The position numbers and the translations under genes were made by a program. Of a DNA stretch of 64,000 nucleotides, positions 1-64,000 are shown piece after piece. This DNA is from Daucus carota subsp. sativus. Taxonomy: Eukaryota > Streptophyta > Magnoliopsida > Apiales > Apiaceae. The stretch lies in NCBI RefSeq assembly GCF_001625215.2, contig NC_030384.2, forward strand, positions 24,540,527 through 24,604,526, given 5' to 3'. The stretch's first letter is position 1; each line of letters opens with the position of its first letter. Below the pieces are notes generated by a model. It was not told where the DNA came from, made no database searches, and was given only the letters and a program-made list of their open reading frames with translations.

Positions 1-1352
1 GTGGAGAAACTAATTAGTATCTAGTAAGAAAGTTTAGCAGAAAAAAAACTCAAAATGAAGGTTTTTGTTTTGATGATAAAGCACAAAGTCATTGGGAACA
101 TGTTGATAGATGTCTGGACTCTTTTGTGTCCATGTTTGATTTCAGTATTCATTCGCTTCTGTTATGGGGGAAAAGTATATTGGAACGAGGGCAATTATGG
201 AAGTTTGGAAACCAGAAGTGGAGCAACCAAATGAATTTAGCCTTGCTCAGATATGGGTTCTAGGAGGTTCTTTTGATGGAAGTCTTAACAGCATTGAAGC
301 TGGTTGGCAGGTAAATACTTAACAAAATACAGTAGATTCGTTTCCATGGTTTTCACAATTGTTACTACCTAGTATTATCGTTAGATATGACTGAACCTTG
401 TTATTATGTTACTGACTTTTATTATAAAAACAGGTCTATCCAAATATGTATAGGGATGATAGCACAAGACTCTTTGCTTACTGGACTGTAAGTCATTAGG
501 ATCTTTGCCGCACAATTTTAAAACTTTTAAATGCATGCAACTGAACCCATTAGGATGGATGGCTTTTATTTTTCAAGACATGTCTAGAAGAAATGTCACT
601 CAGATCTGTACAAATTGGGCACTTGTATATTGAGTTTATCTGTATATGTTAAAACGTGTTATGAGGTTCTGAAAACATTACAATAATGGCAGAGGGACCA
701 ATATAAATCCACGGGATGCTACAATTTGGTCTGCCCGGGTTTTGTTCAGATCAGCGAGAGGATAGCTTTGGGGGTTAGCTTCCAGCAAGTTTCGACCTAT
801 CAAGGTTCCCAATCTAGTTTGACTTTACTAATTTGGAAGGTAATTGCCCCTTAAGTGTGCGTTTGAACATTTGCAGAGGTTATGCAATTGACAGAAAGAT
901 TATACAAAATAGCCTTCAACGTTTAGCTTAATTATATCAATAGCAAAGAATTTATTTATTGTTATATCCATGGCAGGATCCTACTGAGGGTAAGTGGTGG
1001 TTGGCATCTGATGATAGAGAGGTCATTGGTTACTGGCCAACCTCTTTATTTACAAGTTTGGCTGATAGTGCAAAACATAATTCAATGGGGCGGTGAAGTT
1101 ATAAACGAGGCAACAGGCGGACAGCATACCACAACTCAAATGGGAAGTGGTCATTTTTCTGGTGAAGGATTTACCAGAGCTAGTTATTTTACAGAAATTC
1201 AATTAGTTAATGCATCAAAGCATCTAAATGTTGTGGAAACTGTACAGTCTCAATCGGATCATCCTGGCTGCTATGATATCCAAGTCCAAAACAGGCCACA
1301 GGGTGCCTTCTTCTACTATGGTGGACCTGGAAGAAACCCAAACTGTCCATGA
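1..1352 (+). pseudogene. Neprosin-family peptidase, copy A, 3' part, frameshifted
   Basis: This is the 3' part of a neprosin-domain gene (plant secreted peptidase family, PF03080); its first exons lie before the window. Exons read by splice sites and by alignment to the intact copy at 3487-5859 are 146-310, 434-487, 693-839 and 977-1352, all phase 0 like the intact copy. Visible motifs are NEFSLAQIWVLGG, the CYNLVCPGFVQ block, [14 protein letters not shown] and the ending GPGRNPNCP. In the last exon the frame coming in from 977 runs into TGA at about 1093-1095. The correct downstream frame (WGGEVINEATGG) is shifted by one base, so one extra base lies within about 1070-1088. Codons are otherwise well kept on both sides, so inactivation looks recent or could be a sequence error. 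Confidence 0.85.
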
Positions 1353-1639
1353 CCAGAATGTCTATAGGACTGAGTCTATATTATCCCTGATATTCATGCA
1401 GAGCAATTTATATGAATTATACACTGGAGTTTCAATTTGTATAAAAGGAACTTCATTCTGTAATGCTTAACTGATCAAATTTATGCTATTTGCCAACAAA
1501 ATGAATGCATAATTTCTAGATTTTCCATTTTAACGTGATATGAGTCATCTTCTAATTTTGCATAAAAGTTGGTGAGTTTGAAACTTACATGTGATTTCTT
1601 CAAATTGACAATCTGACAAATGCAAGGGTTGCTCTGTGT

Positions 1640-2250
1640 GATTCAGAACAAAACTTTCATCCTAATAACATAGTGTTGAAGTGAAGAATATTGATCTTAT
1701 TTTATATATGGATTCCTTTTTGTGGAAATGGTTAGCTGCAAAAACCTATATATGTAGCCTATATGCAGAGTCTGAAATTAACAAGTCCCTCACGTATGCT
1801 TCCACAAAGTTTTGAACCTTTTATAAAGGGCTTCAGTGGAAGGGCTTCAACTTATTCTCTTCTTTTCCTCTCCATGATTATGTCCCCTCAACGAAGTTTG
1901 CCAAATGTTGGCCTACTCCGCCAGCCACTGGATGTATTAATGACCCGATTTTGTTGGTCCAGGCAAGACAGGGTTTTCTTTTCTTCTTTTTGAGCAAGAA
2001 CCATGTTTGAACCTGTAAATATGTGCTGTTGAACTTGATTACAATGTTAGAACACTACACATACAACTCTGACTGCACACAAGTATATTTTTATCCATAA
2101 TACAGGCAAAGGGTGCTCACACATCAAACAAATGCAAAACTCTTCGTGCTATTCCTGACAGAATAATCATATAAAGATGGTAGCAAGACTAGAAGACCTT
2201 AAAGGCAAATCCCAAGTTTATTGATATCTATAGGGAAATATGTGAATTTG
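1640..2250 (-). pseudogene. Decayed copy of the nsLTP 3' flank
   Basis: No coding sequence is visible, but this stretch aligns by eye with the 3' UTR and downstream flank of the intact nsLTP gene at about 5950-6600. Shared landmarks are the CTGCAAAAACCTATATA-like block, TTGCTGAACTTGAGTACAATGT, ATTTTTATCCATAATACA followed by a GTGCTC block, and TCCCAAGTTTATNGATAT. It is what remains of an nsLTP copy after the coding part was lost. It sits directly 3' of neprosin copy A, the same arrangement as in the intact pair. Confidence 0.65.
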
Positions 2251-2299
2251 AAATGATGAATATATTTTAGATTTTTGTAGTTGTTATATTTTTTGATAG

Positions 2300-2557
2300 G
2301 TGGAGCCTAGTTACTATCCAGAAGAGCCATCGGATGATAAAAGAGCGAACACCTCAAAGTCCGGTGAAGGGTTGAAACCAATCAAGCAACTGTGGCGTTT
2401 AAAGGGAAATAGTGATAAAGGAACAATCCCGATAAGGAGAACAAAGAAAACAGATGTTCTTAGAGCTGGCTCTATCAAGAATTATGGCAAAAAGAAAAAG
2501 AATGTTAACATTCTTCACCTGAATTGCACTGAACCTCAATCTGACCCCTCCAATTAG
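2300..2557 (+). pseudogene. Orphan neprosin exon (propeptide exon)
   Basis: This matches exon 3 of the intact neprosin gene (4107-4376), the neprosin activation-peptide region, over nearly its full length; both share GLKPIKQLW and [10 protein letters not shown]. The intron sequence just upstream is also shared (AAATGATGAATATRTTTTAGATT), so it was copied as DNA and not as a transcript. Where the intact gene has a Tyr codon before the exon end, this copy has TAG, and the donor site is lost. No signal-peptide exon precedes it and no later exon follows, so it is a relic. Confidence 0.8.
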
Positions 2558-2849
2558 AAGAGAATGGGATAATATTTTGAGTTGTGTGTTTATATCAGAA
2601 GGTTAATAGTTACTATGTAAAGATTAGTAGTACATTGTATTACCTATGTAAAGATTAGTAATACAAGCAGTACTTAGTCTCTCATAAAAACGAAGTTTAT
2701 CAATCTGTTAGCTACTCCATCAAGTCGTTTATTCATTGGAGTTATCAACTATTTTGATCAGTAACCAGAGCATAAAAATTGACAGAATAATTAGTAGATT
2801 TTTGTATATTAATAAACTGCATCAAATAAATTGACGAATCAACTGATTG

Positions 2850-3175
2850 ATGGCTGTTGATGCTCTAAGGTTAATTTGCCAGTTTTAGGGCAAATGGTCA
2901 CTTTAATACTCCCGCACGTATGCTTCTAAATATGTTTCAACCTTTTATAGAGGAAGAGAAAGATTTCCTCTAGCCTATAAGTGAAAGGGATTCAACTTAT
3001 TCTTTTTTCTCTCAGTAAGTATGTTCCCTAAATGTTACTCGCTTATGTTGCCTACTACGCCACTGGACATGTTAATGATTGCCAATCACGTCGTTGCATG
3101 GACCTGCTGCTTCTGAAGTTGCTTCTACCAGAAGAGGGATCGAAAAGAAGTTAATTACTTTACGTCCTAGATTTT
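2850..3175 (-). pseudogene. nsLTP relic, 5' coding part
   Basis: On the minus strand, 3083-3175 aligns with the start region of the intact nsLTP gene: the leader GAAGAGGGATC block, the signal-peptide end and the first cysteine region. Between these a stretch of the signal peptide is deleted, and the remaining reading frame is short and broken. The preceding part (2870-3080) resembles the sequence at 1780-1960 and 6120-6250, the flank repeated after each neprosin copy. It is a third remnant of the neprosin-nsLTP tandem unit. Confidence 0.6.
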
Positions 3176-3486
3176 CATATCTTGATTGCTAGAAACAGAG
3201 GATGCAAGGTCCACAAGTAAAACAACATAGATGAATAAAAACAGAATTGTAATTTTATTCCTTAATATACTTATATAGAAAGAAATCATCTAGCTTCAGT
3301 TAGTGTTTATAATGGAAACCAATCAACCTAATTCATTTCCATGTTAATATTAATCATGTTTTGTTCACGTCTCAACATTTTACGTATTAAATTATCAGTA
3401 GCCTTTCCTTGTGAGTTTCTTTGCATATATATTATGGATGTATATGTGTAGTTTAAAGCAAGGGACTGCACCGTTTGTTAGTTAAG

Positions 3487-5859
3487 ATGAAGTTATTGAA
3501 TTGCTTATTAGTTGTTATTTTGTTTCTTGTGCCATGCAGTTCTGCTGCTAGGATTTCTCCCAAGAAGGTACTTCAAGTTGAGAATCTTTTAAAACGTTTG
3601 AATAAAATGCCACAGAAATCCATCAAGGTTCGAATGAAGCTCCCCTCGTATGTTTTTGTGTATGCATAATGCATGGTATTAATTGTGATGAGAATGTTAT
3701 TTTTCTCTCTGAAGACAGAGCCCAGATGGGGATATCATTGACTGTATTCCTACCTCTCAACAACCAGCTTTTGATCACCCTCTCCTTCAAAATCATAAAA
3801 TTCAGGTCTCTCTCTCTCTCTCCCTCCCTCCCTCCCTCCCTCTCTGTCTCCCTCCCTCTCCCTCTCCCCCTCCCCCCTCTCCCTCTCTCTCTCTCCCTCC
3901 CTCCCTCTCCCTCCCCCTCCCCCTCTCCCTCTCTATCTCCCTCTCTCTCTCTCCCTCTCTATCTCCCTCTCTCTCTCTCCCTCTCCCTCTCTATCTCCCT
4001 CACACACACATTATTTCCAAATATAGATGAGATGTGAGTTTTGGCTTTTGAAATGATGAATATGTTTTAGATTCTTCTTCCTTTTTCCTGTTGTAATTTT
4101 TGATAGTTGGAGCCTAGTGTCTATCCAGAAGGGCCATTCGATGATAAAAGAGTGAAAACCTCCAAGTCCACTGAAGGGTTAAAACCAATTAAGCAACTCT
4201 GGCATTTAAATGGAAACTGTGATGAAGGAACAATCCCCATAAGAAGAACAAAGAAAGCAGATGTTCTTAGAGCTGGCTCCATAAAAATTTATGGAAAAAA
4301 GATAAAGAATGTTAACATTCTTCACACCAATTCCACTGAACCTCAATATGACCCTCCCAATTATAATCGGCACGAGGTAAAGTTAGTTGGTTTCCTCAGT
4401 ATTCGCCATTAGTATTACACTGTATTACCTACGTAAAGATACTAATTATCTAGTAATAAACTAGTAGGAAATGAACTCCAGATGAAGATATTTGGTTTGC
4501 AATATTCAGATAGAGGTTTGCAGATTAAGCTGTACAATTTGATACACTCTTCGTGTCCTTGTTCCATTTCAGCATACAATTGCTTATGTTCACGGGGACA
4601 AGTATTTTGGAACAAAGGCAACTATAAATGTCTGGCAACCAAAAGTTGAGCAACCAAATGAATTTAGCATTTCTCAGATATGGGTTCTAGGAGGTCAGCT
4701 GGATGATCATCTTAACAGTGTCGAAGCTGGTTGGATGGTATATTTTTAAAATGTATTTCAGTACAATTCTTCACAAAGTTTTCACAATGTTATTCTGTTA
4801 CTAACTGTTACTACCTAGTATTCTCACTCAATACGAATAAACCATGTTATTCTGTTACTAACTTGTACTATGATTATGGAAACAGGTCAGTCAACATTTG
4901 TACGGGGACAATAACACCAGACTCTTTACTTACTGGACTGTAAGTCAATAGGATTTTTGCTGCACAGTTTGCATGCAAATGTTGCTCACATTTGTATCAA
5001 TTGAGCACCTAAATACTGGGAATATCAGTATTTGTTAAAATGTCTGTGAATTTATGAAAACATTACAATAATGGCAGAGGGATGCATATCAATCCACAGG
5101 ATGCTACAATTTGCTTTGCTCAGGTTTCGTTCAAATCAACAAGGAGATAGCTCTGGGGGCTAGCATAGCCCCAGTCTCGAGCTATCAAGGTTCTCAATAT
5201 GATATCACTATACTAATTTGGAAGGTAATGCTTACTCTAGTTTAACTATCAAAATCATTATATTAGTCCTGTTATTCATTCGTCTAAGCAATGATGTATA
5301 CTTCCGTACTGATACAAATGCACATACAATTGCTCAAGTACCTGTACTGGTTTCAAGTAGCAAAATTACATGACCTTAAGTATGCAATTGACGGAAGGAA
5401 GATGCCAATATCCTCCAACATTTAGCCTAATTATAACGATATCATAAGTAGTTATTGATCTTGTTATGATATTCTTGGCAGGATCCTAAGGGGGATAATT
5501 GGTGGATGAAATATGTGAATAATGATAAGGTCATAGGTTACTGGCCAGGCTCTTTATTCACAAATTTAGCAGATGGCGCTACTGCAATTGAATGGGGCGG
5601 TGAAGTTATAAACTTGGCATCAGGTGGACAGCACACCACTACTCAAATGGGAAGTGGTCATTTTCCTGGAGAAGGATATACCAAGGCTAGTTTTTTCAAA
5701 AACATTCAAGTAGTTGATGGATCGAACAAGCTAAAGTTTCCAGAAGATGTACAGACTTCATCCGAGCAACCTAGCTGCTATGATATCCAACTCCAGAACA
5801 GGCAAGGGGGTGCCTTCTTTTTCTATGGTGGACCTGGAAGAAACCCAAAGTGTCCATGA
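3487..5859 (+). CDS. Neprosin domain-containing secreted peptidase-like protein (copy B)
   Basis: Seven exons, all with GT..AG borders and phase 0: 3487-3627, 3719-3805, 4107-4376, 4573-4737, 4886-4939, 5078-5224, 5482-5859. Together they encode 413 aa, the usual family size. The start is ATG 3487; an earlier TTG in frame is not a plant start. Residues 1-21 form a hydrophobic signal peptide, followed by a neprosin activation-peptide region (SPDGDIIDC to IKQLW...GTIPIRR) and the C-terminal neprosin domain (HTIAYV to GPGRNPKCP). Glu residues in NEFS (about 196) and WGGEV (about 329) are candidates for the two catalytic glutamates described for neprosin; that assignment is inferred. The product is expected to be secreted and may act as a prolyl-specific peptidase. 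Intron 2 opens with a CT microsatellite. Only this copy of the local array is intact. Confidence 0.88.
3806..4012 (+). repeat. Polypyrimidine CT/CCT microsatellite in neprosin intron 2
   Basis: About 205 bases of almost pure C and T (CTCTCT, CCCTCCCT, CCCCCTCC blocks) ending in a short CACACA run. It starts at the GT of the 5' splice site after exon 2, so the donor is the first GT of the repeat. Long reading frames rich in Ser, Leu and Pro across it are low-complexity artefacts. Confidence 0.95.
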
Positions 5860-6648
5860 CCATAATGTATAAAGGATTAAATTTATGATAATGATAATCT
5901 TAAATTTATATTTGGTATCTTAAATGATAATCTTAAATTTATATTTGGTATCTTTGTGGTGTAAGTGGTCGCTGCAGAAACCTATATACAGACTTTCACA
6001 AGAATTGTATCACACAACACAACTATGGATTCTTCATTCTTGTGCATTCTCACCTTTGTCCACCTCTAAAACAGCAATTGCCTAATGTAGGTGAACTGTT
6101 TAGATGTGCTTGCAGTTGTAAGGGTTAATTTGCCAGTTCTAGGACAAATGTTCACTCTAAAATTATAAAAACTGACGAATTTTAAGTCAAAGTGATTCAA
6201 CTTGATCTTTTTTCTCATTAAGAATGTTAAACGCTATTTGCCCTATGGCAGCCTTACTCCGGTCCTGGTAATTCCAGTGATCTAGTTTTGTTCTTTGTTT
6301 AGGCAAAATGCAGTTTTCTCTTGTGATTAGCAAGAATGCACGGTGTGAAGATGTAGATGTATTTGTTGCTGAACTTGAGTACAATGTGAGCACAGTACAT
6401 ACTGAACTCTGATTGTAAATGATATAATTTTATTCATAATACAAGGAAAGAGTGCTCTCACATAAATAAACACAAAATTCTTCCTAGTGTTCCTTATGAA
6501 ACATTTATTTAATCCAAAACAAAAAATTATACATATATCATAGCAAGCCGTAAAGCAAATAGCAGTAGAAAATATGGGTATATCCCAAGTTTATAGATAT
6601 ATATTGGGACAGGTCCGTCCAGATTATGCAGATCTCTCAGCTTCGTAT
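5860..6648. other. Convergent 3' flanks of neprosin B and nsLTP
   Basis: No gene is seen here. The first part is the 3' end of neprosin copy B and contains a short direct duplication (ATGATAATCTTAAATTTATATTTGGTATCTT, 5887-5950). The part from about 6120 on is the likely 3' UTR and downstream flank of the minus-strand nsLTP gene; diverged copies occur at 1640-2250 and 2850-3080. Confidence 0.6.
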
Positions 6649-7104
6649 TCAGGTAATCCTGTAGAAAAGATGAAAAAAGAATGAGCCAAACTTGAGACCT
6701 GTACATTTTAACCAACAATTAAACGTAATCATAATATTGTACAATTGTGGACTAAGTGAGGTTGAAAAGAAGTACTTGGAGCAGTCGACGGTAGGGGAGA
6801 CAGTAAAAGGCAGTGAAACTCCACAATTGCTTGGAAGCGCTTGTGCTAGCGCAGTATTGACATTGAGGTTCTTTGATGCATTTTTAATGCAGTTACAAGC
6901 AGTCTGTTTGTCAGCAGTAGTAGTTGCAGAGGTCGAGAGAGTTGAGACTCCAGCGCAGCATGGAGAAGGAGGCTTTCCGCTGCCACTTGTCAAGTAACTG
7001 ATGCAAGGCCTGAGGTTGCCAATTACGTCACTGCATGTGATTGCAGCTTCTGAGGTTGGCGACAACAAGAAAATAAGAACAAGCAGAAGAGTTAAAGATT
7101 TCAT
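6649..7104 (-). CDS. Non-specific lipid-transfer protein, type 1
   Basis: Two exons, 7104-6776 and 6658-6649, encode 112 aa. The 5' splice site splits the Lys codon in DCSK and the second exon adds only the last few bases, giving the ending CSKIT. An intron this close to the stop is typical of type 1 nsLTP genes. Residues 1-20 are a signal peptide, leaving a mature protein of about 92 aa. The eight-cysteine pattern C, C, CC, CxC, C, C is complete (ITC, RPC, SPCC, CNC, SNC, VDC). Such proteins bind lipids in a hydrophobic cavity in the apoplast and are linked to cutin or wax deposition and defence. The gene is convergent with neprosin copy B. Relics at 1640-2250 and 2850-3175 show it was once tandemly repeated. 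Confidence 0.93.
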   Translation of the reverse strand: MKSLTLLLVLIFLLSPTSEAAITCSDVIGNLRPCISYLTSGSGKPPSPCCAGVSTLSTSATTTADKQTACNCIKNASKNLNVNTALAQALPSNCGVSLPFTVSPTVDCSKYFFSTSLSPQLYNIMITFNCWLKCTGLKFGSFFFHLFYRIT

Positions 7105-7180
7105 GCTTCACGAGAAGAGGGATCAAGAGGAAGTTACTGAGCTTTTCTTTAGGTTGTTTTGTGAATAAAGGGTTTTGGTT

Positions 7181-7190
7181 TGTTATATAG
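7181..7190 (-). promoter_or_regulatory. TATA box of the nsLTP gene
   Basis: The minus strand reads CTATATAACA about 80 bases before the nsLTP start codon, a good distance for a plant TATA box with a short leader. Confidence 0.6.
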
Positions 7191-8652
7191 AAGGTTTTGG
7201 GAAGCTCACTAGTACAAGAAATATTTTGAAATTATTTATGGAGAGGTAGAGTGCAAGATAAAAGAAGTGCTGCATATGATTGTCTTCTGTTAGTAAAAAG
7301 TCAAATTAATTTAGTGAATATATTTAACAATCAAATTTTCACATTTCTGGAAACTGAAGACGGCCATTTGATAACAAGTGAATCACACCAGTTTAGCTGG
7401 ACGAGCAAAAATTGGATGATTAAGATCATTTGTTAAGATTTTTAGTTTCTGGACGAACCAATAAATTCTCTGGACGACTAGGCCACTGGAATGTCACTGG
7501 ACCATTGAGAATGGCGTATAACAAGATTGTACATTGACAAGCGGTACTTTTTTTCTTTTATAAGCATAAAAGTTCATAATTCATTTTAAATTAGTGTTTG
7601 TATATCATAAATTCTAATTTATGATACGATAAATAATCAATTATCTATTATAATAATAAATATAATCAGGTGTAAAGTAATATATTGAATTTATATTATT
7701 ATTATTATTATTATTAATATATTTATGGGAATTTTGTTTATTCGGTCCGAGTCATTATATTTAAATAAAATATGTGTTTTGGATACATAAATTATAAAAT
7801 CATATGCCTTAATTAATAATAATCAAATAAATGAAATATAATTGAATGTTACCTGAATTTGTTCACAAATTTAAACGGTTCAGAAATTATGCTTGAATTT
7901 TATCAAACAACCATGCATTGTCTCGTTGAGAAATCTATCTGGTTCAGAAATCGTTGTCATCCAGAAAATTTTGTTCAGATTTATCAAATGACCAATTCAT
8001 TTAAGTTGGAGTCCCAAAACTCTGTTTATAAAAATTAAGGTGAATTTGCACAAACATGTTCTGGGATTATGCTACTGCGCGAGTTTTGTGCACTAGACAC
8101 GACTTAATATTATGTGAGTTTTGTGCACTAAATACGAACAACATTATGTTTCAGTATTGAAAAAAAGAAAACTGAGCCATGCAACTAAAGATCGTTTTTC
8201 CATGTCTTGCAGCAGGGGAGAAGATGACTAATTGGATGATCAGCAGATGCTGGCATTGCTTGTTTGAAACTTAGGCTCTGGAAATGGACATTTCAGCTAC
8301 TGATATATAAACAAGTTGATATATTTGGTTTAGTAATGAAAGTTGATGAATCAATGCATAGACTATCAAATCGGTGCAGCCATATGCCATCTGTTAATCA
8401 GATAATTGTACTTAACTTGGACGACTTAAGTTTAGTTGTTAAAACTTTGTTCAAGCATACAAGTTAATTTATCTTAGTAGTCAAATGATTCTTAGAACAG
8501 TGAGTAAAATTAAGTACTTGATAATATAGAACTCTCATTTGTCACAAAACAACACATTACTGAACACATACAAAAAATCATCATCTTTGCAAAAAATCCA
8601 GACAAGAACAACACAAATTTTAATGCAGATAAAACGAACAAAACAAGTGACA
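7191..8652. other. AT-rich intergenic DNA
   Basis: No convincing gene is visible. It contains an ATT microsatellite at about 7694-7716 and a direct pair of about 25 bases (GAGTTTTGTGCACTA-like) at about 8078-8135. Short open frames here lack homology or splice context. The end of the stretch is the 3' flank of the hexosaminidase gene. Confidence 0.5.
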
Positions 8653-11139
8653 TTAACCTTGAACAGCATTACACATGCCTGGATGCCTAACACACCAAAG
8701 TGGCTGAATTGGTTCAGCACCAATCCCTCTGTTCACCATCCTGTACCTCCACTCATTCAACCTATCCGTCGCAAATCCATACCGCTTCATTCCATTATCA
8801 TCCGTATTCCCTGACCACAAGGACTCAGCCATGGCTGAGGATCTTGGCCAAATCCGAGGATCCAAAACTGTTGGATCAGCTTGCTCTGTCCACAATGCCA
8901 CTTCTCCTCCTATAACAAGCTTAGCTTCTTCCGGGGTTAATCCATATGTTATATCATAATTATAAATAGTCTGCCATGTTTTAAATGGTCCACACCATGA
9001 CCCGGACTCATTGGCTTTCATCGTACCTGGTGGCTTGTCGTATAAACTGTTATTACCAACAAAATCACCGTGTCCACAATCCAAATAATACAAATCTGCT
9101 GTCGACACAATTGCCCTGTATCCAGCAGATACAACGCGTTTAACATTACCCGGATTAGTCCATATCTGTAAAATGGTATTTTCTTTAGGGAGAAATGAGG
9201 CATCCACATGAATTTCTGCGTCCAGTAGAACATCTTCCCAGTAGACTACTGTCCTATTTTCGGATGCAATATATGGGTAAGTTTTGTTGATGAAAATCTC
9301 TAGTATTTGACTGAGTGTACCATTGTTTGCTAAAAAGTCTTGAATTGTGGAATCCTGTTTCCAACAATTTGGGACAACTTCATCAGCTCCTCCGTGATAA
9401 AATGGTTCTGGAAACATTGATATAACATCATGAATAAGATTTTCGACAACTTCGTATGTTTTGGGAATCAGGGGGTTGAGATGACCAGTTCCTGGTTCAG
9501 CTGCTAAGCGGTCAGGCCAGTCGGCTCCATTAGGTAACCAGAACATGTTTGCACATGTTACGATTTCTGGGTACACTTCAGCTAGTGTTGCAGTATGTGC
9601 TGCAAACATACAAATTATAAAATAAATTAAGTTCAAATAAATTTAAAAGCTTTCTTGATATATGTTCGATGGAATAGTTAGAATACACTATGATATGTGC
9701 AAACAGTGGCAGATCTAGAATTTTACCAAGGAGGGAGCTTCATTAATATTAAAAAAAATTACTGAAATTGAATCTTGCGGAAGGGGGAGGGAAGCAGTGC
9801 TAAAGTCGAGCATAGCATTACTTTTTCTATTTATTCATTCATTTCACCAGCGGCAGCCAGAGAAGGTATAATATAGTAGATTATTCAGTCAATAATAGGC
9901 CCGGCTTGCAATAAAAATGGACAGGCTCAAAATAATTGGGGTAGGTTTATTTATATAATATACAAATTTTAGAAAGAAAACTGAAGCTGTTATGAACTCA
10001 GGGGTGGGCTGAAGCCCCCAAGCCCCCGTATAAATCTGCCACGCAAGCTATTCACTTAACACTTTCAGGTTTCAGGAGAAATAGCCACTTAATATGGTAT
10101 CAGAAGATCATGCTCGCAGGAGACTCGAGTTCGACTCACTGCGAAATGTACGTTTTAAAGATGGGCGCCCGTCATCCACTCTCGACCCATAAATAGGCTT
10201 TGAGTGAGCGAGAATGTTAGAATACAATATGATCCTAATAAGTCCTTGTTGTAACACTTTGAGGTTTTAGTAGAAATGGGCAGTTAACATGAATGCTGGA
10301 TCGATTAGTTATAAAAAATGTAGATGTGAGTTGCAAGAATATTAACCTGGCATGTCGACTTCTGGCACAACCCTGACACCATATTCCATCCCAAACTGCA
10401 CTACAGTCTTAATATCCTCTGGTGTGTACACCATTTCAGGTCCATAAGCTCCTTTTTCTGAAAGACTTGGCAATGAAGGCAAAACCAAAGGAAAAGAATG
10501 TGAATCAGTAATATGCCAATGAAAAACGTTCAATTTATTCATACTCATAGCACCAATTGTTCTCAGCAAATCATCCACTCCAAAATAGTTCCTTGAGGTA
10601 TCCAACATTATTCCTCTATGCTCATACAATGGCTCATCCCAGATGTAAACATCCGAAGCCACTCTCGACGGATATCCCCACACCAGCTGTGAGAAGCTCT
10701 CCAAGCCTCTCATTGCCCCCCATGCAGTCTCCGCGGCCAAGTATGCCACAGGGCCTGACGCGGGAATACTAAGAACATACGACTCATTGACACCGTGATG
10801 TAAAGGTGCAACGAGGTCATTCACCGATATGCTCAGCGTTAGCAGAGGCAATGCTGAAGTAAGATTAATGGCAGGAGTGACAAGAGGGCGATGATGCTCC
10901 GTCAGAATCTGATTCAAATAACGCTTAACTGCCGGTGTCAGGTACTGATGATAAGGAGAGGTGATGGCGAAAATTGGAGACAGAGAGATTGCTTGAGGAT
11001 TAGGCCAAGAAAATGTTCTTGGCTTAGGCCACACATTAACAGGATAGTCATGATCAGTTGATGAAGCCAAGTACATAGACTGACATAACACAAAAAGAAT
11101 GACAAGGCCACATGAGAGATAGTTGATGGAGCTAGCCAT
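8653..11139 (-). CDS. HEXO2: Beta-N-acetylhexosaminidase, GH20 (HEXO2-type)
   Basis: Two exons, 11139-10347 and 9599-8653, encode 579 aa, close to plant HEXO2. Residues 1-27 are a signal peptide or anchor. The GH20 N-terminal domain (PVNVWPKPR) and the GH20 barrel follow. Recognisable motifs are [46 protein letters not shown] with the catalytic Asp-Glu pair at about 337-338, [10 protein letters not shown], and the C-terminal [13 protein letters not shown] and [12 protein letters not shown]. The enzyme removes terminal N-acetylhexosamine from N-glycans in the secretory path, plasma membrane or apoplast. Oddity: just after the intron the usual PGHTGSW-type motif reads PAHTATL at about 264-270, as the splice sites are drawn here. 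The intron holds a TRIM and a MITE. TATA-like ATATAAATATC lies at about 11184-11194. Confidence 0.93.
9675..10289 (+). mobile_element. TRIM-type LTR retroelement in the HEXO2 intron
   Basis: The 3' LTR (10215-10289, 75 bp) starts TGTTAGAATACAATATGATC and ends AGTTAACA. A diverged 5' LTR starts at 9675 and ends at 10094. Directly after it comes TGGTATCAGA (10095-10104), the primer-binding site complementary to initiator tRNA-Met used by many copia-like elements. The internal part is only about 110 bp and non-coding, and a purine-rich GAGTGAGCGAGAA precedes the 3' LTR. This is the layout of a terminal-repeat retrotransposon in miniature. The 5' LTR is interrupted by the insertion at about 9704-10044. 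Confidence 0.75.
9704..10044. mobile_element. hAT-like MITE inserted in the TRIM 5' LTR
   Basis: The left end CAGTGGCAGATCTAG and the right end ATAAATCTGCCAC are inverted repeats of the CAGNGGCGGATC type seen again at 11490-11658 and 44383-44568. The interior has GGGGGAGGG and AAGCCCCCAAGCCCCC blocks typical of this family. No clean 8-bp target duplication is seen here because the right end looks altered. Confidence 0.6.
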
Positions 11140-12032
11140 CTTTGTTGTGGTGAAAATTGTGGTTTAGATGATCAGAAAATGAGATATTTATATCATCTGG
11201 TATTCACATTCTGGTCTGCAAGACTCAGCAATTGTATAAACAAAAGATGTTGTTTGCAGATTTGTTTTCATTGGATTGGAGTTATGTGAATGTTTCATAT
11301 CCCAATTGTTGGCTGCATTTATAAAATCAATACAACAGTTAAAACAATACTAGACAGGAGTCTTTAAATATAACATCCCTAATTTTGTTTAGAATTTTTG
11401 AGGAATATCAGTTGAGATTTTCACCACATTTTGACTCTAGTTCACAGCCCTGCATGATAAATGTAATGTTTGGTAAAAGATGGTAACATATAGGCGGGAT
11501 CTAGTAAGAGGCACCGGGGACTGTCCTCATAAAATATATTTTTACCATTTTTTATCATTCTAAATTTTGCAACATTACCCACAAAACTTAAAAATATATA
11601 GGTATTTTCCGAATATATACTTAATACCCTTGCAAATTCAAATTCTAGATCCGCCCCTGGTCACATGCATGCTAAAAAACGAATGATTTAAAATGTTTCC
11701 AAATGTCAGTTGATAAGAACATTATTGTGAACAATATTGTCACAACATATACATCTGTCGAATTGAATATACAGAAGCAGTGTGTGTGTGAATTTATTCG
11801 TTTGAAAGGGCCTGCAGCTGCCGTCGGTGATATATACTTTTTCAAGGAGCTGACTTTGTTGGGATCAGCCTTAATTCATCTTCTTCCACGTGAAGTCTTC
11901 AATCTCCATCGTTTACTAAATTCTCCTTTGCTCATTTTTGGTGTTTAATTACTGACGATATATTCTACTATTCCGCTGCCAAATGCTACATTTGGTGGAC
12001 AATCATCAATCATCGTCAATCGTCATCGTCAA
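11140..12032. other. HEXO2 upstream region
   Basis: Promoter side of the HEXO2 gene. It holds a MITE at 11490-11658, listed separately. A short open frame at about 11703-11948 has no recognisable homology or gene context. A CATCAATCATCGTCAATCG-like tract at about 12000-12030 borders the Helitron. Confidence 0.45.
11490..11658. mobile_element. Short hAT-like MITE
   Basis: Ends are related inverted repeats: GGCGGGATCTAG on the left and CTAGATCCGCCCCT on the right. The flanks GGTAACAT (11482-11489) and GGTCACAT (11659-11666) differ at one base and fit an 8-bp target duplication. It belongs to the same end-family as 44383-44568. Confidence 0.6.
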
Positions 12033-13124
12033 TCATATATAAAAGAGGATGCAGGGCGGTGACGTCTCTAGAATTGTTCGATTCACTCTTATAATTTTCT
12101 TAAATTTCGAATAAAAAATATAATTATAATTCAAAAAATCAGGTTCAAGAAATACAAAAATTAATACAATTCTTTTCTTTTTGAATTATAAAGGTAATAC
12201 AATTCTTTCCTTATTTAGGAATCCTACAAGGAATTGGAATATATTTATGTAAACTAACAATCATAGATAAAATACAATTTATATTTAAGATTTGTAAGGT
12301 AGTTAGTACAATTTTTATTTTCGATTTAGTTTTATAATTTTCTTAAATTACGAATAAAAAATAAAAGATTGTAAAGATATCAATCATTAAAAAAAAGTAA
12401 TAGCAAAAAAATTAGAGTCATAAAAGAATAATAATTTTTAACTAATAAATAGGAATTATAAAATAAAAATAGTTAATAAATAAAATAGGATATAGAAAAT
12501 ACATATATTGATTTTATGATAATGTAAATTGTTCTTGATTAGTATTGTGTTTGACGGGCACAGGCGGCCCAAACTAATTTTTATCTAAATAATAATAATG
12601 TTTCCATTAATATTATGTTTGACGGGAAAGCGGCTAAAATAATTTTTTATCTATGTTATAATATATTTTTTTGGTTAAAACGGGACCACGGTTCAAACTA
12701 ATTTTTATCCAGTTATAATTTTTAATTTTATAATAATTAGAATAATTTTTATTAGTATTGTGTTTGACAGTAAGGTGACTCAAACTAATATCTAAATTAT
12801 AATGTTGTTATTAGTATTGTGTTTGACAAGATAGCGGCTCAAACTAATTTTGATCTAAATTATAATGTTTAATTTTATTATAAAAATAATAATTATGGGT
12901 TAATATTGTATTTGACGAGAGGGCGGTTCGAACTAATTTTATTATTAGTATTGTGTTTGACAGAATGACCACTGAAACAAATTTTATACTAATTATAATA
13001 TATTTTTTATTAGTGATATGTATAACGGGAAGATGGCTCAAAATAATTTTTATGCTATTATAATATTAATTCGTATCAAAATAAAATTTATAACGCCGCC
13101 GCGAAGCGCGGCTTTTTTCACTAG
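12033..13124 (+). mobile_element. Small non-autonomous Helitron
   Basis: The 5' end reads A|TCATATATAAAAGAGGATG and the 3' end is a GC-rich hairpin (GCCGCGAAGCGCGGC, 13097-13111) followed by TTTTTTCACTAG|T. The TC start, the CTRR end and the A/T insertion site are the Helitron signature. It is 1.09 kb long with no protein coding. From 12540 on it is filled by about seven or eight degenerate units starting TAGTATTGTGTTTGACGGG and continuing to GCGGCTCAAACTAATTTT, spaced about 45-110 bp apart. Confidence 0.8.
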
Positions 13125-13366
13125 TTTGAGTTTAAAGAAAAGATGAATTCGTTTTCTTTTGTTAAAAGTTACAAGATAATACAACTAGGATCGCAGAAAT
13201 TTATCTTTTATTATCTAATTTTTTTATTTTTATTCTCCTAGCTTTAAAAAGAATCTTCGAAGTCTCTTTTGGTTAATCTCATTAATGAAAGTTAGTTTTT
13301 AAAGTTTGGCACTGCATGTATCTTATTTGTCTACTGTCTTTTTTTTTTGAAACCAAACAAACTACA

Positions 13367-16300
13367 TTAATTCAAAACCGAGTCATACAATAGCCTCTCC
13401 AACAAAAACTCTAGAGGAGACTGAAAAATGTTGTGGCAATCCACCATGCAAGGCACCCTAGCTAACATATGGGCTGCCTTATTGGCCTGCCTTTTTAACA
13501 AAAGAAATCGCAACATCAGGACTATCATCAAGTATGGAACGACATTCATCCAACACATCCACCACTTCCAGTTTATACTCAGTTTGCCGCTTGATTGCAT
13601 TCACAGTAAGCAGTGAATTAGTTTTTATATCAGCACTGGACAGTTGCAAAGCCTGGAGCCATTTGATAGCTTCAAGAACACCCCTTGCCTCGGCTTCAAA
13701 CACTGTGACCTCTCCTGTAAGGCGCAGATTTTTTGCTTGAATAAAATCACCATGATGATTTCGAATGACCATTCCTAAAGAGAAAGAATAAGATCCAGGC
13801 ACCACGGAAGCATCTACTTTTAACTTAATTCTGTTTTCTGTAGGAGCCTTCCACCGGCAATCATCTGATCCATGATGTTGCACCTGACTTGTGCCATTCT
13901 TCATCTGTTTCTTCCTCGCTTTCTGCCACTGCACTATTTGATTGTTACTCCACTGCATTGCAATCGAAGGAGTTAGTAATTTTTGCTCCCAGACCTTTAA
14001 ATTTCTTGCATTCCAGATACCCCAAAGCACCTTAGCTAACAAGATTTTTGTTTCGTTCTTCTCTGTTGCCATCTTGTCCAGAATCCACCCTGGTGCTTCT
14101 TCAACTGTCGATGCATCAAGAGCTAAACCCATTATCCTCCAACATTCTTTCGCAAACTTACAATTCAGAAATATATGCAGAAGGTGCTCCACATCACTAT
14201 CACACATTGGACAAATAATTGGAGTGAGTATTCCTCGACTTCTTAAAAGATAGCGAATAGAGATGTTGTTCCTGCATAATCTCCACAAGAAAATTTTAAC
14301 TTTGTGAGGAACCTCTAGCTTCTATAAATTCCCTCATCCTTTCTCCTGACTTACTCGACGACATGTGCTGAAATTCGAATGTCAAAATTTGTATCCTGAC
14401 TTTACAATATATTAGCCATCAACTGCAAGCGTCCATGTAACACAATCACAAACCTGATTTCTAGGGACAGGTGTTGCTAAGATTGCCTTAGCATCACAAC
14501 TATGAAACAAGTTAGACACCTTTCGAACATCCCACCTTCTTTCACTAGGAATGAATAAATCGCACACCTTACCACCTGCAATGTGATCACACCTTGGAGT
14601 TTCCACTCTGAAATCTTTCTTCTCTCTGAGCCAAGCATCTTCAAAAATTCTTATACTCCTCCCATCACCCACAATCCATCTATACCCCTTAATCAAGGCT
14701 TCCTTGGCTTGCCACAGCCCGGAGCAAATATAACTGACACCTCCACTTCGAGTTGCTTCGAATAGAGACTTATTGGGAAAGTACCCCGCTTTATATACGC
14801 GAGCCATTAGAGAATCCGGTTTAGTAATAAAATTCCAACAATGCTTGCCAAGTAAAGCTATATTGAAGCCGTATAAATCCCGAAAGCCCAGGCCACCCTC
14901 AGTTTTTTCCATACTCATATTTTCCCAAGAGAGCCATCTAATGCCTTCCTTAATGTTGTCGCAGGAACCCCACCAAAAGCTGTTCATCATTTTTTCCATC
15001 TCCTAACTCAATGATTTCAGAAGTAAGAAGCATGACATTGCATAAGTTGGAATAGTTTGGGCCACATTTCGCAGCAAAATTGCTTTCCCTCCTCGAGAGA
15101 GACATTTCTCACTCCAGCCGTGAATTCGATTCCAAATCCTATCCTTGAGAAAGTTAAAAACTGACTTCTTTGATCTACCAATGAGGGAGGGTAATCCCAA
15201 GTACTTCTCCCCATTTAAGTCTTTTTATGAACCCCCAAAATATTTTTAATTTCCACTTGTTTGTCCATTCTAACATTAGAGCTGAAAACAAATGCTGGAC
15301 TTTTGAAGGTTTATAGATTGGCCAGAACAGAGTTCATACTTCTGCAGAATGTGCCTTACTTGAGTTGACTCCTCTTCTGTTGCTTTAAAAAAGAGGAAGC
15401 TATCGTCTGCGAACAAGAGATGTGTAACTTCCGGTGCATTCTCCGTTATCTTACACTCGTTGACTAAACCATTCGCAGTAGCTGATTTCATCAAGTGAGA
15501 TAAACCCTCAACATAAAATAGAAACAAATACAGTGATAAGGGGTCGCCCTGCCGAAGACCTCTCCTTGGCATTACAGCCCCTACTTGAGACCCATTAAAA
15601 CAAACCGTGTAGTTTACTGTTGTTACACAGAGCATTATCCAGTCGATCCATTTACAAGCAAAACCCATTTGCTCCATTCTACCTTTGAGAATAGCCAAAT
15701 CAACTCGATCATACGCTTTATTAACATGAAGTTTCAACACCACTTCACCTTCTGAGCCATTTCTTCTTCTTCTTCTCATATGATGCAACACTTCAAAACC
15801 AACCAGTACATTGTCGGTAATATTACGTCCAAGAATAAACGCTGATTGATTTTCCGAGAAAAATCCAGGGAGAATGCTTCTAACACGGTTAGCTAAGACC
15901 TTGGCAATGATCTTGTACAACACTTTACATAATGTAATGGGTCGAAGATCCTTCATATTGTCTGCATTCTCCTTCTTAGGGATTAGAACAATATTCGTGT
16001 CATTAAGCCCTTGAGGAAACGCCATGTCCCTCATCCAACTGTTACAGCTCTGAAAGACTTCTCTGCCTAAGTGTTAGGTCCAATCAGACGTAGAAGGGAC
16101 CTCCCCCATTTCTGCATGAACGTAAAAATATCTATAAGCTTCGAGACAAAGTACATAGGAGAAAGACTTTTCCAATAAGTAGTGACCTCGTCATGAAACG
16201 AATTCAGCCACGTATTTTCAAAACGGAACCTGAACTGCCTCTTCGAGTGTTTCAAACTACACAAATCAAGCTGAATCGGCCCATGATCAGAGCATATAGT

Positions 16301-16953
16301 GTGATGCACACGAAGATTACATAGCGGAAACATATGCCACCATTCATTTGTAGCGAAAGCTCGATCAAGTCTTTCACGAACCCAATTGTTTGTCCCCCTA
16401 CTCTTTTCCCAAGTGTACTTACCACTTGTAAGATCAAGTTCTACCAACGCACAATCCTCAATAGTTTTACGAAAACCATTTAGCAAGGAAGTAGGGTGAC
16501 TATGCGTACCTTTTTTATCAGACACGTACAACATATCATTGAAGTCGCTGATAATACACCACGGCAGGGTGGACTTATTTGCTAAATGTCAAATGAACTC
16601 CCATGCATCTTTTCTTCTAGTTCTCTCGGGAAAGCCATAATAACAGGACATGCGCCATGAAGGGTTACCGTTACTCAGAAAAATCACATCAATATGGTTT
16701 AGAGAAGAATCACAAATTGTCAGCACAACATTCCTCTTCCAAAAAATTGATTGACCACCACTATGACCATTACAATCCACTGAGTAATAACTATTAAAAT
16801 CAAGCTTTGAGCAAAACTTTTATATTTTATCACTACAGACAAGCGTTTATATAAGAATAAAAATTCAGGTTTGCGAGACTTAACTAAGTCTCCTAGAATA
16901 CGAACTGTCCGGGAGTTCCCCAACCCCCAGCAGTTCCAACTTAAGTAAATCAT
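13367..16953 (-). pseudogene. LINE ORF2: endonuclease, reverse transcriptase, RNase H
   Basis: The start at about 16953 gives the endonuclease opening LSWNCWGLGNSRT. Later endonuclease motifs (NHID, YGFPE, ISDFND, RLDRAF, SDHGP) are split over several frames. The RT block (16034-15276) shows RPITLCKVLYKI, KAYDRV, RGLRQGDPLS and LLFADDS, so the catalytic FADD is kept. It is followed by zf-RVT segments and an RNase H-like domain (KLKVDASVV, 13479-14288). The linker between the endonuclease and the RT start is missing, which suggests an internal deletion near 16040-16070. Several frameshifts and stops make it inactive. Confidence 0.88.
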
Positions 16954-18164
16954 TGGGGCTGGATGGCTTGCATAGCAAGCGTAGCCAAAACAGTTGTTGA
17001 AGAAGTTGCACAATCAATTCCAGAAAGAGTAGCTTCTGATGAAATGTCTTTTGTAAAACTAACCTCCCTAGCTTTTAAACCACCTGAAGTGTCCATTATG
17101 TCATAAACATATGGGCCTCCCCTCATACGTTTTCTTTCCACTAAATTAAGCCCATCCAACTCTTCTTCGTCCATCCCATAAACGGGATTTGAAAAAGTGT
17201 CTACTCCCTCTAATTTAGTGCTTGGCGTAATCTTTTGATTTGGTATAACTGCACTTTGTTTCGCCTTATCTTGACTTCCGTAAATACTCCCATAACCAGC
17301 TGTATTTCCTTCTTTTGCGTAACTACCCTCCCCTGATTTTGGGAAACTGTTGCCCCTACCAATCATGTCCACCCAATTTGCGTAGTCTTCCTCGCGAAGC
17401 CATTTACTCCTCGCCGGACCGGCCAACCTCCTCGGCAGTGCTCGTAACCACCCCCCATTCTTTAGCAACCACTTCATCAGATTTATCAAGAAATTTTCTA
17501 TAATAACGTTCTGTATGTGACACCAGTCCACAAGTAAAGCAAAATTCCCCCAATCTTTCATACTTACAATTGACTACCACCTCCTTTCCATTCTTCCTTG
17601 TTATCTTCTTCCATCACTTAAGAGGCTTCCTGACATCAATAAGTATCCTGATTCTCATACATTCCCTCCAGATACTTGAATTGTTCTTATGGTCATACTC
17701 CAAAAAATCTCCGAAGAAATCTCCCAATTGCTTGCCTACAGACTCCGACATATACCCTGTTGGTAAACATGAATTTGTATCCAGATTTTTAGATGCCAGA
17801 GTGGAGGTGATAGGGGTTCCTCCCCCTGCGAAATAGAATCAAGAATAAGCATCACATTGTCAAAAGACCACGGACCACCGTTTAGAACCCAGTTCAAGTC
17901 TTCCTTGTGATAGGACTGAAACAAAAATATCCCTGTTTCAAGCTCTTTTATATTGACACCCATGGCTGGCTTCCACACATTAGCCATTTTGGACTTCATT
18001 GCTCGGACATTAACAGTTTTCTCCGTAAGAAATCTTCCTACTGCACAAAGTTCATACTTATTACTTTCCTCATCAACATTACCCTCAATAACGAGCGCAA
18101 CATTCTCCTCTTCATCGATTGCTAGACTAGACATATGGACACTGAGATCTTGATACCGAGACAT
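16954..18164 (-). pseudogene. LINE ORF1, gag-like DUF4283 and zinc knuckle
   Basis: The frame starting at 18164 reads through a DUF4283-type domain (WNLNGGPW-like motif, here WVLNGGPWSFDNVMLIL) to about 17736. The downstream part continues in other frames to the ORF2 start. The zinc knuckle region (about 17500-17560) reads CFTCGLVSH in one frame but its last cysteine has become Tyr. A frameshift in a run of G then separates it from the basic tail. It is therefore broken in at least two places. Confidence 0.8.
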
Positions 18165-18507
18165 TGCTATTAAGGCTTACACGAAATCAAACTCACTGAC
18201 TATGTGTTTGATCAGAGAGAGAGAGAAAAAACGACTCTCACATAGCATGGAGAGAAAATTTACATATTCTACTGTCTTTTGTTCTGATATTTTAAGAGCT
18301 CTTCCAAACAAGAGCTTAGTATGCTCTGACGTGAATTCCACCAAAATCTGAAATTTAAAACAAACATGCGGGACACTCTTATTCAACTAGACATTATGCA
18401 TCACAATCTTACATCTTTGATAAAATGAATTTTATCTTTAATTTCCAAACAATTTATTTCTGACTAATAAATAATTGATTGACCCTTCTCCGTCCCCCTA
18501 AGTTACA

Positions 18508-18954
18508 TTAATCTGATTCGCATGAACCGGAGAGTTCACAGGAGGGTGTGTCAAAATCGGCTTCATCGTGCCATGCAGCTCTTGCGTTCCAACCAATATT
18601 CGGGTTTTTAAAAGGAATGTCTTTATCAGCTTTAAAAATAGCCTCATTTCTTGCAAGAAAGTAAACGTCATTGTTGGCGAATATATTTTTTATCTTTGTT
18701 TTCTGATGATTCCATGTAAAGAAACATTCCAATCCTTGGGGTGGTTGATCAAAATGCCATGCATGTCTTGCTCCTTTACCAATATCCCTCACCGGATTGG
18801 GTGGGCAATCTACTTTGAGTGGGTTGTTGTCACTAAGTCCATTAATGACAATTAGGTTATAACCTGCAGAGGAAACACATGTGAAAATTGAGGATGCAAA
18901 TGTCACTATGATTAGTATAATTAAGTTGCTTGAGAAAGATGATTGGGTTTTCAT
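18508..18954 (-). CDS. Small secreted four-cysteine protein, paralogue 1 (S-protein-homologue-like)
   Basis: 148 aa, single exon. The start is ATG 18954; the longer frame begins at a TTG and is not supported by the paralogues. Residues 1-36 form a signal peptide ending near VSSAG. The mature part has conserved blocks YNLIVINGL, KVDCPPNP, GKGARHAWHFD, a Cys-containing strand before FTWN, DVYFLARNEAIF and a C-terminal pair of cysteines (CELSGSC). The order of strands and cysteines recalls plant S1/SPH secreted proteins, but the match is weak and the C-terminal extension is extra. This paralogue is the most diverged of the four. A LINE is inserted just beyond its 3' end. Confidence 0.75.
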   Translation of the reverse strand: MKTQSSFSSNLIILIIVTFASSIFTCVSSAGYNLIVINGLSDNNPLKVDCPPNPVRDIGKGARHAWHFDQPPQGLECFFTWNHQKTKIKNIFANNDVYFLARNEAIFKADKDIPFKNPNIGWNARAAWHDEADFDTPSCELSGSCESD

Positions 18955-18998
18955 TGTTAAATATGATAACAATTACCACGGCTAACAATCAATTGAGT

Positions 18999-19006
18999 TA
19001 TATAGT
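18999..19006 (-). promoter_or_regulatory. TATA box of paralogue 1
   Basis: The minus strand reads CTATATAA about 45-50 bp before the start codon. The same ACTATATAACTCA block precedes paralogue 2. Confidence 0.5.
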
Positions 19007-19140
19007 ATAAATGTTTGCTAAATTTAGCAGACTACCTTTAGGATTAAGAGTTATTATAGTGAAGTCGGTTGCAAAACTTGCAATATTTTGAATGAAACTA
19101 GTTTAACCATTCAAATTTAAGAAAGTATATTTAAGAAAGT

Positions 19141-19146
19141 TTGACC
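19141..19146 (+). promoter_or_regulatory. W-box-like TTGACC upstream of paralogue 1
   Basis: TTGACC about 187 bp upstream of the start codon lies within the block AATTTAAGAAAGT.TTGACCGT, which recurs at the same place before paralogue 4 (37750-37755). TTGAC[CT] is the core bound by WRKY factors; a role here is inferred. Confidence 0.4.
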
Positions 19147-19203
19147 GTATATTTTAGCAAAACATATTGATTATGTTCTCCAAAGAGTAATATTTATACA
19201 GAA

Positions 19204-19290
<87 letters not shown>

Positions 19291-19337
19291 CACAATCACA
19301 ATCACAATCACAATCACAATCACAATCACAATCACAA
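19204..19337 (+). repeat. Compound microsatellite (AAT)n-(CACAAT)n
   Basis: About 29 AAT units run directly into about 8 CACAAT units. The long Tyr and Asp-Cys reading frame on the minus strand across it is an artefact of the repeat. Confidence 0.97.
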
Positions 19338-19479
19338 CCTCGACTTCTTTGTATTATCATGTAAGGATATAAAAATCATTATAAATAAATATTTTTATAC
19401 TTTGTGATCTTAAACTCTCATGTGTCAGATTACACATGGGAGGACGATCATCGGCAGATGTTTCTGTATTCATGTTGAG

Positions 19480-20330
19480 TACAAAACCTTAACATCCAAA
19501 AACCTAATGTCAATGTCAATTGCAGCAAAAGAGTATAACAATTACTATTGAGAAATTTGAAGAAATGATATATCTCTGGCAAGTGTTTTCCAAACTATTG
19601 ACTCTGAGTTCCACGATTTTCCACAAATTCCGTGTAGAAAACCAAGATAATTATCATTGGTGTCGGCACCTGGGAAACATATCAAAAGAGTTATATAGAG
19701 TTAACAAACAAATAAGTCGTGGAATAACAGATTCTGAGCTACTTTACTCTATTTTTGCAATTTTGATATGACTAAACTAATCACACATCAATTAAAATGT
19801 GGAATTTATACCGTTTGGTCTAAAACTTTGATTGGTCAAATCTGAGAGTGGAGGTCGTTCAGTTGAAGTTGCTGGTGCATTCAAGTCGAAAACATGCAGT
19901 ACCTTAAAAACAAAAAAAATAGTGTCAATATCAATTGCAGCAGAAGGGTTATACATATTGATAATATATTGTATTGATTAGGAAACAATATACTTCTTGA
20001 AGGTGTTCTCATCACTAATTTTTCAGAATTCCCTGATTTTCCACGACTTCCGTGTAGAACACCATGATTAGCATTGGTGTAGGCACCTGGGAAAAATGCC
20101 ATCCATCTTAATATTAATTTAGTGCTCATACAATATGGAAGAGTTTTAATATCATCTATAGAAATGAAATCGACCATTAACTTGAGAACATGGGCTACTA
20201 AATTCATCTCCATTTTGTAACTTATAAAATTAAACAAAATGAGAACATGAAACTTTATATCCCATACTCTGAATTGATGGAAGAGATGAAGGACGTCTAG
20301 GAGTAACAAAACAATCTGGAATATTGGCAG
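19480..20330. other. Two diverged copies of an unidentified segment
   Basis: About 110 bp at 19575-19690 and at 20000-20095 are clearly related: both carry TTCCGTGTAGAA, CATTGGTGT and GGCACCTGGGAAA. The preceding AATTGCAGCA block is also repeated. Neither has a long open frame on either strand. They look like a duplicated piece of a decayed gene or an unlabelled repeat. No function is assigned. Confidence 0.4.
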
Positions 20331-20662
20331 TGTTGGAAATTAGTCTAAACTTGTTTTTAGAATATTATTAAGCAGCATTGTAGTGTCATAGAGTAGTGGA
20401 AGGTTTCCAGCAGTTGTTTGAGTTGTGGAGTGTTTGTAGGATACAGGTAGTAGTTCCTAGTTTATAGGCATTATATCTGATGTAGTTGATATATATTTCA
20501 GCATGTAAGTGTCTCGTTGAGAAGCAATAAGAAAAAGCTAGTTTATCCAGTATATTCACTCTTCTGCTAATATCTTATAAACTTTCATGCTTCACTTGGT
20601 ATCAGAGCCTGGTGTTCAGGTTTTGTATGCCTAAATATCAAACTAGACACACAAACGTAACC

Positions 20663-21457
20663 ATGGAAATAACCAAGACAAAAGAAGGCTCTGTGGGTTT
20701 AATCTATCCAATGCTAACGAAAAGTAACTATACAACATGGTCCTTGAAAATGAAGGTTTTCATGAAGGCGCAAGGTGTTTGGGGTGCGATCGAAGGAGAC
20801 CCAAAGATTGCTGTTGATGAGAGGACGGTACAGATAGCTCTTGCAGCTATATACCAAGGTGTGCTAGAAGACGTACTGCTGACTATTGCTGAGAAAGAAC
20901 CCGCAAAGGAAGCTTGGGAAGCCATTAAAACGATGAGTGTAGGAGCAGAACGAGTGAAGGAGGCTATCGTACAAACGTTAAATGGGGAGTTTGAGTCTCT
21001 TACCATGAAGGAGACAGATTACATCGATGATTTTTGTATGAAGCTGAGCGGGATAGCAACCAACATACGGGTTCTTGGAGAAGTGATGGAGGAGTCAAGC
21101 GTTGTGAGGAAGATCCTACGCGCAGTCCCTGATAAATTCCTTCAGATAGCTTCAAATATCGAACAGTTGGGAGACATGAAAACTATGATGGTTGAAGACT
21201 TAGTGGGTCGTCTTAAAGCTCACGAGGAGAGGATAAATGGCAGGTCTTAGAGTGCAGACAGAAAACAACTTCTCTTGGCATCTCAGAATCAAAGAACTAG
21301 AGGTAATTATTTTCGTGACAAGAGTAAGATCAGGTGCTACTACTGTAACACCTTGGGTCACTATGCATCAAAATGTAGCAAATCAAGACGGGAAAGAGAG
21401 AAGAGGCCAGGAGTAAACATGGCAGTGGTCGAGGATGATGAACCATCGTTGTTATAG
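20663..21457 (+). pseudogene. Copia gag with one in-frame stop
   Basis: The likely start is ATG 20663 (MEITKTKEG); an earlier in-frame ATG lies at 20627. The first part shows the copia gag opening (YPMLTKSNYTTWSLKMK, then an AKEAWEAIK block typical of UBN2-type gag). A TAG at 21248-21250 interrupts the frame. The same frame continues to 21457 and carries an intact CCHC zinc knuckle (CYYCNTLGHYASKC). Apart from the single stop, the capsid and nucleocapsid parts are well kept. The stop is either a late mutation or, less likely, a readthrough site. Confidence 0.85.
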
Positions 21458-21460
21458 TCA

Positions 21461-21590
21461 GATTATTAGCCATACGGGCTCAGATTATTAGCCATACGTG
21501 CTCAGTTGAATAGCCATACATGCTAAGATTATTAGCCATACGGACTCAGTTGATTAGCCATACGGGCTCAGATTATTAGCCATACGGGCC
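21461..21590 (+). repeat. 22-bp minisatellite, six units, in place of pol
   Basis: Six units of GATTATTAGCCATACGGGCTCA with small changes (GTTGATTAGCC variants) fill the space between the end of gag and the polypurine tract. There are no spacers of constant length, so it is a plain tandem array and not CRISPR. Confidence 0.93.
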
Positions 21591-21894
21591 GGAAGGAATG
21601 CATGAGACAAGTTTAGACTAAGGGGGAGATTGTTGGAAATTAGTCTAAACTTCTTTTTAGAATATTATTAAGAAGTATTGTAGTGTCATAGTGTAGTGGA
21701 CGGTTTCCAGCAGTTGTTTGAGTTGTGGAGTGTTTGTAGGATGCAGGTAGTAGTTCCTAGTTTATAGGCATTATCTCTGATGTAGTTGATATATATTTCA
21801 GCATGTAAGTGTCTCGTTAAGAAGCCATAAGAGAAAGCTAGTTTCTCCTGTATATTCACTCTTCTGCTAATATCTTATAAACTTTCATGCTTCA

Positions 21895-22970
21895 GGAAGC
21901 CAGCAAACCCCCTATAATAATAGAAAAAATTTAAGACAGATACTATTGGAAAGTATTTTATTTTAAACAGTCACCAGCACTAAAAATTGGTCACCTTCAT
22001 CTCGCTGAGTATTTTCTAGTATTGCTATGAAACACCTGCCTTCTTCTTTTAGATGCAGAACCTATGACAGAGACATTAGATCAAACACATTGTTAGGACC
22101 TTAACAAACAGAGATTCTTCGCTACCTAATTGAGAAGAGGGTTGTGAAATCACCAGAACCATCACTGTTTAAGGATGGAAAATTGTCAAGCTTCAGATGA
22201 TCATAAGTACCCTGAAAAATAAAAGTTACCCAATAAAATTCGAATTTCGTGGATTCTATAAAGGCAAAAACTTATGATAAGGTGAATCGATCATGTGGAT
22301 ACCTCTTTCAAGGAGAGATGAGATGGATGAATTCCTCTTCTTGTGCAGAGTTGAAAATGAACCTAGAATGTATTTTGAATTCAAATTGCTGGTCAAATGA
22401 AGACCCAGTGGCAAAGCAGTACAGATGAGGAAAGAAATAAACATCCCTAAAAACAGACAGTGAATGGAAGATTTGTCCACACGCCAAATGAAAGCACAAC
22501 AGAGATTTGAATTCAAAATATGGAAGATTTGAATTGAAAATCACAGTGAAATTGGAAACCAGCTCGACAAAAGCAAAGAAGAGGAATGGATGAGAGCTCG
22601 AGTACATTTTTGAAGCGATAATATTTTTGTCTGGTAACCAAAAGTGTTCGCAGGAAAGAGATAGATGAATAGTGTAGTGGAAAATTGGTTAGACACCCAC
22701 GTGACTACCCAATATTTTAAGGGATTACATGAGTAAAGTTTCCGAGAAGCTGTAAATAGGAAGTGCACATGGCTTCTCATATTTTGAAGTCAAAGGTGTA
22801 GTCATTTTGAAAAAATTTTGATGGCATATTTTGTAAATAAGTATGAAGATTGAGGACAGGGGGTGTAAAAAGACATTGAATTTGGAATCAAGATTTATGA
22901 TTTAAGGGATGCTGAAGAAATGAATAAGAAGAATAAAAACAAATGTACTGAGGAAAAATGCACAATATTG
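21895..22970. other. Intergenic region with possible exon relic
   Basis: No intact gene is visible. On the minus strand at about 22120-22212 an AG acceptor is followed by a short open piece reading TYDHLKLDNFPSLNSDGSG, which looks like a coding exon but I do not recognise it. The remainder is AT-rich with short frames only. Confidence 0.35.
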
Positions 22971-23395
22971 CCGGCTGTTTGTTTTAACTCAAAAAAAAAA
23001 GACTTTTTATTTAAAACAAAGAGGACTATAAATGATAAGTGAACTTGACTTATAAATTATTGAAAGTGTTTGGATCTCTTTTACTTATAATAAGTCAATT
23101 GAGTGTTTAGTATTTTAAATTTATAAATTAAAACAAAATCCAAATTATTAACATACAAGAAACTTTATTAATAATAAAGTTTATTAGATATTAAAAATTC
23201 AAAAACTTTATAATAATATTCAAATCACTAAAAACGCCAAAAAAATTTAGCATTTATGACTTTTAGCTTCTGGCTTAAAAAATTCAAAAGAAATATTTAT
23301 ACTTATTTTTCCAAACACTACATAAAAAGTAGAAGCAGTTTAAAGTACTAAAAAATGCGCTGAAGCAGTTAAAAAAGGTTTGCCAAACAGTCCCA
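22971..23395. mobile_element. MITE with GGNCTGTTTG-type ends
   Basis: The left end GGCTGTTTG (22973) and the right end GGTTTGCCAAACAGTCCC (23378-23394) are imperfect inverted repeats of a common plant MITE type with a central AT-rich body. The 5' TIR is degraded, and no clear target duplication is visible. Confidence 0.55.
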
Positions 23396-23869
23396 CTATG
23401 GTGCTGGACTTTCTTTAGGAAGTCCTATGAGTAAGCAACATTTGAAGGATTTCTAGAGAATTATGTGAAGTAACAATGTACAGAGGAAGGAATTGTGCAG
23501 ATAAAGTGACTCCTATACGTCGAATCTTTGTTAGACATAGCAAAATCAATATAGAACTAGTATGTTTGCCCGCGTTGCGGGTGGATCAATTAAATTCTGT
23601 TCCCAACATAACAATAGATTTTTATATTTATAAAATAAAATTTTTTCTCTGTTAATGAAGTATATTGAATTAATTAATTTATTAATTGATATGTAATTTC
23701 TATGTTAATAAACCCTTTTTTTTGCTAAGATTTTTTTATCTTGTCTTTTTTTTCTTTGTATTTGTATAGATAAATACTTGTTTGCGAATAGTTTTTTTGT
23801 TTTTTGGTGTTGAAATGTAAAGAATTTATTATTTATAATTTTTGACAATAATATAAATGAATCAATATA

Positions 23870-24118
23870 CTTCCTCCGTCCATTTTTAGTTGACACATTT
23901 GGTTTTGTGCTAGTCAAATTGACTAAAGTTTGACTGAAATTTATTAATATTTTATCAATTGACAAAATTAAAAAAATGTCACCAGAAATAACTTTTAATC
24001 TATAGATGTAATTTTCAGTTTTTTAAAATAATGATTGGGTGACTTATAATCTTTAGTCAAAATTTAATCAATTTGACTAACAAAAATAGAAATGACAACT
24101 AAAAAGGAACGGAGGAAG
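23870..24118. mobile_element. Stowaway MITE (Tc1/mariner type)
   Basis: Ends CTTCCTCCGTCC and GGAACGGAGGAAG are inverted repeats flanked by TA on both sides (23868-23869 and 24119-24120). It is 249 bp long, AT-rich and non-coding, and nested inside the Helitron. Confidence 0.9.
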
Positions 24119-24423
24119 TAATCTATTTTTTAGTACTTTCATTATATATCAGAACTCTTTTTTTTAAAAAGACATTTTTAAAAGAAATCATTGACTTATG
24201 ACAAATGAGAGTATAAGTGAATATTACACTAACTATGAAAACAATTTCAAAACCCAAAGCAATACAATATTTCATTTAAGAGACATAAGTCCTGAGATAC
24301 GTTTGTATTTGTCTCCCACTAAAGATTACTCCAGTGAGTACATTTATTTTCTGTCTAAATAAACAAATTTACACGATGAAAGCAATAATTTAACGGCGTT
24401 GATTGTGATAGCCAACAGTTTAC

Positions 24424-24494
24424 TCTGGACTCTAGCGGCTGAATTGAATATGGGATTTGTCCAAATAGCCTGTTAAAGCTCAAATCTCTGCAAA
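24424..24494 (-). pseudogene. Captured LRR exon fragment (receptor-kinase type)
   Basis: The minus strand has an acceptor TTTGCAG followed by A-GAT-TTG-AGC, reading DLSFNRLFGQIPYSIQPLES, one plant-type leucine-rich repeat (xLxxNxLxGxIPxSIxxL). The exon is about one LRR (72 bp) long with the phase used in ERECTA-like receptor kinases, where each LRR sits in its own exon. No kinase or neighbouring LRR is present, so it is a single captured exon. Confidence 0.65.
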
Positions 24495-25379
24495 GAAACA
24501 AAGCTTATATGACCCAAATAAAAAGAGAAATAAGTGCAATAATATCATGAATAAGAACTTCATACATCATGCTGCATGTAGGAGCTCACCACAACAATCA
24601 AATACATAGTACTAAGCATTGGCGGAAAGATAATCCCATAATCATAATTTTATTTAACAAAAGGGCATACTCTAAAGCTCTGCAGTGTTAAACAGTCGCA
24701 AGAAACGAACCCAAACCAATGAAGTACTCGACATATCACAGGTAGAAAAACTATATAAGTTCAGTACAAAGGTAGTATTATGCTTCATTTAGTAGACAAA
24801 ATAGATTTGGTTTAGACAAATTTATTGAGATACTCGTCCATAGTTGTGTATTTGACATAGGATAAAGTGCTAAAGTCTCCCCACCAAATGAAGGTTGAAT
24901 CTCAAAGCTGGTTTAATCTCCCTTCATAAATGTAGAATGACTGATAAATAGCAGCACATTGATCATAACAGGGGATTCTACAAAGAGTTCAACATAAAGG
25001 ACAAAAAATAGCAGCAATATGATCATTGGTCTGGTCATATTTGATATATAGTCATGCTCGAGTTGTCCAGCGTGTCATAAATGTACTGAGCCATGGCCTA
25101 ATTCACAAAATTCAGCATTGTTGGAACAATAAAAATGCTAGATCATTTTTTGTAATAGAACAAAATGGTGTGAATTCAGAAGTCTTTATTGCTACTCTTT
25201 TGTGTGCATACCTCATGGCCTCTATATCCTCACTGTCTTTAATAATCTGCTAGTGAGAAAAATAGCTGCATATTCTCTCTTTCTCTTGATGATTTCCTAC
25301 GCCTTGTAGACGAACTGAATCAGGTTCGAACGTTCTATTCCATTTAATTCTGGAACTGAGACGTGTAAGAAATTAAATT

Positions 25380-25510
25380 GACTTCCCCCATTGCTTCACG
25401 GCTCTAGAAGCATCAGCCATATCAGCCACTGATCTGTAGCCACCAATGTTCCTAGTGAGCAAGACCAATGCAATAACATCTCCATTTCTCGACTTCTAGC
25501 TTGTTGCATC
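25380..25510 (-). other. Unidentified coding-like fragment in the Helitron
   Basis: The minus strand reads NGDVIALVLLTRNIGGY followed by RSVADMADASRAVKQW and then a stop. Codon use and composition look like true coding sequence, but I do not recognise the family. Position and orientation match the other captured fragments. Confidence 0.35.
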
Positions 25511-25815
25511 CATGTAGATTATATAATATACAATAACTCTTCTGAAAGGTCGTATCTACCAACATTATGTTTATAAATTATATAATATATAGGCATACAG
25601 AGGTGTAGCATATAATACAGTACAGTTAAGTTCTGAACAGAATTTCAAAATTACAACAGGAAATGCAATCATTTTTATTAACAGATTACATCTTAGGAAG
25701 TTGCAAATTTGTCAAATTGATCAAATTAAAAATATTTTCTACTAATTTGGATGAGTAAAGAGATTCTTTAAATATTATGGAATCATGAAATCATAGTGAA
25801 GTAAAATTAAGACAT

Positions 25816-26415
25816 ACCACTCCAAGCTTGGCCTTGCTTTCTTGATTTCATCAAGTGAAAATGACATGGTAGTTAGATTCATTGCCAGAACTCCACTCAT
25901 TCAGTCCCGGATCTTATTGGCATCTTATTATCTTGCAGAACGCTACTTTTCTGGAGACTCCATCCAAAATTATAAGCAGAGTTAAACACAGTAGAAAACC
26001 TCTTAGTCAAACGCTTAAAAAAACACTCTTCATTTAGAAAATGAAATTTATTATAAACCGTTAATAACAGGAATCAAGAAAGAAATCAAGCAAATAGAAA
26101 TTTAATAAAGAAAGAAATCAAGCAAATGGAAATTTATTAAAGACAAAATCAAGCAAATAGAAGTTTTCAGTGTTATGTGACTAAAGCTGTTTGTGCAAAT
26201 GGAAATTGGGGCAAATTCTATAAATAAAATCCCTTTAACATTTTCCTAATATTTTTGTGAGTGGAAATCCTTTAACACTTTCCTAACAGGATAGGGAATT
26301 AAAAAGGACTGGAATTAATATAATTAAGATGAATATACTATAAATTATTCTTGTAAAATAATTACAAACAGAATACACATAATATATATTTACAAATAAA
26401 TTACACAAAGTATAT
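25816..26415 (-). repeat. Direct duplication inside the Helitron, copy 1
   Basis: This segment is repeated at 26583-27118 with about 765 bp offset; shared landmarks are CATACCACTCCAAGCTTG, GCAGAACGCTACTTTTCTGG and CAGTGTTATGTGA. On the minus strand it includes a short coding-like piece SFSLDEIKKARPSLEW ending at a possible donor GT. It is a tandem duplication that arose inside the element or was captured with it. Confidence 0.75.
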
Positions 26416-26582
26416 TATAATTCATTTAGACAGCATGTATAACTGATTTCTATGTTGTATGGAATCAAACTTAAATGGAAACCTTAATATCCTACCCTCA
26501 TAAAATTAATCCAAAATAAATTCAAAGGTCCACAGTTTGGGTCTTTGTATTATATATGCTTCTACACAGAGTCCAAGGAAGG

Positions 26583-27118
26583 CATACCACTCCAAGCTTG
26601 CCCTTGATTTCTTGATTTCATCAAGTGAAAATAACATGGTAATCAGATTGATTGCCAGAACTCCACTCCTTCAGCCGCGGATTTTATCGGTGTCTTACCA
26701 TCATGCAGAACGCTACTTTTCTGGAGACTCCATCCAAAATTATAAACAGAGTTAAACACAGTAGAAAACCTCTGTTAATAACAGGAATCAAGAAAGAAAT
26801 CAAGCAAATAGAAATTTATTAAAGACAGGAATCAAGAAAGAAATCAAGCAAATAAAAGTTTTCAGTGTTATGTGATCAGCTGTTTGTGCAAATGGAAAAT
26901 CCAACTACATATTAAATTGGGGCAAATTCTGTAAAGAAAATTCCTTTAACATTTTCCTAGCATTTTTGTGAGTGGAAATCCATTAACACTTTCCTAACAC
27001 GATAGGAAATTAAAAAGGACTTGAATTAATGTAATTAAGGTGAATATACTGTAAATTATTTTTGTAATTAATTTACAAATAAAATACACATAATATATAT
27101 TTACAAATAAATTACACA
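26583..27118 (-). repeat. Direct duplication inside the Helitron, copy 2
   Basis: Second copy of the segment at 25816-26415. The coding-like piece here reads FSLDEIKKSRASLEW. The copies differ by an internal deletion and scattered substitutions. Confidence 0.75.
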
Positions 27119-27178
27119 GACTTGCAGGTACTGCAAGAATTCTATCAACAGCTTATACATATCAGAGGATATGCGTGC

Positions 27179-27267
27179 CTGATCAAACAATGGATGCTGA
27201 GCTAAATAAGTAGGCACAATAGTACCGTCATTCTTGGGAATCCTCTTGAAAAACTCAGAAAATGCGA
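27179..27267 (-). pseudogene. Captured JmjC demethylase fragment (JMJ30/KDM8-like)
   Basis: The minus strand reads FSEFFKRIPKNDG, then TIVPTYLAQHPLFDQ. The PTYLAQHPLFDQ block is characteristic of the exon before the JmjC core in plant JMJ30/KDM8-type proteins. The following bases do not continue the domain and the donor position reads GC, so only part of one exon is present. Confidence 0.65.
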
Positions 27268-27415
27268 TTAGTTCTTACTCCCATTATGTGCTTAAGTAGT
27301 TTTTTCCAACCTATAGGGACATAAAACATTATTCTTTTCCAAATGTAAAGTGAAACATGTCTCAAGTTTAAAAAGAGATAAATATGTATAAATTAATAGT
27401 TATGTTATAGTTTAC

Positions 27416-27640
27416 TTATGCTAGTGTTCTTTTTTCTTCTTTTTTTGCAAAGTTTCTTGAATAATAACGCATATCGAACTCATCACATACCAGTCCTGGA
27501 TGCGAGACTGTGTAGAAGGCACGTAACATATAAACTAACGCTGCAATAACAGCGATCATTTTAATCCAAAGACATATCATTACTAAACCTGTGGCAGCAG
27601 TTAACCTAACTTGAGTTGAGCTAACCACCTTAAATTAAAA
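27416..27640 (-). other. Unidentified membrane-protein-like ORF piece in the Helitron
   Basis: An open frame reads MICLWIKMIAVIAALVYML followed by a soluble, charged tail ending KKEEKRTLA and a stop. One hydrophobic segment is clear. It may be the last exon of a captured gene; the family is not recognised. Confidence 0.35.
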
Positions 27641-28197
27641 CTACAATCCACTGTCTGAACTGGAGGTTTTGTATAAAAAATGTGCTATTAAATCGATAAG
27701 ACTGTATAGTTGTATAACATGAAATGTCTATAGGTGATTAAGACACAACACTTGATAATTTTAGCATATGTATATGACCTAATGACACCCAATCAATTCA
27801 GTAACATAGAATTTATACCTTCAGAAATTATTTAAAGCCGAATTGCATGTGCTACTTATCAAAAATAGGACATTTATATATTTATATATATAAAGGTTTG
27901 CAGATACTATCCAAAATTTAAGGAACAAAAAATAATGAAACTTTCTATTCACAGTACACAAACCTAGAAAGTTATTTGCCTATATTTTATTGCATAAAAT
28001 AGAAGATTTATACCACTCCATGTAAACAAAAGTAGATGAATAGTTGCCAGACTTGGTATAGAGCTGACGGTGATGATAGTCATGGAAATCAGCTCTGGGA
28101 ATGAATCAAACATACTTGTGAGGTGGAATATACAATAAGGATAATGAACAAATATAGGAACAACTATAAGAAAGCTAGATGTGAGAATTATACTAAC

Positions 28198-28480
28198 CCC
28201 CCATATAAGGGCAAGAAGTTTGAAATGCTCCAGGAGAAATGGTAACCACAATGTGCTTCAGCAGTTTCGAGGACTCTCACTACATCCACAACCACAGAGT
28301 GATCAAATGGGGTCCAGTGATGGCAGGACCAGTAATAGTAGCAAAACCAAGAAACAGTATCTCATCTGGATGAGCATATTTAGAATTCAGTCCAAAGGGT
28401 ATTGCATACCTGAATATCGAGAACCCTTTATTAAACACTGTGGACATGCTTGTACAATCATTTTGGATTATAAGAGGCAG
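28198..28480 (-). pseudogene. SMO2: Captured SMO2 (sterol 4-alpha-methyl oxidase) fragment
   Basis: The exon at 28409-28198 on the minus strand reads PFGLNSKYAHPDEILFLGF, then ATITGPAITGPHLITLWLWM and, after a one-base deletion, VRVLETAEAHCGYHFSW to FLPLYGG. These match the fatty-acid-hydroxylase region of plant SMO2, an iron enzyme of sterol demethylation in the ER. It is bordered by an AG acceptor and a GT donor. Traces of the preceding exon (LYKHVHSV) lie at about 28440-28475 with stops. The frameshift, stops and missing exons show it is a relic. Confidence 0.85.
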
Positions 28481-29329
28481 CACAAGATTAATAATTAAAT
28501 TAATAGATGAAACAATATGGAACAAACTCATGGATTGTTATGTGGTCAGAATTAACATGACCAAAATGAAACTCATCTTTACCAAATAACAAATACGGGC
28601 AAAGAAAAGTAATCACAATTTACAGGAGCAAACAACAAATAGAGAACAAAATCTTATACAAAATTACAATAGGCAGAGGTATCGAAAACAGAGATGGGTC
28701 ACAGAAAATTACCCAACTGTGGAGGCGACGATTTGAGAGTACTCCGTTTCAACTCCGGAGCCGGCGAATGAAGATTACTCCGTTCCAAAGAATCCATCAA
28801 TTACGAATCTAAGAAGACAACCAAAAGAAGATAAGAGTTTTGTGCAAAAACTACAAATCAAATACTACAAAAACAAACAATTGATACAATGAATGGAGTC
28901 ATTTTGGATTAAACCGAAACGCAACAAAGAACTGAACGGAGAAGATCTTTACCTGCCGCAGTTGCAATGTAAATCGAACAAAATTTGAAGGAGATGAAGC
29001 TTTACCTAGAACAATTGCAATTAGTTTTGAAAATCTCGATTGTATCCGATATGAGAGGGAGAAAAGCGGGAAGAAGGGCGGAAACTTTACCCTAAAACAG
29101 ATGAGCCGATGAGTCTGATTTTTTGAAAGTAGATGTTTAGAGTAGAAACTTGATTTGAGCTGATACAGATACGGAAAGACCGATGAGCGACACGTGCGAG
29201 TAATCAACGGTTTGGAACGATTGAACGTATACTTCAGTGGCGTATTTGTAATTAGATGAGTTATAGTGTGGGTGAAGTAGTCATTCTAAAGGGATTTACG
29301 CAACAGGCTTTATAATATAGATAGATAGA

Positions 29330-31305
29330 TTTGCATGGAGGTATAAAATATCAAAAGAACAAGTCAACTGTGAGGCCCGGCGAAGTTTTATAGGATAAAA
29401 ATGTAGCACCATAAATTACTAGATGTTCTGTCGAAAAAAATAAAAAGATTACTATATGAGGGAGTTTGAGCGTTGAAGTTAAACAAAGGATTTTGACTGA
29501 AATAGATGCAAAAAGTATGGATGAAATGCTTAAAACAAATGTTGGCAGTTACAAATTCTAAAATGCACGTGATGGCAAGTAATTTCAACCAACGCTTCCA
29601 AGTGTTCTGTGCCTAAAGATAGCTATTTTTTACGTTATTGACATAAAAAATCGACTTAAGAAATAGTCATATAATAAGATTCAGTTAGATACGATCAAAA
29701 GTGATATATATAATATATTTCGATTCATAATATGGATGGATATTCAAATAATGAATTTAATTAAACACTAATAATCCATGCCACAAAAGTAGTTTTTAAT
29801 ACATGTAAACTATCACAAACGAGAAAAGAAAAACTAATTCCGTCTTAGGGTTTGCGCCTCCATTCATTGTCTTGTCTTTCTACAAGTTAGTTGAGGGACT
29901 TTACTGGGTTTTTTCTCTGGTGAAAAGCCCCAATCCTTTTATTTTCTTTCAAATGATCAAATTTCAGTAATAAATAAATTTTATAACATTACAAGGAGTT
30001 CAGAAGATATGAAGTTTTAAGTATTTATTTCATCATAGATTCCATGTGCACCATGTTATGAAGACGTACATGAAGACAAAGATTCGAAGAACCGGCCACA
30101 ACTCAAATGTTTTATTGATAGAGGATATTCGATTTAGTTAGGCACAGATGAACCTACATTTGTATGTCATCTATTAAAATTGAATATCTAACATCAAAGA
30201 AGGTGATTATTTAGCCAAGAGATGATCAAGACAAAGATTTAAAGATTAAAGAAGACGGTGCAGCTGAATAGAAGAATTAATGGGTTATCTATTCATTGAT
30301 CAAAATATTTATACTAATTGATTAATTGATGTATTAAATTAATTCACAAAGAATTAGTTTAATTCTTGAATTTCTATAATTAAATAAATAAGTGAAAAAT
30401 AATTTATTAATTATTTATGGATATATTTATATTAATTTAATTTAATTGATGCATTAAATGTCATTGTCTTGCTGGGATTCTCAACAAGATAATCTATTGT
30501 CTTGTCTTGTTAGAAATATCGGTAAGACAATTTGTTGTCTTGCTCAGCACAACTCGATAAGCAATTAATTGTCTTGCCAAGACATGCATGATTGTCTTAT
30601 CGAGCTCTTATTAATTATCCTACCGAGCTCCTGTCAATTGTCTTACCGAGACAGGTCATCAATTGTCATACCAAGTGCGTTGCTGATTATATTGCAAGCT
30701 TAAAATGGATTGTCTTTCTAAATTGGCTGGTGTAGACAATCAGATTGTCTTGCCGCCTGACACCCGATGGGACATTTGGATTCTCTTATCGAACCTGGTG
30801 ATTTTTCTTACCGAGTTTTAATTGTCTTGCCCATGCATGTTTTATTGATTGTCTTGCACTGTTATTTGGCAATTAAATTATCTTAATCAATTGTCTTACC
30901 AAGACAAACAATTGTCTTGCAAGTATTTCCAAATCTCTATATATATATGAGATGGTTGTCTTTATTTCTTGTATTCAACAAATTATAATACTCTAGATCA
31001 ATTTGCGTACACTTGCTTATTGTTATATTTACAGACTTTATGTGTTTGATCACTCGACTGTTTTATTGCTAAACTAGTATACTTAATGTCAAATTTATTA
31101 TAGATATTTTAGTTGGCATTAAAACAAAACCTTGATTTTGGTAACGATTTTCAATTTTAAATAACTTTATATTTGAACTTTGTCCTTTAATTAATTATTT
31201 ATGGTTGGTTTAAAACAGTAATATTTTTAATTAGATTATTCTGCGCAAAAATTGTACGATTGTATTCAACCTCCCCTCTACAATCATATATGGACCTAGC
31301 ACCAT
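29330..31305 (+). repeat. Degenerate LTR-like repeat rich in TTGTCTTACCGAG motifs
   Basis: No gene is seen. From about 30455 to 30925 the motif ATTGTCTTGCC or ATTGTCTTACCGAG recurs more than ten times at irregular spacing. The end (31258-31300) reads GTATTCAACCTCCCCTCTAC, then TGGACCTAGCA, which resembles the 3' end of copia SIRE-type LTRs (usually a CCCCCCTTCTAC block then GGACCTAACA). I take it as a decayed solo LTR or LTR fragment. Its 5' border is not visible. Confidence 0.45.
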
Positions 31306-32194
31306 GCATCATAGTCTCCAAGATATTGGTTCAAGGTCTAGTGTTTTGTCCCTGATCTAAGAGGGGCTGAGTCACGATGACTCTTGAGTACTGAAACACT
31401 GCGGGGGTGCTAGTCTCCAAGATATTGGTTCGAGGGGGCAAGCTTCCAAAAATCAACGGAATTGAGGTTTTGAGGTTCGGTTGTGGCCACTTCTGGTCAG
31501 GGTCAACCTGAATGGTTGTGTAGTGGTGATGGGGTTTGAGGATTCCACCCCTTGGGCGTTGAGTGGAGGAATCGCCTGTGTAGAGGTCACAGCGGTTACC
31601 TGGCAGATGAGCGGATCCTGAGTTCTAATGTCTTCTTCAGTTGATGGAACATGGACTTTTGACCGTAGTGTTTTTCGTGGTCTTGCCGTGGTTGTTGTCT
31701 TCTTCCGGTAGATGATGCCAAATATTATGGATTGAAAAACTAGGGTTGAGTTTCGTGCTTTATGATTGCTCTCATGAGTCGGAACTCGAAGAGGTCCTTA
31801 CGAGATGCCCACGTATCTTCACCGGAGTAAATAATCAAGTCAAAAAATATAGTTCTAGTTTTGATTAATAGAGCCCTTTAGATTGACATCTTAAGTGTTA
31901 GAGATTGATTTGGAGTAGATGTTGCTGTTTACAGTATGATAGAACTGATCTTTGATCATTATCCTGTTAATTTTGCTAATTTGATTAAATTAAAAATTAA
32001 AGTTTTGAAATAAATTTTAATACTTATGGTACGAATCTAAAAATACTAAAACGAGATCGTGCACTTTATATTTAATTGAAAATAATATTCTTTAACAAAC
32101 ATTATACATCACAGTCTTTCATCTTAGATAGAAAGATATTTATTTTCAAAATAGTTGACCGACCCCTTCCCCGTCACACTCAGCACGAGTTACA
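31306..32194. repeat. Unclassified GC-richer repeat
   Basis: The sequence CTAGTCTCCAAGATATTGGTTC occurs twice (about 31312 and 31411). The following 450 bp have a much higher GC content than the surroundings and end with GGAACTCGAAGAGGTCCTTACG and GAGATGCCCACGTATCTTCACC, phrases that look like a dispersed plant transposon end. No coding frame is visible. The last 150 bp are the 3' flank of the next gene. Confidence 0.4.
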
Positions 32195-32674
32195 CTATTT
32201 TGAGCAATTGTCTATATCGATATCGCAGGGGTCTGTGTTAAACTGGGTTTCGTTCATCCAAAGACCTCGTAGTTTCCAGTCACCATTCTTCGGATCATAA
32301 GGCATGTCTCTATCAGCTAAGTAAATGCCCTTATTTTTTGCAACTAAGTAAACATCTTCAGCGGCTGGTTGATTATATTCGCTGAATAGACGATCCATGA
32401 ATGTTTTTCTGCCATTCCATGTGAAGTTACATGCTAATGGATAAACTCCTGGAGGGGGAAGGTGATCAAAATGCCAGGCATTTCTTGCACCTTTCCGAAT
32501 GGTCACCGATGGATTGGGTGGGCAATCTACTTTTAACGGCTTGTCGTCATCGAGTCCATGGGTAACAACAAGGTTATAACCGGCAGAGGAAACACATACG
32601 AAAATTGCAAAACCTACAGTCACTATTAAGGTTAGTATAAGTAAGTGGTTTGAGGGCGATGATTGAGTTTTCAT
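32195..32674 (-). CDS. Small secreted four-cysteine protein, paralogue 2 (S-protein-homologue-like)
   Basis: 159 aa, single exon. The start is ATG 32674 by alignment with the paralogues. Residues 1-34 form a signal peptide ending VSSAG. The body shows YNLVVTHGL, KVDCPPNP, RKGARNAWHFD, ACNFTWNGRKT, DVYLVAKNKGIYLADRDMP and the C-terminal CDIDIDNC. It is longer than paralogues 3 and 4 through inserts around the second cysteine and before DVYLV. Four cysteines are kept, enough for two disulphides. A plant S1/SPH-like fold is a weak inference. The gene shares promoter blocks with paralogue 1. Confidence 0.78.
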   Translation of the reverse strand: MKTQSSPSNHLLILTLIVTVGFAIFVCVSSAGYNLVVTHGLDDDKPLKVDCPPNPSVTIRKGARNAWHFDHLPPPGVYPLACNFTWNGRKTFMDRLFSEYNQPAAEDVYLVAKNKGIYLADRDMPYDPKNGDWKLRGLWMNETQFNTDPCDIDIDNCSK

Positions 32675-32852
32675 TATCAAACGTGATCATTTATAGTGTC
32701 TAACAATCAAGTGAGTTATATAGTAAATATTTGCTAAATTTAGGACACTGTGTTTGAGATTGAGAGTTATTATAGTGAGGTGCAGGTCCAAAACCTACAA
32801 CATGAAAGCTTAAACGAGTGAAACTAGTTGAACCCTTAGAATGTAAAAGAGG

Positions 32853-32858
32853 TTGACC
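32853..32858 (+). promoter_or_regulatory. W-box-like TTGACC upstream of paralogue 2
   Basis: TTGACC lies about 180 bp before the start codon, the same distance as in paralogues 1 and 4. Confidence 0.4.
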
Positions 32859-34099
32859 TTGTTTTTCTGCAAACCGAGTGGAGCATCTTATTATCTCCTC
32901 CAAATATCTGTAAAAATAGTCAATCGATTATGGAATAAAGGAAGAGGATTTGAATTCAGAGGGATCACACTTTTCTTTCAAACAAACAAAATCATCTCAT
33001 TAAAACAAAATCACCAATTCCACATTCAAAATTACTCCCAATTATTTTCTACCAAATTCTAACTTATAGTCTTCTTCACCGCATCTTTATTATTTTCGCT
33101 AATATATCATCCAAATATATCATCAATATGTAAACAAACTCCCAATTTTTTAAATATGGACATTATTATATAATTTTTTCTCCATTTTCACAATAAAATT
33201 TCATAATGAGACAAACCTTAGATTTATAAGTATAGCAATAACCGCATTTTTTTTTCTTAACAAAATTCATTCACAACTAATGAATTTTCTATATTTGGTT
33301 AAATCAAACAACTCTCGGTGAACAAAAATCACTCTCATAGATCTATGACCCTGTTACTAATTTTTTCGACAAATCCATTATTTCACTATCATATACGGAA
33401 TAATTATTCACCCATTCTAGTGAAAAATTCAATATTTTATTTTCAACCATGTCGGTGGTTTAATAATAATATATCGATATGATTCGATATAAACAGTCAG
33501 AATTAAAATTAATCATATCGTGACATATACCAGCAACAGTGTGAAAAGGAGCCAAGATTGTTCATGGGTTTTGGGAGAAAGGATTGAACAAACTCCCTCC
33601 CTTTATCGAGTACATAACTGCACAATAAGTTTAATAACGAGAAAATGACCTTAATATCATAATTTGTATACGTACATGTCCAAAATATCAGATACCATTC
33701 AAGGTGTCCATTTTAACCATTCTGATGCGCAATTCCTAAATGCGTGTCCTCTTAATAATCAAATAAATAATGAACTCACCTATTCATGTCTCTCTCCGCA
33801 TATTCTCATTCCTGCATAATTAACATACTATCTCTCTTCACGTGACCAAAGTATTCATATCACTTTGTATTATACTATCTATTACATACAAAAACTCGGT
33901 CACTCATCGGGGATCATGCACAACACCTCCAACCTGTATATCTTTCTTTCATCAGAATCAAAGTTAGTCAAATATTTTACGATATCCTCGAACTCGAAAA
34001 CTCTAATTCGTTGTGATATTGTTTGAGGTTGAAATTGAAAAAAAAGAAAGATATATACATATATATTGCTAATAGAGAATCGAGAGGGTACTTCAGATT

Positions 34100-34460
34100 A
34101 ATGTGTAAGATTTAAAAGAAGTATGTGCAAGTATACGTGTTTGTAAGTAAGAAAAGTATAAAGTGTCAGATGAAGTAATAGGAACAGTCTAACACGCATG
34201 TTATGGATGCGCAGGTAATAGTTGCGCATGACACAAATGCGCATTCGAATGTATGTGCAGCCACGCATGATTTCATTGCGTGTATGGGGTACAACCAGAA
34301 CTGTCATGTGCAGCAGTTCTGCAGATCCATGCATGTAAAATTGTTGTTTAGTTGGAGTTAAGTTTCAACACACACGCATTTTCCAAATGCCTAATCGCAT
34401 ACCTAGACTGTAAGCGCATGTTGAGAATGCGAGTTCTGTTGGGTATTTAGGGCATCAATT
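34100..34460. repeat. Segment rich in GCGCAT/ATGCGC and CATGCATG motifs
   Basis: At least eight ATGCG or CGCAT motifs occur in 360 bp of otherwise AT-rich DNA, with CATGCATG at about 34330. A related segment lies at 38400-38830. No coding frame with homology is present. It may be part of an unclassified transposon family. Confidence 0.4.
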
Positions 34461-34526
34461 CTGTTCGTTGTTATTTTGGGCGTTTTCCCTTTAAAATTAG
34501 TTAATTAGGACATTAACCCTTTAATA

Positions 34527-35985
34527 ACATTAATTACTCTTATTAATAATTATGTGTAACTCCTTTGCATATAACATTCACATAAATTTGTAACTCCTAA
34601 TAATAATGAATAACTTTCTATTTATTTATTTATGAAAAGAAAGTAAAAAGTATCACATAAAGCCCATAGCAAGGAGTCCATTTTATACATCGAAAGTGTA
34701 GCAAATATAAAATATATTCGATTTATAATATAGGAATCTTTGTATAATGTTCAAGAACAAAATGTTAATATGATAATTTTATCTCTGACGACTGGTCATG
34801 TTATTGTTTTATTTTAACTATTATAAAAAATATAATATTTTGTAAAAATCACGTGGTTGATTCAAAGTTTTTTTAAAATATGTATTCAAGGTATGTCGTC
34901 GTTTCATTTGGCTCAAAATTTCAATTTGACTATTGATAAAAAATAGAAAACTTTATGATTTAATTTGTTTTATTAAAATAATTACTTAATTTCTTTTCAC
35001 TTTGATTACAAGATGGTACGTGGTGCAACTACTTGGTCTTCAAGACTTCAACTTATAATGAGTTGGATATGTATATATTATTTTTTTTGTTTAATGTTTT
35101 AAAACGACGATATTTTGAAAAATATATAGTATAGAATGATACTTGTTTTATGAAAATAACTTGATTTTCAAAATTATTTTTCTAAAAAAATTAAAAAAAA
35201 TATAGAATAGTTTGGAAAACATTTTCCTACGAGCCTTAATCTGAAATTAGTGTTCAAGACACATCCATACTAAAGACAGAAAACAAAGAAAATATTAGAA
35301 CCATATTTTCAATGGTTGTGTCATATTGTTATTACAGCAAGATACAAAATGACAGGACCGAATCTTGTTGTATAATATGCTCAGTCTCGAAATCCCTGAA
35401 TCTCAAATTTAAATCAAACATATCGAACACTCTCTATTCTATTCTTTCATCTTAGATAAAAACATATTTATTTTCTTAATAATGATGGACCTTCCCGGCT
35501 GAAGGCCCGACAGGGTTTATGTTACCTTTCGCATGAAATGGGATCACGTTTGCAGGGGTCTTTGTTAAACTCGTCTTCGTCGTACCATCGAGCAGCCATT
35601 CTCCAGTCACCACTCTTTCCATCATTAGGGACGTCTTGAGAGCCTCTAGCAATGCCATCATTAAGTGCGAGATAGTAAAGGTCTTTATCGCCCAACACAT
35701 TATCTATCTCTGTTTTTCTTCCATTGGAGGTAAAGTTACATGCTAATGTTGGAGGATTGTTATCAAGATGCCATGTATTTCTGCTTCCTTTACCAATGCT
35801 CACCGCTGGATTGGGTGGGCATTCTACAAGCAAAGGCTTGCCATGTTCTAGCTGATTGATGACAGTAAAGTTAGCACAGGAAACAAATTTCAAACTTGCA
35901 AAGCCTACTGTCACTAGTAATGTTAGTATAGCTAAGTGGTTTGAGGGGGTTGATTGGCTTTTCATTGTCAAATCTGATACTTTTT
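34527..35985 (-). repeat. Tandem duplication unit 1 (holds paralogue 3)
   Basis: This stretch and 36073-37590 are related over their whole length, including non-coding flank: TTATAATATAGGAATCTTTGTAT, the GATTCAAAGTTTTT block and TGAAAATAACTTGATTTT are shared. The offset is about 1.6 kb. Confidence 0.8.
35522..35965 (-). CDS. Small secreted four-cysteine protein, paralogue 3
   Basis: 147 aa, single exon. ATG 35965 is chosen because paralogues 2 and 4 start at the same place; an upstream in-frame ATG at 36037 would add 24 residues and block the signal peptide. Residues 1-31 form a signal peptide. Blocks: FTVINQLEHGKPL, VECPPNP, GKGSRNTWHLD, ACNFTSNGRKTEIDNVLGDK, LYYLALNDGIARG and CKRDPISC. It is the closest relative of paralogue 4. 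Its promoter differs from the others: the duplication ends about 20 bp before the start codon, so the TTGACC block is missing and a TCTATATATAGA TATA box (about 36004-36015) is used instead. Confidence 0.8.
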   Translation of the reverse strand: MKSQSTPSNHLAILTLLVTVGFASLKFVSCANFTVINQLEHGKPLLVECPPNPAVSIGKGSRNTWHLDNNPPTLACNFTSNGRKTEIDNVLGDKDLYYLALNDGIARGSQDVPNDGKSGDWRMAARWYDEDEFNKDPCKRDPISCER

Positions 35986-36072
35986 GTTTATAGGATTTAA
36001 CCCTCTCTATATATAGACCAAACATCCTTTCCTCCACCCCATAATAGGTAACTGCATAATAAATTTAATTAC

Positions 36073-37590
36073 ATTAATCACTCTTATTAATAACTTTGTG
36101 TAACTCCTATTCATATAATTAACATTCACATGTTTATAACTTTCTATAGTAATAAATAAAGAAAATAAAGTAAAAAATATATTACATAAAGTGGGTAGCA
36201 AGGGAGTCGATTTTATACCTAGAAAGTGTCACAAACATAAAATATATTAGATTTATAATATAGGAATCTTTGTATCATGTTTAAGAGCAAAATGTTAATA
36301 ATATAATAATTTTATATTTGACAACCAGTCATGTTATGGTTTTATTCTAATTATTATATAAGATATAATATTTTGTAAAATCACGTGGTTGATTCAAAGT
36401 TTTTTGTAAATTTTTATTCATGGTATGTAGTTGTTTCATTTGGCTTAAAAGTCCAAATTGTTTATTAATAAAAAATAGAAAACTTTATGATTTGATTTGT
36501 TATATTAAAATAATTACTTATTTTCTTTTCAATTCGATTGCAAGGTGGTGGCGTGGTGCAATTCTCCAAGACTCCAACTTAAAATGATCATATTATTATT
36601 TTTTTTCAATGTTTTAGAAAATGACGATATTTTGAAAAATACATAGTTACAGAATGATACTTCTTTTATGAAAACAACTTGATTTTTAAAAATATTTTTC
36701 CAAAAAGAAATGAAAAAAAAAATATGAAAGGTTGGAAAACATTTTCTTATAAGCCTTAATCCGAAATTAGGTTTCAAGACATATCCATGCTAAAGACCGA
36801 AAACAAAGAAGTTATTAGTAAAAGACGTACGGATTATGTAACTTAGTCGAAAAAACAAACACAACAAAAAGATACATATAATAAAAGTGTATTGCTAAGA
36901 AAATATCAGAACCATATTGTCAATGGTTGTATCATGTTATTACAGCAAGATACAAAATGACACGGAAGAATCTCACCGGACCAAATCTTGTTGTATAATG
37001 TGCCCAGGGTTCGAAATCCCTGAATCTTAAATTTAAATCAAACATATGGAACACTCTCTATTCTATTCTTACATCTTAGACAAAAAGATATTTATTTTCT
37101 TAATAATTGATCGACCTTCCCCATTACCTTTCGCATGAAATGGGATCACGTACACAAGGGTCTTTGTCAAAATCATCTTCGTCGTACCATCGAGCAGCTG
37201 GTTTCCAGTCACCACTCTTTCCATCATTAGGGACGTCTTGAGTGCCTCTGGCAATGCCATCATTAACCACGAGATAGTAAAGTTGTTTATCGCCCAACAC
37301 ATTATCTATCTTTGTTTTTCTGCCATTGGAGAAAAAGGTACACGCTAATTTGTTCGGATAGTTATCAACATTCCATGTATTTCTTCTTCCTTTGCCAATG
37401 CTCACCGATGGATGGGGTGGGCATTCTACTCCCAAAGGCTTGCCATGTTCTAGCTGATTGATGACGACAAAGGAACCACAGGAAACAAAATTCAAACTTG
37501 CAAAACCTACGGTCACTATGAATGTTAGTGTAACTAAGTGGTTTGAGGGAGATGATTGGCTTCTCATTGTCAAATTTGATAATTACCTCG
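36073..37590 (-). repeat. Tandem duplication unit 2 (holds paralogue 4)
   Basis: Partner of 34527-35985. A further fragment of the downstream flank of this unit is found at about 40660-40870. Confidence 0.8.
37124..37567 (-). CDS. Small secreted four-cysteine protein, paralogue 4
   Basis: 147 aa, single exon, ATG 37567; the longer frame starts at a TTG. Residues 1-31 form a signal peptide. Blocks: FVVINQLEHGKPL, VECPPHP, GKGRRNTWNVD, ACTFFSNGRKTKIDNVLGDK, LYYLVVNDGIARG and CVRDPISC. Protein similarity to paralogue 3 is very high in the second half and lower around the second cysteine. Expected to be secreted; function unknown. The S1/SPH-like assignment is tentative. Confidence 0.8.
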   Translation of the reverse strand: MRSQSSPSNHLVTLTFIVTVGFASLNFVSCGSFVVINQLEHGKPLGVECPPHPSVSIGKGRRNTWNVDNYPNKLACTFFSNGRKTKIDNVLGDKQLYYLVVNDGIARGTQDVPNDGKSGDWKPAARWYDEDDFDKDPCVRDPISCER

Positions 37591-37749
37591 TCGCAACTAA
37601 CAATCATCAATTATAACTGATATAGAAAAATGTTTGCTATATTTAGGACACTGTCTTTGAGATCAGGAGTTATTATAGGGACATGGGGGTTCAAACTGAC
37701 AACATCAGATCAGTTTAGATGAGTAAAACCAGTTAAAATTTAAGAAAGT

Positions 37750-37755
37750 TTGACC
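37750..37755 (+). promoter_or_regulatory. W-box-like TTGACC upstream of paralogue 4
   Basis: TTGACC about 183 bp before the start codon within TTTAAGAAAGTTTGACCGT, almost identical to the block before paralogue 1. Confidence 0.4.
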
Positions 37756-38034
37756 GTGCTTTGCACAAAACTAATAATTATATTTAATAAGCTATAAATT
37801 TAATAATAATAATATTATTATTAGCAGTAGCAGCACTAAAATAATAAAAAGTAATAAGATATAAATAATAAATAATAATAATAATGTGAAGTCCATGTTT
37901 AAAGTCGAGTTTTGGAGTTTGATTCTTCAAAATCAGATCAAATATAATCTAATAATTTCAATTTTATCTACAATAATTAAAAAATCCGACAACCTAATGA
38001 TATATTCTACATGGATGTTTTATGGATGACGATG

Positions 38035-38038
<4 letters not shown>

Positions 38039-38102
<64 letters not shown>
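38039..38102. repeat. (TA)n microsatellite
   Basis: About 31 uninterrupted TA units. Confidence 0.97.
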
Positions 38103-38106
<4 letters not shown>

Positions 38107-39095
38107 CCGGGGATGCGATTAATATTATATACTAGAAAATCTTTAGGTGCGCTTAAATCGTCTAGATTGTATTTAACTTTTTTTTTATAACTCCTCTAAT
38201 TTAAATATTTAAAATCAAATTTTCCTTTCGGATCACCTGACTTATGGCGAAGAAAATAATTAATAGCATATTCAAAATAGAAAAAGGATTTGGCATTTGC
38301 AGGGAATGAAAATTCTAATTTATCTCAAATTTCCTTCTAATTCTTAAAAATAACATACTATATTTTTAATACTTAGATGCTCAATATATCAGTTTTTGGT
38401 TGAGACTATCCATTGTACCTATTTGAATCCGCATATGTTGTATGCGTATATAATCCTGATAAACTGAACACATGCTCACTTTGTATGCACACACAATCAT
38501 AACACGCAGACTATGTAATAATTGCATACATATATTCATCTCTCTTAGGTGAATCTGTGAATGCATAAAGTGATGTGTGATGGTCTCGTTGAGTGAGATT
38601 GACATAGAGCGTTGAGGTCGAATGTTATATGAGGTGTGACTTAGGAAAGATACACCCATGTTTGCTTTTCAGTTTGCCAAACGCATATAGTGAATGTGTA
38701 TACCGAGAGACACGATAAAACAGGAGAAGGGAGAGGATGGCATCACGCATATGTGTCATGCGTATGCAACTGCGCATCCACATGATGCGAATAGAAAATG
38801 TGTAGGTGCATAAATAAAAAGGGTATACGGGGCTTTTACCCCATTTTTTAATAAACCGAATTTACATTAAAATCAAGAAAATTATGGTTTGCACGTTACA
38901 ATGAGGAATTAAGCTAAGACGATCCTGCAACAACCACTGCATAGTTACAGTGAGGAAGCTAAGACAATCCTGTAACAACCACTGCATAATACTATATCAA
39001 CTACATAATGACTAATACTAGTAACATCATGCTCCAACCTAACTTAAACAGGTCCCACAAGCATAGCGCTGGATTAGATATTTTATACCATCTCT
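38103..39095. repeat. Intergenic, GCAT-rich in part
   Basis: 38400-38830 carries many CGCATA, TGCGTA and GCGCAT motifs and resembles 34100-34460. A short direct duplication around AGCTAAGACGATCCTGCAAC (38913 and 38949) lies near the end. No gene is visible. Confidence 0.4.
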
Positions 39096-39371
39096 TCATA
39101 CTTCAAGCCAATTTGATCTGGAAAAACTAAATAAGAACATCAACCCATCTATGGCGATTCCTGAACTACCTGATTCAGGATATCCTGTACGCAAACTCCT
39201 AGGAAATTCTTCTAGATAGATTTGAATCTTACCAAATGACCTAGAAAACTTGAGCAGAGAGCCATCCTCTAAGAGACGAATCGCTTGCGGAGCTAAAATG
39301 GCATCCTTGGCAAGGAAACTGTCAGCAACTTTATTTTGCTTGCCTTTTATTGCCTCTTTAAAGTTATCCAA
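39096..39371 (-). other. Unidentified ORF, probably a gene fragment
   Basis: An open frame of 91 codons (GKQNKVADSFLAKDAILAPQ and later LEEFPRSLRTGYPESGSSG) with balanced codon use, continuing open upstream of its first Met. I do not recognise a domain. It has no clear promoter and may be an exon of a captured or decayed gene. Confidence 0.3.
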
Positions 39372-39548
39372 GCCAAAGTGAGGTCCTCCAGGTCGAGGAA
39401 TTTATTGACTAAAAATTCCATATACTAATCATAGAAAGTCTAACCTCTCCAAAATCTTCATGGCACCTCCGAATCCATATCGAAGATTGGATAACATTCC
39501 ATGATGAGGCCTAAACTGTTGTGACATAGGAGGTGAGAGGTTATAAAC

Positions 39549-40480
39549 TGTTAGGTCCAAAGTATCGTAGAAGGGGGGTTAAATATGATACTCACCAAAA
39601 ATTTAAAAAAATTTCGAATATTGCGGCCGATAATAAATTGCAGTCCTGTAATGAGTTTCGTTTTCTGGTAATATATCGAGTCCGGTTTCTGAGCATATGC
39701 AATAATTAAACCAACACACAATATTTCCAATGTATATCTTTATTGATAAAAACCTCAGAGGGTGCTACAAATTCAAACCCTTAGCTTCGGTTACAATGGT
39801 CACTACTCTCAATATCACAAACCCTGACCACTACAGATATTTCTATTACAAAGCTAGGCTAAGGTGTATGCATAGTGGGAGTAGCCGTGCAGAGCACTTG
39901 ACCATTTCATCCCGAGGGATGTGTGTTAATTGTGAGAACACAGTTCACATATGTATAGGATTTCATAAACTAACCATGGTTAAGCAAGTGATCCCGTTTC
40001 AGACGAGTGATCCTATTTCTGTAGATTAACCATGTGTGGTTAATTTGTTCAAGTGATCCAGGTTCCCTAAGTTAATCAAATGTGGTTAAGTTGTAGTGAT
40101 CGTGGTTCTGAGTAGTATTGCTGGTTTTGAGTAGTGATCCTAGTTCTATAGGTTAACCATGTGGTTAATTTGTCCAAGTGAACCAGGTTCTCTAATTTAA
40201 TCATGAGTGGTTAACTTGTAGTGATGATCCTGGTTCTGAGTAGTGATCCCAAGCCTCCATAGAGTGCACTTTGTATCAAACCATGCTTTAGAATATTTTT
40301 TTTCAGCTTTAAGCATTTATATAAGACATTGATCCTGTAGGAGGCTGCCGAGAGCGCCACTTGGGTGCAACTGGCGCTAGCACCCACACAGGATATCACT
40401 CGACCACACCCCATGCGCCACTCCAGCACTTCGTCTCCAATCCATACAAGCATCACTAGAGCGCCATTCAGGCATTCTCT
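39549..40480 (-). repeat. Copia SIRE-like LTR fragment with internal repeats
   Basis: The plus strand starts TGTTAGGTCCAAAGTATCG and continues GTAGAAGGGGGGTTAAATATG. The reverse complement is the usual 3' end of SIRE-type LTRs (CCCCCCTTCTAC to GGACCTAACA). At 39960-40260 a unit of about 120 bp (GTGATCCTGGTTCTGAGTAG and GGTTAACCATGTGGTTAATTTG) is repeated about two and a half times. No coding part of the element remains. The other border is not clear. Confidence 0.5.
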
Positions 40481-40659
40481 AGTCCATCGAGTAATGTAAT
40501 TTAATCAAATTTTAAACTAATATTAAAATACTAATAAAATAATGTTAAAAATGAAATTATAGATAATAAATTCCAAATTATATATTTGCTCGCCAAGTTC
40601 AAGACCATTAATATTAATAATAAGTATAATTAAAAATCACATCTTCCGTGTGTGGCCCC

Positions 40660-40870
40660 TTAATTTTTAAATATAATCTGAAATTAGTGTGCAAGGCACA
40701 CCCATACTAAAAGATGGAAAGAAGATAGAAGTAGCAACGGCAATAACAAAGAAGTTAAAGTAAAAGACAGGTTGTCTACCTTAGTCGAAAAAGCAAACAC
40801 AACAAGAAGATTCATATAATTAAAGTGTATTGATTAGACAAGCTTAGAACCAATTATTAGATACCTTGCA
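40660..40870 (-). repeat. Fragment of the four-cysteine gene downstream flank
   Basis: TCTGAAATTAGTGTGCAAGGC, the TAGTCGAAAAAGCAAACACAAC block and the AAAGTGTATTG block match 35240-35290 and 36760-36890. No coding part of the gene is present. It marks a third duplication of the unit. Confidence 0.65.
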
Positions 40871-41113
40871 CGATATGTACATCTAATAGAATCATTCCTG
40901 GGATATCTTTGCTTAGTTTTTGTCACAATCTGTGTCATTTGTGTTTGTATAAAAATTAACAGATCATTATCTTATCATCCCTTCTCATTGCTTGCACTCC
41001 TGGGTTTTATAGTCTGTCAAAACTATAAAAATGTAGGACACAAAATTGCAGATGACCTTCTCGTTGCCTGCATTTTCAAGTTTTTAAGTTTTTTAGTTTG
41101 CCACAGGAAAAAG

Positions 41114-43216
41114 ATGGGGAATTCGGTATCTTCTGCATATATTTTCAAGAAACATAAGAAGCCTTTGCCCATTGAGACGAAGTTCTCTTTACCCTCTCCG
41201 ATCCCTTCATGGTCTCCAGGTAACATATTTTTCTTCCATGGGCTGGAATTTGATCATTGTCGTCTTAGTGGTCCATTATATAAGTCGTTTGACTTTTTAT
41301 ATATAATTTTTAGATGTTTTGATCATATAACAAAATATAATATTTTTATAAATTTGTTCTATGAATAATGTAAAACATAAATATGAAAATTTAAAAAATA
41401 CCAATTTTAGATATGTGGCCAAATCTCGTAAAGATGCGTGTGTAAAATTAAATAACTTATATAATGAATCGGAGGGAGCATGCAGGCTAACCTCCCTTGC
41501 TAATTTGGATTTGTGCCCCTAAAAAGAATTTACTGATTAAATTATTTAATTAGGAGTTGATAATATTATTAAATTGTCGACCACAACATGGTTTCTTGAT
41601 AAAGCTTGTAACTATTCATTTTCATGTGCTAATTTGAAACATATTTTCATGCAAAAGGTGACGGTTTCGCAAGTGGAACTATTGATCTAGGAGGTTTGCA
41701 AGTGTGTCAAGTCACAACTTTCAACAAAATTTGGGCAAGCCATGAAGGCGGGCCGGACAATCTTGGTGCCACAATCTATGAGCCCTCTTCAATACCAGAA
41801 GGATTCACTATGCTTGGTTGCTACGGCCAAGCTAACAACGAGCCCCTATTCGGCTTTGTTTTAGCTGCTAAACAAACTGACCCCGAAAGCGATATACTCA
41901 AATCTGCAACTGATTATACACTTGTTTGGAGCAGTGACTCGTCGAAAATTAAGCAAGATGGTGTGGCCTATGTTTGGCTTCCAGACCCTCCTGATGGATA
42001 CAGAACTATGGGACATGTGGTCACCACGACACCGGATAAGCCTGCCCTTGACAAGATCCGATGTGTTCGAGCTGATTTCACTGCTGATGCGGAGACTGAG
42101 ACGTGGATTTGGGGACTAGGGAAGGACTTGAATGTGAATGGATTTAATGTTTTTGCAATTAGGCCGAAAGACAGAGGAACTCAGGCTCTAGGGGTGAGTA
42201 CAGGCACATTTTTGGCTCAAAATGGTGGGACTGATGTTTCGTCATTTTGCTTAAAAAATGTCGAAGCGAATTTATCAGCTATGCCGAATTTAACTCAACT
42301 TCGGGAAGTTATGGAGGCTTATTCCCCTGTTGTGTATTTTCATCCTGATGAAAACTATTTTCCCTCGACTGTCAACTGGTATTTCCAGAACGGGGCGTTA
42401 TTGTTTTCGAAAGGGAACGAATCGAACCCGACACCTGTCGAATTCATGGGATCGAATCTCCCGCAAGGCGGATCAAACGATGGCGCATTTTGGTTAGGCC
42501 TTCCGAATGACAAGAATGCGAGTGAGAGGATCAAGAAAGGCGATTTGCAGAGTGCTTCCGCTTATTTACACATAAAGCCAATGTTGGGTGCCTCGTGCAC
42601 TGACATTGCGATATGGTTATTTTACCCGTTCAACGGACCGGCTCGGGCAAAAATCGAGATCGTCAATATTTCGCTAGGCAAAATTGGGGAGCATGTCGGT
42701 GACTGGGAACATGTGACACTACGAATTAGTAATTTTAACGGAGAATTACGAAGTGTTTATTTTTCGGAACATAGTAAAGGGCAATGGGTGAGTGCACCTC
42801 AGCTCGAATTCGAAAATGGCAACAAGCCCGTGACATATTCGTCGTTAAACGGACATGCATTTTATCCGAAAGCAGGGCTTGTTTTACAGGGGAGTGGAGG
42901 GATTGGAATAAGGAATGACAGTGCAAAGAGCAAGAATGTGATGGACACTGGCCGGAGATTTTCCATCGTTTCAGCAGAATACTTGGCCGCGAGCGGCGTC
43001 GTGGAGCCGCCGTGGCTGAATTATATGAGGAAATGGGGGCCAAAAATCAGCTATGACATTGCTGAGGAGCTGAAGAAAGTTGAGAAGTTGTTGCCTGGTT
43101 TTCTAAAGAAGGCGTTTGTAAAGTTGGTGAAAAATCTTCCGAGTGAAGTGTTGGGGGAGGATGGGCCTACTGGGCCCAAAGTCAAGTCTAACTGGACCGG
43201 GGATGAAAGTGTATAA
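41114..43216 (+). CDS. DUF946 / Vps62-like plant protein, copy 1
   Basis: Two exons, 41114-41219 and 41658-43216, encode 554 aa. The first exon codes a short basic leader ending LPSPIPSWSPG; the second starts at GDGFASGTIDLGG. The protein fits the plant DUF946 (Vps62) family (PF06101) over its length: EGGPDNLGATIYEP, GYRTMGHVVT, YSPVVYFHPDE, GEHVGDWEHVTLRISNF, and the C-terminal GPTGPKVKSNW. No signal peptide is visible. A vacuolar sorting role is suggested only by the name of the yeast relative. The intron carries one Stowaway-like end (GGAGGGAG at about 41470) without a partner. It is tandem with the gene at 45765. Confidence 0.9.
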
Positions 43217-43713
43217 TCAAATTGTGTGGGGCAGTTTATCTACATATCCAAAGTGTGTATAATAAATGTATTTAATTAAATAATTTATAATGAATTTATT
43301 TAACTATATTTCTTAAATCTATAACACGTGAAATGATAATCCACTGTAGTGACTAATGAAACACTTGCACGCAAATCAAGTAAAAGTGGGGGAATATGCT
43401 GTTGGTCTCCCTCTCTCTTCCACCACAATGGATCAAAATGTTTGTTGCTTTTCACATGATATTTCCGTAAAATATGTGATGAGTAGTTGAGTACACATGA
43501 CATTTTCATAAAACCGTTTTTTATATCGTGTCCATAATTCTACGCACTAAATTCTACTCCAGTTGTCCCGGGCTCCCAGCAGATTTTTTCGTAATTTTTA
43601 ATATGTATTTTGAGACTTTTATAATATAATATTTTTATAAAAATTTATTTCATAAATAAAAGTTTGACGTTTAAATTTTTATTAAAAAATAAATTTAAAA
43701 ATATTGAAATATA

Positions 43714-44030
43714 CTCCATCCGTCCCAATGAATTATATACATTGGGATTGGACACAGAGATCAACAAAAAGTGTAAGAAATGAGTAAAGTTAAATAGAAA
43801 GTGGGTAAAGTGGTGGGACCCATATATTTTTTAATAATAGATTTGAGATGGTGGAGTAAAGTAGTAGGTGTAATTATAGTGTTTTTATTATTATAAAATG
43901 GAGAGAGTGGGAGAATATAGTGGGTGTATTAGTGTTTTATATTTTAAAAAAGTTGCTATTTTAGAAATGTATGGAGTTTATAGGACTTTCCAAAAAGGAA
44001 ACTGTATAAAATTGATTGGGACGGAGGGAG
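43714..44030. mobile_element. Stowaway MITE
   Basis: CTCCATCCGTCCCAATGAA on the left and TTGGGACGGAGGGAG on the right are inverted repeats flanked by TA (43712-43713, 44031-44032). 317 bp, non-coding. Confidence 0.92.
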
Positions 44031-44382
44031 TACTTTATAAGAGATTCAAAACACGTGCAAACACGGTAAACAACCTACTGGAATGGAGGAAGGAACTCAT
44101 TTAACTCATCTAAAATAATGATGGATCCTCTAAATATACGAACACATTAATCAAAATAAATTAAATATATAGAATATTCATAAGAAACACAGACTCCACA
44201 AACCCTTCCTAAAATAGCATGGAAATCATCACGTCTCCCTTCGGGGGTCTGATAATATTTTTTGGTAAATAAATTTGGATAATTTAGATACGAATTAGTC
44301 CATAAATATTCTTTACATAAAAGCTCTAAAAAGATAAGTTTATTGGTAATTAGTGGAATCAATATTCAGCTGTGCACTTGTG

Positions 44383-44568
44383 CAGTGGCGGATCTGACTA
44401 TAAAATTAAGGGGGGTCATTTTTTTTTAAAAAAAAATTAAGAGGGGTCACAAAAAATTTAAGGGGGGTCAATTTCAATTTTACAACCTAAAAATATGTAT
44501 AATATTAAAAAAATTAAAATTTAAGGGGGGTCAGTTGCCCCCCTTGCCCCTTCTAAGATCCGCCTCTG
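44383..44568. mobile_element. hAT-type MITE with perfect 8-bp target duplication
   Basis: Ends CAGTGGCGGATCT and AGATCCGCCTCTG are inverted repeats with one mismatch. The direct repeat CACTTGTG is found at 44375-44382 and 44569-44576. The 186-bp body carries GGGGGGTCA blocks near both ends. It defines the family to which 9704-10044 and 11490-11658 belong. Confidence 0.93.
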
Positions 44569-45131
44569 CACTTGTGAGCAGTTTAAAAGCATCCCACTTC
44601 TGTGTTATTGACTGGATTGATCTTCCAATCACGAGTGATGGTTATAGATCTTGAAATCAAGCATGAGATTTAAAGAGAGCCCACATCTATTGCTAAAAAA
44701 CATAGAAGAACATCTCTGATGAGCATCGACCAACATAAAATTTATCCGGATGGCATCTGTATGATATTTGGATGGCATTTTAAAAATTATACGAGAATTT
44801 GATAACTCCGACTCTTTTATCTTTCTAGCAAAAAATATAATAAAATATGTTTCATTAATTATATTTATCGTATCAATGAAATACACAAGTGCAATTTTCT
44901 ATTAACATAATTATGGATATTCTATTAATATATAATACTCGCCTTCTTGACTAAAAATTAAAAAATCTGATCCAATTTATCATGCATAATATTTTTTTGC
45001 CAAGTTATAAACAACCATTACACATTATATTGAGATGTTCCAAAGATACTAAAAACATGGAAAATAAAAAAAATATTTAAATATTATAAATCAAACTGAT
45101 AACATTGTGTGGAGCCGGGTGTAAAATTATA

Positions 45132-45332
45132 CTCCCTCCTCTCAATTATCTACATCCTCGCATGAATTCTCTCGTAAAATATAATTTCATACATTTTTTT
45201 AATTTTTTTCTTCTAAAGAAAAATTTAATATCTAAATATTTATAAAAAATATTTAAAAAAATTATGAAACTGTATTTTATATACATTTTAGATGCTTAAC
45301 GAAAAAAATGTAAAAAAATAAGGTAGACAGAG
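45132..45332. mobile_element. Degenerate Stowaway-like MITE
   Basis: CTCCCTCCTCTCAATTATCTAC on the left and GGTAGACAGAG on the right, with TA on each side. The TIRs are diverged. Confidence 0.65.
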
Positions 45333-45764
45333 TACAAGAGTGGCCAAATGTAGTGTGAAGTTCCCTGAAATGTGCACAGTTCGCTAGCACTAACACAGTG
45401 TTCCTTATCTCACAACAAAATAATCACAAGTCACTCCCATTTTACCTTCCTTTTCTTTAAAGAAAACGGAGCTAATCCACCAAAAAGATAAAGGTAAAAA
45501 GCAGCTTGAAGAATGATAGGTAGGTAACATAATAGCTTCCATCAGCCCATAATGAATCCTTGTCTTATGCACTCAACATCAATCTCACTCTTTCCTCTTT
45601 TCCCACTCTACCCTCATATTCTTGCACCCCCAGCTTTACCTCATTTCTCATTTCTGTGTCAGTGTTTGTGTCTGTGTCTCAGTTTGTGTACTTTGTGAGT
45701 GTATGTTTCTGTGTGTGTTTTTTCACACCAGTCCTTGTAGTAGTCTAGACAAATCTTGATTGTG

Positions 45765-48215
45765 ATGGAATCTCAGAAGCTGCATTCATGTTTCATCATC
45801 TTTGTCATCATTTTCAGGTATTTCACTCTATTTTGTCTAGTGAATAAATTTAACAATTTCTTGAATACTTAATGTGCTCAGTGATTTCATATTTTCTGAT
45901 GGTGAGTCTCCCTATTGCTCTAGTTTAAGTCTTAAAGACTGCACAGCTTGGAATCCCTTCAAAATCTTCAAAAAACACAAAACCAGGCAGCCCTTGCCTG
46001 TCCAATCCATCTTCAAGCTTCCTTCTCCGCCTCCTCCCTGGCCTTCTGGTAATTTCCGTCTCACTCGTTTCTATACGGGTCTTTTTCACTGCTCGGCACA
46101 CTCACTTCAATGCTACTATAAAGTATAGTTCTATAACTTATTTTCATAATATTATACTCCCTCCGTCCCCCTCAATTGTTTACATTGGAGGGGGACACAG
46201 AGACCAAGACAATGTATGAAAAATGAGTAAAGTTAGATGAAAAGTGGGTAAAGTGGTGGGACCTATAATAATAGATTTGAGATAGTGGAGGAAAGTAGTG
46301 GCTGTAATAGTAGTTTTTATTGTTAAATATGAGATAGTGGGGGAAGATAGTGGGTGTAATGATGAGAAAAACTTACTATTTATAGTAACGTAAAGAAATG
46401 AGAGGGACATCCCAAAATAGTAACTGTAAATAAATGAGAGGGACAGAGGGAGTAGAACTTTATTATAGAATTTTATAGAACTATACTTTACGGGAGCATT
46501 AAAGTATGTCTTGCTTGTCCCCGTCCATCAATGGGTACAATTTAGGGGGACGGTGGGAATATTATTTAGTCATTTCATTGTTATGACGCCCAAACAAGAG
46601 CGTTTCTAGAGTTAGGACAATGCCAAAGGACTCATATGATTTGTTGTGTACAATTTATATAGGTCAAGGTTTTGCCAATGGAACTATTGATCTAGGAGGA
46701 CTCCTGGTGTCTCAGATATCGTCTTTTAGTAAAGTCTGGGCCGCGCTTGAGGGCGGACCAGATAATCGTGGTGCTACATTTTATGAACCATCTTTGATTC
46801 CAGAAGGGTTTTTTATGCTTGGGAGCTATAGTCAGCCAAACAACCGACCTCTTTTTGGATGGGTTTTAGTCGCTAAAGATGTGACAAACAATGCATCACA
46901 AGGGGCTTTAGCTTTACCGACTAATTACACTCTTGTTTGGAGTAGTGAGTCGCGAGACATTAAGCAAGATGGAGTTGGCTACATTTGGTTGCCTACACCG
47001 CCACAAGGTTATAATCCTATTGGCCATGTTGTTACCAATTCATCCGAGAGGCCTCCCCTTGACATGATCCGTTGTGTGCGATCTGATCTTACTGCATTGA
47101 TTGAAATTGAGGGCTTGATTTGGCGACCAGATAATGGATTGAATGTATATACTTCAAGGCCAGCAGCCAGAGGAAGCAACGACTCGAGTGTCCCAGCTGG
47201 AACATTTGTGGTACAAACTGATGGAGTTGCGTTATCTTTATCTTGTTTAAAGAATGTCAGGAATAGTTTATCAGCTATGCCAAATGTGAGCCAAATTCAA
47301 GAATTGGTTAGAGCTTATTCTCCGATGCTGTACTTTCATCCTGACGAACAGTTTCTGCCCTCTTCAGTGAGCTGGTTTTTTCAAAATGGGGCATTATTGT
47401 ATACTAAAGGCAACGAATCTAATCCGGTTGCTATTGATCCTACGGGCTCTAATCTCCCCCTAAATGGAACAGACGATGGCGCATATTGGCTAGACCTTCC
47501 CATCAATCAAACAATCCGCGACAGCCTTAAGAAAGGTAATTTGCAAAATGCTGAGGCATATCTACATGTTAAACCTAGGCTTGGTGCCACATTTACTGAC
47601 ATAGTAGTTTGGATATTTTATCCGTTTAATGGAGCCGCAAAGGCTAAAGTCGAGGTTTTTCATAACGTCCGCTTGGGGAAAATTGGAGAACATGTTGGTG
47701 ATTGGGAACATGTGACATTGCGGATCAGCAATTTTGATGGGGAGTTAAAAACTGTCTATTTTTCGCAACATAATAGCGGAACTTGGGTGAGTTCCTCAGA
47801 CCTTGAGTTTGGAAATGGTAGCAAGCCTATTGTTTATGTGTCATTGCACGGCCACGCTGCATTTCCGCACCCCGGCCTTGTCCTGGAAGGGACTGATGAA
47901 GTTGGGATACGAAATGATATGGCGAAAGGTGACAGTGTAATGGATGCCGGGGCAACGTTTTCTGTAGTTAACGCGGAGTACTTAGGTACATCAACCATTG
48001 TTGAACCATCATGGCTAAATTATGCTGGACAATGGGGACCAAATGTTACTTATGATATTGATACAGAGCTGACTAGTGTTATGGAGTTGTTGCCAGGAGA
48101 CTTGGAAAGTGAATTCAAGAAGATTTTGAAAGATATCCCTCATGAGGTATTAGGTGAAGAAGGGCCTGTTGGTCCCAAAATGAAAGATAATTGGAATGGT
48201 GATGAAAGGGTTTGA
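45765..48215 (+). CDS. DUF946 / Vps62-like plant protein, copy 2
   Basis: Three exons, 45765-45817, 45882-46048 and 46663-48215, encode 590 aa; splice phases join correctly (AG|T and G|GT). The body matches copy 1 along its whole length (GFANGTIDLGG, EGGPDNRGATFYEP, YSPMLYFHPDE, GEHVGDWEHVTLRISNF, GPVGPKMKDNW). Unlike copy 1 it has an extra first exon that gives a hydrophobic N-terminus (CFIIFVIIFSDFIF) before KDCTAWNPFKIFKKHK, which could be a signal peptide or anchor. That exon is predicted from splice sites only. An alternative start inside exon 2 would remove the hydrophobic part. Intron 2 contains a Stowaway MITE. Confidence 0.87.
46157..46452. mobile_element. Stowaway MITE in intron 2 of DUF946 copy 2
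   Basis: CTCCCTCCGTCCCCCTCAATT on the left and a diverged AGAGGGACAGAGGGAG on the right, flanked by TA (46155-46156, 46453-46454). 296 bp. Confidence 0.9.
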
Positions 48216-48407
48216 CAAGTTTCTTGCTTTTAAGTGCTTCATGCATATTAGTTCAACTAATTTGTTGCTTTAGCCATTGACAAAACTGAGATTAGCAATA
48301 ATCTCAAGTAATGTAGAGATCTTTTATTAGAAAAACATGTCCACTGTAAAAATTGGTTAGAAACTTGATCAATTTTCTTTAAATAGACTGGCAACCAATT
48401 CCTAATT

Positions 48408-49209
48408 GGGTTAATTATCAAACTCATCACTCAAGTCGACAAAAGATATCAATTTCGTCACTGAACTCCATGGGGTCTCAAGTGGCTCATTAAACTCGCT
48501 TAGTGGTATCAAACTCATCACTGTCGTTAACTTTTAAGTTAAAACTAACGGAAATATGGACGGAATAACAGATGGCAGAAGAGTTTGACAGCTGGCAGGC
48601 CACATGTGACTAGTTTAGTTTGAAGTTTGTATCTGGAAATAAGGAAACAATGTTATACCTTTTCTATCACAGTATGCAATCTTTTTATTACATTAATTTT
48701 AGGATATAATTATCTAAATAAATTCATGAAAATAAATTTTAAGATATAATTAGCTAAACATCCAAGATCAACTTTTAATAATTTATAAATAATAATGAAA
48801 TGTAATCTGTTTTAATAATTATACTCTAATAAAAAACATAAAAGTTAATCTTGGATGTTTAGTTAATTATATTTTAAAATTTAGTTCCACACATTTATTT
48901 AGATGATTATATTATTTATATCCTAAATTAATGTAATAAAAAAATTACATACTGTGGGTGAAAAGGATAACGTTGTTTATTTATTTCCAAATACAAACTT
49001 CTAACTAAATTAGTCACATGTGGCCTGCCAGCTATCAAACCCTTTTGTCATCTGTCATTCCGTCTATACTTCTATTAATTTTAATCTAAAAGTTAACGGT
49101 AGTGATGAGTTTGATACCACTAAGCGAGTTTAATGAGCTACTTGAGACCCGATCAATGATGAAGTTGATATCTTTTGTCGACTTCAGTTATGAGTTTGAT
49201 AATTAACCC
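48408..49209. mobile_element. Mutator-like fold-back MITE with 10-bp target duplication
   Basis: Almost the whole 802 bp is one long inverted repeat with arms of nearly 400 bp, starting GGGTTAATTATCAAACTCAT and ending GTTTGATAATTAACCC. The direct repeat ATTCCTAATT flanks it at 48398-48407 and 49210-49219. Long TIRs and a 9-10 bp duplication are the Mutator pattern. No transposase is present. Confidence 0.93.
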
Positions 49210-49641
49210 ATTCCTAATTATGTTTCCTAACCAACTTGCATTCCAGAAGCGGGTGACGGCAAAAATGAATTCAACCTTTTTAAAACCCGGAATAAAAACC
49301 AACATGGAAACCTAAAAGTTACCCTATCCTTCGGGCCAAAAGAATTGTAATAGACAAAACATATTCATTTATAGGTCTATCAAATTGCGAAAGAAAATTA
49401 CTGCTGAAAACCTTCGGTTCACATGATACATTACAGCCTAACCATCTCATTTTTCAATCCAAGAAGTTCTAAAGAACGTCAGATCGAAAATTAGGCTGAA
49501 GGTATCCTATAGCTTCTCCATGTTACAAAGCTTTTCACCAACCAAAAAGTTAAGCTACACATTATAGTCTCCTTTCCTATCTCAAGCATCTGAAAATACT
49601 GGCATGTATATCTCAATCTTCAAGGAACACATGTGACTGTT

Positions 49642-52600
49642 TCATAAGAAATAATCTGGTGTTCTTCGAGTCACATCTGGTTCTCCTCTCCTTGGAGCTG
49701 GCTCAAACTGCAAGAAAGTTATATATGAGAAGCACATGTTAAGTTCTTCAAATTCAATTAGTTGGAAGTCATCAATAGAACAGTTAACAGCCTTAGTGGA
49801 ACATCAGATATTGATTGAAGTACAACATGGTTGGCCATTTAACACAAACAGTAAACCAATGTGAGGCAGCAAGTTTCAGACATATAAACCTTTGTTTGCA
49901 GATGTGCGATGCAAGTGAGCCTATTTTATTATTGGGGATGTAATACCAGAACCAACTACAGTCTAATGGTTTTTACGATGCCTCGAGGGGTATGCACTGA
50001 TCTGAAAAGGACTTGGTATGCTTTGAAGAAAATACTTATATTAAACGGCAAGTATCAGACAAGCACGAGCACTGAGGACAGTGCATTTTACATTTTATAC
50101 AGTCAATCAGTTTAATACCCAGAAGAGAGGGGGGTAAGTGAGAGACTGAGTAAACGCCCTCTCTCCTGGGTATAGTCACAGAGAGAGTAAGAGGGAGGGA
50201 GGGAGGGAGGGAGGGAGGGACCTGAATAAACGTATGGCCGTTGCAGTCATCGACTTCCAATATAGATGCCATGTTTCCACACCGATAGCAATAATTTGGT
50301 GCACTAAAGATCGTCACCACTTTTTGGTCCTGTAGTACACGTTCGATACATAGTAAGCGAAACATAAGCACTAGGTAGATAATAAAATTTAAAATAAACA
50401 AATAATAGACTTGATTTAGAAAGCAGAATTATTACATGTCCCCAGTTATATCCCTCCATAACCAGCTGATGAGCTCGAGCAATAAGCTTCAGGCTGTTGG
50501 TGTGGTTAAATTGCTCAGATATGTCCTGAAAATTATATAATATGTATATATTTATATAGCTTATAACATGTTGAAAGAAATAAAAAAGAAATTGTCAACC
50601 ATCAGGCAAAAATATTACTTGGCCAAAAGTGTATCCAGCACCACGCGGGGATATACCCCAACCACATCGATCATCTGGGTCAGACCACAAAAGATCACAC
50701 ATTGGGCCTTCATGTGGGACTTCTTGAACACGATCAAAGTTTCTGATGTTATCAAGTGTTTCAATAGATGGGGATAATCCACCATGCAGACAGAATATCT
50801 CCGATTCAACCTAGCATTCACATTAAGATAAGGATGACAGGTTCATTTGCATTTAATACACGCATAGAAGTACATACAATACAGAAACAAATATTATGAT
50901 TTGCTGGGCAAAACATATATGGGCCGGAGAATATATTGATCAGGACCATGCTTTTTCTAGTGCCAGGACACCATGATAGCTACTGAACAAACTAATATTA
51001 CAAGCTAAGAAAAATAAAAATTTAGTGCATCAAAGAAGGCTATGGGATACAGCTCCTAAATTTAGTGAGTCTAGTGACAAGTTTTCTTAGGTCAGAGATC
51101 ATTTGTGCAAAGTTGTCAAGCTTATTGGTTTCTGATGTACAAAAACTGAAACAAAAGTGGAAATAAAGACAATAAACATATTATTTGTAGCAACAAGGGG
51201 AACTTATTCACTCCCAAACAAAAAAGAACTTCAATTTCTGCTTCTATTCTTTCGAAGAGGAACAGATTATGACTGAGCTAACAATTGCTACCCAAGAATA
51301 TACTGTTTCTTTCATATTAAGAACAAGTCCAACAATGTTCTAAAATGATGTCCTAAACTAAAATTTGGTACAATTAAGTGCTCCAACAATGTCCTAGTGG
51401 TGCCTTACAACACTAGGACGTCCAACACGTGCTTCAGTTTTAAGGCACCATTATGCATGTCTAAATCATATTTATCGCTAAAAATTTTCATTTTCCTACA
51501 TTTCAACACATCTCTTTCCTCTTATCTTTCCCTTCCCTCCAATAGAAATTCGAATATATAATTATTTTAATAAAAAGACATGTTATTGGAGTTCATATTT
51601 TAAAATAATGTCCTAAATCATTAGAACACTGTTTTTTATTATATTTACAAGGCACTTACTAGACACTGTTGGACTTGCTTTAAGATGCCAACATGATAAG
51701 ATGTGAAAATGAGAAAAGAAGTCACTTATGATTGTTCTAGGTTTAAATATAGAGACTACAGGATAAAAATAGTTAGGTATACAGGAAAAAACTCAGATTG
51801 TATAAAAGATGATTATGGTTAACAATACTAATAACTTGAAAATAAAGTTATTTTATTCGTATTAAAAAAACGCAATGATTTTCTTAATATATTCGTTTAT
51901 TAATTTATTTATTTTAAAAAATAATCCAAACCAACTTCTGATTATATAATAAAAATCCAAGATTTAACAATGTTTCAAATTTATAAAATAAATAACTTTA
52001 TTCATATGTAAAGGTGCTGTTGCATAATTATATACGAAATAATTAGATTATAATATGACCAAGGGGAAAATTTGAACAATAATAAAAACAAAACCATTAT
52101 ATAATACATAAGATATGAAATTTATAAATAAATGCCAAGAAAGTATTTGTTAATATAATAATTAAGTCACAGAATGATAGTGGATAAAAGGTTATATTAG
52201 ACAAATAATATGGGGTGATTGTTCTATATATTACGTAGATGATGGAAGTAACAGATTTATATAACACGTGAATGATAATAGAATTGTATTTGTAGAATGT
52301 CTACTGATATTAAACATAATAGGATTCCAATAAAAAATTAAAAAATGAATCACTATTTAGTTCACATAAGATATTAGATATATGTAAAAATGTATATATT
52401 TATCTAATAAATTAAACTTGTTACCATGTGTGTGCGCTTTTAGTCAAAACAACTAGATGTATGAAAACTATTAAGTGCTAGATAGCAAACTTATTGATGA
52501 CCCAAGTAAGACAGATTCACTACATTATCCAATTCTGGAGGAATAACCTTAATACCTTACTAGTATATGAATGGAATAAACATATAATTAGGGACAACCC

Positions 52601-55600
52601 ATGAAGATTAGGAGCAAGAATGCTAACCAGAGCTGTCAGCGGAAAGTAATCAAAAAGATCCGTAAATATCTTCCAAACATTAGCATTGCCATACCTGCAA
52701 ACAGGTGGAACCAACAACAATATGCTGACTAAAAGAATATTGGTGCCAATACATGTACCACTGAAGGCTGCAGAAAAAGTTTATTGCTACTAATTCAAAG
52801 ATCCAAATAAGGATTTATTTTGCAAGGTTGGGTTAGAATTTACTACAACTAGTATTCTTAATGGTGTCCTCCCGCTCCAAGTTTGAAAGACGGAGGAAAG
52901 CAAACATAAGGGGAGTCAGATTACCTTCACAGCTTCACTTCCATCCCGAAATAGGGATGAAAAGGAAAATATATGGGGATTCTATCCTTACAAATTTATC
53001 ACTTTAATTTCAAATATAAAGTTTTATTCCGTTTATTGATCTCTTCAATCTTCATTCACATCCCTTTAACTTCCCCGCCTTAAAACTCAAGAGCACACTA
53101 GTAAGAGTCCATTCACTTTGTTTGTTTTTTTACTTCTCTCTGCATCCCTCTACTTTCTTTCCAGGAAAACAATGGAGCAAGCCAGTACTAAGCACCAGAG
53201 GGAAGACACAATTGTTAAAATCCGAATGAGCATAAGCACATCAATATTTTCAAAAAATATGCATTTCAACTTATATTATTAAGTGCTGTTAAGGTAGGTT
53301 GATAATGAGAAAACAATAATTAACGACATATATAAACATTAAACTAAAAAAAACCTAGATACAGTTGGACCTCATAGACAATATAGTAAAGAAACTTACT
53401 TCCGGAGGCATTCATCATAAAAACCATACACTTGAGTGATCTGCACATGAATACATAAACCTATTATTATATATATATATATAACATTCATATCACAAGA
53501 GAAACTGGGAGGGTTAACTTCCCAGTTAACTATATCATATAGCGGAATAAGAAGACTAAAGTGTTGATCATTTCTCAGATACAGACAATTTGCGGAGCAT
53601 TGTTATGCATACAGAGAGATAGTGGTATTAGGTATGACAGTTCGACAACGTTACAAGTATTTTAATTTAGATACTATTGTTTTTCAACCAACATTTCCTA
53701 TAATTAAGTTACAATAATTCGAGGATTTGTATGACATGCTCTCAGACCATGGCTGAGCTGCTTAGCCTGTTATAGCATTCACATAGTGAAGCAATTTTAG
53801 ACATAAATATCAGTAAGAGCCAATAACATTTTTCTGTATGAGCAGAAACGACACGGCTAAAGAAGCATACTTTCTTAAGAATGAATTCAACTTACAAGAT
53901 TAACATTAATATTCCCTGTTTTTCATAAGCAACTGGAAGGTGAATATCTTAGGTGTATATATAAATTTACTTCTTTAACTCTTTTTATTGTAACTCTTTT
54001 TTCTGTGTATAACTCTGTATTTTTATATCAGATTGTTGCATGATAAGAAGAAATCTAAAATGGAGAACCTTAAACATCTCAGTTGATTAAAATACGTATC
54101 TATACAGTATACACCCAAAAAATCGTATTCATTAGCCAAGCAGCTCGTGTGACAAATCATTATCCACACTAATCATTAACTTATGGGCTTTCAAAGAAAT
54201 CAAGAATATAAAACATGATACTTTGTTTGTTTAAAGGCTTTACCATTTTCAAGGAACATGTTTTTTGACATAAATACCTGACGGCTTTCATGATTTCCTC
54301 TGAGAATTGTAATTCGCTGGTGATATCGCACTTTCAGAGCCACTAAAAGCTGAATCAAAAAAGCAAGTCAGCTTTGTAGTCTGTACATCCGTGTAGGACA
54401 ATAAATGCGTGCATCTCAAGGTGATTTAAGGGATGTCAACAAAAAACATGACGAGCTAAGAAACTTATGTTATTGAGCTTCGACTAGTTAACAAATTAAG
54501 CTGATATAATTGTAAAGAGCAGAATATGAGGAAAATGTAATAACAGATTCCAGAATACGGATGCCATGACCACAAAAGAGAAAATAAATATCTTACAAAA
54601 CAACTGAATCAGCAAATAAATTTACTTTCTATATTTGGTATATATAGAGAGATCTTACCGTCACAGTTTCAACAGAATAATAGCCACGATCCACATAATC
54701 GCCCATAAACAAGTAATTTGTATCTGGACACTGTCATGACGCAGAGAAGGATTAAGACTAATTATAAGCTACATAGATTGAAGATAATTAGTAAATGTTA
54801 AAATGGCAAAGGCAATAAGATAGGCAATAGGAATATGTACATAAGCATAGTTAACGACTACACTGAACAGAACATTCCTGCTCTCCCAGTCAGCTGTCTG
54901 AATTTTCTCTCAAATACATGAATTTCATCCATTAAAACAAGATTATAATCTGTGCTATGCACAATGTTATTATATCCGAGAATCAAAAAAAAAAAAATTA
55001 AAAAAGAGTTACATGCTGCATCTTATTTTATAAATGAAGATGAATGTGTACTATACTACTACTGTACTATATTTTAACTTGTTGCTGTGGATCAAAGCCT
55101 AATCTTATTTCTTCACAATTAGAACTAAATCATAAAGTCTGAAAATTTATTATATTTTTTCGTCAGTTTGAGGCCAAAACATTTAGTATAGGCCTTGAAC
55201 TTGTGCTGAATTTCACCTTCAAGGCCTTGAATTTTTTTCTTATTTTCTTTTCTTCATTTGCATCAATGGATCACTAAGAGTCCAAAGAGCTAATATAAAT
55301 ACTTTCACCATGTCAATTACAATTTAGTATTATGTACTTCAACTGTGAGCTTTGTCTCAACACAACAGGAAGAACCACAAAATCAAAAATGCACCCATAA
55401 ATGAATATATGGGTACTCATGGCACAGGTGTTAAGTAAAGATGATACAAGATTGCATCCAGATTCCAGACTATCCAGATGATCGATGCATTTAGAAATGA
55501 AAAAATTATTATAAAGGACTGAGATCTGAAATGACCACAGTTCCCAACCAAATCAACAATCACTACCTCAGTCCCACTGAGTAGCATACGTTTGGGATAG

Positions 55601-58600
55601 AGGGTTCGACACGTATTTTAAGGCTCTTATATAATATAGTTCCATAAATTTTCTAAATTTTTATATAGAAACAAAAAATTTTAAAAATGAGTTATAGAAC
55701 TATACTTTGTAGAAGCCTTAAAATGTGTGCCGAGTAATGCAAAATCAATTGTATAGAAATGAGTGGGACAGAGCAAGTACATATTGCTACTAACTACTAA
55801 CTTCCAACTTGCTTTCCAAATAATAGTTAACGATGTGTAAACATGGGACTGTCATCTATTTGTAGAAAACCATCACAAGTTTGCCAATACAAATATGATC
55901 GTGGGACCATTTCAAATTCTACATAAAATGCACCATATAGTATTTCAGCTTCCTACAGAGTGATGATCAAATTACTATTTCAGCTTCCCAAAAAAAGAGA
56001 AGACCCCTACTAATCTTCAATGCCATTCTTTTGGCTATTTTATACTTTCTAACCACATTTTACCTGGTTCAAAATGCCAAAAAGAAAAAACAAACTGAGA
56101 ACATATACTTAACGAACATATACCTTTCCTCCAATGCGGAAGAGTTCAGCTAGATCATGAAACTGCCCATGGATGTCTCCACAGATGGTTACAGGGCTTT
56201 TTACAGGCTACAATTCGAGAGAAATAATTCAATGAGACCAAATATTGGTGAAGTAATTAGTATGAGACACAAGTCACAAGGAAAATTCTAGTCACATTTG
56301 TGTATATATAAGGCCTACCAGTAAGTCAAATATGCAGGACTTATCCGTAAAGCATGACTGAATATAAATAGAACAGCTCTCTGGGAAATTATTATTTACG
56401 TTATAATAGCTTGAGGTACTGTACATTGTTTGTTTTGTCAGTGATTGATAAAAAAACTCAAATTCAGAGACTTTTGTCACAAAGTTCCTAATTTTCTTCC
56501 TATAAACATCTGTTAGGTACAATTTAACAAAATAAGTCCATTTTACCAATAATAACTAATAAGACCTGCATGAACCCCAGAATGAGCTCCTCGGACATGT
56601 TGATACTATTTCTCTAAAGGTTTCTGGCAATGGATGAGAGTCTGAAGATACACTTAGAGAGTAAAAGTACCTGAGGAAGGAACAGGTGGAAAAACTGGCC
56701 TCTATCAATCCTTTGGAGTACGAAGGGCAGGAAAAGTGTGAGATGCAACAATATATCTACACGGACTGCTAAAAATTATACACTGAGGATCAACGCAAGG
56801 CATAGAATGGGTTGTGATGCTAAACATAACAACAGAAGATACTTCTACAAAAAAAATTGACGAAGTTTTGAGGTATTTGGAGCTAGCTGTCCAGGCTTTA
56901 ATGTCAAAAGAGGATCCAGACCATGTGATCAGCAAGATGGAGGTGAGAAAAGTATATTGGTACTACATGTATTCGAGAGATTGCCATGATACTACAAATA
57001 TAGAGCATAGAAGTAAAAAACTGCTCTCCCAGAAAGTACTAATGAACAAATGTATATAAAATGCCCACATATTCATGAGTTGATCAAGAAGATAAGTATT
57101 GATGAATGTTGAAACTATAGCCTACCCTGAGCCCTCTCAACTCCTCTGCTGCATGCAGGAAGCTCTTAATGAACAAATTTTGATTGTCAAGGTGGAAACT
57201 AGAATTGTTTATGAACAATTCTGAAGTAAATTGTTCATTCTAGAGACAAAAACCTCTTGAAACTCTATGTGTACGTATCCAGATGAATTCAGGTAGACTT
57301 CATACTATGGGGGAGAGAAAGCAGCTGAAGAAAGGATCATCTATTCATCTGATTATACAGTTATAAAGCGTTGGATGCATATTTCTATTTATGATATTCT
57401 AAACAGCTTAGGGAGAAGATAGATGGCTAAACAAATAAAATCTCAAATCGAAGTCTGCCCTTAGGGGTAACACGGTTTACTGATGTAACTAGATTATACT
57501 GATAAGTGTGCTTAAAACAATTTCAAGTACATCCTCTTAGCTGCTTATGTATACAGTCTAAAGGCCAAAAATAACAATAATATCAGATCTAAAAAAAGGT
57601 GAAAAAGTAATATATACCTGTACATTACTTTCCTCCATTAGAATCTCCTTAGCCTTGTCACATAAAGCCCTAACCTACATCAACAAGTACCCATTTATAC
57701 ACAATAGAGTACAGGAAATGTTTGTTAAGAAAATTGAAGGGAGATAATAACTTGGAATAAAATGTAAAAAACATATATTTCCCTCAAAAATACAATGAGG
57801 CTTCTAATAATATATACATACTCATAATATCACAGTAAAACCAAGTATCACACTAGAAATCACATGCCCTTGGCATTAGAACAATCAAATAAGTGCTACC
57901 AGCTGAACTACTTGAGGGATCCAGAATAGACAACAGCAAAATTTTATCAAACATGAGGGAAATATTTTGCTTTTTCCTTAACAAATACAGCATACATGGT
58001 TGCATACGAACTACTTGCAAGTATCCAATATTACCTCAGATTTTCTTCCTTAATTTTCTTTTCTCACAACCACAAATCGAGTACTGTGTACTAAAGGACA
58101 AATTTATAACTAACTGTCCATCACAGCATTCACGATATAATTTATAAATAGATAAATACATGCATAATTACTAGGCTTTATATAATTATTTAAGAACCTC
58201 GTATTGAATAAATAAAGTAGTTTAAGTTATGGAAACAATTAAGTAGTACTCAGTAATACGGAATGAACAAATGGAATTATTGTATTGACGATCAGATAGA
58301 AAATAAATACTAACAAATAAACATATTAGTAACATATAGATGTATATATAAAACAGAAATTGACAGCAAAACTTAATTGGAACGAATAAATATATTACAG
58401 ATGCTATGTAATTAGTATATAACAAATAATTACAAGCAATGTATTAACTCATATATTCAATATATATATAGAATTTACATGACTGCATGTGCTCAAATAT
58501 ATAGTAACATATATATTACAATTTCTTTGACTCATTACCAAATGTTCTATAGAATAAATACAATATAGGAGTACGACCACAAGCCTGTATAAACCAATTT

Positions 58601-61600
58601 TAGAAATCAATATCCACTACAAAAAATGAACATTATTCTTTTATAAAAAAAATTTGATTTTTGGGCCTTTGTGAGAAAGTAAAATAACACTAGCAACATA
58701 GAAATTTAGAAAAGAAATGAAGTAAAACGCTTTGGGCCTGACTAGCGTGTGAACGTTACAACTTGCAACTTGCGCAATATTAAATTTTCATCCGAGTAAA
58801 GACAAAGTATCATCATTTCATTTGATATCCTATCCCTAACTAATTAAGAATATCTCACAATCCAAGCAGATTTCATTTTTAATATTATTTTTACAATCTT
58901 TTGAGGCGTTATATATACAATATGTATATGTATCACTCTGCACATCCACATCAGTACAACTACAATTCTACAAAACTATCAAACAGTGTCCCAAAGCTGC
59001 AATCCTTCAATTCCCTCTAGCCATGGCCTATCGAACTTCAATCACATCACTTTCAAAAGAACTCTGTTCCGAAATCTTTTCAAATTCAGACCCAAAATCT
59101 ATCTCAATTTGCAAAAGTGTTTCCAAATCATGGAATTGTATAGTCTCAGACACAGAATTTACTAAGCTTTATTCTCAGAAGAGACCACCAATCACTGGGT
59201 TTTTTTATCAATCTAGTGTTTTGAACCCAGAAAAGCTTCAGTATGTGGCTGTATCTCCCCATCAAGAATACATCAGTGACCCACCTTCTTGTCTGGGATT
59301 TCTTGATTCCCCTGCCATTCTTGTAAATTCGTGTAATGGCCTTCTTCTTTGGTTAGTTGAAGATACTAAACTTGTCATATCTAACCCTTTAACCAAAAAA
59401 TATATACCCCTTGACTGGACATTTGATTTTGTTGAAATTTATGCATGTGGGATTGCTTTTGATCCTTCAATTTCTGATCATTTTAAGGTCATTCTTTTGG
59501 TTGTGGAGTCAGTCGGGTGTTTCAAATCTAGGGTTTTTTCATCTGAGGGGATGAATTGGGGGGATGGAATTGAAAGCCAAGTGCCTTTTAAAAAGGGACT
59601 GCCAATTAGTAGTTACAAGGGGGTGTTCCTTAATGGTATTATATATTGGGAGTTGAAGAATCAATCACTACTTGCATACAATGTGAGTGATAATACTAGT
59701 TGTCTTATCGGATTACCTATGATAAAAGAGAATGCTATGAAGTTGTCGTTTAAGCGACAACCTGCCTGCCTAGGAGAGTTTAATGGTAATCTTCACTATT
59801 GTCGAGTTTTTGGCAGCATGCTCAATGTCTGGGGATCAAAGCAGATGCCTTTAGTAAGTTCAGCTACTTGGGCTCTCAAATATCAGATCGATTTGTGTAG
59901 TGTTACAAATACGTATCCAGAAATGAAGTTTGTTGGTTCGCAGGCTCTTGCGTTTGTTGATGATTGTAATGGAATATTGATGAGTATAGAGCAGTGGATA
60001 ATTGAGGTCAATTTTCTATATAAGGCTGTTCAGAGACGATATAGGACCAGAATAAATACTCCCTCAGCAATTGAGGCTGCAGCTTGTGTTCATCCAAGTA
60101 TGTTCTTCCCTTTCAAGCAGAGTCTGGCACTGTTCAACATCAGAAAAAAAGCTCATTCAATCCATTCTGATGATTAATTTTCCTTTTAGAAGCTTATATT
60201 GCTAGTTATATTGTTCTCTGAAGCCATGATGGGAATAGTCAGGGGTCTGGGGTGTGGAACTTGTTGGTAGAGTGGATGTAAGAAAGGATCAAAAGTATTT
60301 ATAATGTAAAGAGTACTTTAATTTTATTACCATAGTAGAAGATAAGACTTTTGTCTCCTCAGCATTATACCTAGGTGCTGACATTACTTTGTATTGGTGA
60401 GGAAAAGAAATTATGTACTCTTTGGCTGATTATTATAGTGAACCTCTTTGTTACTGTTAGTTCTCTAATTGTCTCTGATTTAAATGTTGTTGCTTTGACA
60501 TATAACTATGTCCAGTAACTATTATTAGATTAGATCATAGCTGACCTCTCATATATTTTTCCCTTTGTGCAACGGGCAATGGGAGAGGCACCAAGAAGAG
60601 GAGAAGAAATAGCTGCCAAATGGAAGGACATAAAGGATTTTCAGTCAAGGCCACAGAGAATTTTAACTTCTATTGCCTGTGTCATCACCCAGATGAATTT
60701 GATCACTCAACCTGAATAGGATCCAGACCATATTAGGATCGAATTCTGAAAAAACTAGCAAGTAGCTTTTCATCGGATTGGGTCAGTTCTTATTTTTCCA
60801 GAGTCCAACTTGGGTCAGTCGAGTCAAGTTGACTAGCATCTTTCTTCGAGGAGACAGGATAGGATGACATTCGACGATCTAATACAAATGCTTAATTTTA
60901 CCATCATTTATAAAATAGGGGTTAATTATCAAGTAAATCACTGTAGCAATTGGAAGATATCAAATAAGTCACTGAAGTTGAAAAGTCTCATTTAACTTGC
61001 TCACCAGCTTGGCAACATATCTAATTTTCTTAAAAATCCATCCCTCGAGTGGCATAAACATATAATGTAACTCAAGGAAGTAGAGGTTTAATTAATTAAT
61101 TATATTTCTATTAAGTGCAATAATTTAAATAGTAAAAAAATATAATATATCTTCCAAAAATATGTTAACTTGAACATTTTATCCCAATAATACATTTTTT
61201 TGTCAAGGCTAATAGTATATTTACTTTTTTTAAAAACAATGAATAATATATCTACTTGAACATATGTTAACAGTATATCCTAAGATATTTGATCTTATAT
61301 GTTATATTAAATTGGAATCCTATATTAACATAAAGCTATCATTCAAAATTAATTTTTCGAAGAAGTTAGCATAATGAGTATTAACAAGGCCATACTAATG
61401 ATATATAATTTAATGGGTTTATATACCTGACGAGGCAATGCTTCGATTCAACTCTTTGAGACTTTGAGTTAAAAAGTCCACAAAAGATTGTTCCAGATAA
61501 ATTTCTACTAAGATGGACCTAAATTTTATTTTTAGGAAAACAGATACAGCATATGGCCTACTGCAATATGCGCACCAGCCAATCAATGAAAAACATCCAA

Positions 61601-62382
61601 CAACCAGCCAACACATTTCATACGTAAATTCAAATTTTATTGTTTACCTAAAACAGAAAACAAGCACTCAAAATGACCCGCAACCAAGGACAAAAAGAAA
61701 CCTTTATATAACCATCCATCATCTTAAATATAACAACGTAATTATAACTTATAATTTACTACCACTATACAAAAAAACATCAACAAAAAGAAAACAAAAC
61801 AAAAAGATTAGACCTTTAAAGATTTCATACCAAGAGTTCAAGAGTCTAAACACTTCTTTATAACTGAAATCAAATACAATGCCAACATTAATTTAAACTT
61901 CAAACAACTAAACGAAACAAGATAGTCATAATATCATTACTACTGAAGATCAGAAATATCAAAAACAAAAAAATGGACCTTTAAAGATTCCTTAACAAGA
62001 TTGCAAGAAACTCAACTATTACATATAGCCCACATCAAGAATAAAACACCACACATATTATGATATACACACATAAATATACATATATTTAATTCAGGGG
62101 GAGCTAGCAGTAACACAGCAATACAGATCTAACACATTAAACACATACATAAAATTAATTATATATTCAAAGAGAGAGGGAGGCGAGGGAGAGGGGGAGA
62201 GAGAGAGAGGGAGGGGAGGGGAAGGGGAGAGAGAGAGAGAGGGAGGGAGGGAGGGAGGGAGGGAGAGAGAGAGAGAGAGAGAGAGAGACCTCAGGCTCTG
62301 ATAAGGGTTTGCACTGCATAAGCTGAGCAATTTGTTGATCAAGATTTCCATGAGAGTTTGATGCAGCCAGATCCACATTCAT
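49642..62382 (-). CDS. PP2A: Serine/threonine protein phosphatase 2A catalytic subunit
   Basis: Eleven coding exons: 62382-62290, 57674-57618, 56207-56124, 54730-54659, 54349-54278, 53440-53400, 52694-52628, 50810-50619, 50525-50436, 50329-50222, 49707-49642. They encode 313 aa, the usual length. All borders are GT..AG and all family motifs are intact: GDIHGQ (60-65), GDYVDRG (88-94), RGNHE (119-123), [11 protein letters not shown], and the C-terminal TPDYFL whose Leu313 is the methylation site and Tyr311 the phosphorylation site. The 11-exon layout and the opening [16 protein letters not shown] point to plant subfamily II (PP2A-3/-4 type). It dephosphorylates Ser/Thr in complex with A and B subunits. 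The gene spans 12.7 kb; intron 1 (4.6 kb) holds an F-box gene. An upstream exon at 63670-63707 may extend the protein. Confidence 0.97.
50161..50221 (-). repeat. Pyrimidine-rich (CCCT)n tract at the 5' splice site of PP2A intron 10
   Basis: On the minus strand exon 10 ends CAG and the intron starts GTCCCTCCCTCCCTCC. About seven CCCT units follow directly after the donor, then CTCTTACTCTCTC. Confidence 0.92.
51321..51680. mobile_element. Tourist-like MITE in PP2A intron 7
   Basis: GAACAAGTCCAACAATGTTC on the left and ACACTGTTGGACTTGCTT on the right are inverted repeats, with TAA on both sides (51318-51320, 51681-51683), which fits PIF/Harbinger. 360 bp, non-coding. Confidence 0.82.
55566..55777. 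mobile_element. Stowaway-like MITE in PP2A intron 3
   Basis: CTCAGTCCCACTGAGTAGC on the left and GAGTGGGACAGAGCAAG on the right, flanked by TA. The body has the GGGTTCGACACGTATTTTAAGG block often seen in this family. TIRs are diverged. Confidence 0.65.
56800..56945 (+). other. Coding-like fragment in PP2A intron 2
   Basis: The plus strand reads [20 protein letters not shown], then VISKME followed by a good donor (GAG|GTGAGA). The composition is typical of a real exon, but I do not recognise the family and no partner exons are seen. It may be a captured or inserted gene fragment. Confidence 0.35.
59023..60177 (+). CDS. F-box protein nested in PP2A intron 1
   Basis: Intronless frame of 384 aa starting at ATG 59023 (context GCCATGGCC, a strong plant start). 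The N-terminal F-box spans about residues 8-50 ([19 protein letters not shown] and [14 protein letters not shown]), the part that binds the SKP1-like subunit of an SCF ubiquitin ligase. Residues 80-370 match the plant F-box associated/kelch-like pattern: [62 protein letters not shown]. The substrate is unknown. The gene lies on the opposite strand inside the 4.6-kb first intron of PP2A-C. It is intact and shows no frameshift, so it is probably expressed. Confidence 0.92.
   Translation: MAYRTSITSLSKELCSEIFSNSDPKSISICKSVSKSWNCIVSDTEFTKLYSQKRPPITGFFYQSSVLNPEKLQYVAVSPHQEYISDPPSCLGFLDSPAILVNSCNGLLLWLVEDTKLVISNPLTKKYIPLDWTFDFVEIYACGIAFDPSISDHFKVILLVVESVGCFKSRVFSSEGMNWGDGIESQVPFKKGLPISSYKGVFLNGIIYWELKNQSLLAYNVSDNTSCLIGLPMIKENAMKLSFKRQPACLGEFNGNLHYCRVFGSMLNVWGSKQMPLVSSATWALKYQIDLCSVTNTYPEMKFVGSQALAFVDDCNGILMSIEQWIIEVNFLYKAVQRRYRTRINTPSAIEAAACVHPSMFFPFKQSLALFNIRKKAHSIHSDD
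60178..62165. other. 3' flank of the F-box gene, PP2A intron 1
   Basis: No gene is visible. At about 60917-61060 one end of a fold-back-type element (GGGGTTAATTATCAAGTAAAT and later CTCATTTAACTTGCTCACC) resembles the Mutator-like MITE at 48408-49209, but its partner arm is missing. Short frames at 61419-61863 have no homology. Confidence 0.5.
62166..62289 (-). repeat. CT-rich microsatellite at the 5' splice site of PP2A intron 1
   Basis: On the minus strand exon 1 ends GAG and the intron begins GTCTCTCTCTCTCTC, followed by CCCT and CCCCT blocks for about 120 bp. Frames rich in Ser, Leu and Pro over it are artefacts. Confidence 0.95.
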
Positions 62383-62410
62383 CTTTCTTCTACTTCCACC
62401 TCTATTCTGT

Positions 62411-63669
62411 CTGTGTGTATATATAATATATATGCACACGCACAATGAAGAATTGTTAAACAGATCTGCTCTTGAATTGTACTGTATATAATATAGATAC
62501 AGATAGATACAAATGTGAAGAGTGTGTGTTTGCACACTCAAGCTGCAGTGCGAACCAGAGAGAATCAGATGAAACAAGGGGGCTCATCAGAATTTTATAA
62601 TATTATTCTATTGCTCTTATGCATTTAATCACTTTGTTTCTCTTTTTTAATAGAAACTAATATTTAGAAACAAATATGAAATAATATTTTCATGTAATTT
62701 GTGCAGGGGTTATACAAGTGGTTTGAATATGTAAAATATTGTCTAAAATATACTGATTTTGATAATAAATTAATAATATCAAATTGAGTTCAATATATTA
62801 AAAATTGATATAATATTTTAGTAAGCAGAAATATATCTGTAAAAATTTATCTTATGTCAATGAAATACTCATATATCCTACAACATAGTTGGGATATAAT
62901 GTATGATATAATGTATGTGAAGTATTAGTTAAATAAATATTTATTACGTACTATTCGTTGTATAAAATATTTTGCATGAGTTATAAATATTGTATTTTAA
63001 AATCAGTTAATATTATAAGACTCTAACTTAACAATTTAAGCATGAATATAACCGTTCATCGTCAAAAATATAATGAAAACAATAATAAATATATTTGCAT
63101 CTTGCAAATGATTTTACATTTTTCAAATTAACACAATACATATCATGTAATAGGAAAAAATAGTACAAAACTTATCAAATCAATATCATAAATTTAGCAG
63201 CTAAAATATAGTTCATCTCAACACTTATCAATTAATTAAAATATTACATAATATTTTTGGAATTATATTTTCTATATATGTTCTTTTGTAATCAAAGATT
63301 AAATTCCAGAAAATTTTCTTCGCCTGTTTTTATATAGCAATTTTATTATGTCGCCGCTTTGTACGTCTATGTCTATATATACATACATGTGTGTATCTAT
63401 CTATATCATTTGTATTACAAAAAGAGTTTACTTCACGAATTTCGTAATTAAAATTTACACCTCATTTTGCTTACCCACTATAGTCTGATTTACACTGAAT
63501 TCATATAACTCATTTCATTTTTTTCTTAACCAAACAAACATAATGTTAGTGTTTAACCGAAATTCAAGATCTAGAATTAATTCTAAAGTCAAAACTAATG
63601 TTACATAGAATAAAATGAATTACGCATACAGATTCAGTTGATAAAAAGAGATTGGTGATAGATTATTAC
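62411..63669. other. AT-rich upstream region or 5' intron of PP2A
   Basis: If the exon at 63670-63707 belongs to PP2A, this is its intron, with acceptor ACACACAG next to 62410. If not, it is the promoter; TATA-like ATATATTATATATAC lies at about 62417-62431. No gene is visible. Confidence 0.5.
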
Positions 63670-63707
63670 CTTTCTTGCGAATTCCTCTTTCTTCTGAACC
63701 TCGCCAT
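63670..63707 (-). other. Possible upstream coding exon of PP2A (arginine-rich)
   Basis: The minus strand shows ATGGCGAGGTTCAGAAGAAAG and continues to CAAGAAAG|GTAATAATC, an ATG frame ending in a good donor. Joined to the acceptor at 62410 the frame runs directly into the PP2A start codon, adding 22 residues (MARFRRKRNSQERQNRGGSR, RK). No other downstream exon for it is seen. It could also be a leader exon with a chance frame or the start of an unrelated gene. Confidence 0.4.
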
Positions 63708-64000
63708 CTTCGGCCGCCGTATTTCTTAAAGTTACGTTTTTTTTGCTAGTCTTTATATCAGGTAATTACGTTTTAATATATTGGGATTTCACTACGTTGG
63801 ACTGTTGTGGAATGTAACGGAATATTAAAAAATGATCAAATTATTTCTTTTTAAAAATAAGTTACTAGTCGCATAACTTATACATAAGACAAAATATATT
63901 TATAAACAAATAAAATTAATATAATTAAAAATAGAAATATTAGTAAAAATAATAGAAATATTGACACATGATATATGTCACTGAGGTGCAATAAATATTT
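63708..64000. other. AT-rich window end
   Basis: A GC-richer leader-like stretch (GGCGGCCGAAG on the minus strand) lies just before the ATG at 63707; beyond it the DNA is AT-rich and nothing else is seen. Confidence 0.5.

Follow-up and report, generated by a model that had tools for sequence, protein, structure and literature searches.

The window analysed here, 64,000 nucleotides of carrot DNA (C4:24540527-24604526), carries pieces of several unrelated genes between two Helitron-like ends, which raises the question of whether the pieces and the ends belong to one mobile element and how they came together. A sequence-only reading had proposed gene capture by a Helitron. Donor genes, a second copy on C2 and the empty sites of that copy support this proposal. 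Based on comparisons over 441,086,747 bases in 11 contigs, we are nearly certain that the locus belongs to a mosaic family of gene-capturing Helitrons, is non-autonomous and was copied as a unit; it carries pieces of five genes, which divergences suggest were acquired stepwise. The features are collected in Table 1, in which the element coordinate q equals 29330 minus the window coordinate.

Helitrons are described as starting with TC and ending with CTRR, with a G/C hairpin about 10-12 nt upstream of the 3' end (PMC4683698). The element is complete, spans 5,773 bp from 29329 to 23557 of the window, and lies on the minus strand. Its first bases (TCTATCTATC at 29329) give the TC behind a host A, exactly where the 5' end had been predicted, and copy 2 and the relatives agree. 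The related elements begin identically, with a varying number of TCTA units. The predicted 3' end at 23557 was confirmed as well, as the sequence CCCGCAACGCGGG provides the hairpin, followed after 8 nt by CTAG, and copy 2 and the relatives are alike. Using a filter of stem length times GC fraction of at least 5, two hairpins preceding CTAGT were found in the window, the element's own and one ending at 13124 on the plus strand, against none in 50 simulated windows with matched neighbour-base frequencies. A looser filter gave three in the window versus a simulated mean of 0.76. Inverted repeats of at least 25 nt between 23000 and 30000 number three, each within 23657-24120; none of this length is terminal, and the termini, judged by eye for shorter repeats, are not complementary. 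Over the whole window, Rfam gave nothing at gathering scores and the tRNA scan was empty. The element lacks stop-to-stop frames of 150 aa or longer, so that a mobilising protein would be needed in trans, and the RepHel protein of another Helitron would move the element. With 150 of 344 candidates scored, the genome shows at least 168 matches to the domain Helitron_like_N, counted irrespective of the element's termini.

The sequence-only reading had looked to other copies and to empty alleles for a decision, and none of its refuting conditions was borne out. A full-length copy 2 is present at C2:44314082-44319850, differing from the window copy by 18 substitutions and 3 indels (99.5% identity, K 0.003). 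Both ends are common to the two copies and the flanks are unrelated, indicating that the two ends travel together. The whole-element search scored the best 40 of 1722 candidates, so the copy count is a lower bound. At C9:6393624, q1-1236 is found at 99.4% identity and is then followed by other sequence; under the hairpin filter, no 3' end was found on the same strand in the 9.5 kb examined at this truncated copy. When the flanks of the C2 copy are joined, two paralogous empty sites (L051 and L052), C3:64365590-64365817 (94%) and C9:3930049-3930263 (88%), match them straight across the junction. The 3' border is exact, the host resuming with T right after CTAG. At the 5' border, inside a TATC repeat, the C2 copy has about 12 bases more than the empty sites, as TATC units; this border is not exact, the empty sites having ATA and CTA at that point. 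The extra bases fit three more TCTA units of the element start after host ...CTA, that is, an insertion between A and T without target duplication, and the window copy is likewise flanked by A and T. Empty sites were thus obtained for the C2 copy but not for the window copy, whose joined flanks match only themselves genome-wide. These data show that the whole element was copied as a unit; its 3' border is exact, and its 5' border fits insertion between A and T.

Table 1. Features of the element, from its 5' to its 3' end (window positions; L numbers denote genome loci).
Feature	Window position	q	Strand	Remarks
Helitron 5' terminus	29300..29329		-	TCTATCTATCTATATTATAAAGCCTG; preceded by host A at 29330
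Segment A	28467..28974		-	5' part also present in other family members; 87-89% at C7:22028185, C7:22971120 and C5:25698852
SMO2 (methylsterol monooxygenase) fragment	27589..28468		-	tail of one exon, then two complete exons, with intron sequence
SMO2 exon	28198..28409		-	acceptor AG and donor GT retained; one-base frameshift
Following SMO2 exon	28014..28094		-	acceptor AG and donor GT retained
JMJ30/KDM8-like block with intron sequence	27122..27528	1802-2208	-	donor L045, C1:30363500-30371000
WS/DGAT exon block	26570..26773	2557-2760	-	89% to L016; internal duplicate of 25800-26003
Second JMJ30 block, mainly intron	26439..26588	2742-2891	-	89% to L045 4867-5018
WS/DGAT exon and following sequence	25532..26035	3295-3798	-	82% to L016, C4:48688500-48697500
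WS/DGAT next exon block	25024..25516	3814-4306	-	87% to L016 4081-4572
Reductase (NmrA family) last exon and sequence behind	24564..25007	4323-4766	-	84% to L018, C1:24590000-24598000; one stop
Single-LRR exon, malectin/LRR receptor kinase	24414..24600		-	88% to L046, C5:10992500-10996500; matches solved LRR kinases
WS/DGAT displaced upstream exon part	24309..24397	4933-5021	-	81% to L016 3981-4075
Nested MITE, presumably Stowaway-like	23864..24120		.	inverted repeats; the related L020 and L021 lack it
Helitron 3' terminus	23557..23581		-	hairpin CCCGC-AAC-GCGGG, 8 nt, CTAG; host T at 23556

The piece closest to its donor is that of SMO2, which had been read as an SMO2 exon. The identity stands, as the spliced pieces match Pfam FA_hydroxylase (4.4e-9; 1.9e-26 for the joined exons of the donor gene) and a donor was located at C2:49630268-49631173 (in L013), but the piece is a continuous block of two whole exons with intron sequence rather than a single exon. 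We take both fragment and donor to be SMO2 rather than SMO1. The donor aligns with q862-1741 including the introns, over 834 bases, at K 0.052 ± 0.008. The element lacks about 69 bases spanning the donor site of the first, 5'-cut exon, so that this splice site is lost. The frameshift is found in both full copies. A genome search scored all five candidates (seven match rows), which correspond to three copies of the element's own sub-lineage and two genes. Two further matches were taken as chance, one by phmmer between the SMO2 piece and a capsid component (0.19) and one to Pfam PH_33 (0.076).

The JmjC piece is JMJ30/KDM8-like, as had been suggested. Against PDB it matches JMJD5 with a modest E value of 0.0042, and all 17 matches listed are JMJD5/KDM8. 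The donor L045 has exons for Cupin_8/JmjC as well as the N-terminal domain of KDM8 (1.4e-56), with K values of 0.105 and 0.107 to the two blocks of the element. Four other Cupin_8 loci (L039, L041, L042 and L044) gave no DNA match to the element, which leaves L045 as the available source of the JMJ30 pieces. The exon at 27310-27179 keeps both splice borders, its donor site being GC as in L045, and contains two stop codons that both full copies have.

Among the coding-like pieces left unnamed by the sequence-only reading, the WS/DGAT blocks, four in all, and the last exon of a reductase can now be named, whereas segment A stays nameless: a genome search with 42 matches, the weaker ones partly inspected, identified no donor gene for it. 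The WS/DGAT donor L016 matches Pfam WS_DGAT_cat (6.3e-7) and WS_DGAT_C (1.9e-9), its candidate first exon has no Pfam match, and K to the element is 0.127 and 0.120. One upstream exon part, expected before q3814, is found behind the LRR piece, whereas the gene (L016) and L017, a related element, have it in front. In addition, one WS/DGAT block and one spacer are duplicated internally. The reductase donor L018 shows NmrA-family matches in two exons (1.4e-14 and 2e-10; K 0.132), the element's own piece has no Pfam match, and the subfamily is presumably phenylcoumaran/isoflavone-reductase-like. The single LRR exon proved to be of receptor-kinase type, as expected from the first reading, by its matches to solved LRR kinases and by its donor locus. 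Receptor kinases with one-LRR exons and malectin are present at L046 (C5) and L037 (C4), the malectin being recognised by Pfam in L037 and by resemblance in L046; K is 0.088 to L046 and 0.156 to L037, the latter on 78 bases. The nested MITE, which we take from its ends to be Stowaway-like, resembles sequence at no fewer than 19 other genome places among the matches listed. Carrot is described as having many Stowaways, with an average length of 254 bp (PMC8227079).

Taken as a set, the host fragments have donors elsewhere in the same genome, as in a gene-capturing (Pack-) Helitron. There are five donors with open exons, as we read the exons: SMO2, JMJ30/KDM8, WS/DGAT, the reductase-like gene and the malectin/LRR receptor kinase. 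The earlier count of at least three unrelated genes was right in that several unrelated donors exist, the number being five rather than three, and genes with their introns were found at other loci. All nine donor-matched blocks are sense to both element and donor, in line with the claim that every piece lies on the element's strand, but the nine are not independent because four share one donor gene and two another. Splice borders do survive, four of them in the SMO2 piece and the two that bound the JMJ30 exon. Outside SMO2 the donor identity is 73-89%, which allows a lost or unsampled paralogue as the true source. As a control, the six donor loci were compared with three further 5.8-kb pieces of the window; these gave a single weak match of 65% (1.35e-5), where the element had given eleven rows.

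The same 3' end recurs in the genome. A scan of 30 loci (L009-L038) revealed eight with the same hairpin or one a single pair longer and with an identical tail, and two more that differ by one base. The last 311 bases have 25 matches in the genome (all 21 candidates scored), and 20 of these reach the terminal base. With this 3' end, or one base off, the pieces are combined otherwise in L011, L012, L014, L015 and L020-L023; family members have only parts in common. Single pieces also match further sites in the genome. L011 (C6) and L012 possess the WS/DGAT, reductase and LRR set and show no SMO2 match; the intermediates observed are relatives of this kind only, without SMO2. Distances between the element and L011, computed without gaps like all K values here, are 0.062 ± 0.008 for WS/DGAT, 0.059 ± 0.012 for the reductase and 0.093 for the LRR piece.

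These distances suggest an order of events. Because K to the donors (0.12-0.13) exceeds K to L011 (about 0.06) and L011 has the same set, capture of WS/DGAT and the reductase would have preceded the split from L011. SMO2 was probably gained at or after that split, in the sub-lineage of the element; its K of 0.052 and that of the split overlap in their errors, so it may instead have been lost in L011. The divergences suggest that JMJ30, WS/DGAT and the reductase came earlier (K 0.10-0.13), that SMO2 would have come last of the pieces (0.05), and that the copying is recent (0.003), while the LRR values give no order for the LRR step. At an assumed rate of 7e-9 changes per site and year, and with exon and intron sequence mixed, the last copying may, very roughly, date to about 0.2 million years ago and that of SMO2 capture to about 4 million years.

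Rolling-circle read-through might have brought the pieces in, as might template switching or repair, and recombination between family members might have shuffled them. Under read-through, captures are expected at the 3' end; the youngest piece, SMO2, is instead close to the 5' end, and recombination or repair may therefore be the actual mechanism. That position, together with the split and displaced WS/DGAT exon and the internal duplications, would also suit a mosaic produced by segmental duplication or as filler in double-strand-break repair, which Helitron ends flanking it by chance mobilised later. We regard this origin as unlikely, since the recurrence of the pieces in other combinations in related elements and the uniform sense orientation of the nine blocks fit assembly within a mobile family. 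Domestication as a chimeric gene, maintained by selection, could account for the kept SMO2 and JMJ30 splice borders and for the common orientation, but is very improbable in view of the frameshift and the two stops in both full copies and the lack of a frame of 150 aa. That the two ends come from different nested or adjacent Helitrons around ordinary pseudogene sequence, to which the lone 3'-truncated 5' part on C9 and the partial sharing among family members might point, can practically be rejected, as the C2 locus holds the whole element end to end between unrelated flanks and two paralogous empty sites cross the junction of that copy.

For the gene-capturing Helitron that we prefer, a protein product is most likely absent, and any effect would be exerted through transcripts, non-coding or chimeric, or through small RNAs. 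With the SMO2 and JMJ30 splice borders kept, chimeric RNA could be formed by splicing. Chimeric and alternatively spliced Helitron transcripts are documented in maize (PMC4528327). It seems distinctly doubtful that transcription from the 5' part and splicing would yield chimeric or small-RNA-producing transcripts acting on the five donor genes; if so, the targets would be sterol synthesis, JMJ30, wax esters, a reductase and a receptor kinase. Gene annotation could mistake such mosaics for genes. In addition, the mechanism of capture becomes testable, with 3' read-through set against repair or recombination.

By titles and abstracts, we found no report of gene-capturing Helitrons of carrot in the open literature; a carrot paper in Nat Plants names a Helitron within a gene. 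The literature examined gave no statement on a sense-orientation bias among Helitron captures. Helraiser/Helibat, as described in PMC4778049, has a hairpin terminator too, and read-through capture of flanks corresponds to its 3' bypass. However, that system is animal, and the youngest capture of the carrot element is not 3'-terminal. In Brassica napus, also a dicot, gene-capturing Helitrons carry exon fragments and 35.25% of them are given as having two or more (PMC11986588), but that work is presented as an exon-matching survey rather than the history of a single element. A further likeness is to the maize helA Helitrons, for which stepwise capture of gene fragments, 0 to 12 per helA, is reported (Dong et al. 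2011, PMC3288121). As there, the carrot element has a CTAG 3' end, fragments from different chromosomes and relatives that differ by added fragments; unlike there, the host is carrot, and a single element is documented with its donors, empty sites and the displaced part of an exon. Stepwise multi-gene capture is thus known from maize, and what is new is the carrot element as an unusually complete example, a clean, datable case in which one assembly contains the donors, the relatives, a recent second copy and, for one of the copies, the empty sites.

Two further near-identical pairs of related elements were found, and in each pair the partners share a chromosome. The elements L034 (C2:49294926) and L035 (C2:37244652) are 99.5% identical over 3,134 bases, and L011 and L012, both on contig C6, are about 98% identical, with the first 112 bases of L011 having no match in L012. 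Members of the main Helitron's family are also present on C7. The locus L010 (C9:6393624-6394861) is a 3'-truncated copy of the main Helitron, with the match ending at q1236 (q = 29330 minus the window coordinate). This position is also base 1 of an exon of the captured methylsterol monooxygenase (SMO2) piece, a coincidence that is perhaps due to chance.

The other features of the window are listed in the table. Judged by its appearance, the reverse transcriptase frame belongs to a broken non-LTR element.

Features of the window besides the main Helitron
Feature	Window position	Strand	Remark
Second Helitron-like 3' end	13098-13124	+	hairpin GCCGCG-AAG-CGCGGC, 8 nt, CTAG, then T
Reverse transcriptase frame	15276-16073	-	RVT_1 match
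Small secreted-looking protein family	18508-18972, 32195-32686, 35522-36064, 37124-37582	-	
Copia-type gag frame	20531-21250	+	
Vps62-family genes, two adjacent	41633-43216, 46587-48215	+	

The main Helitron (23557-29329) is located within the cluster of small secreted-looking proteins. Two of these proteins (window 18508 and 32195) were searched against Pfam at 0.001 and gave no match. The family presumably resembles the plant self-incompatibility S1 proteins.
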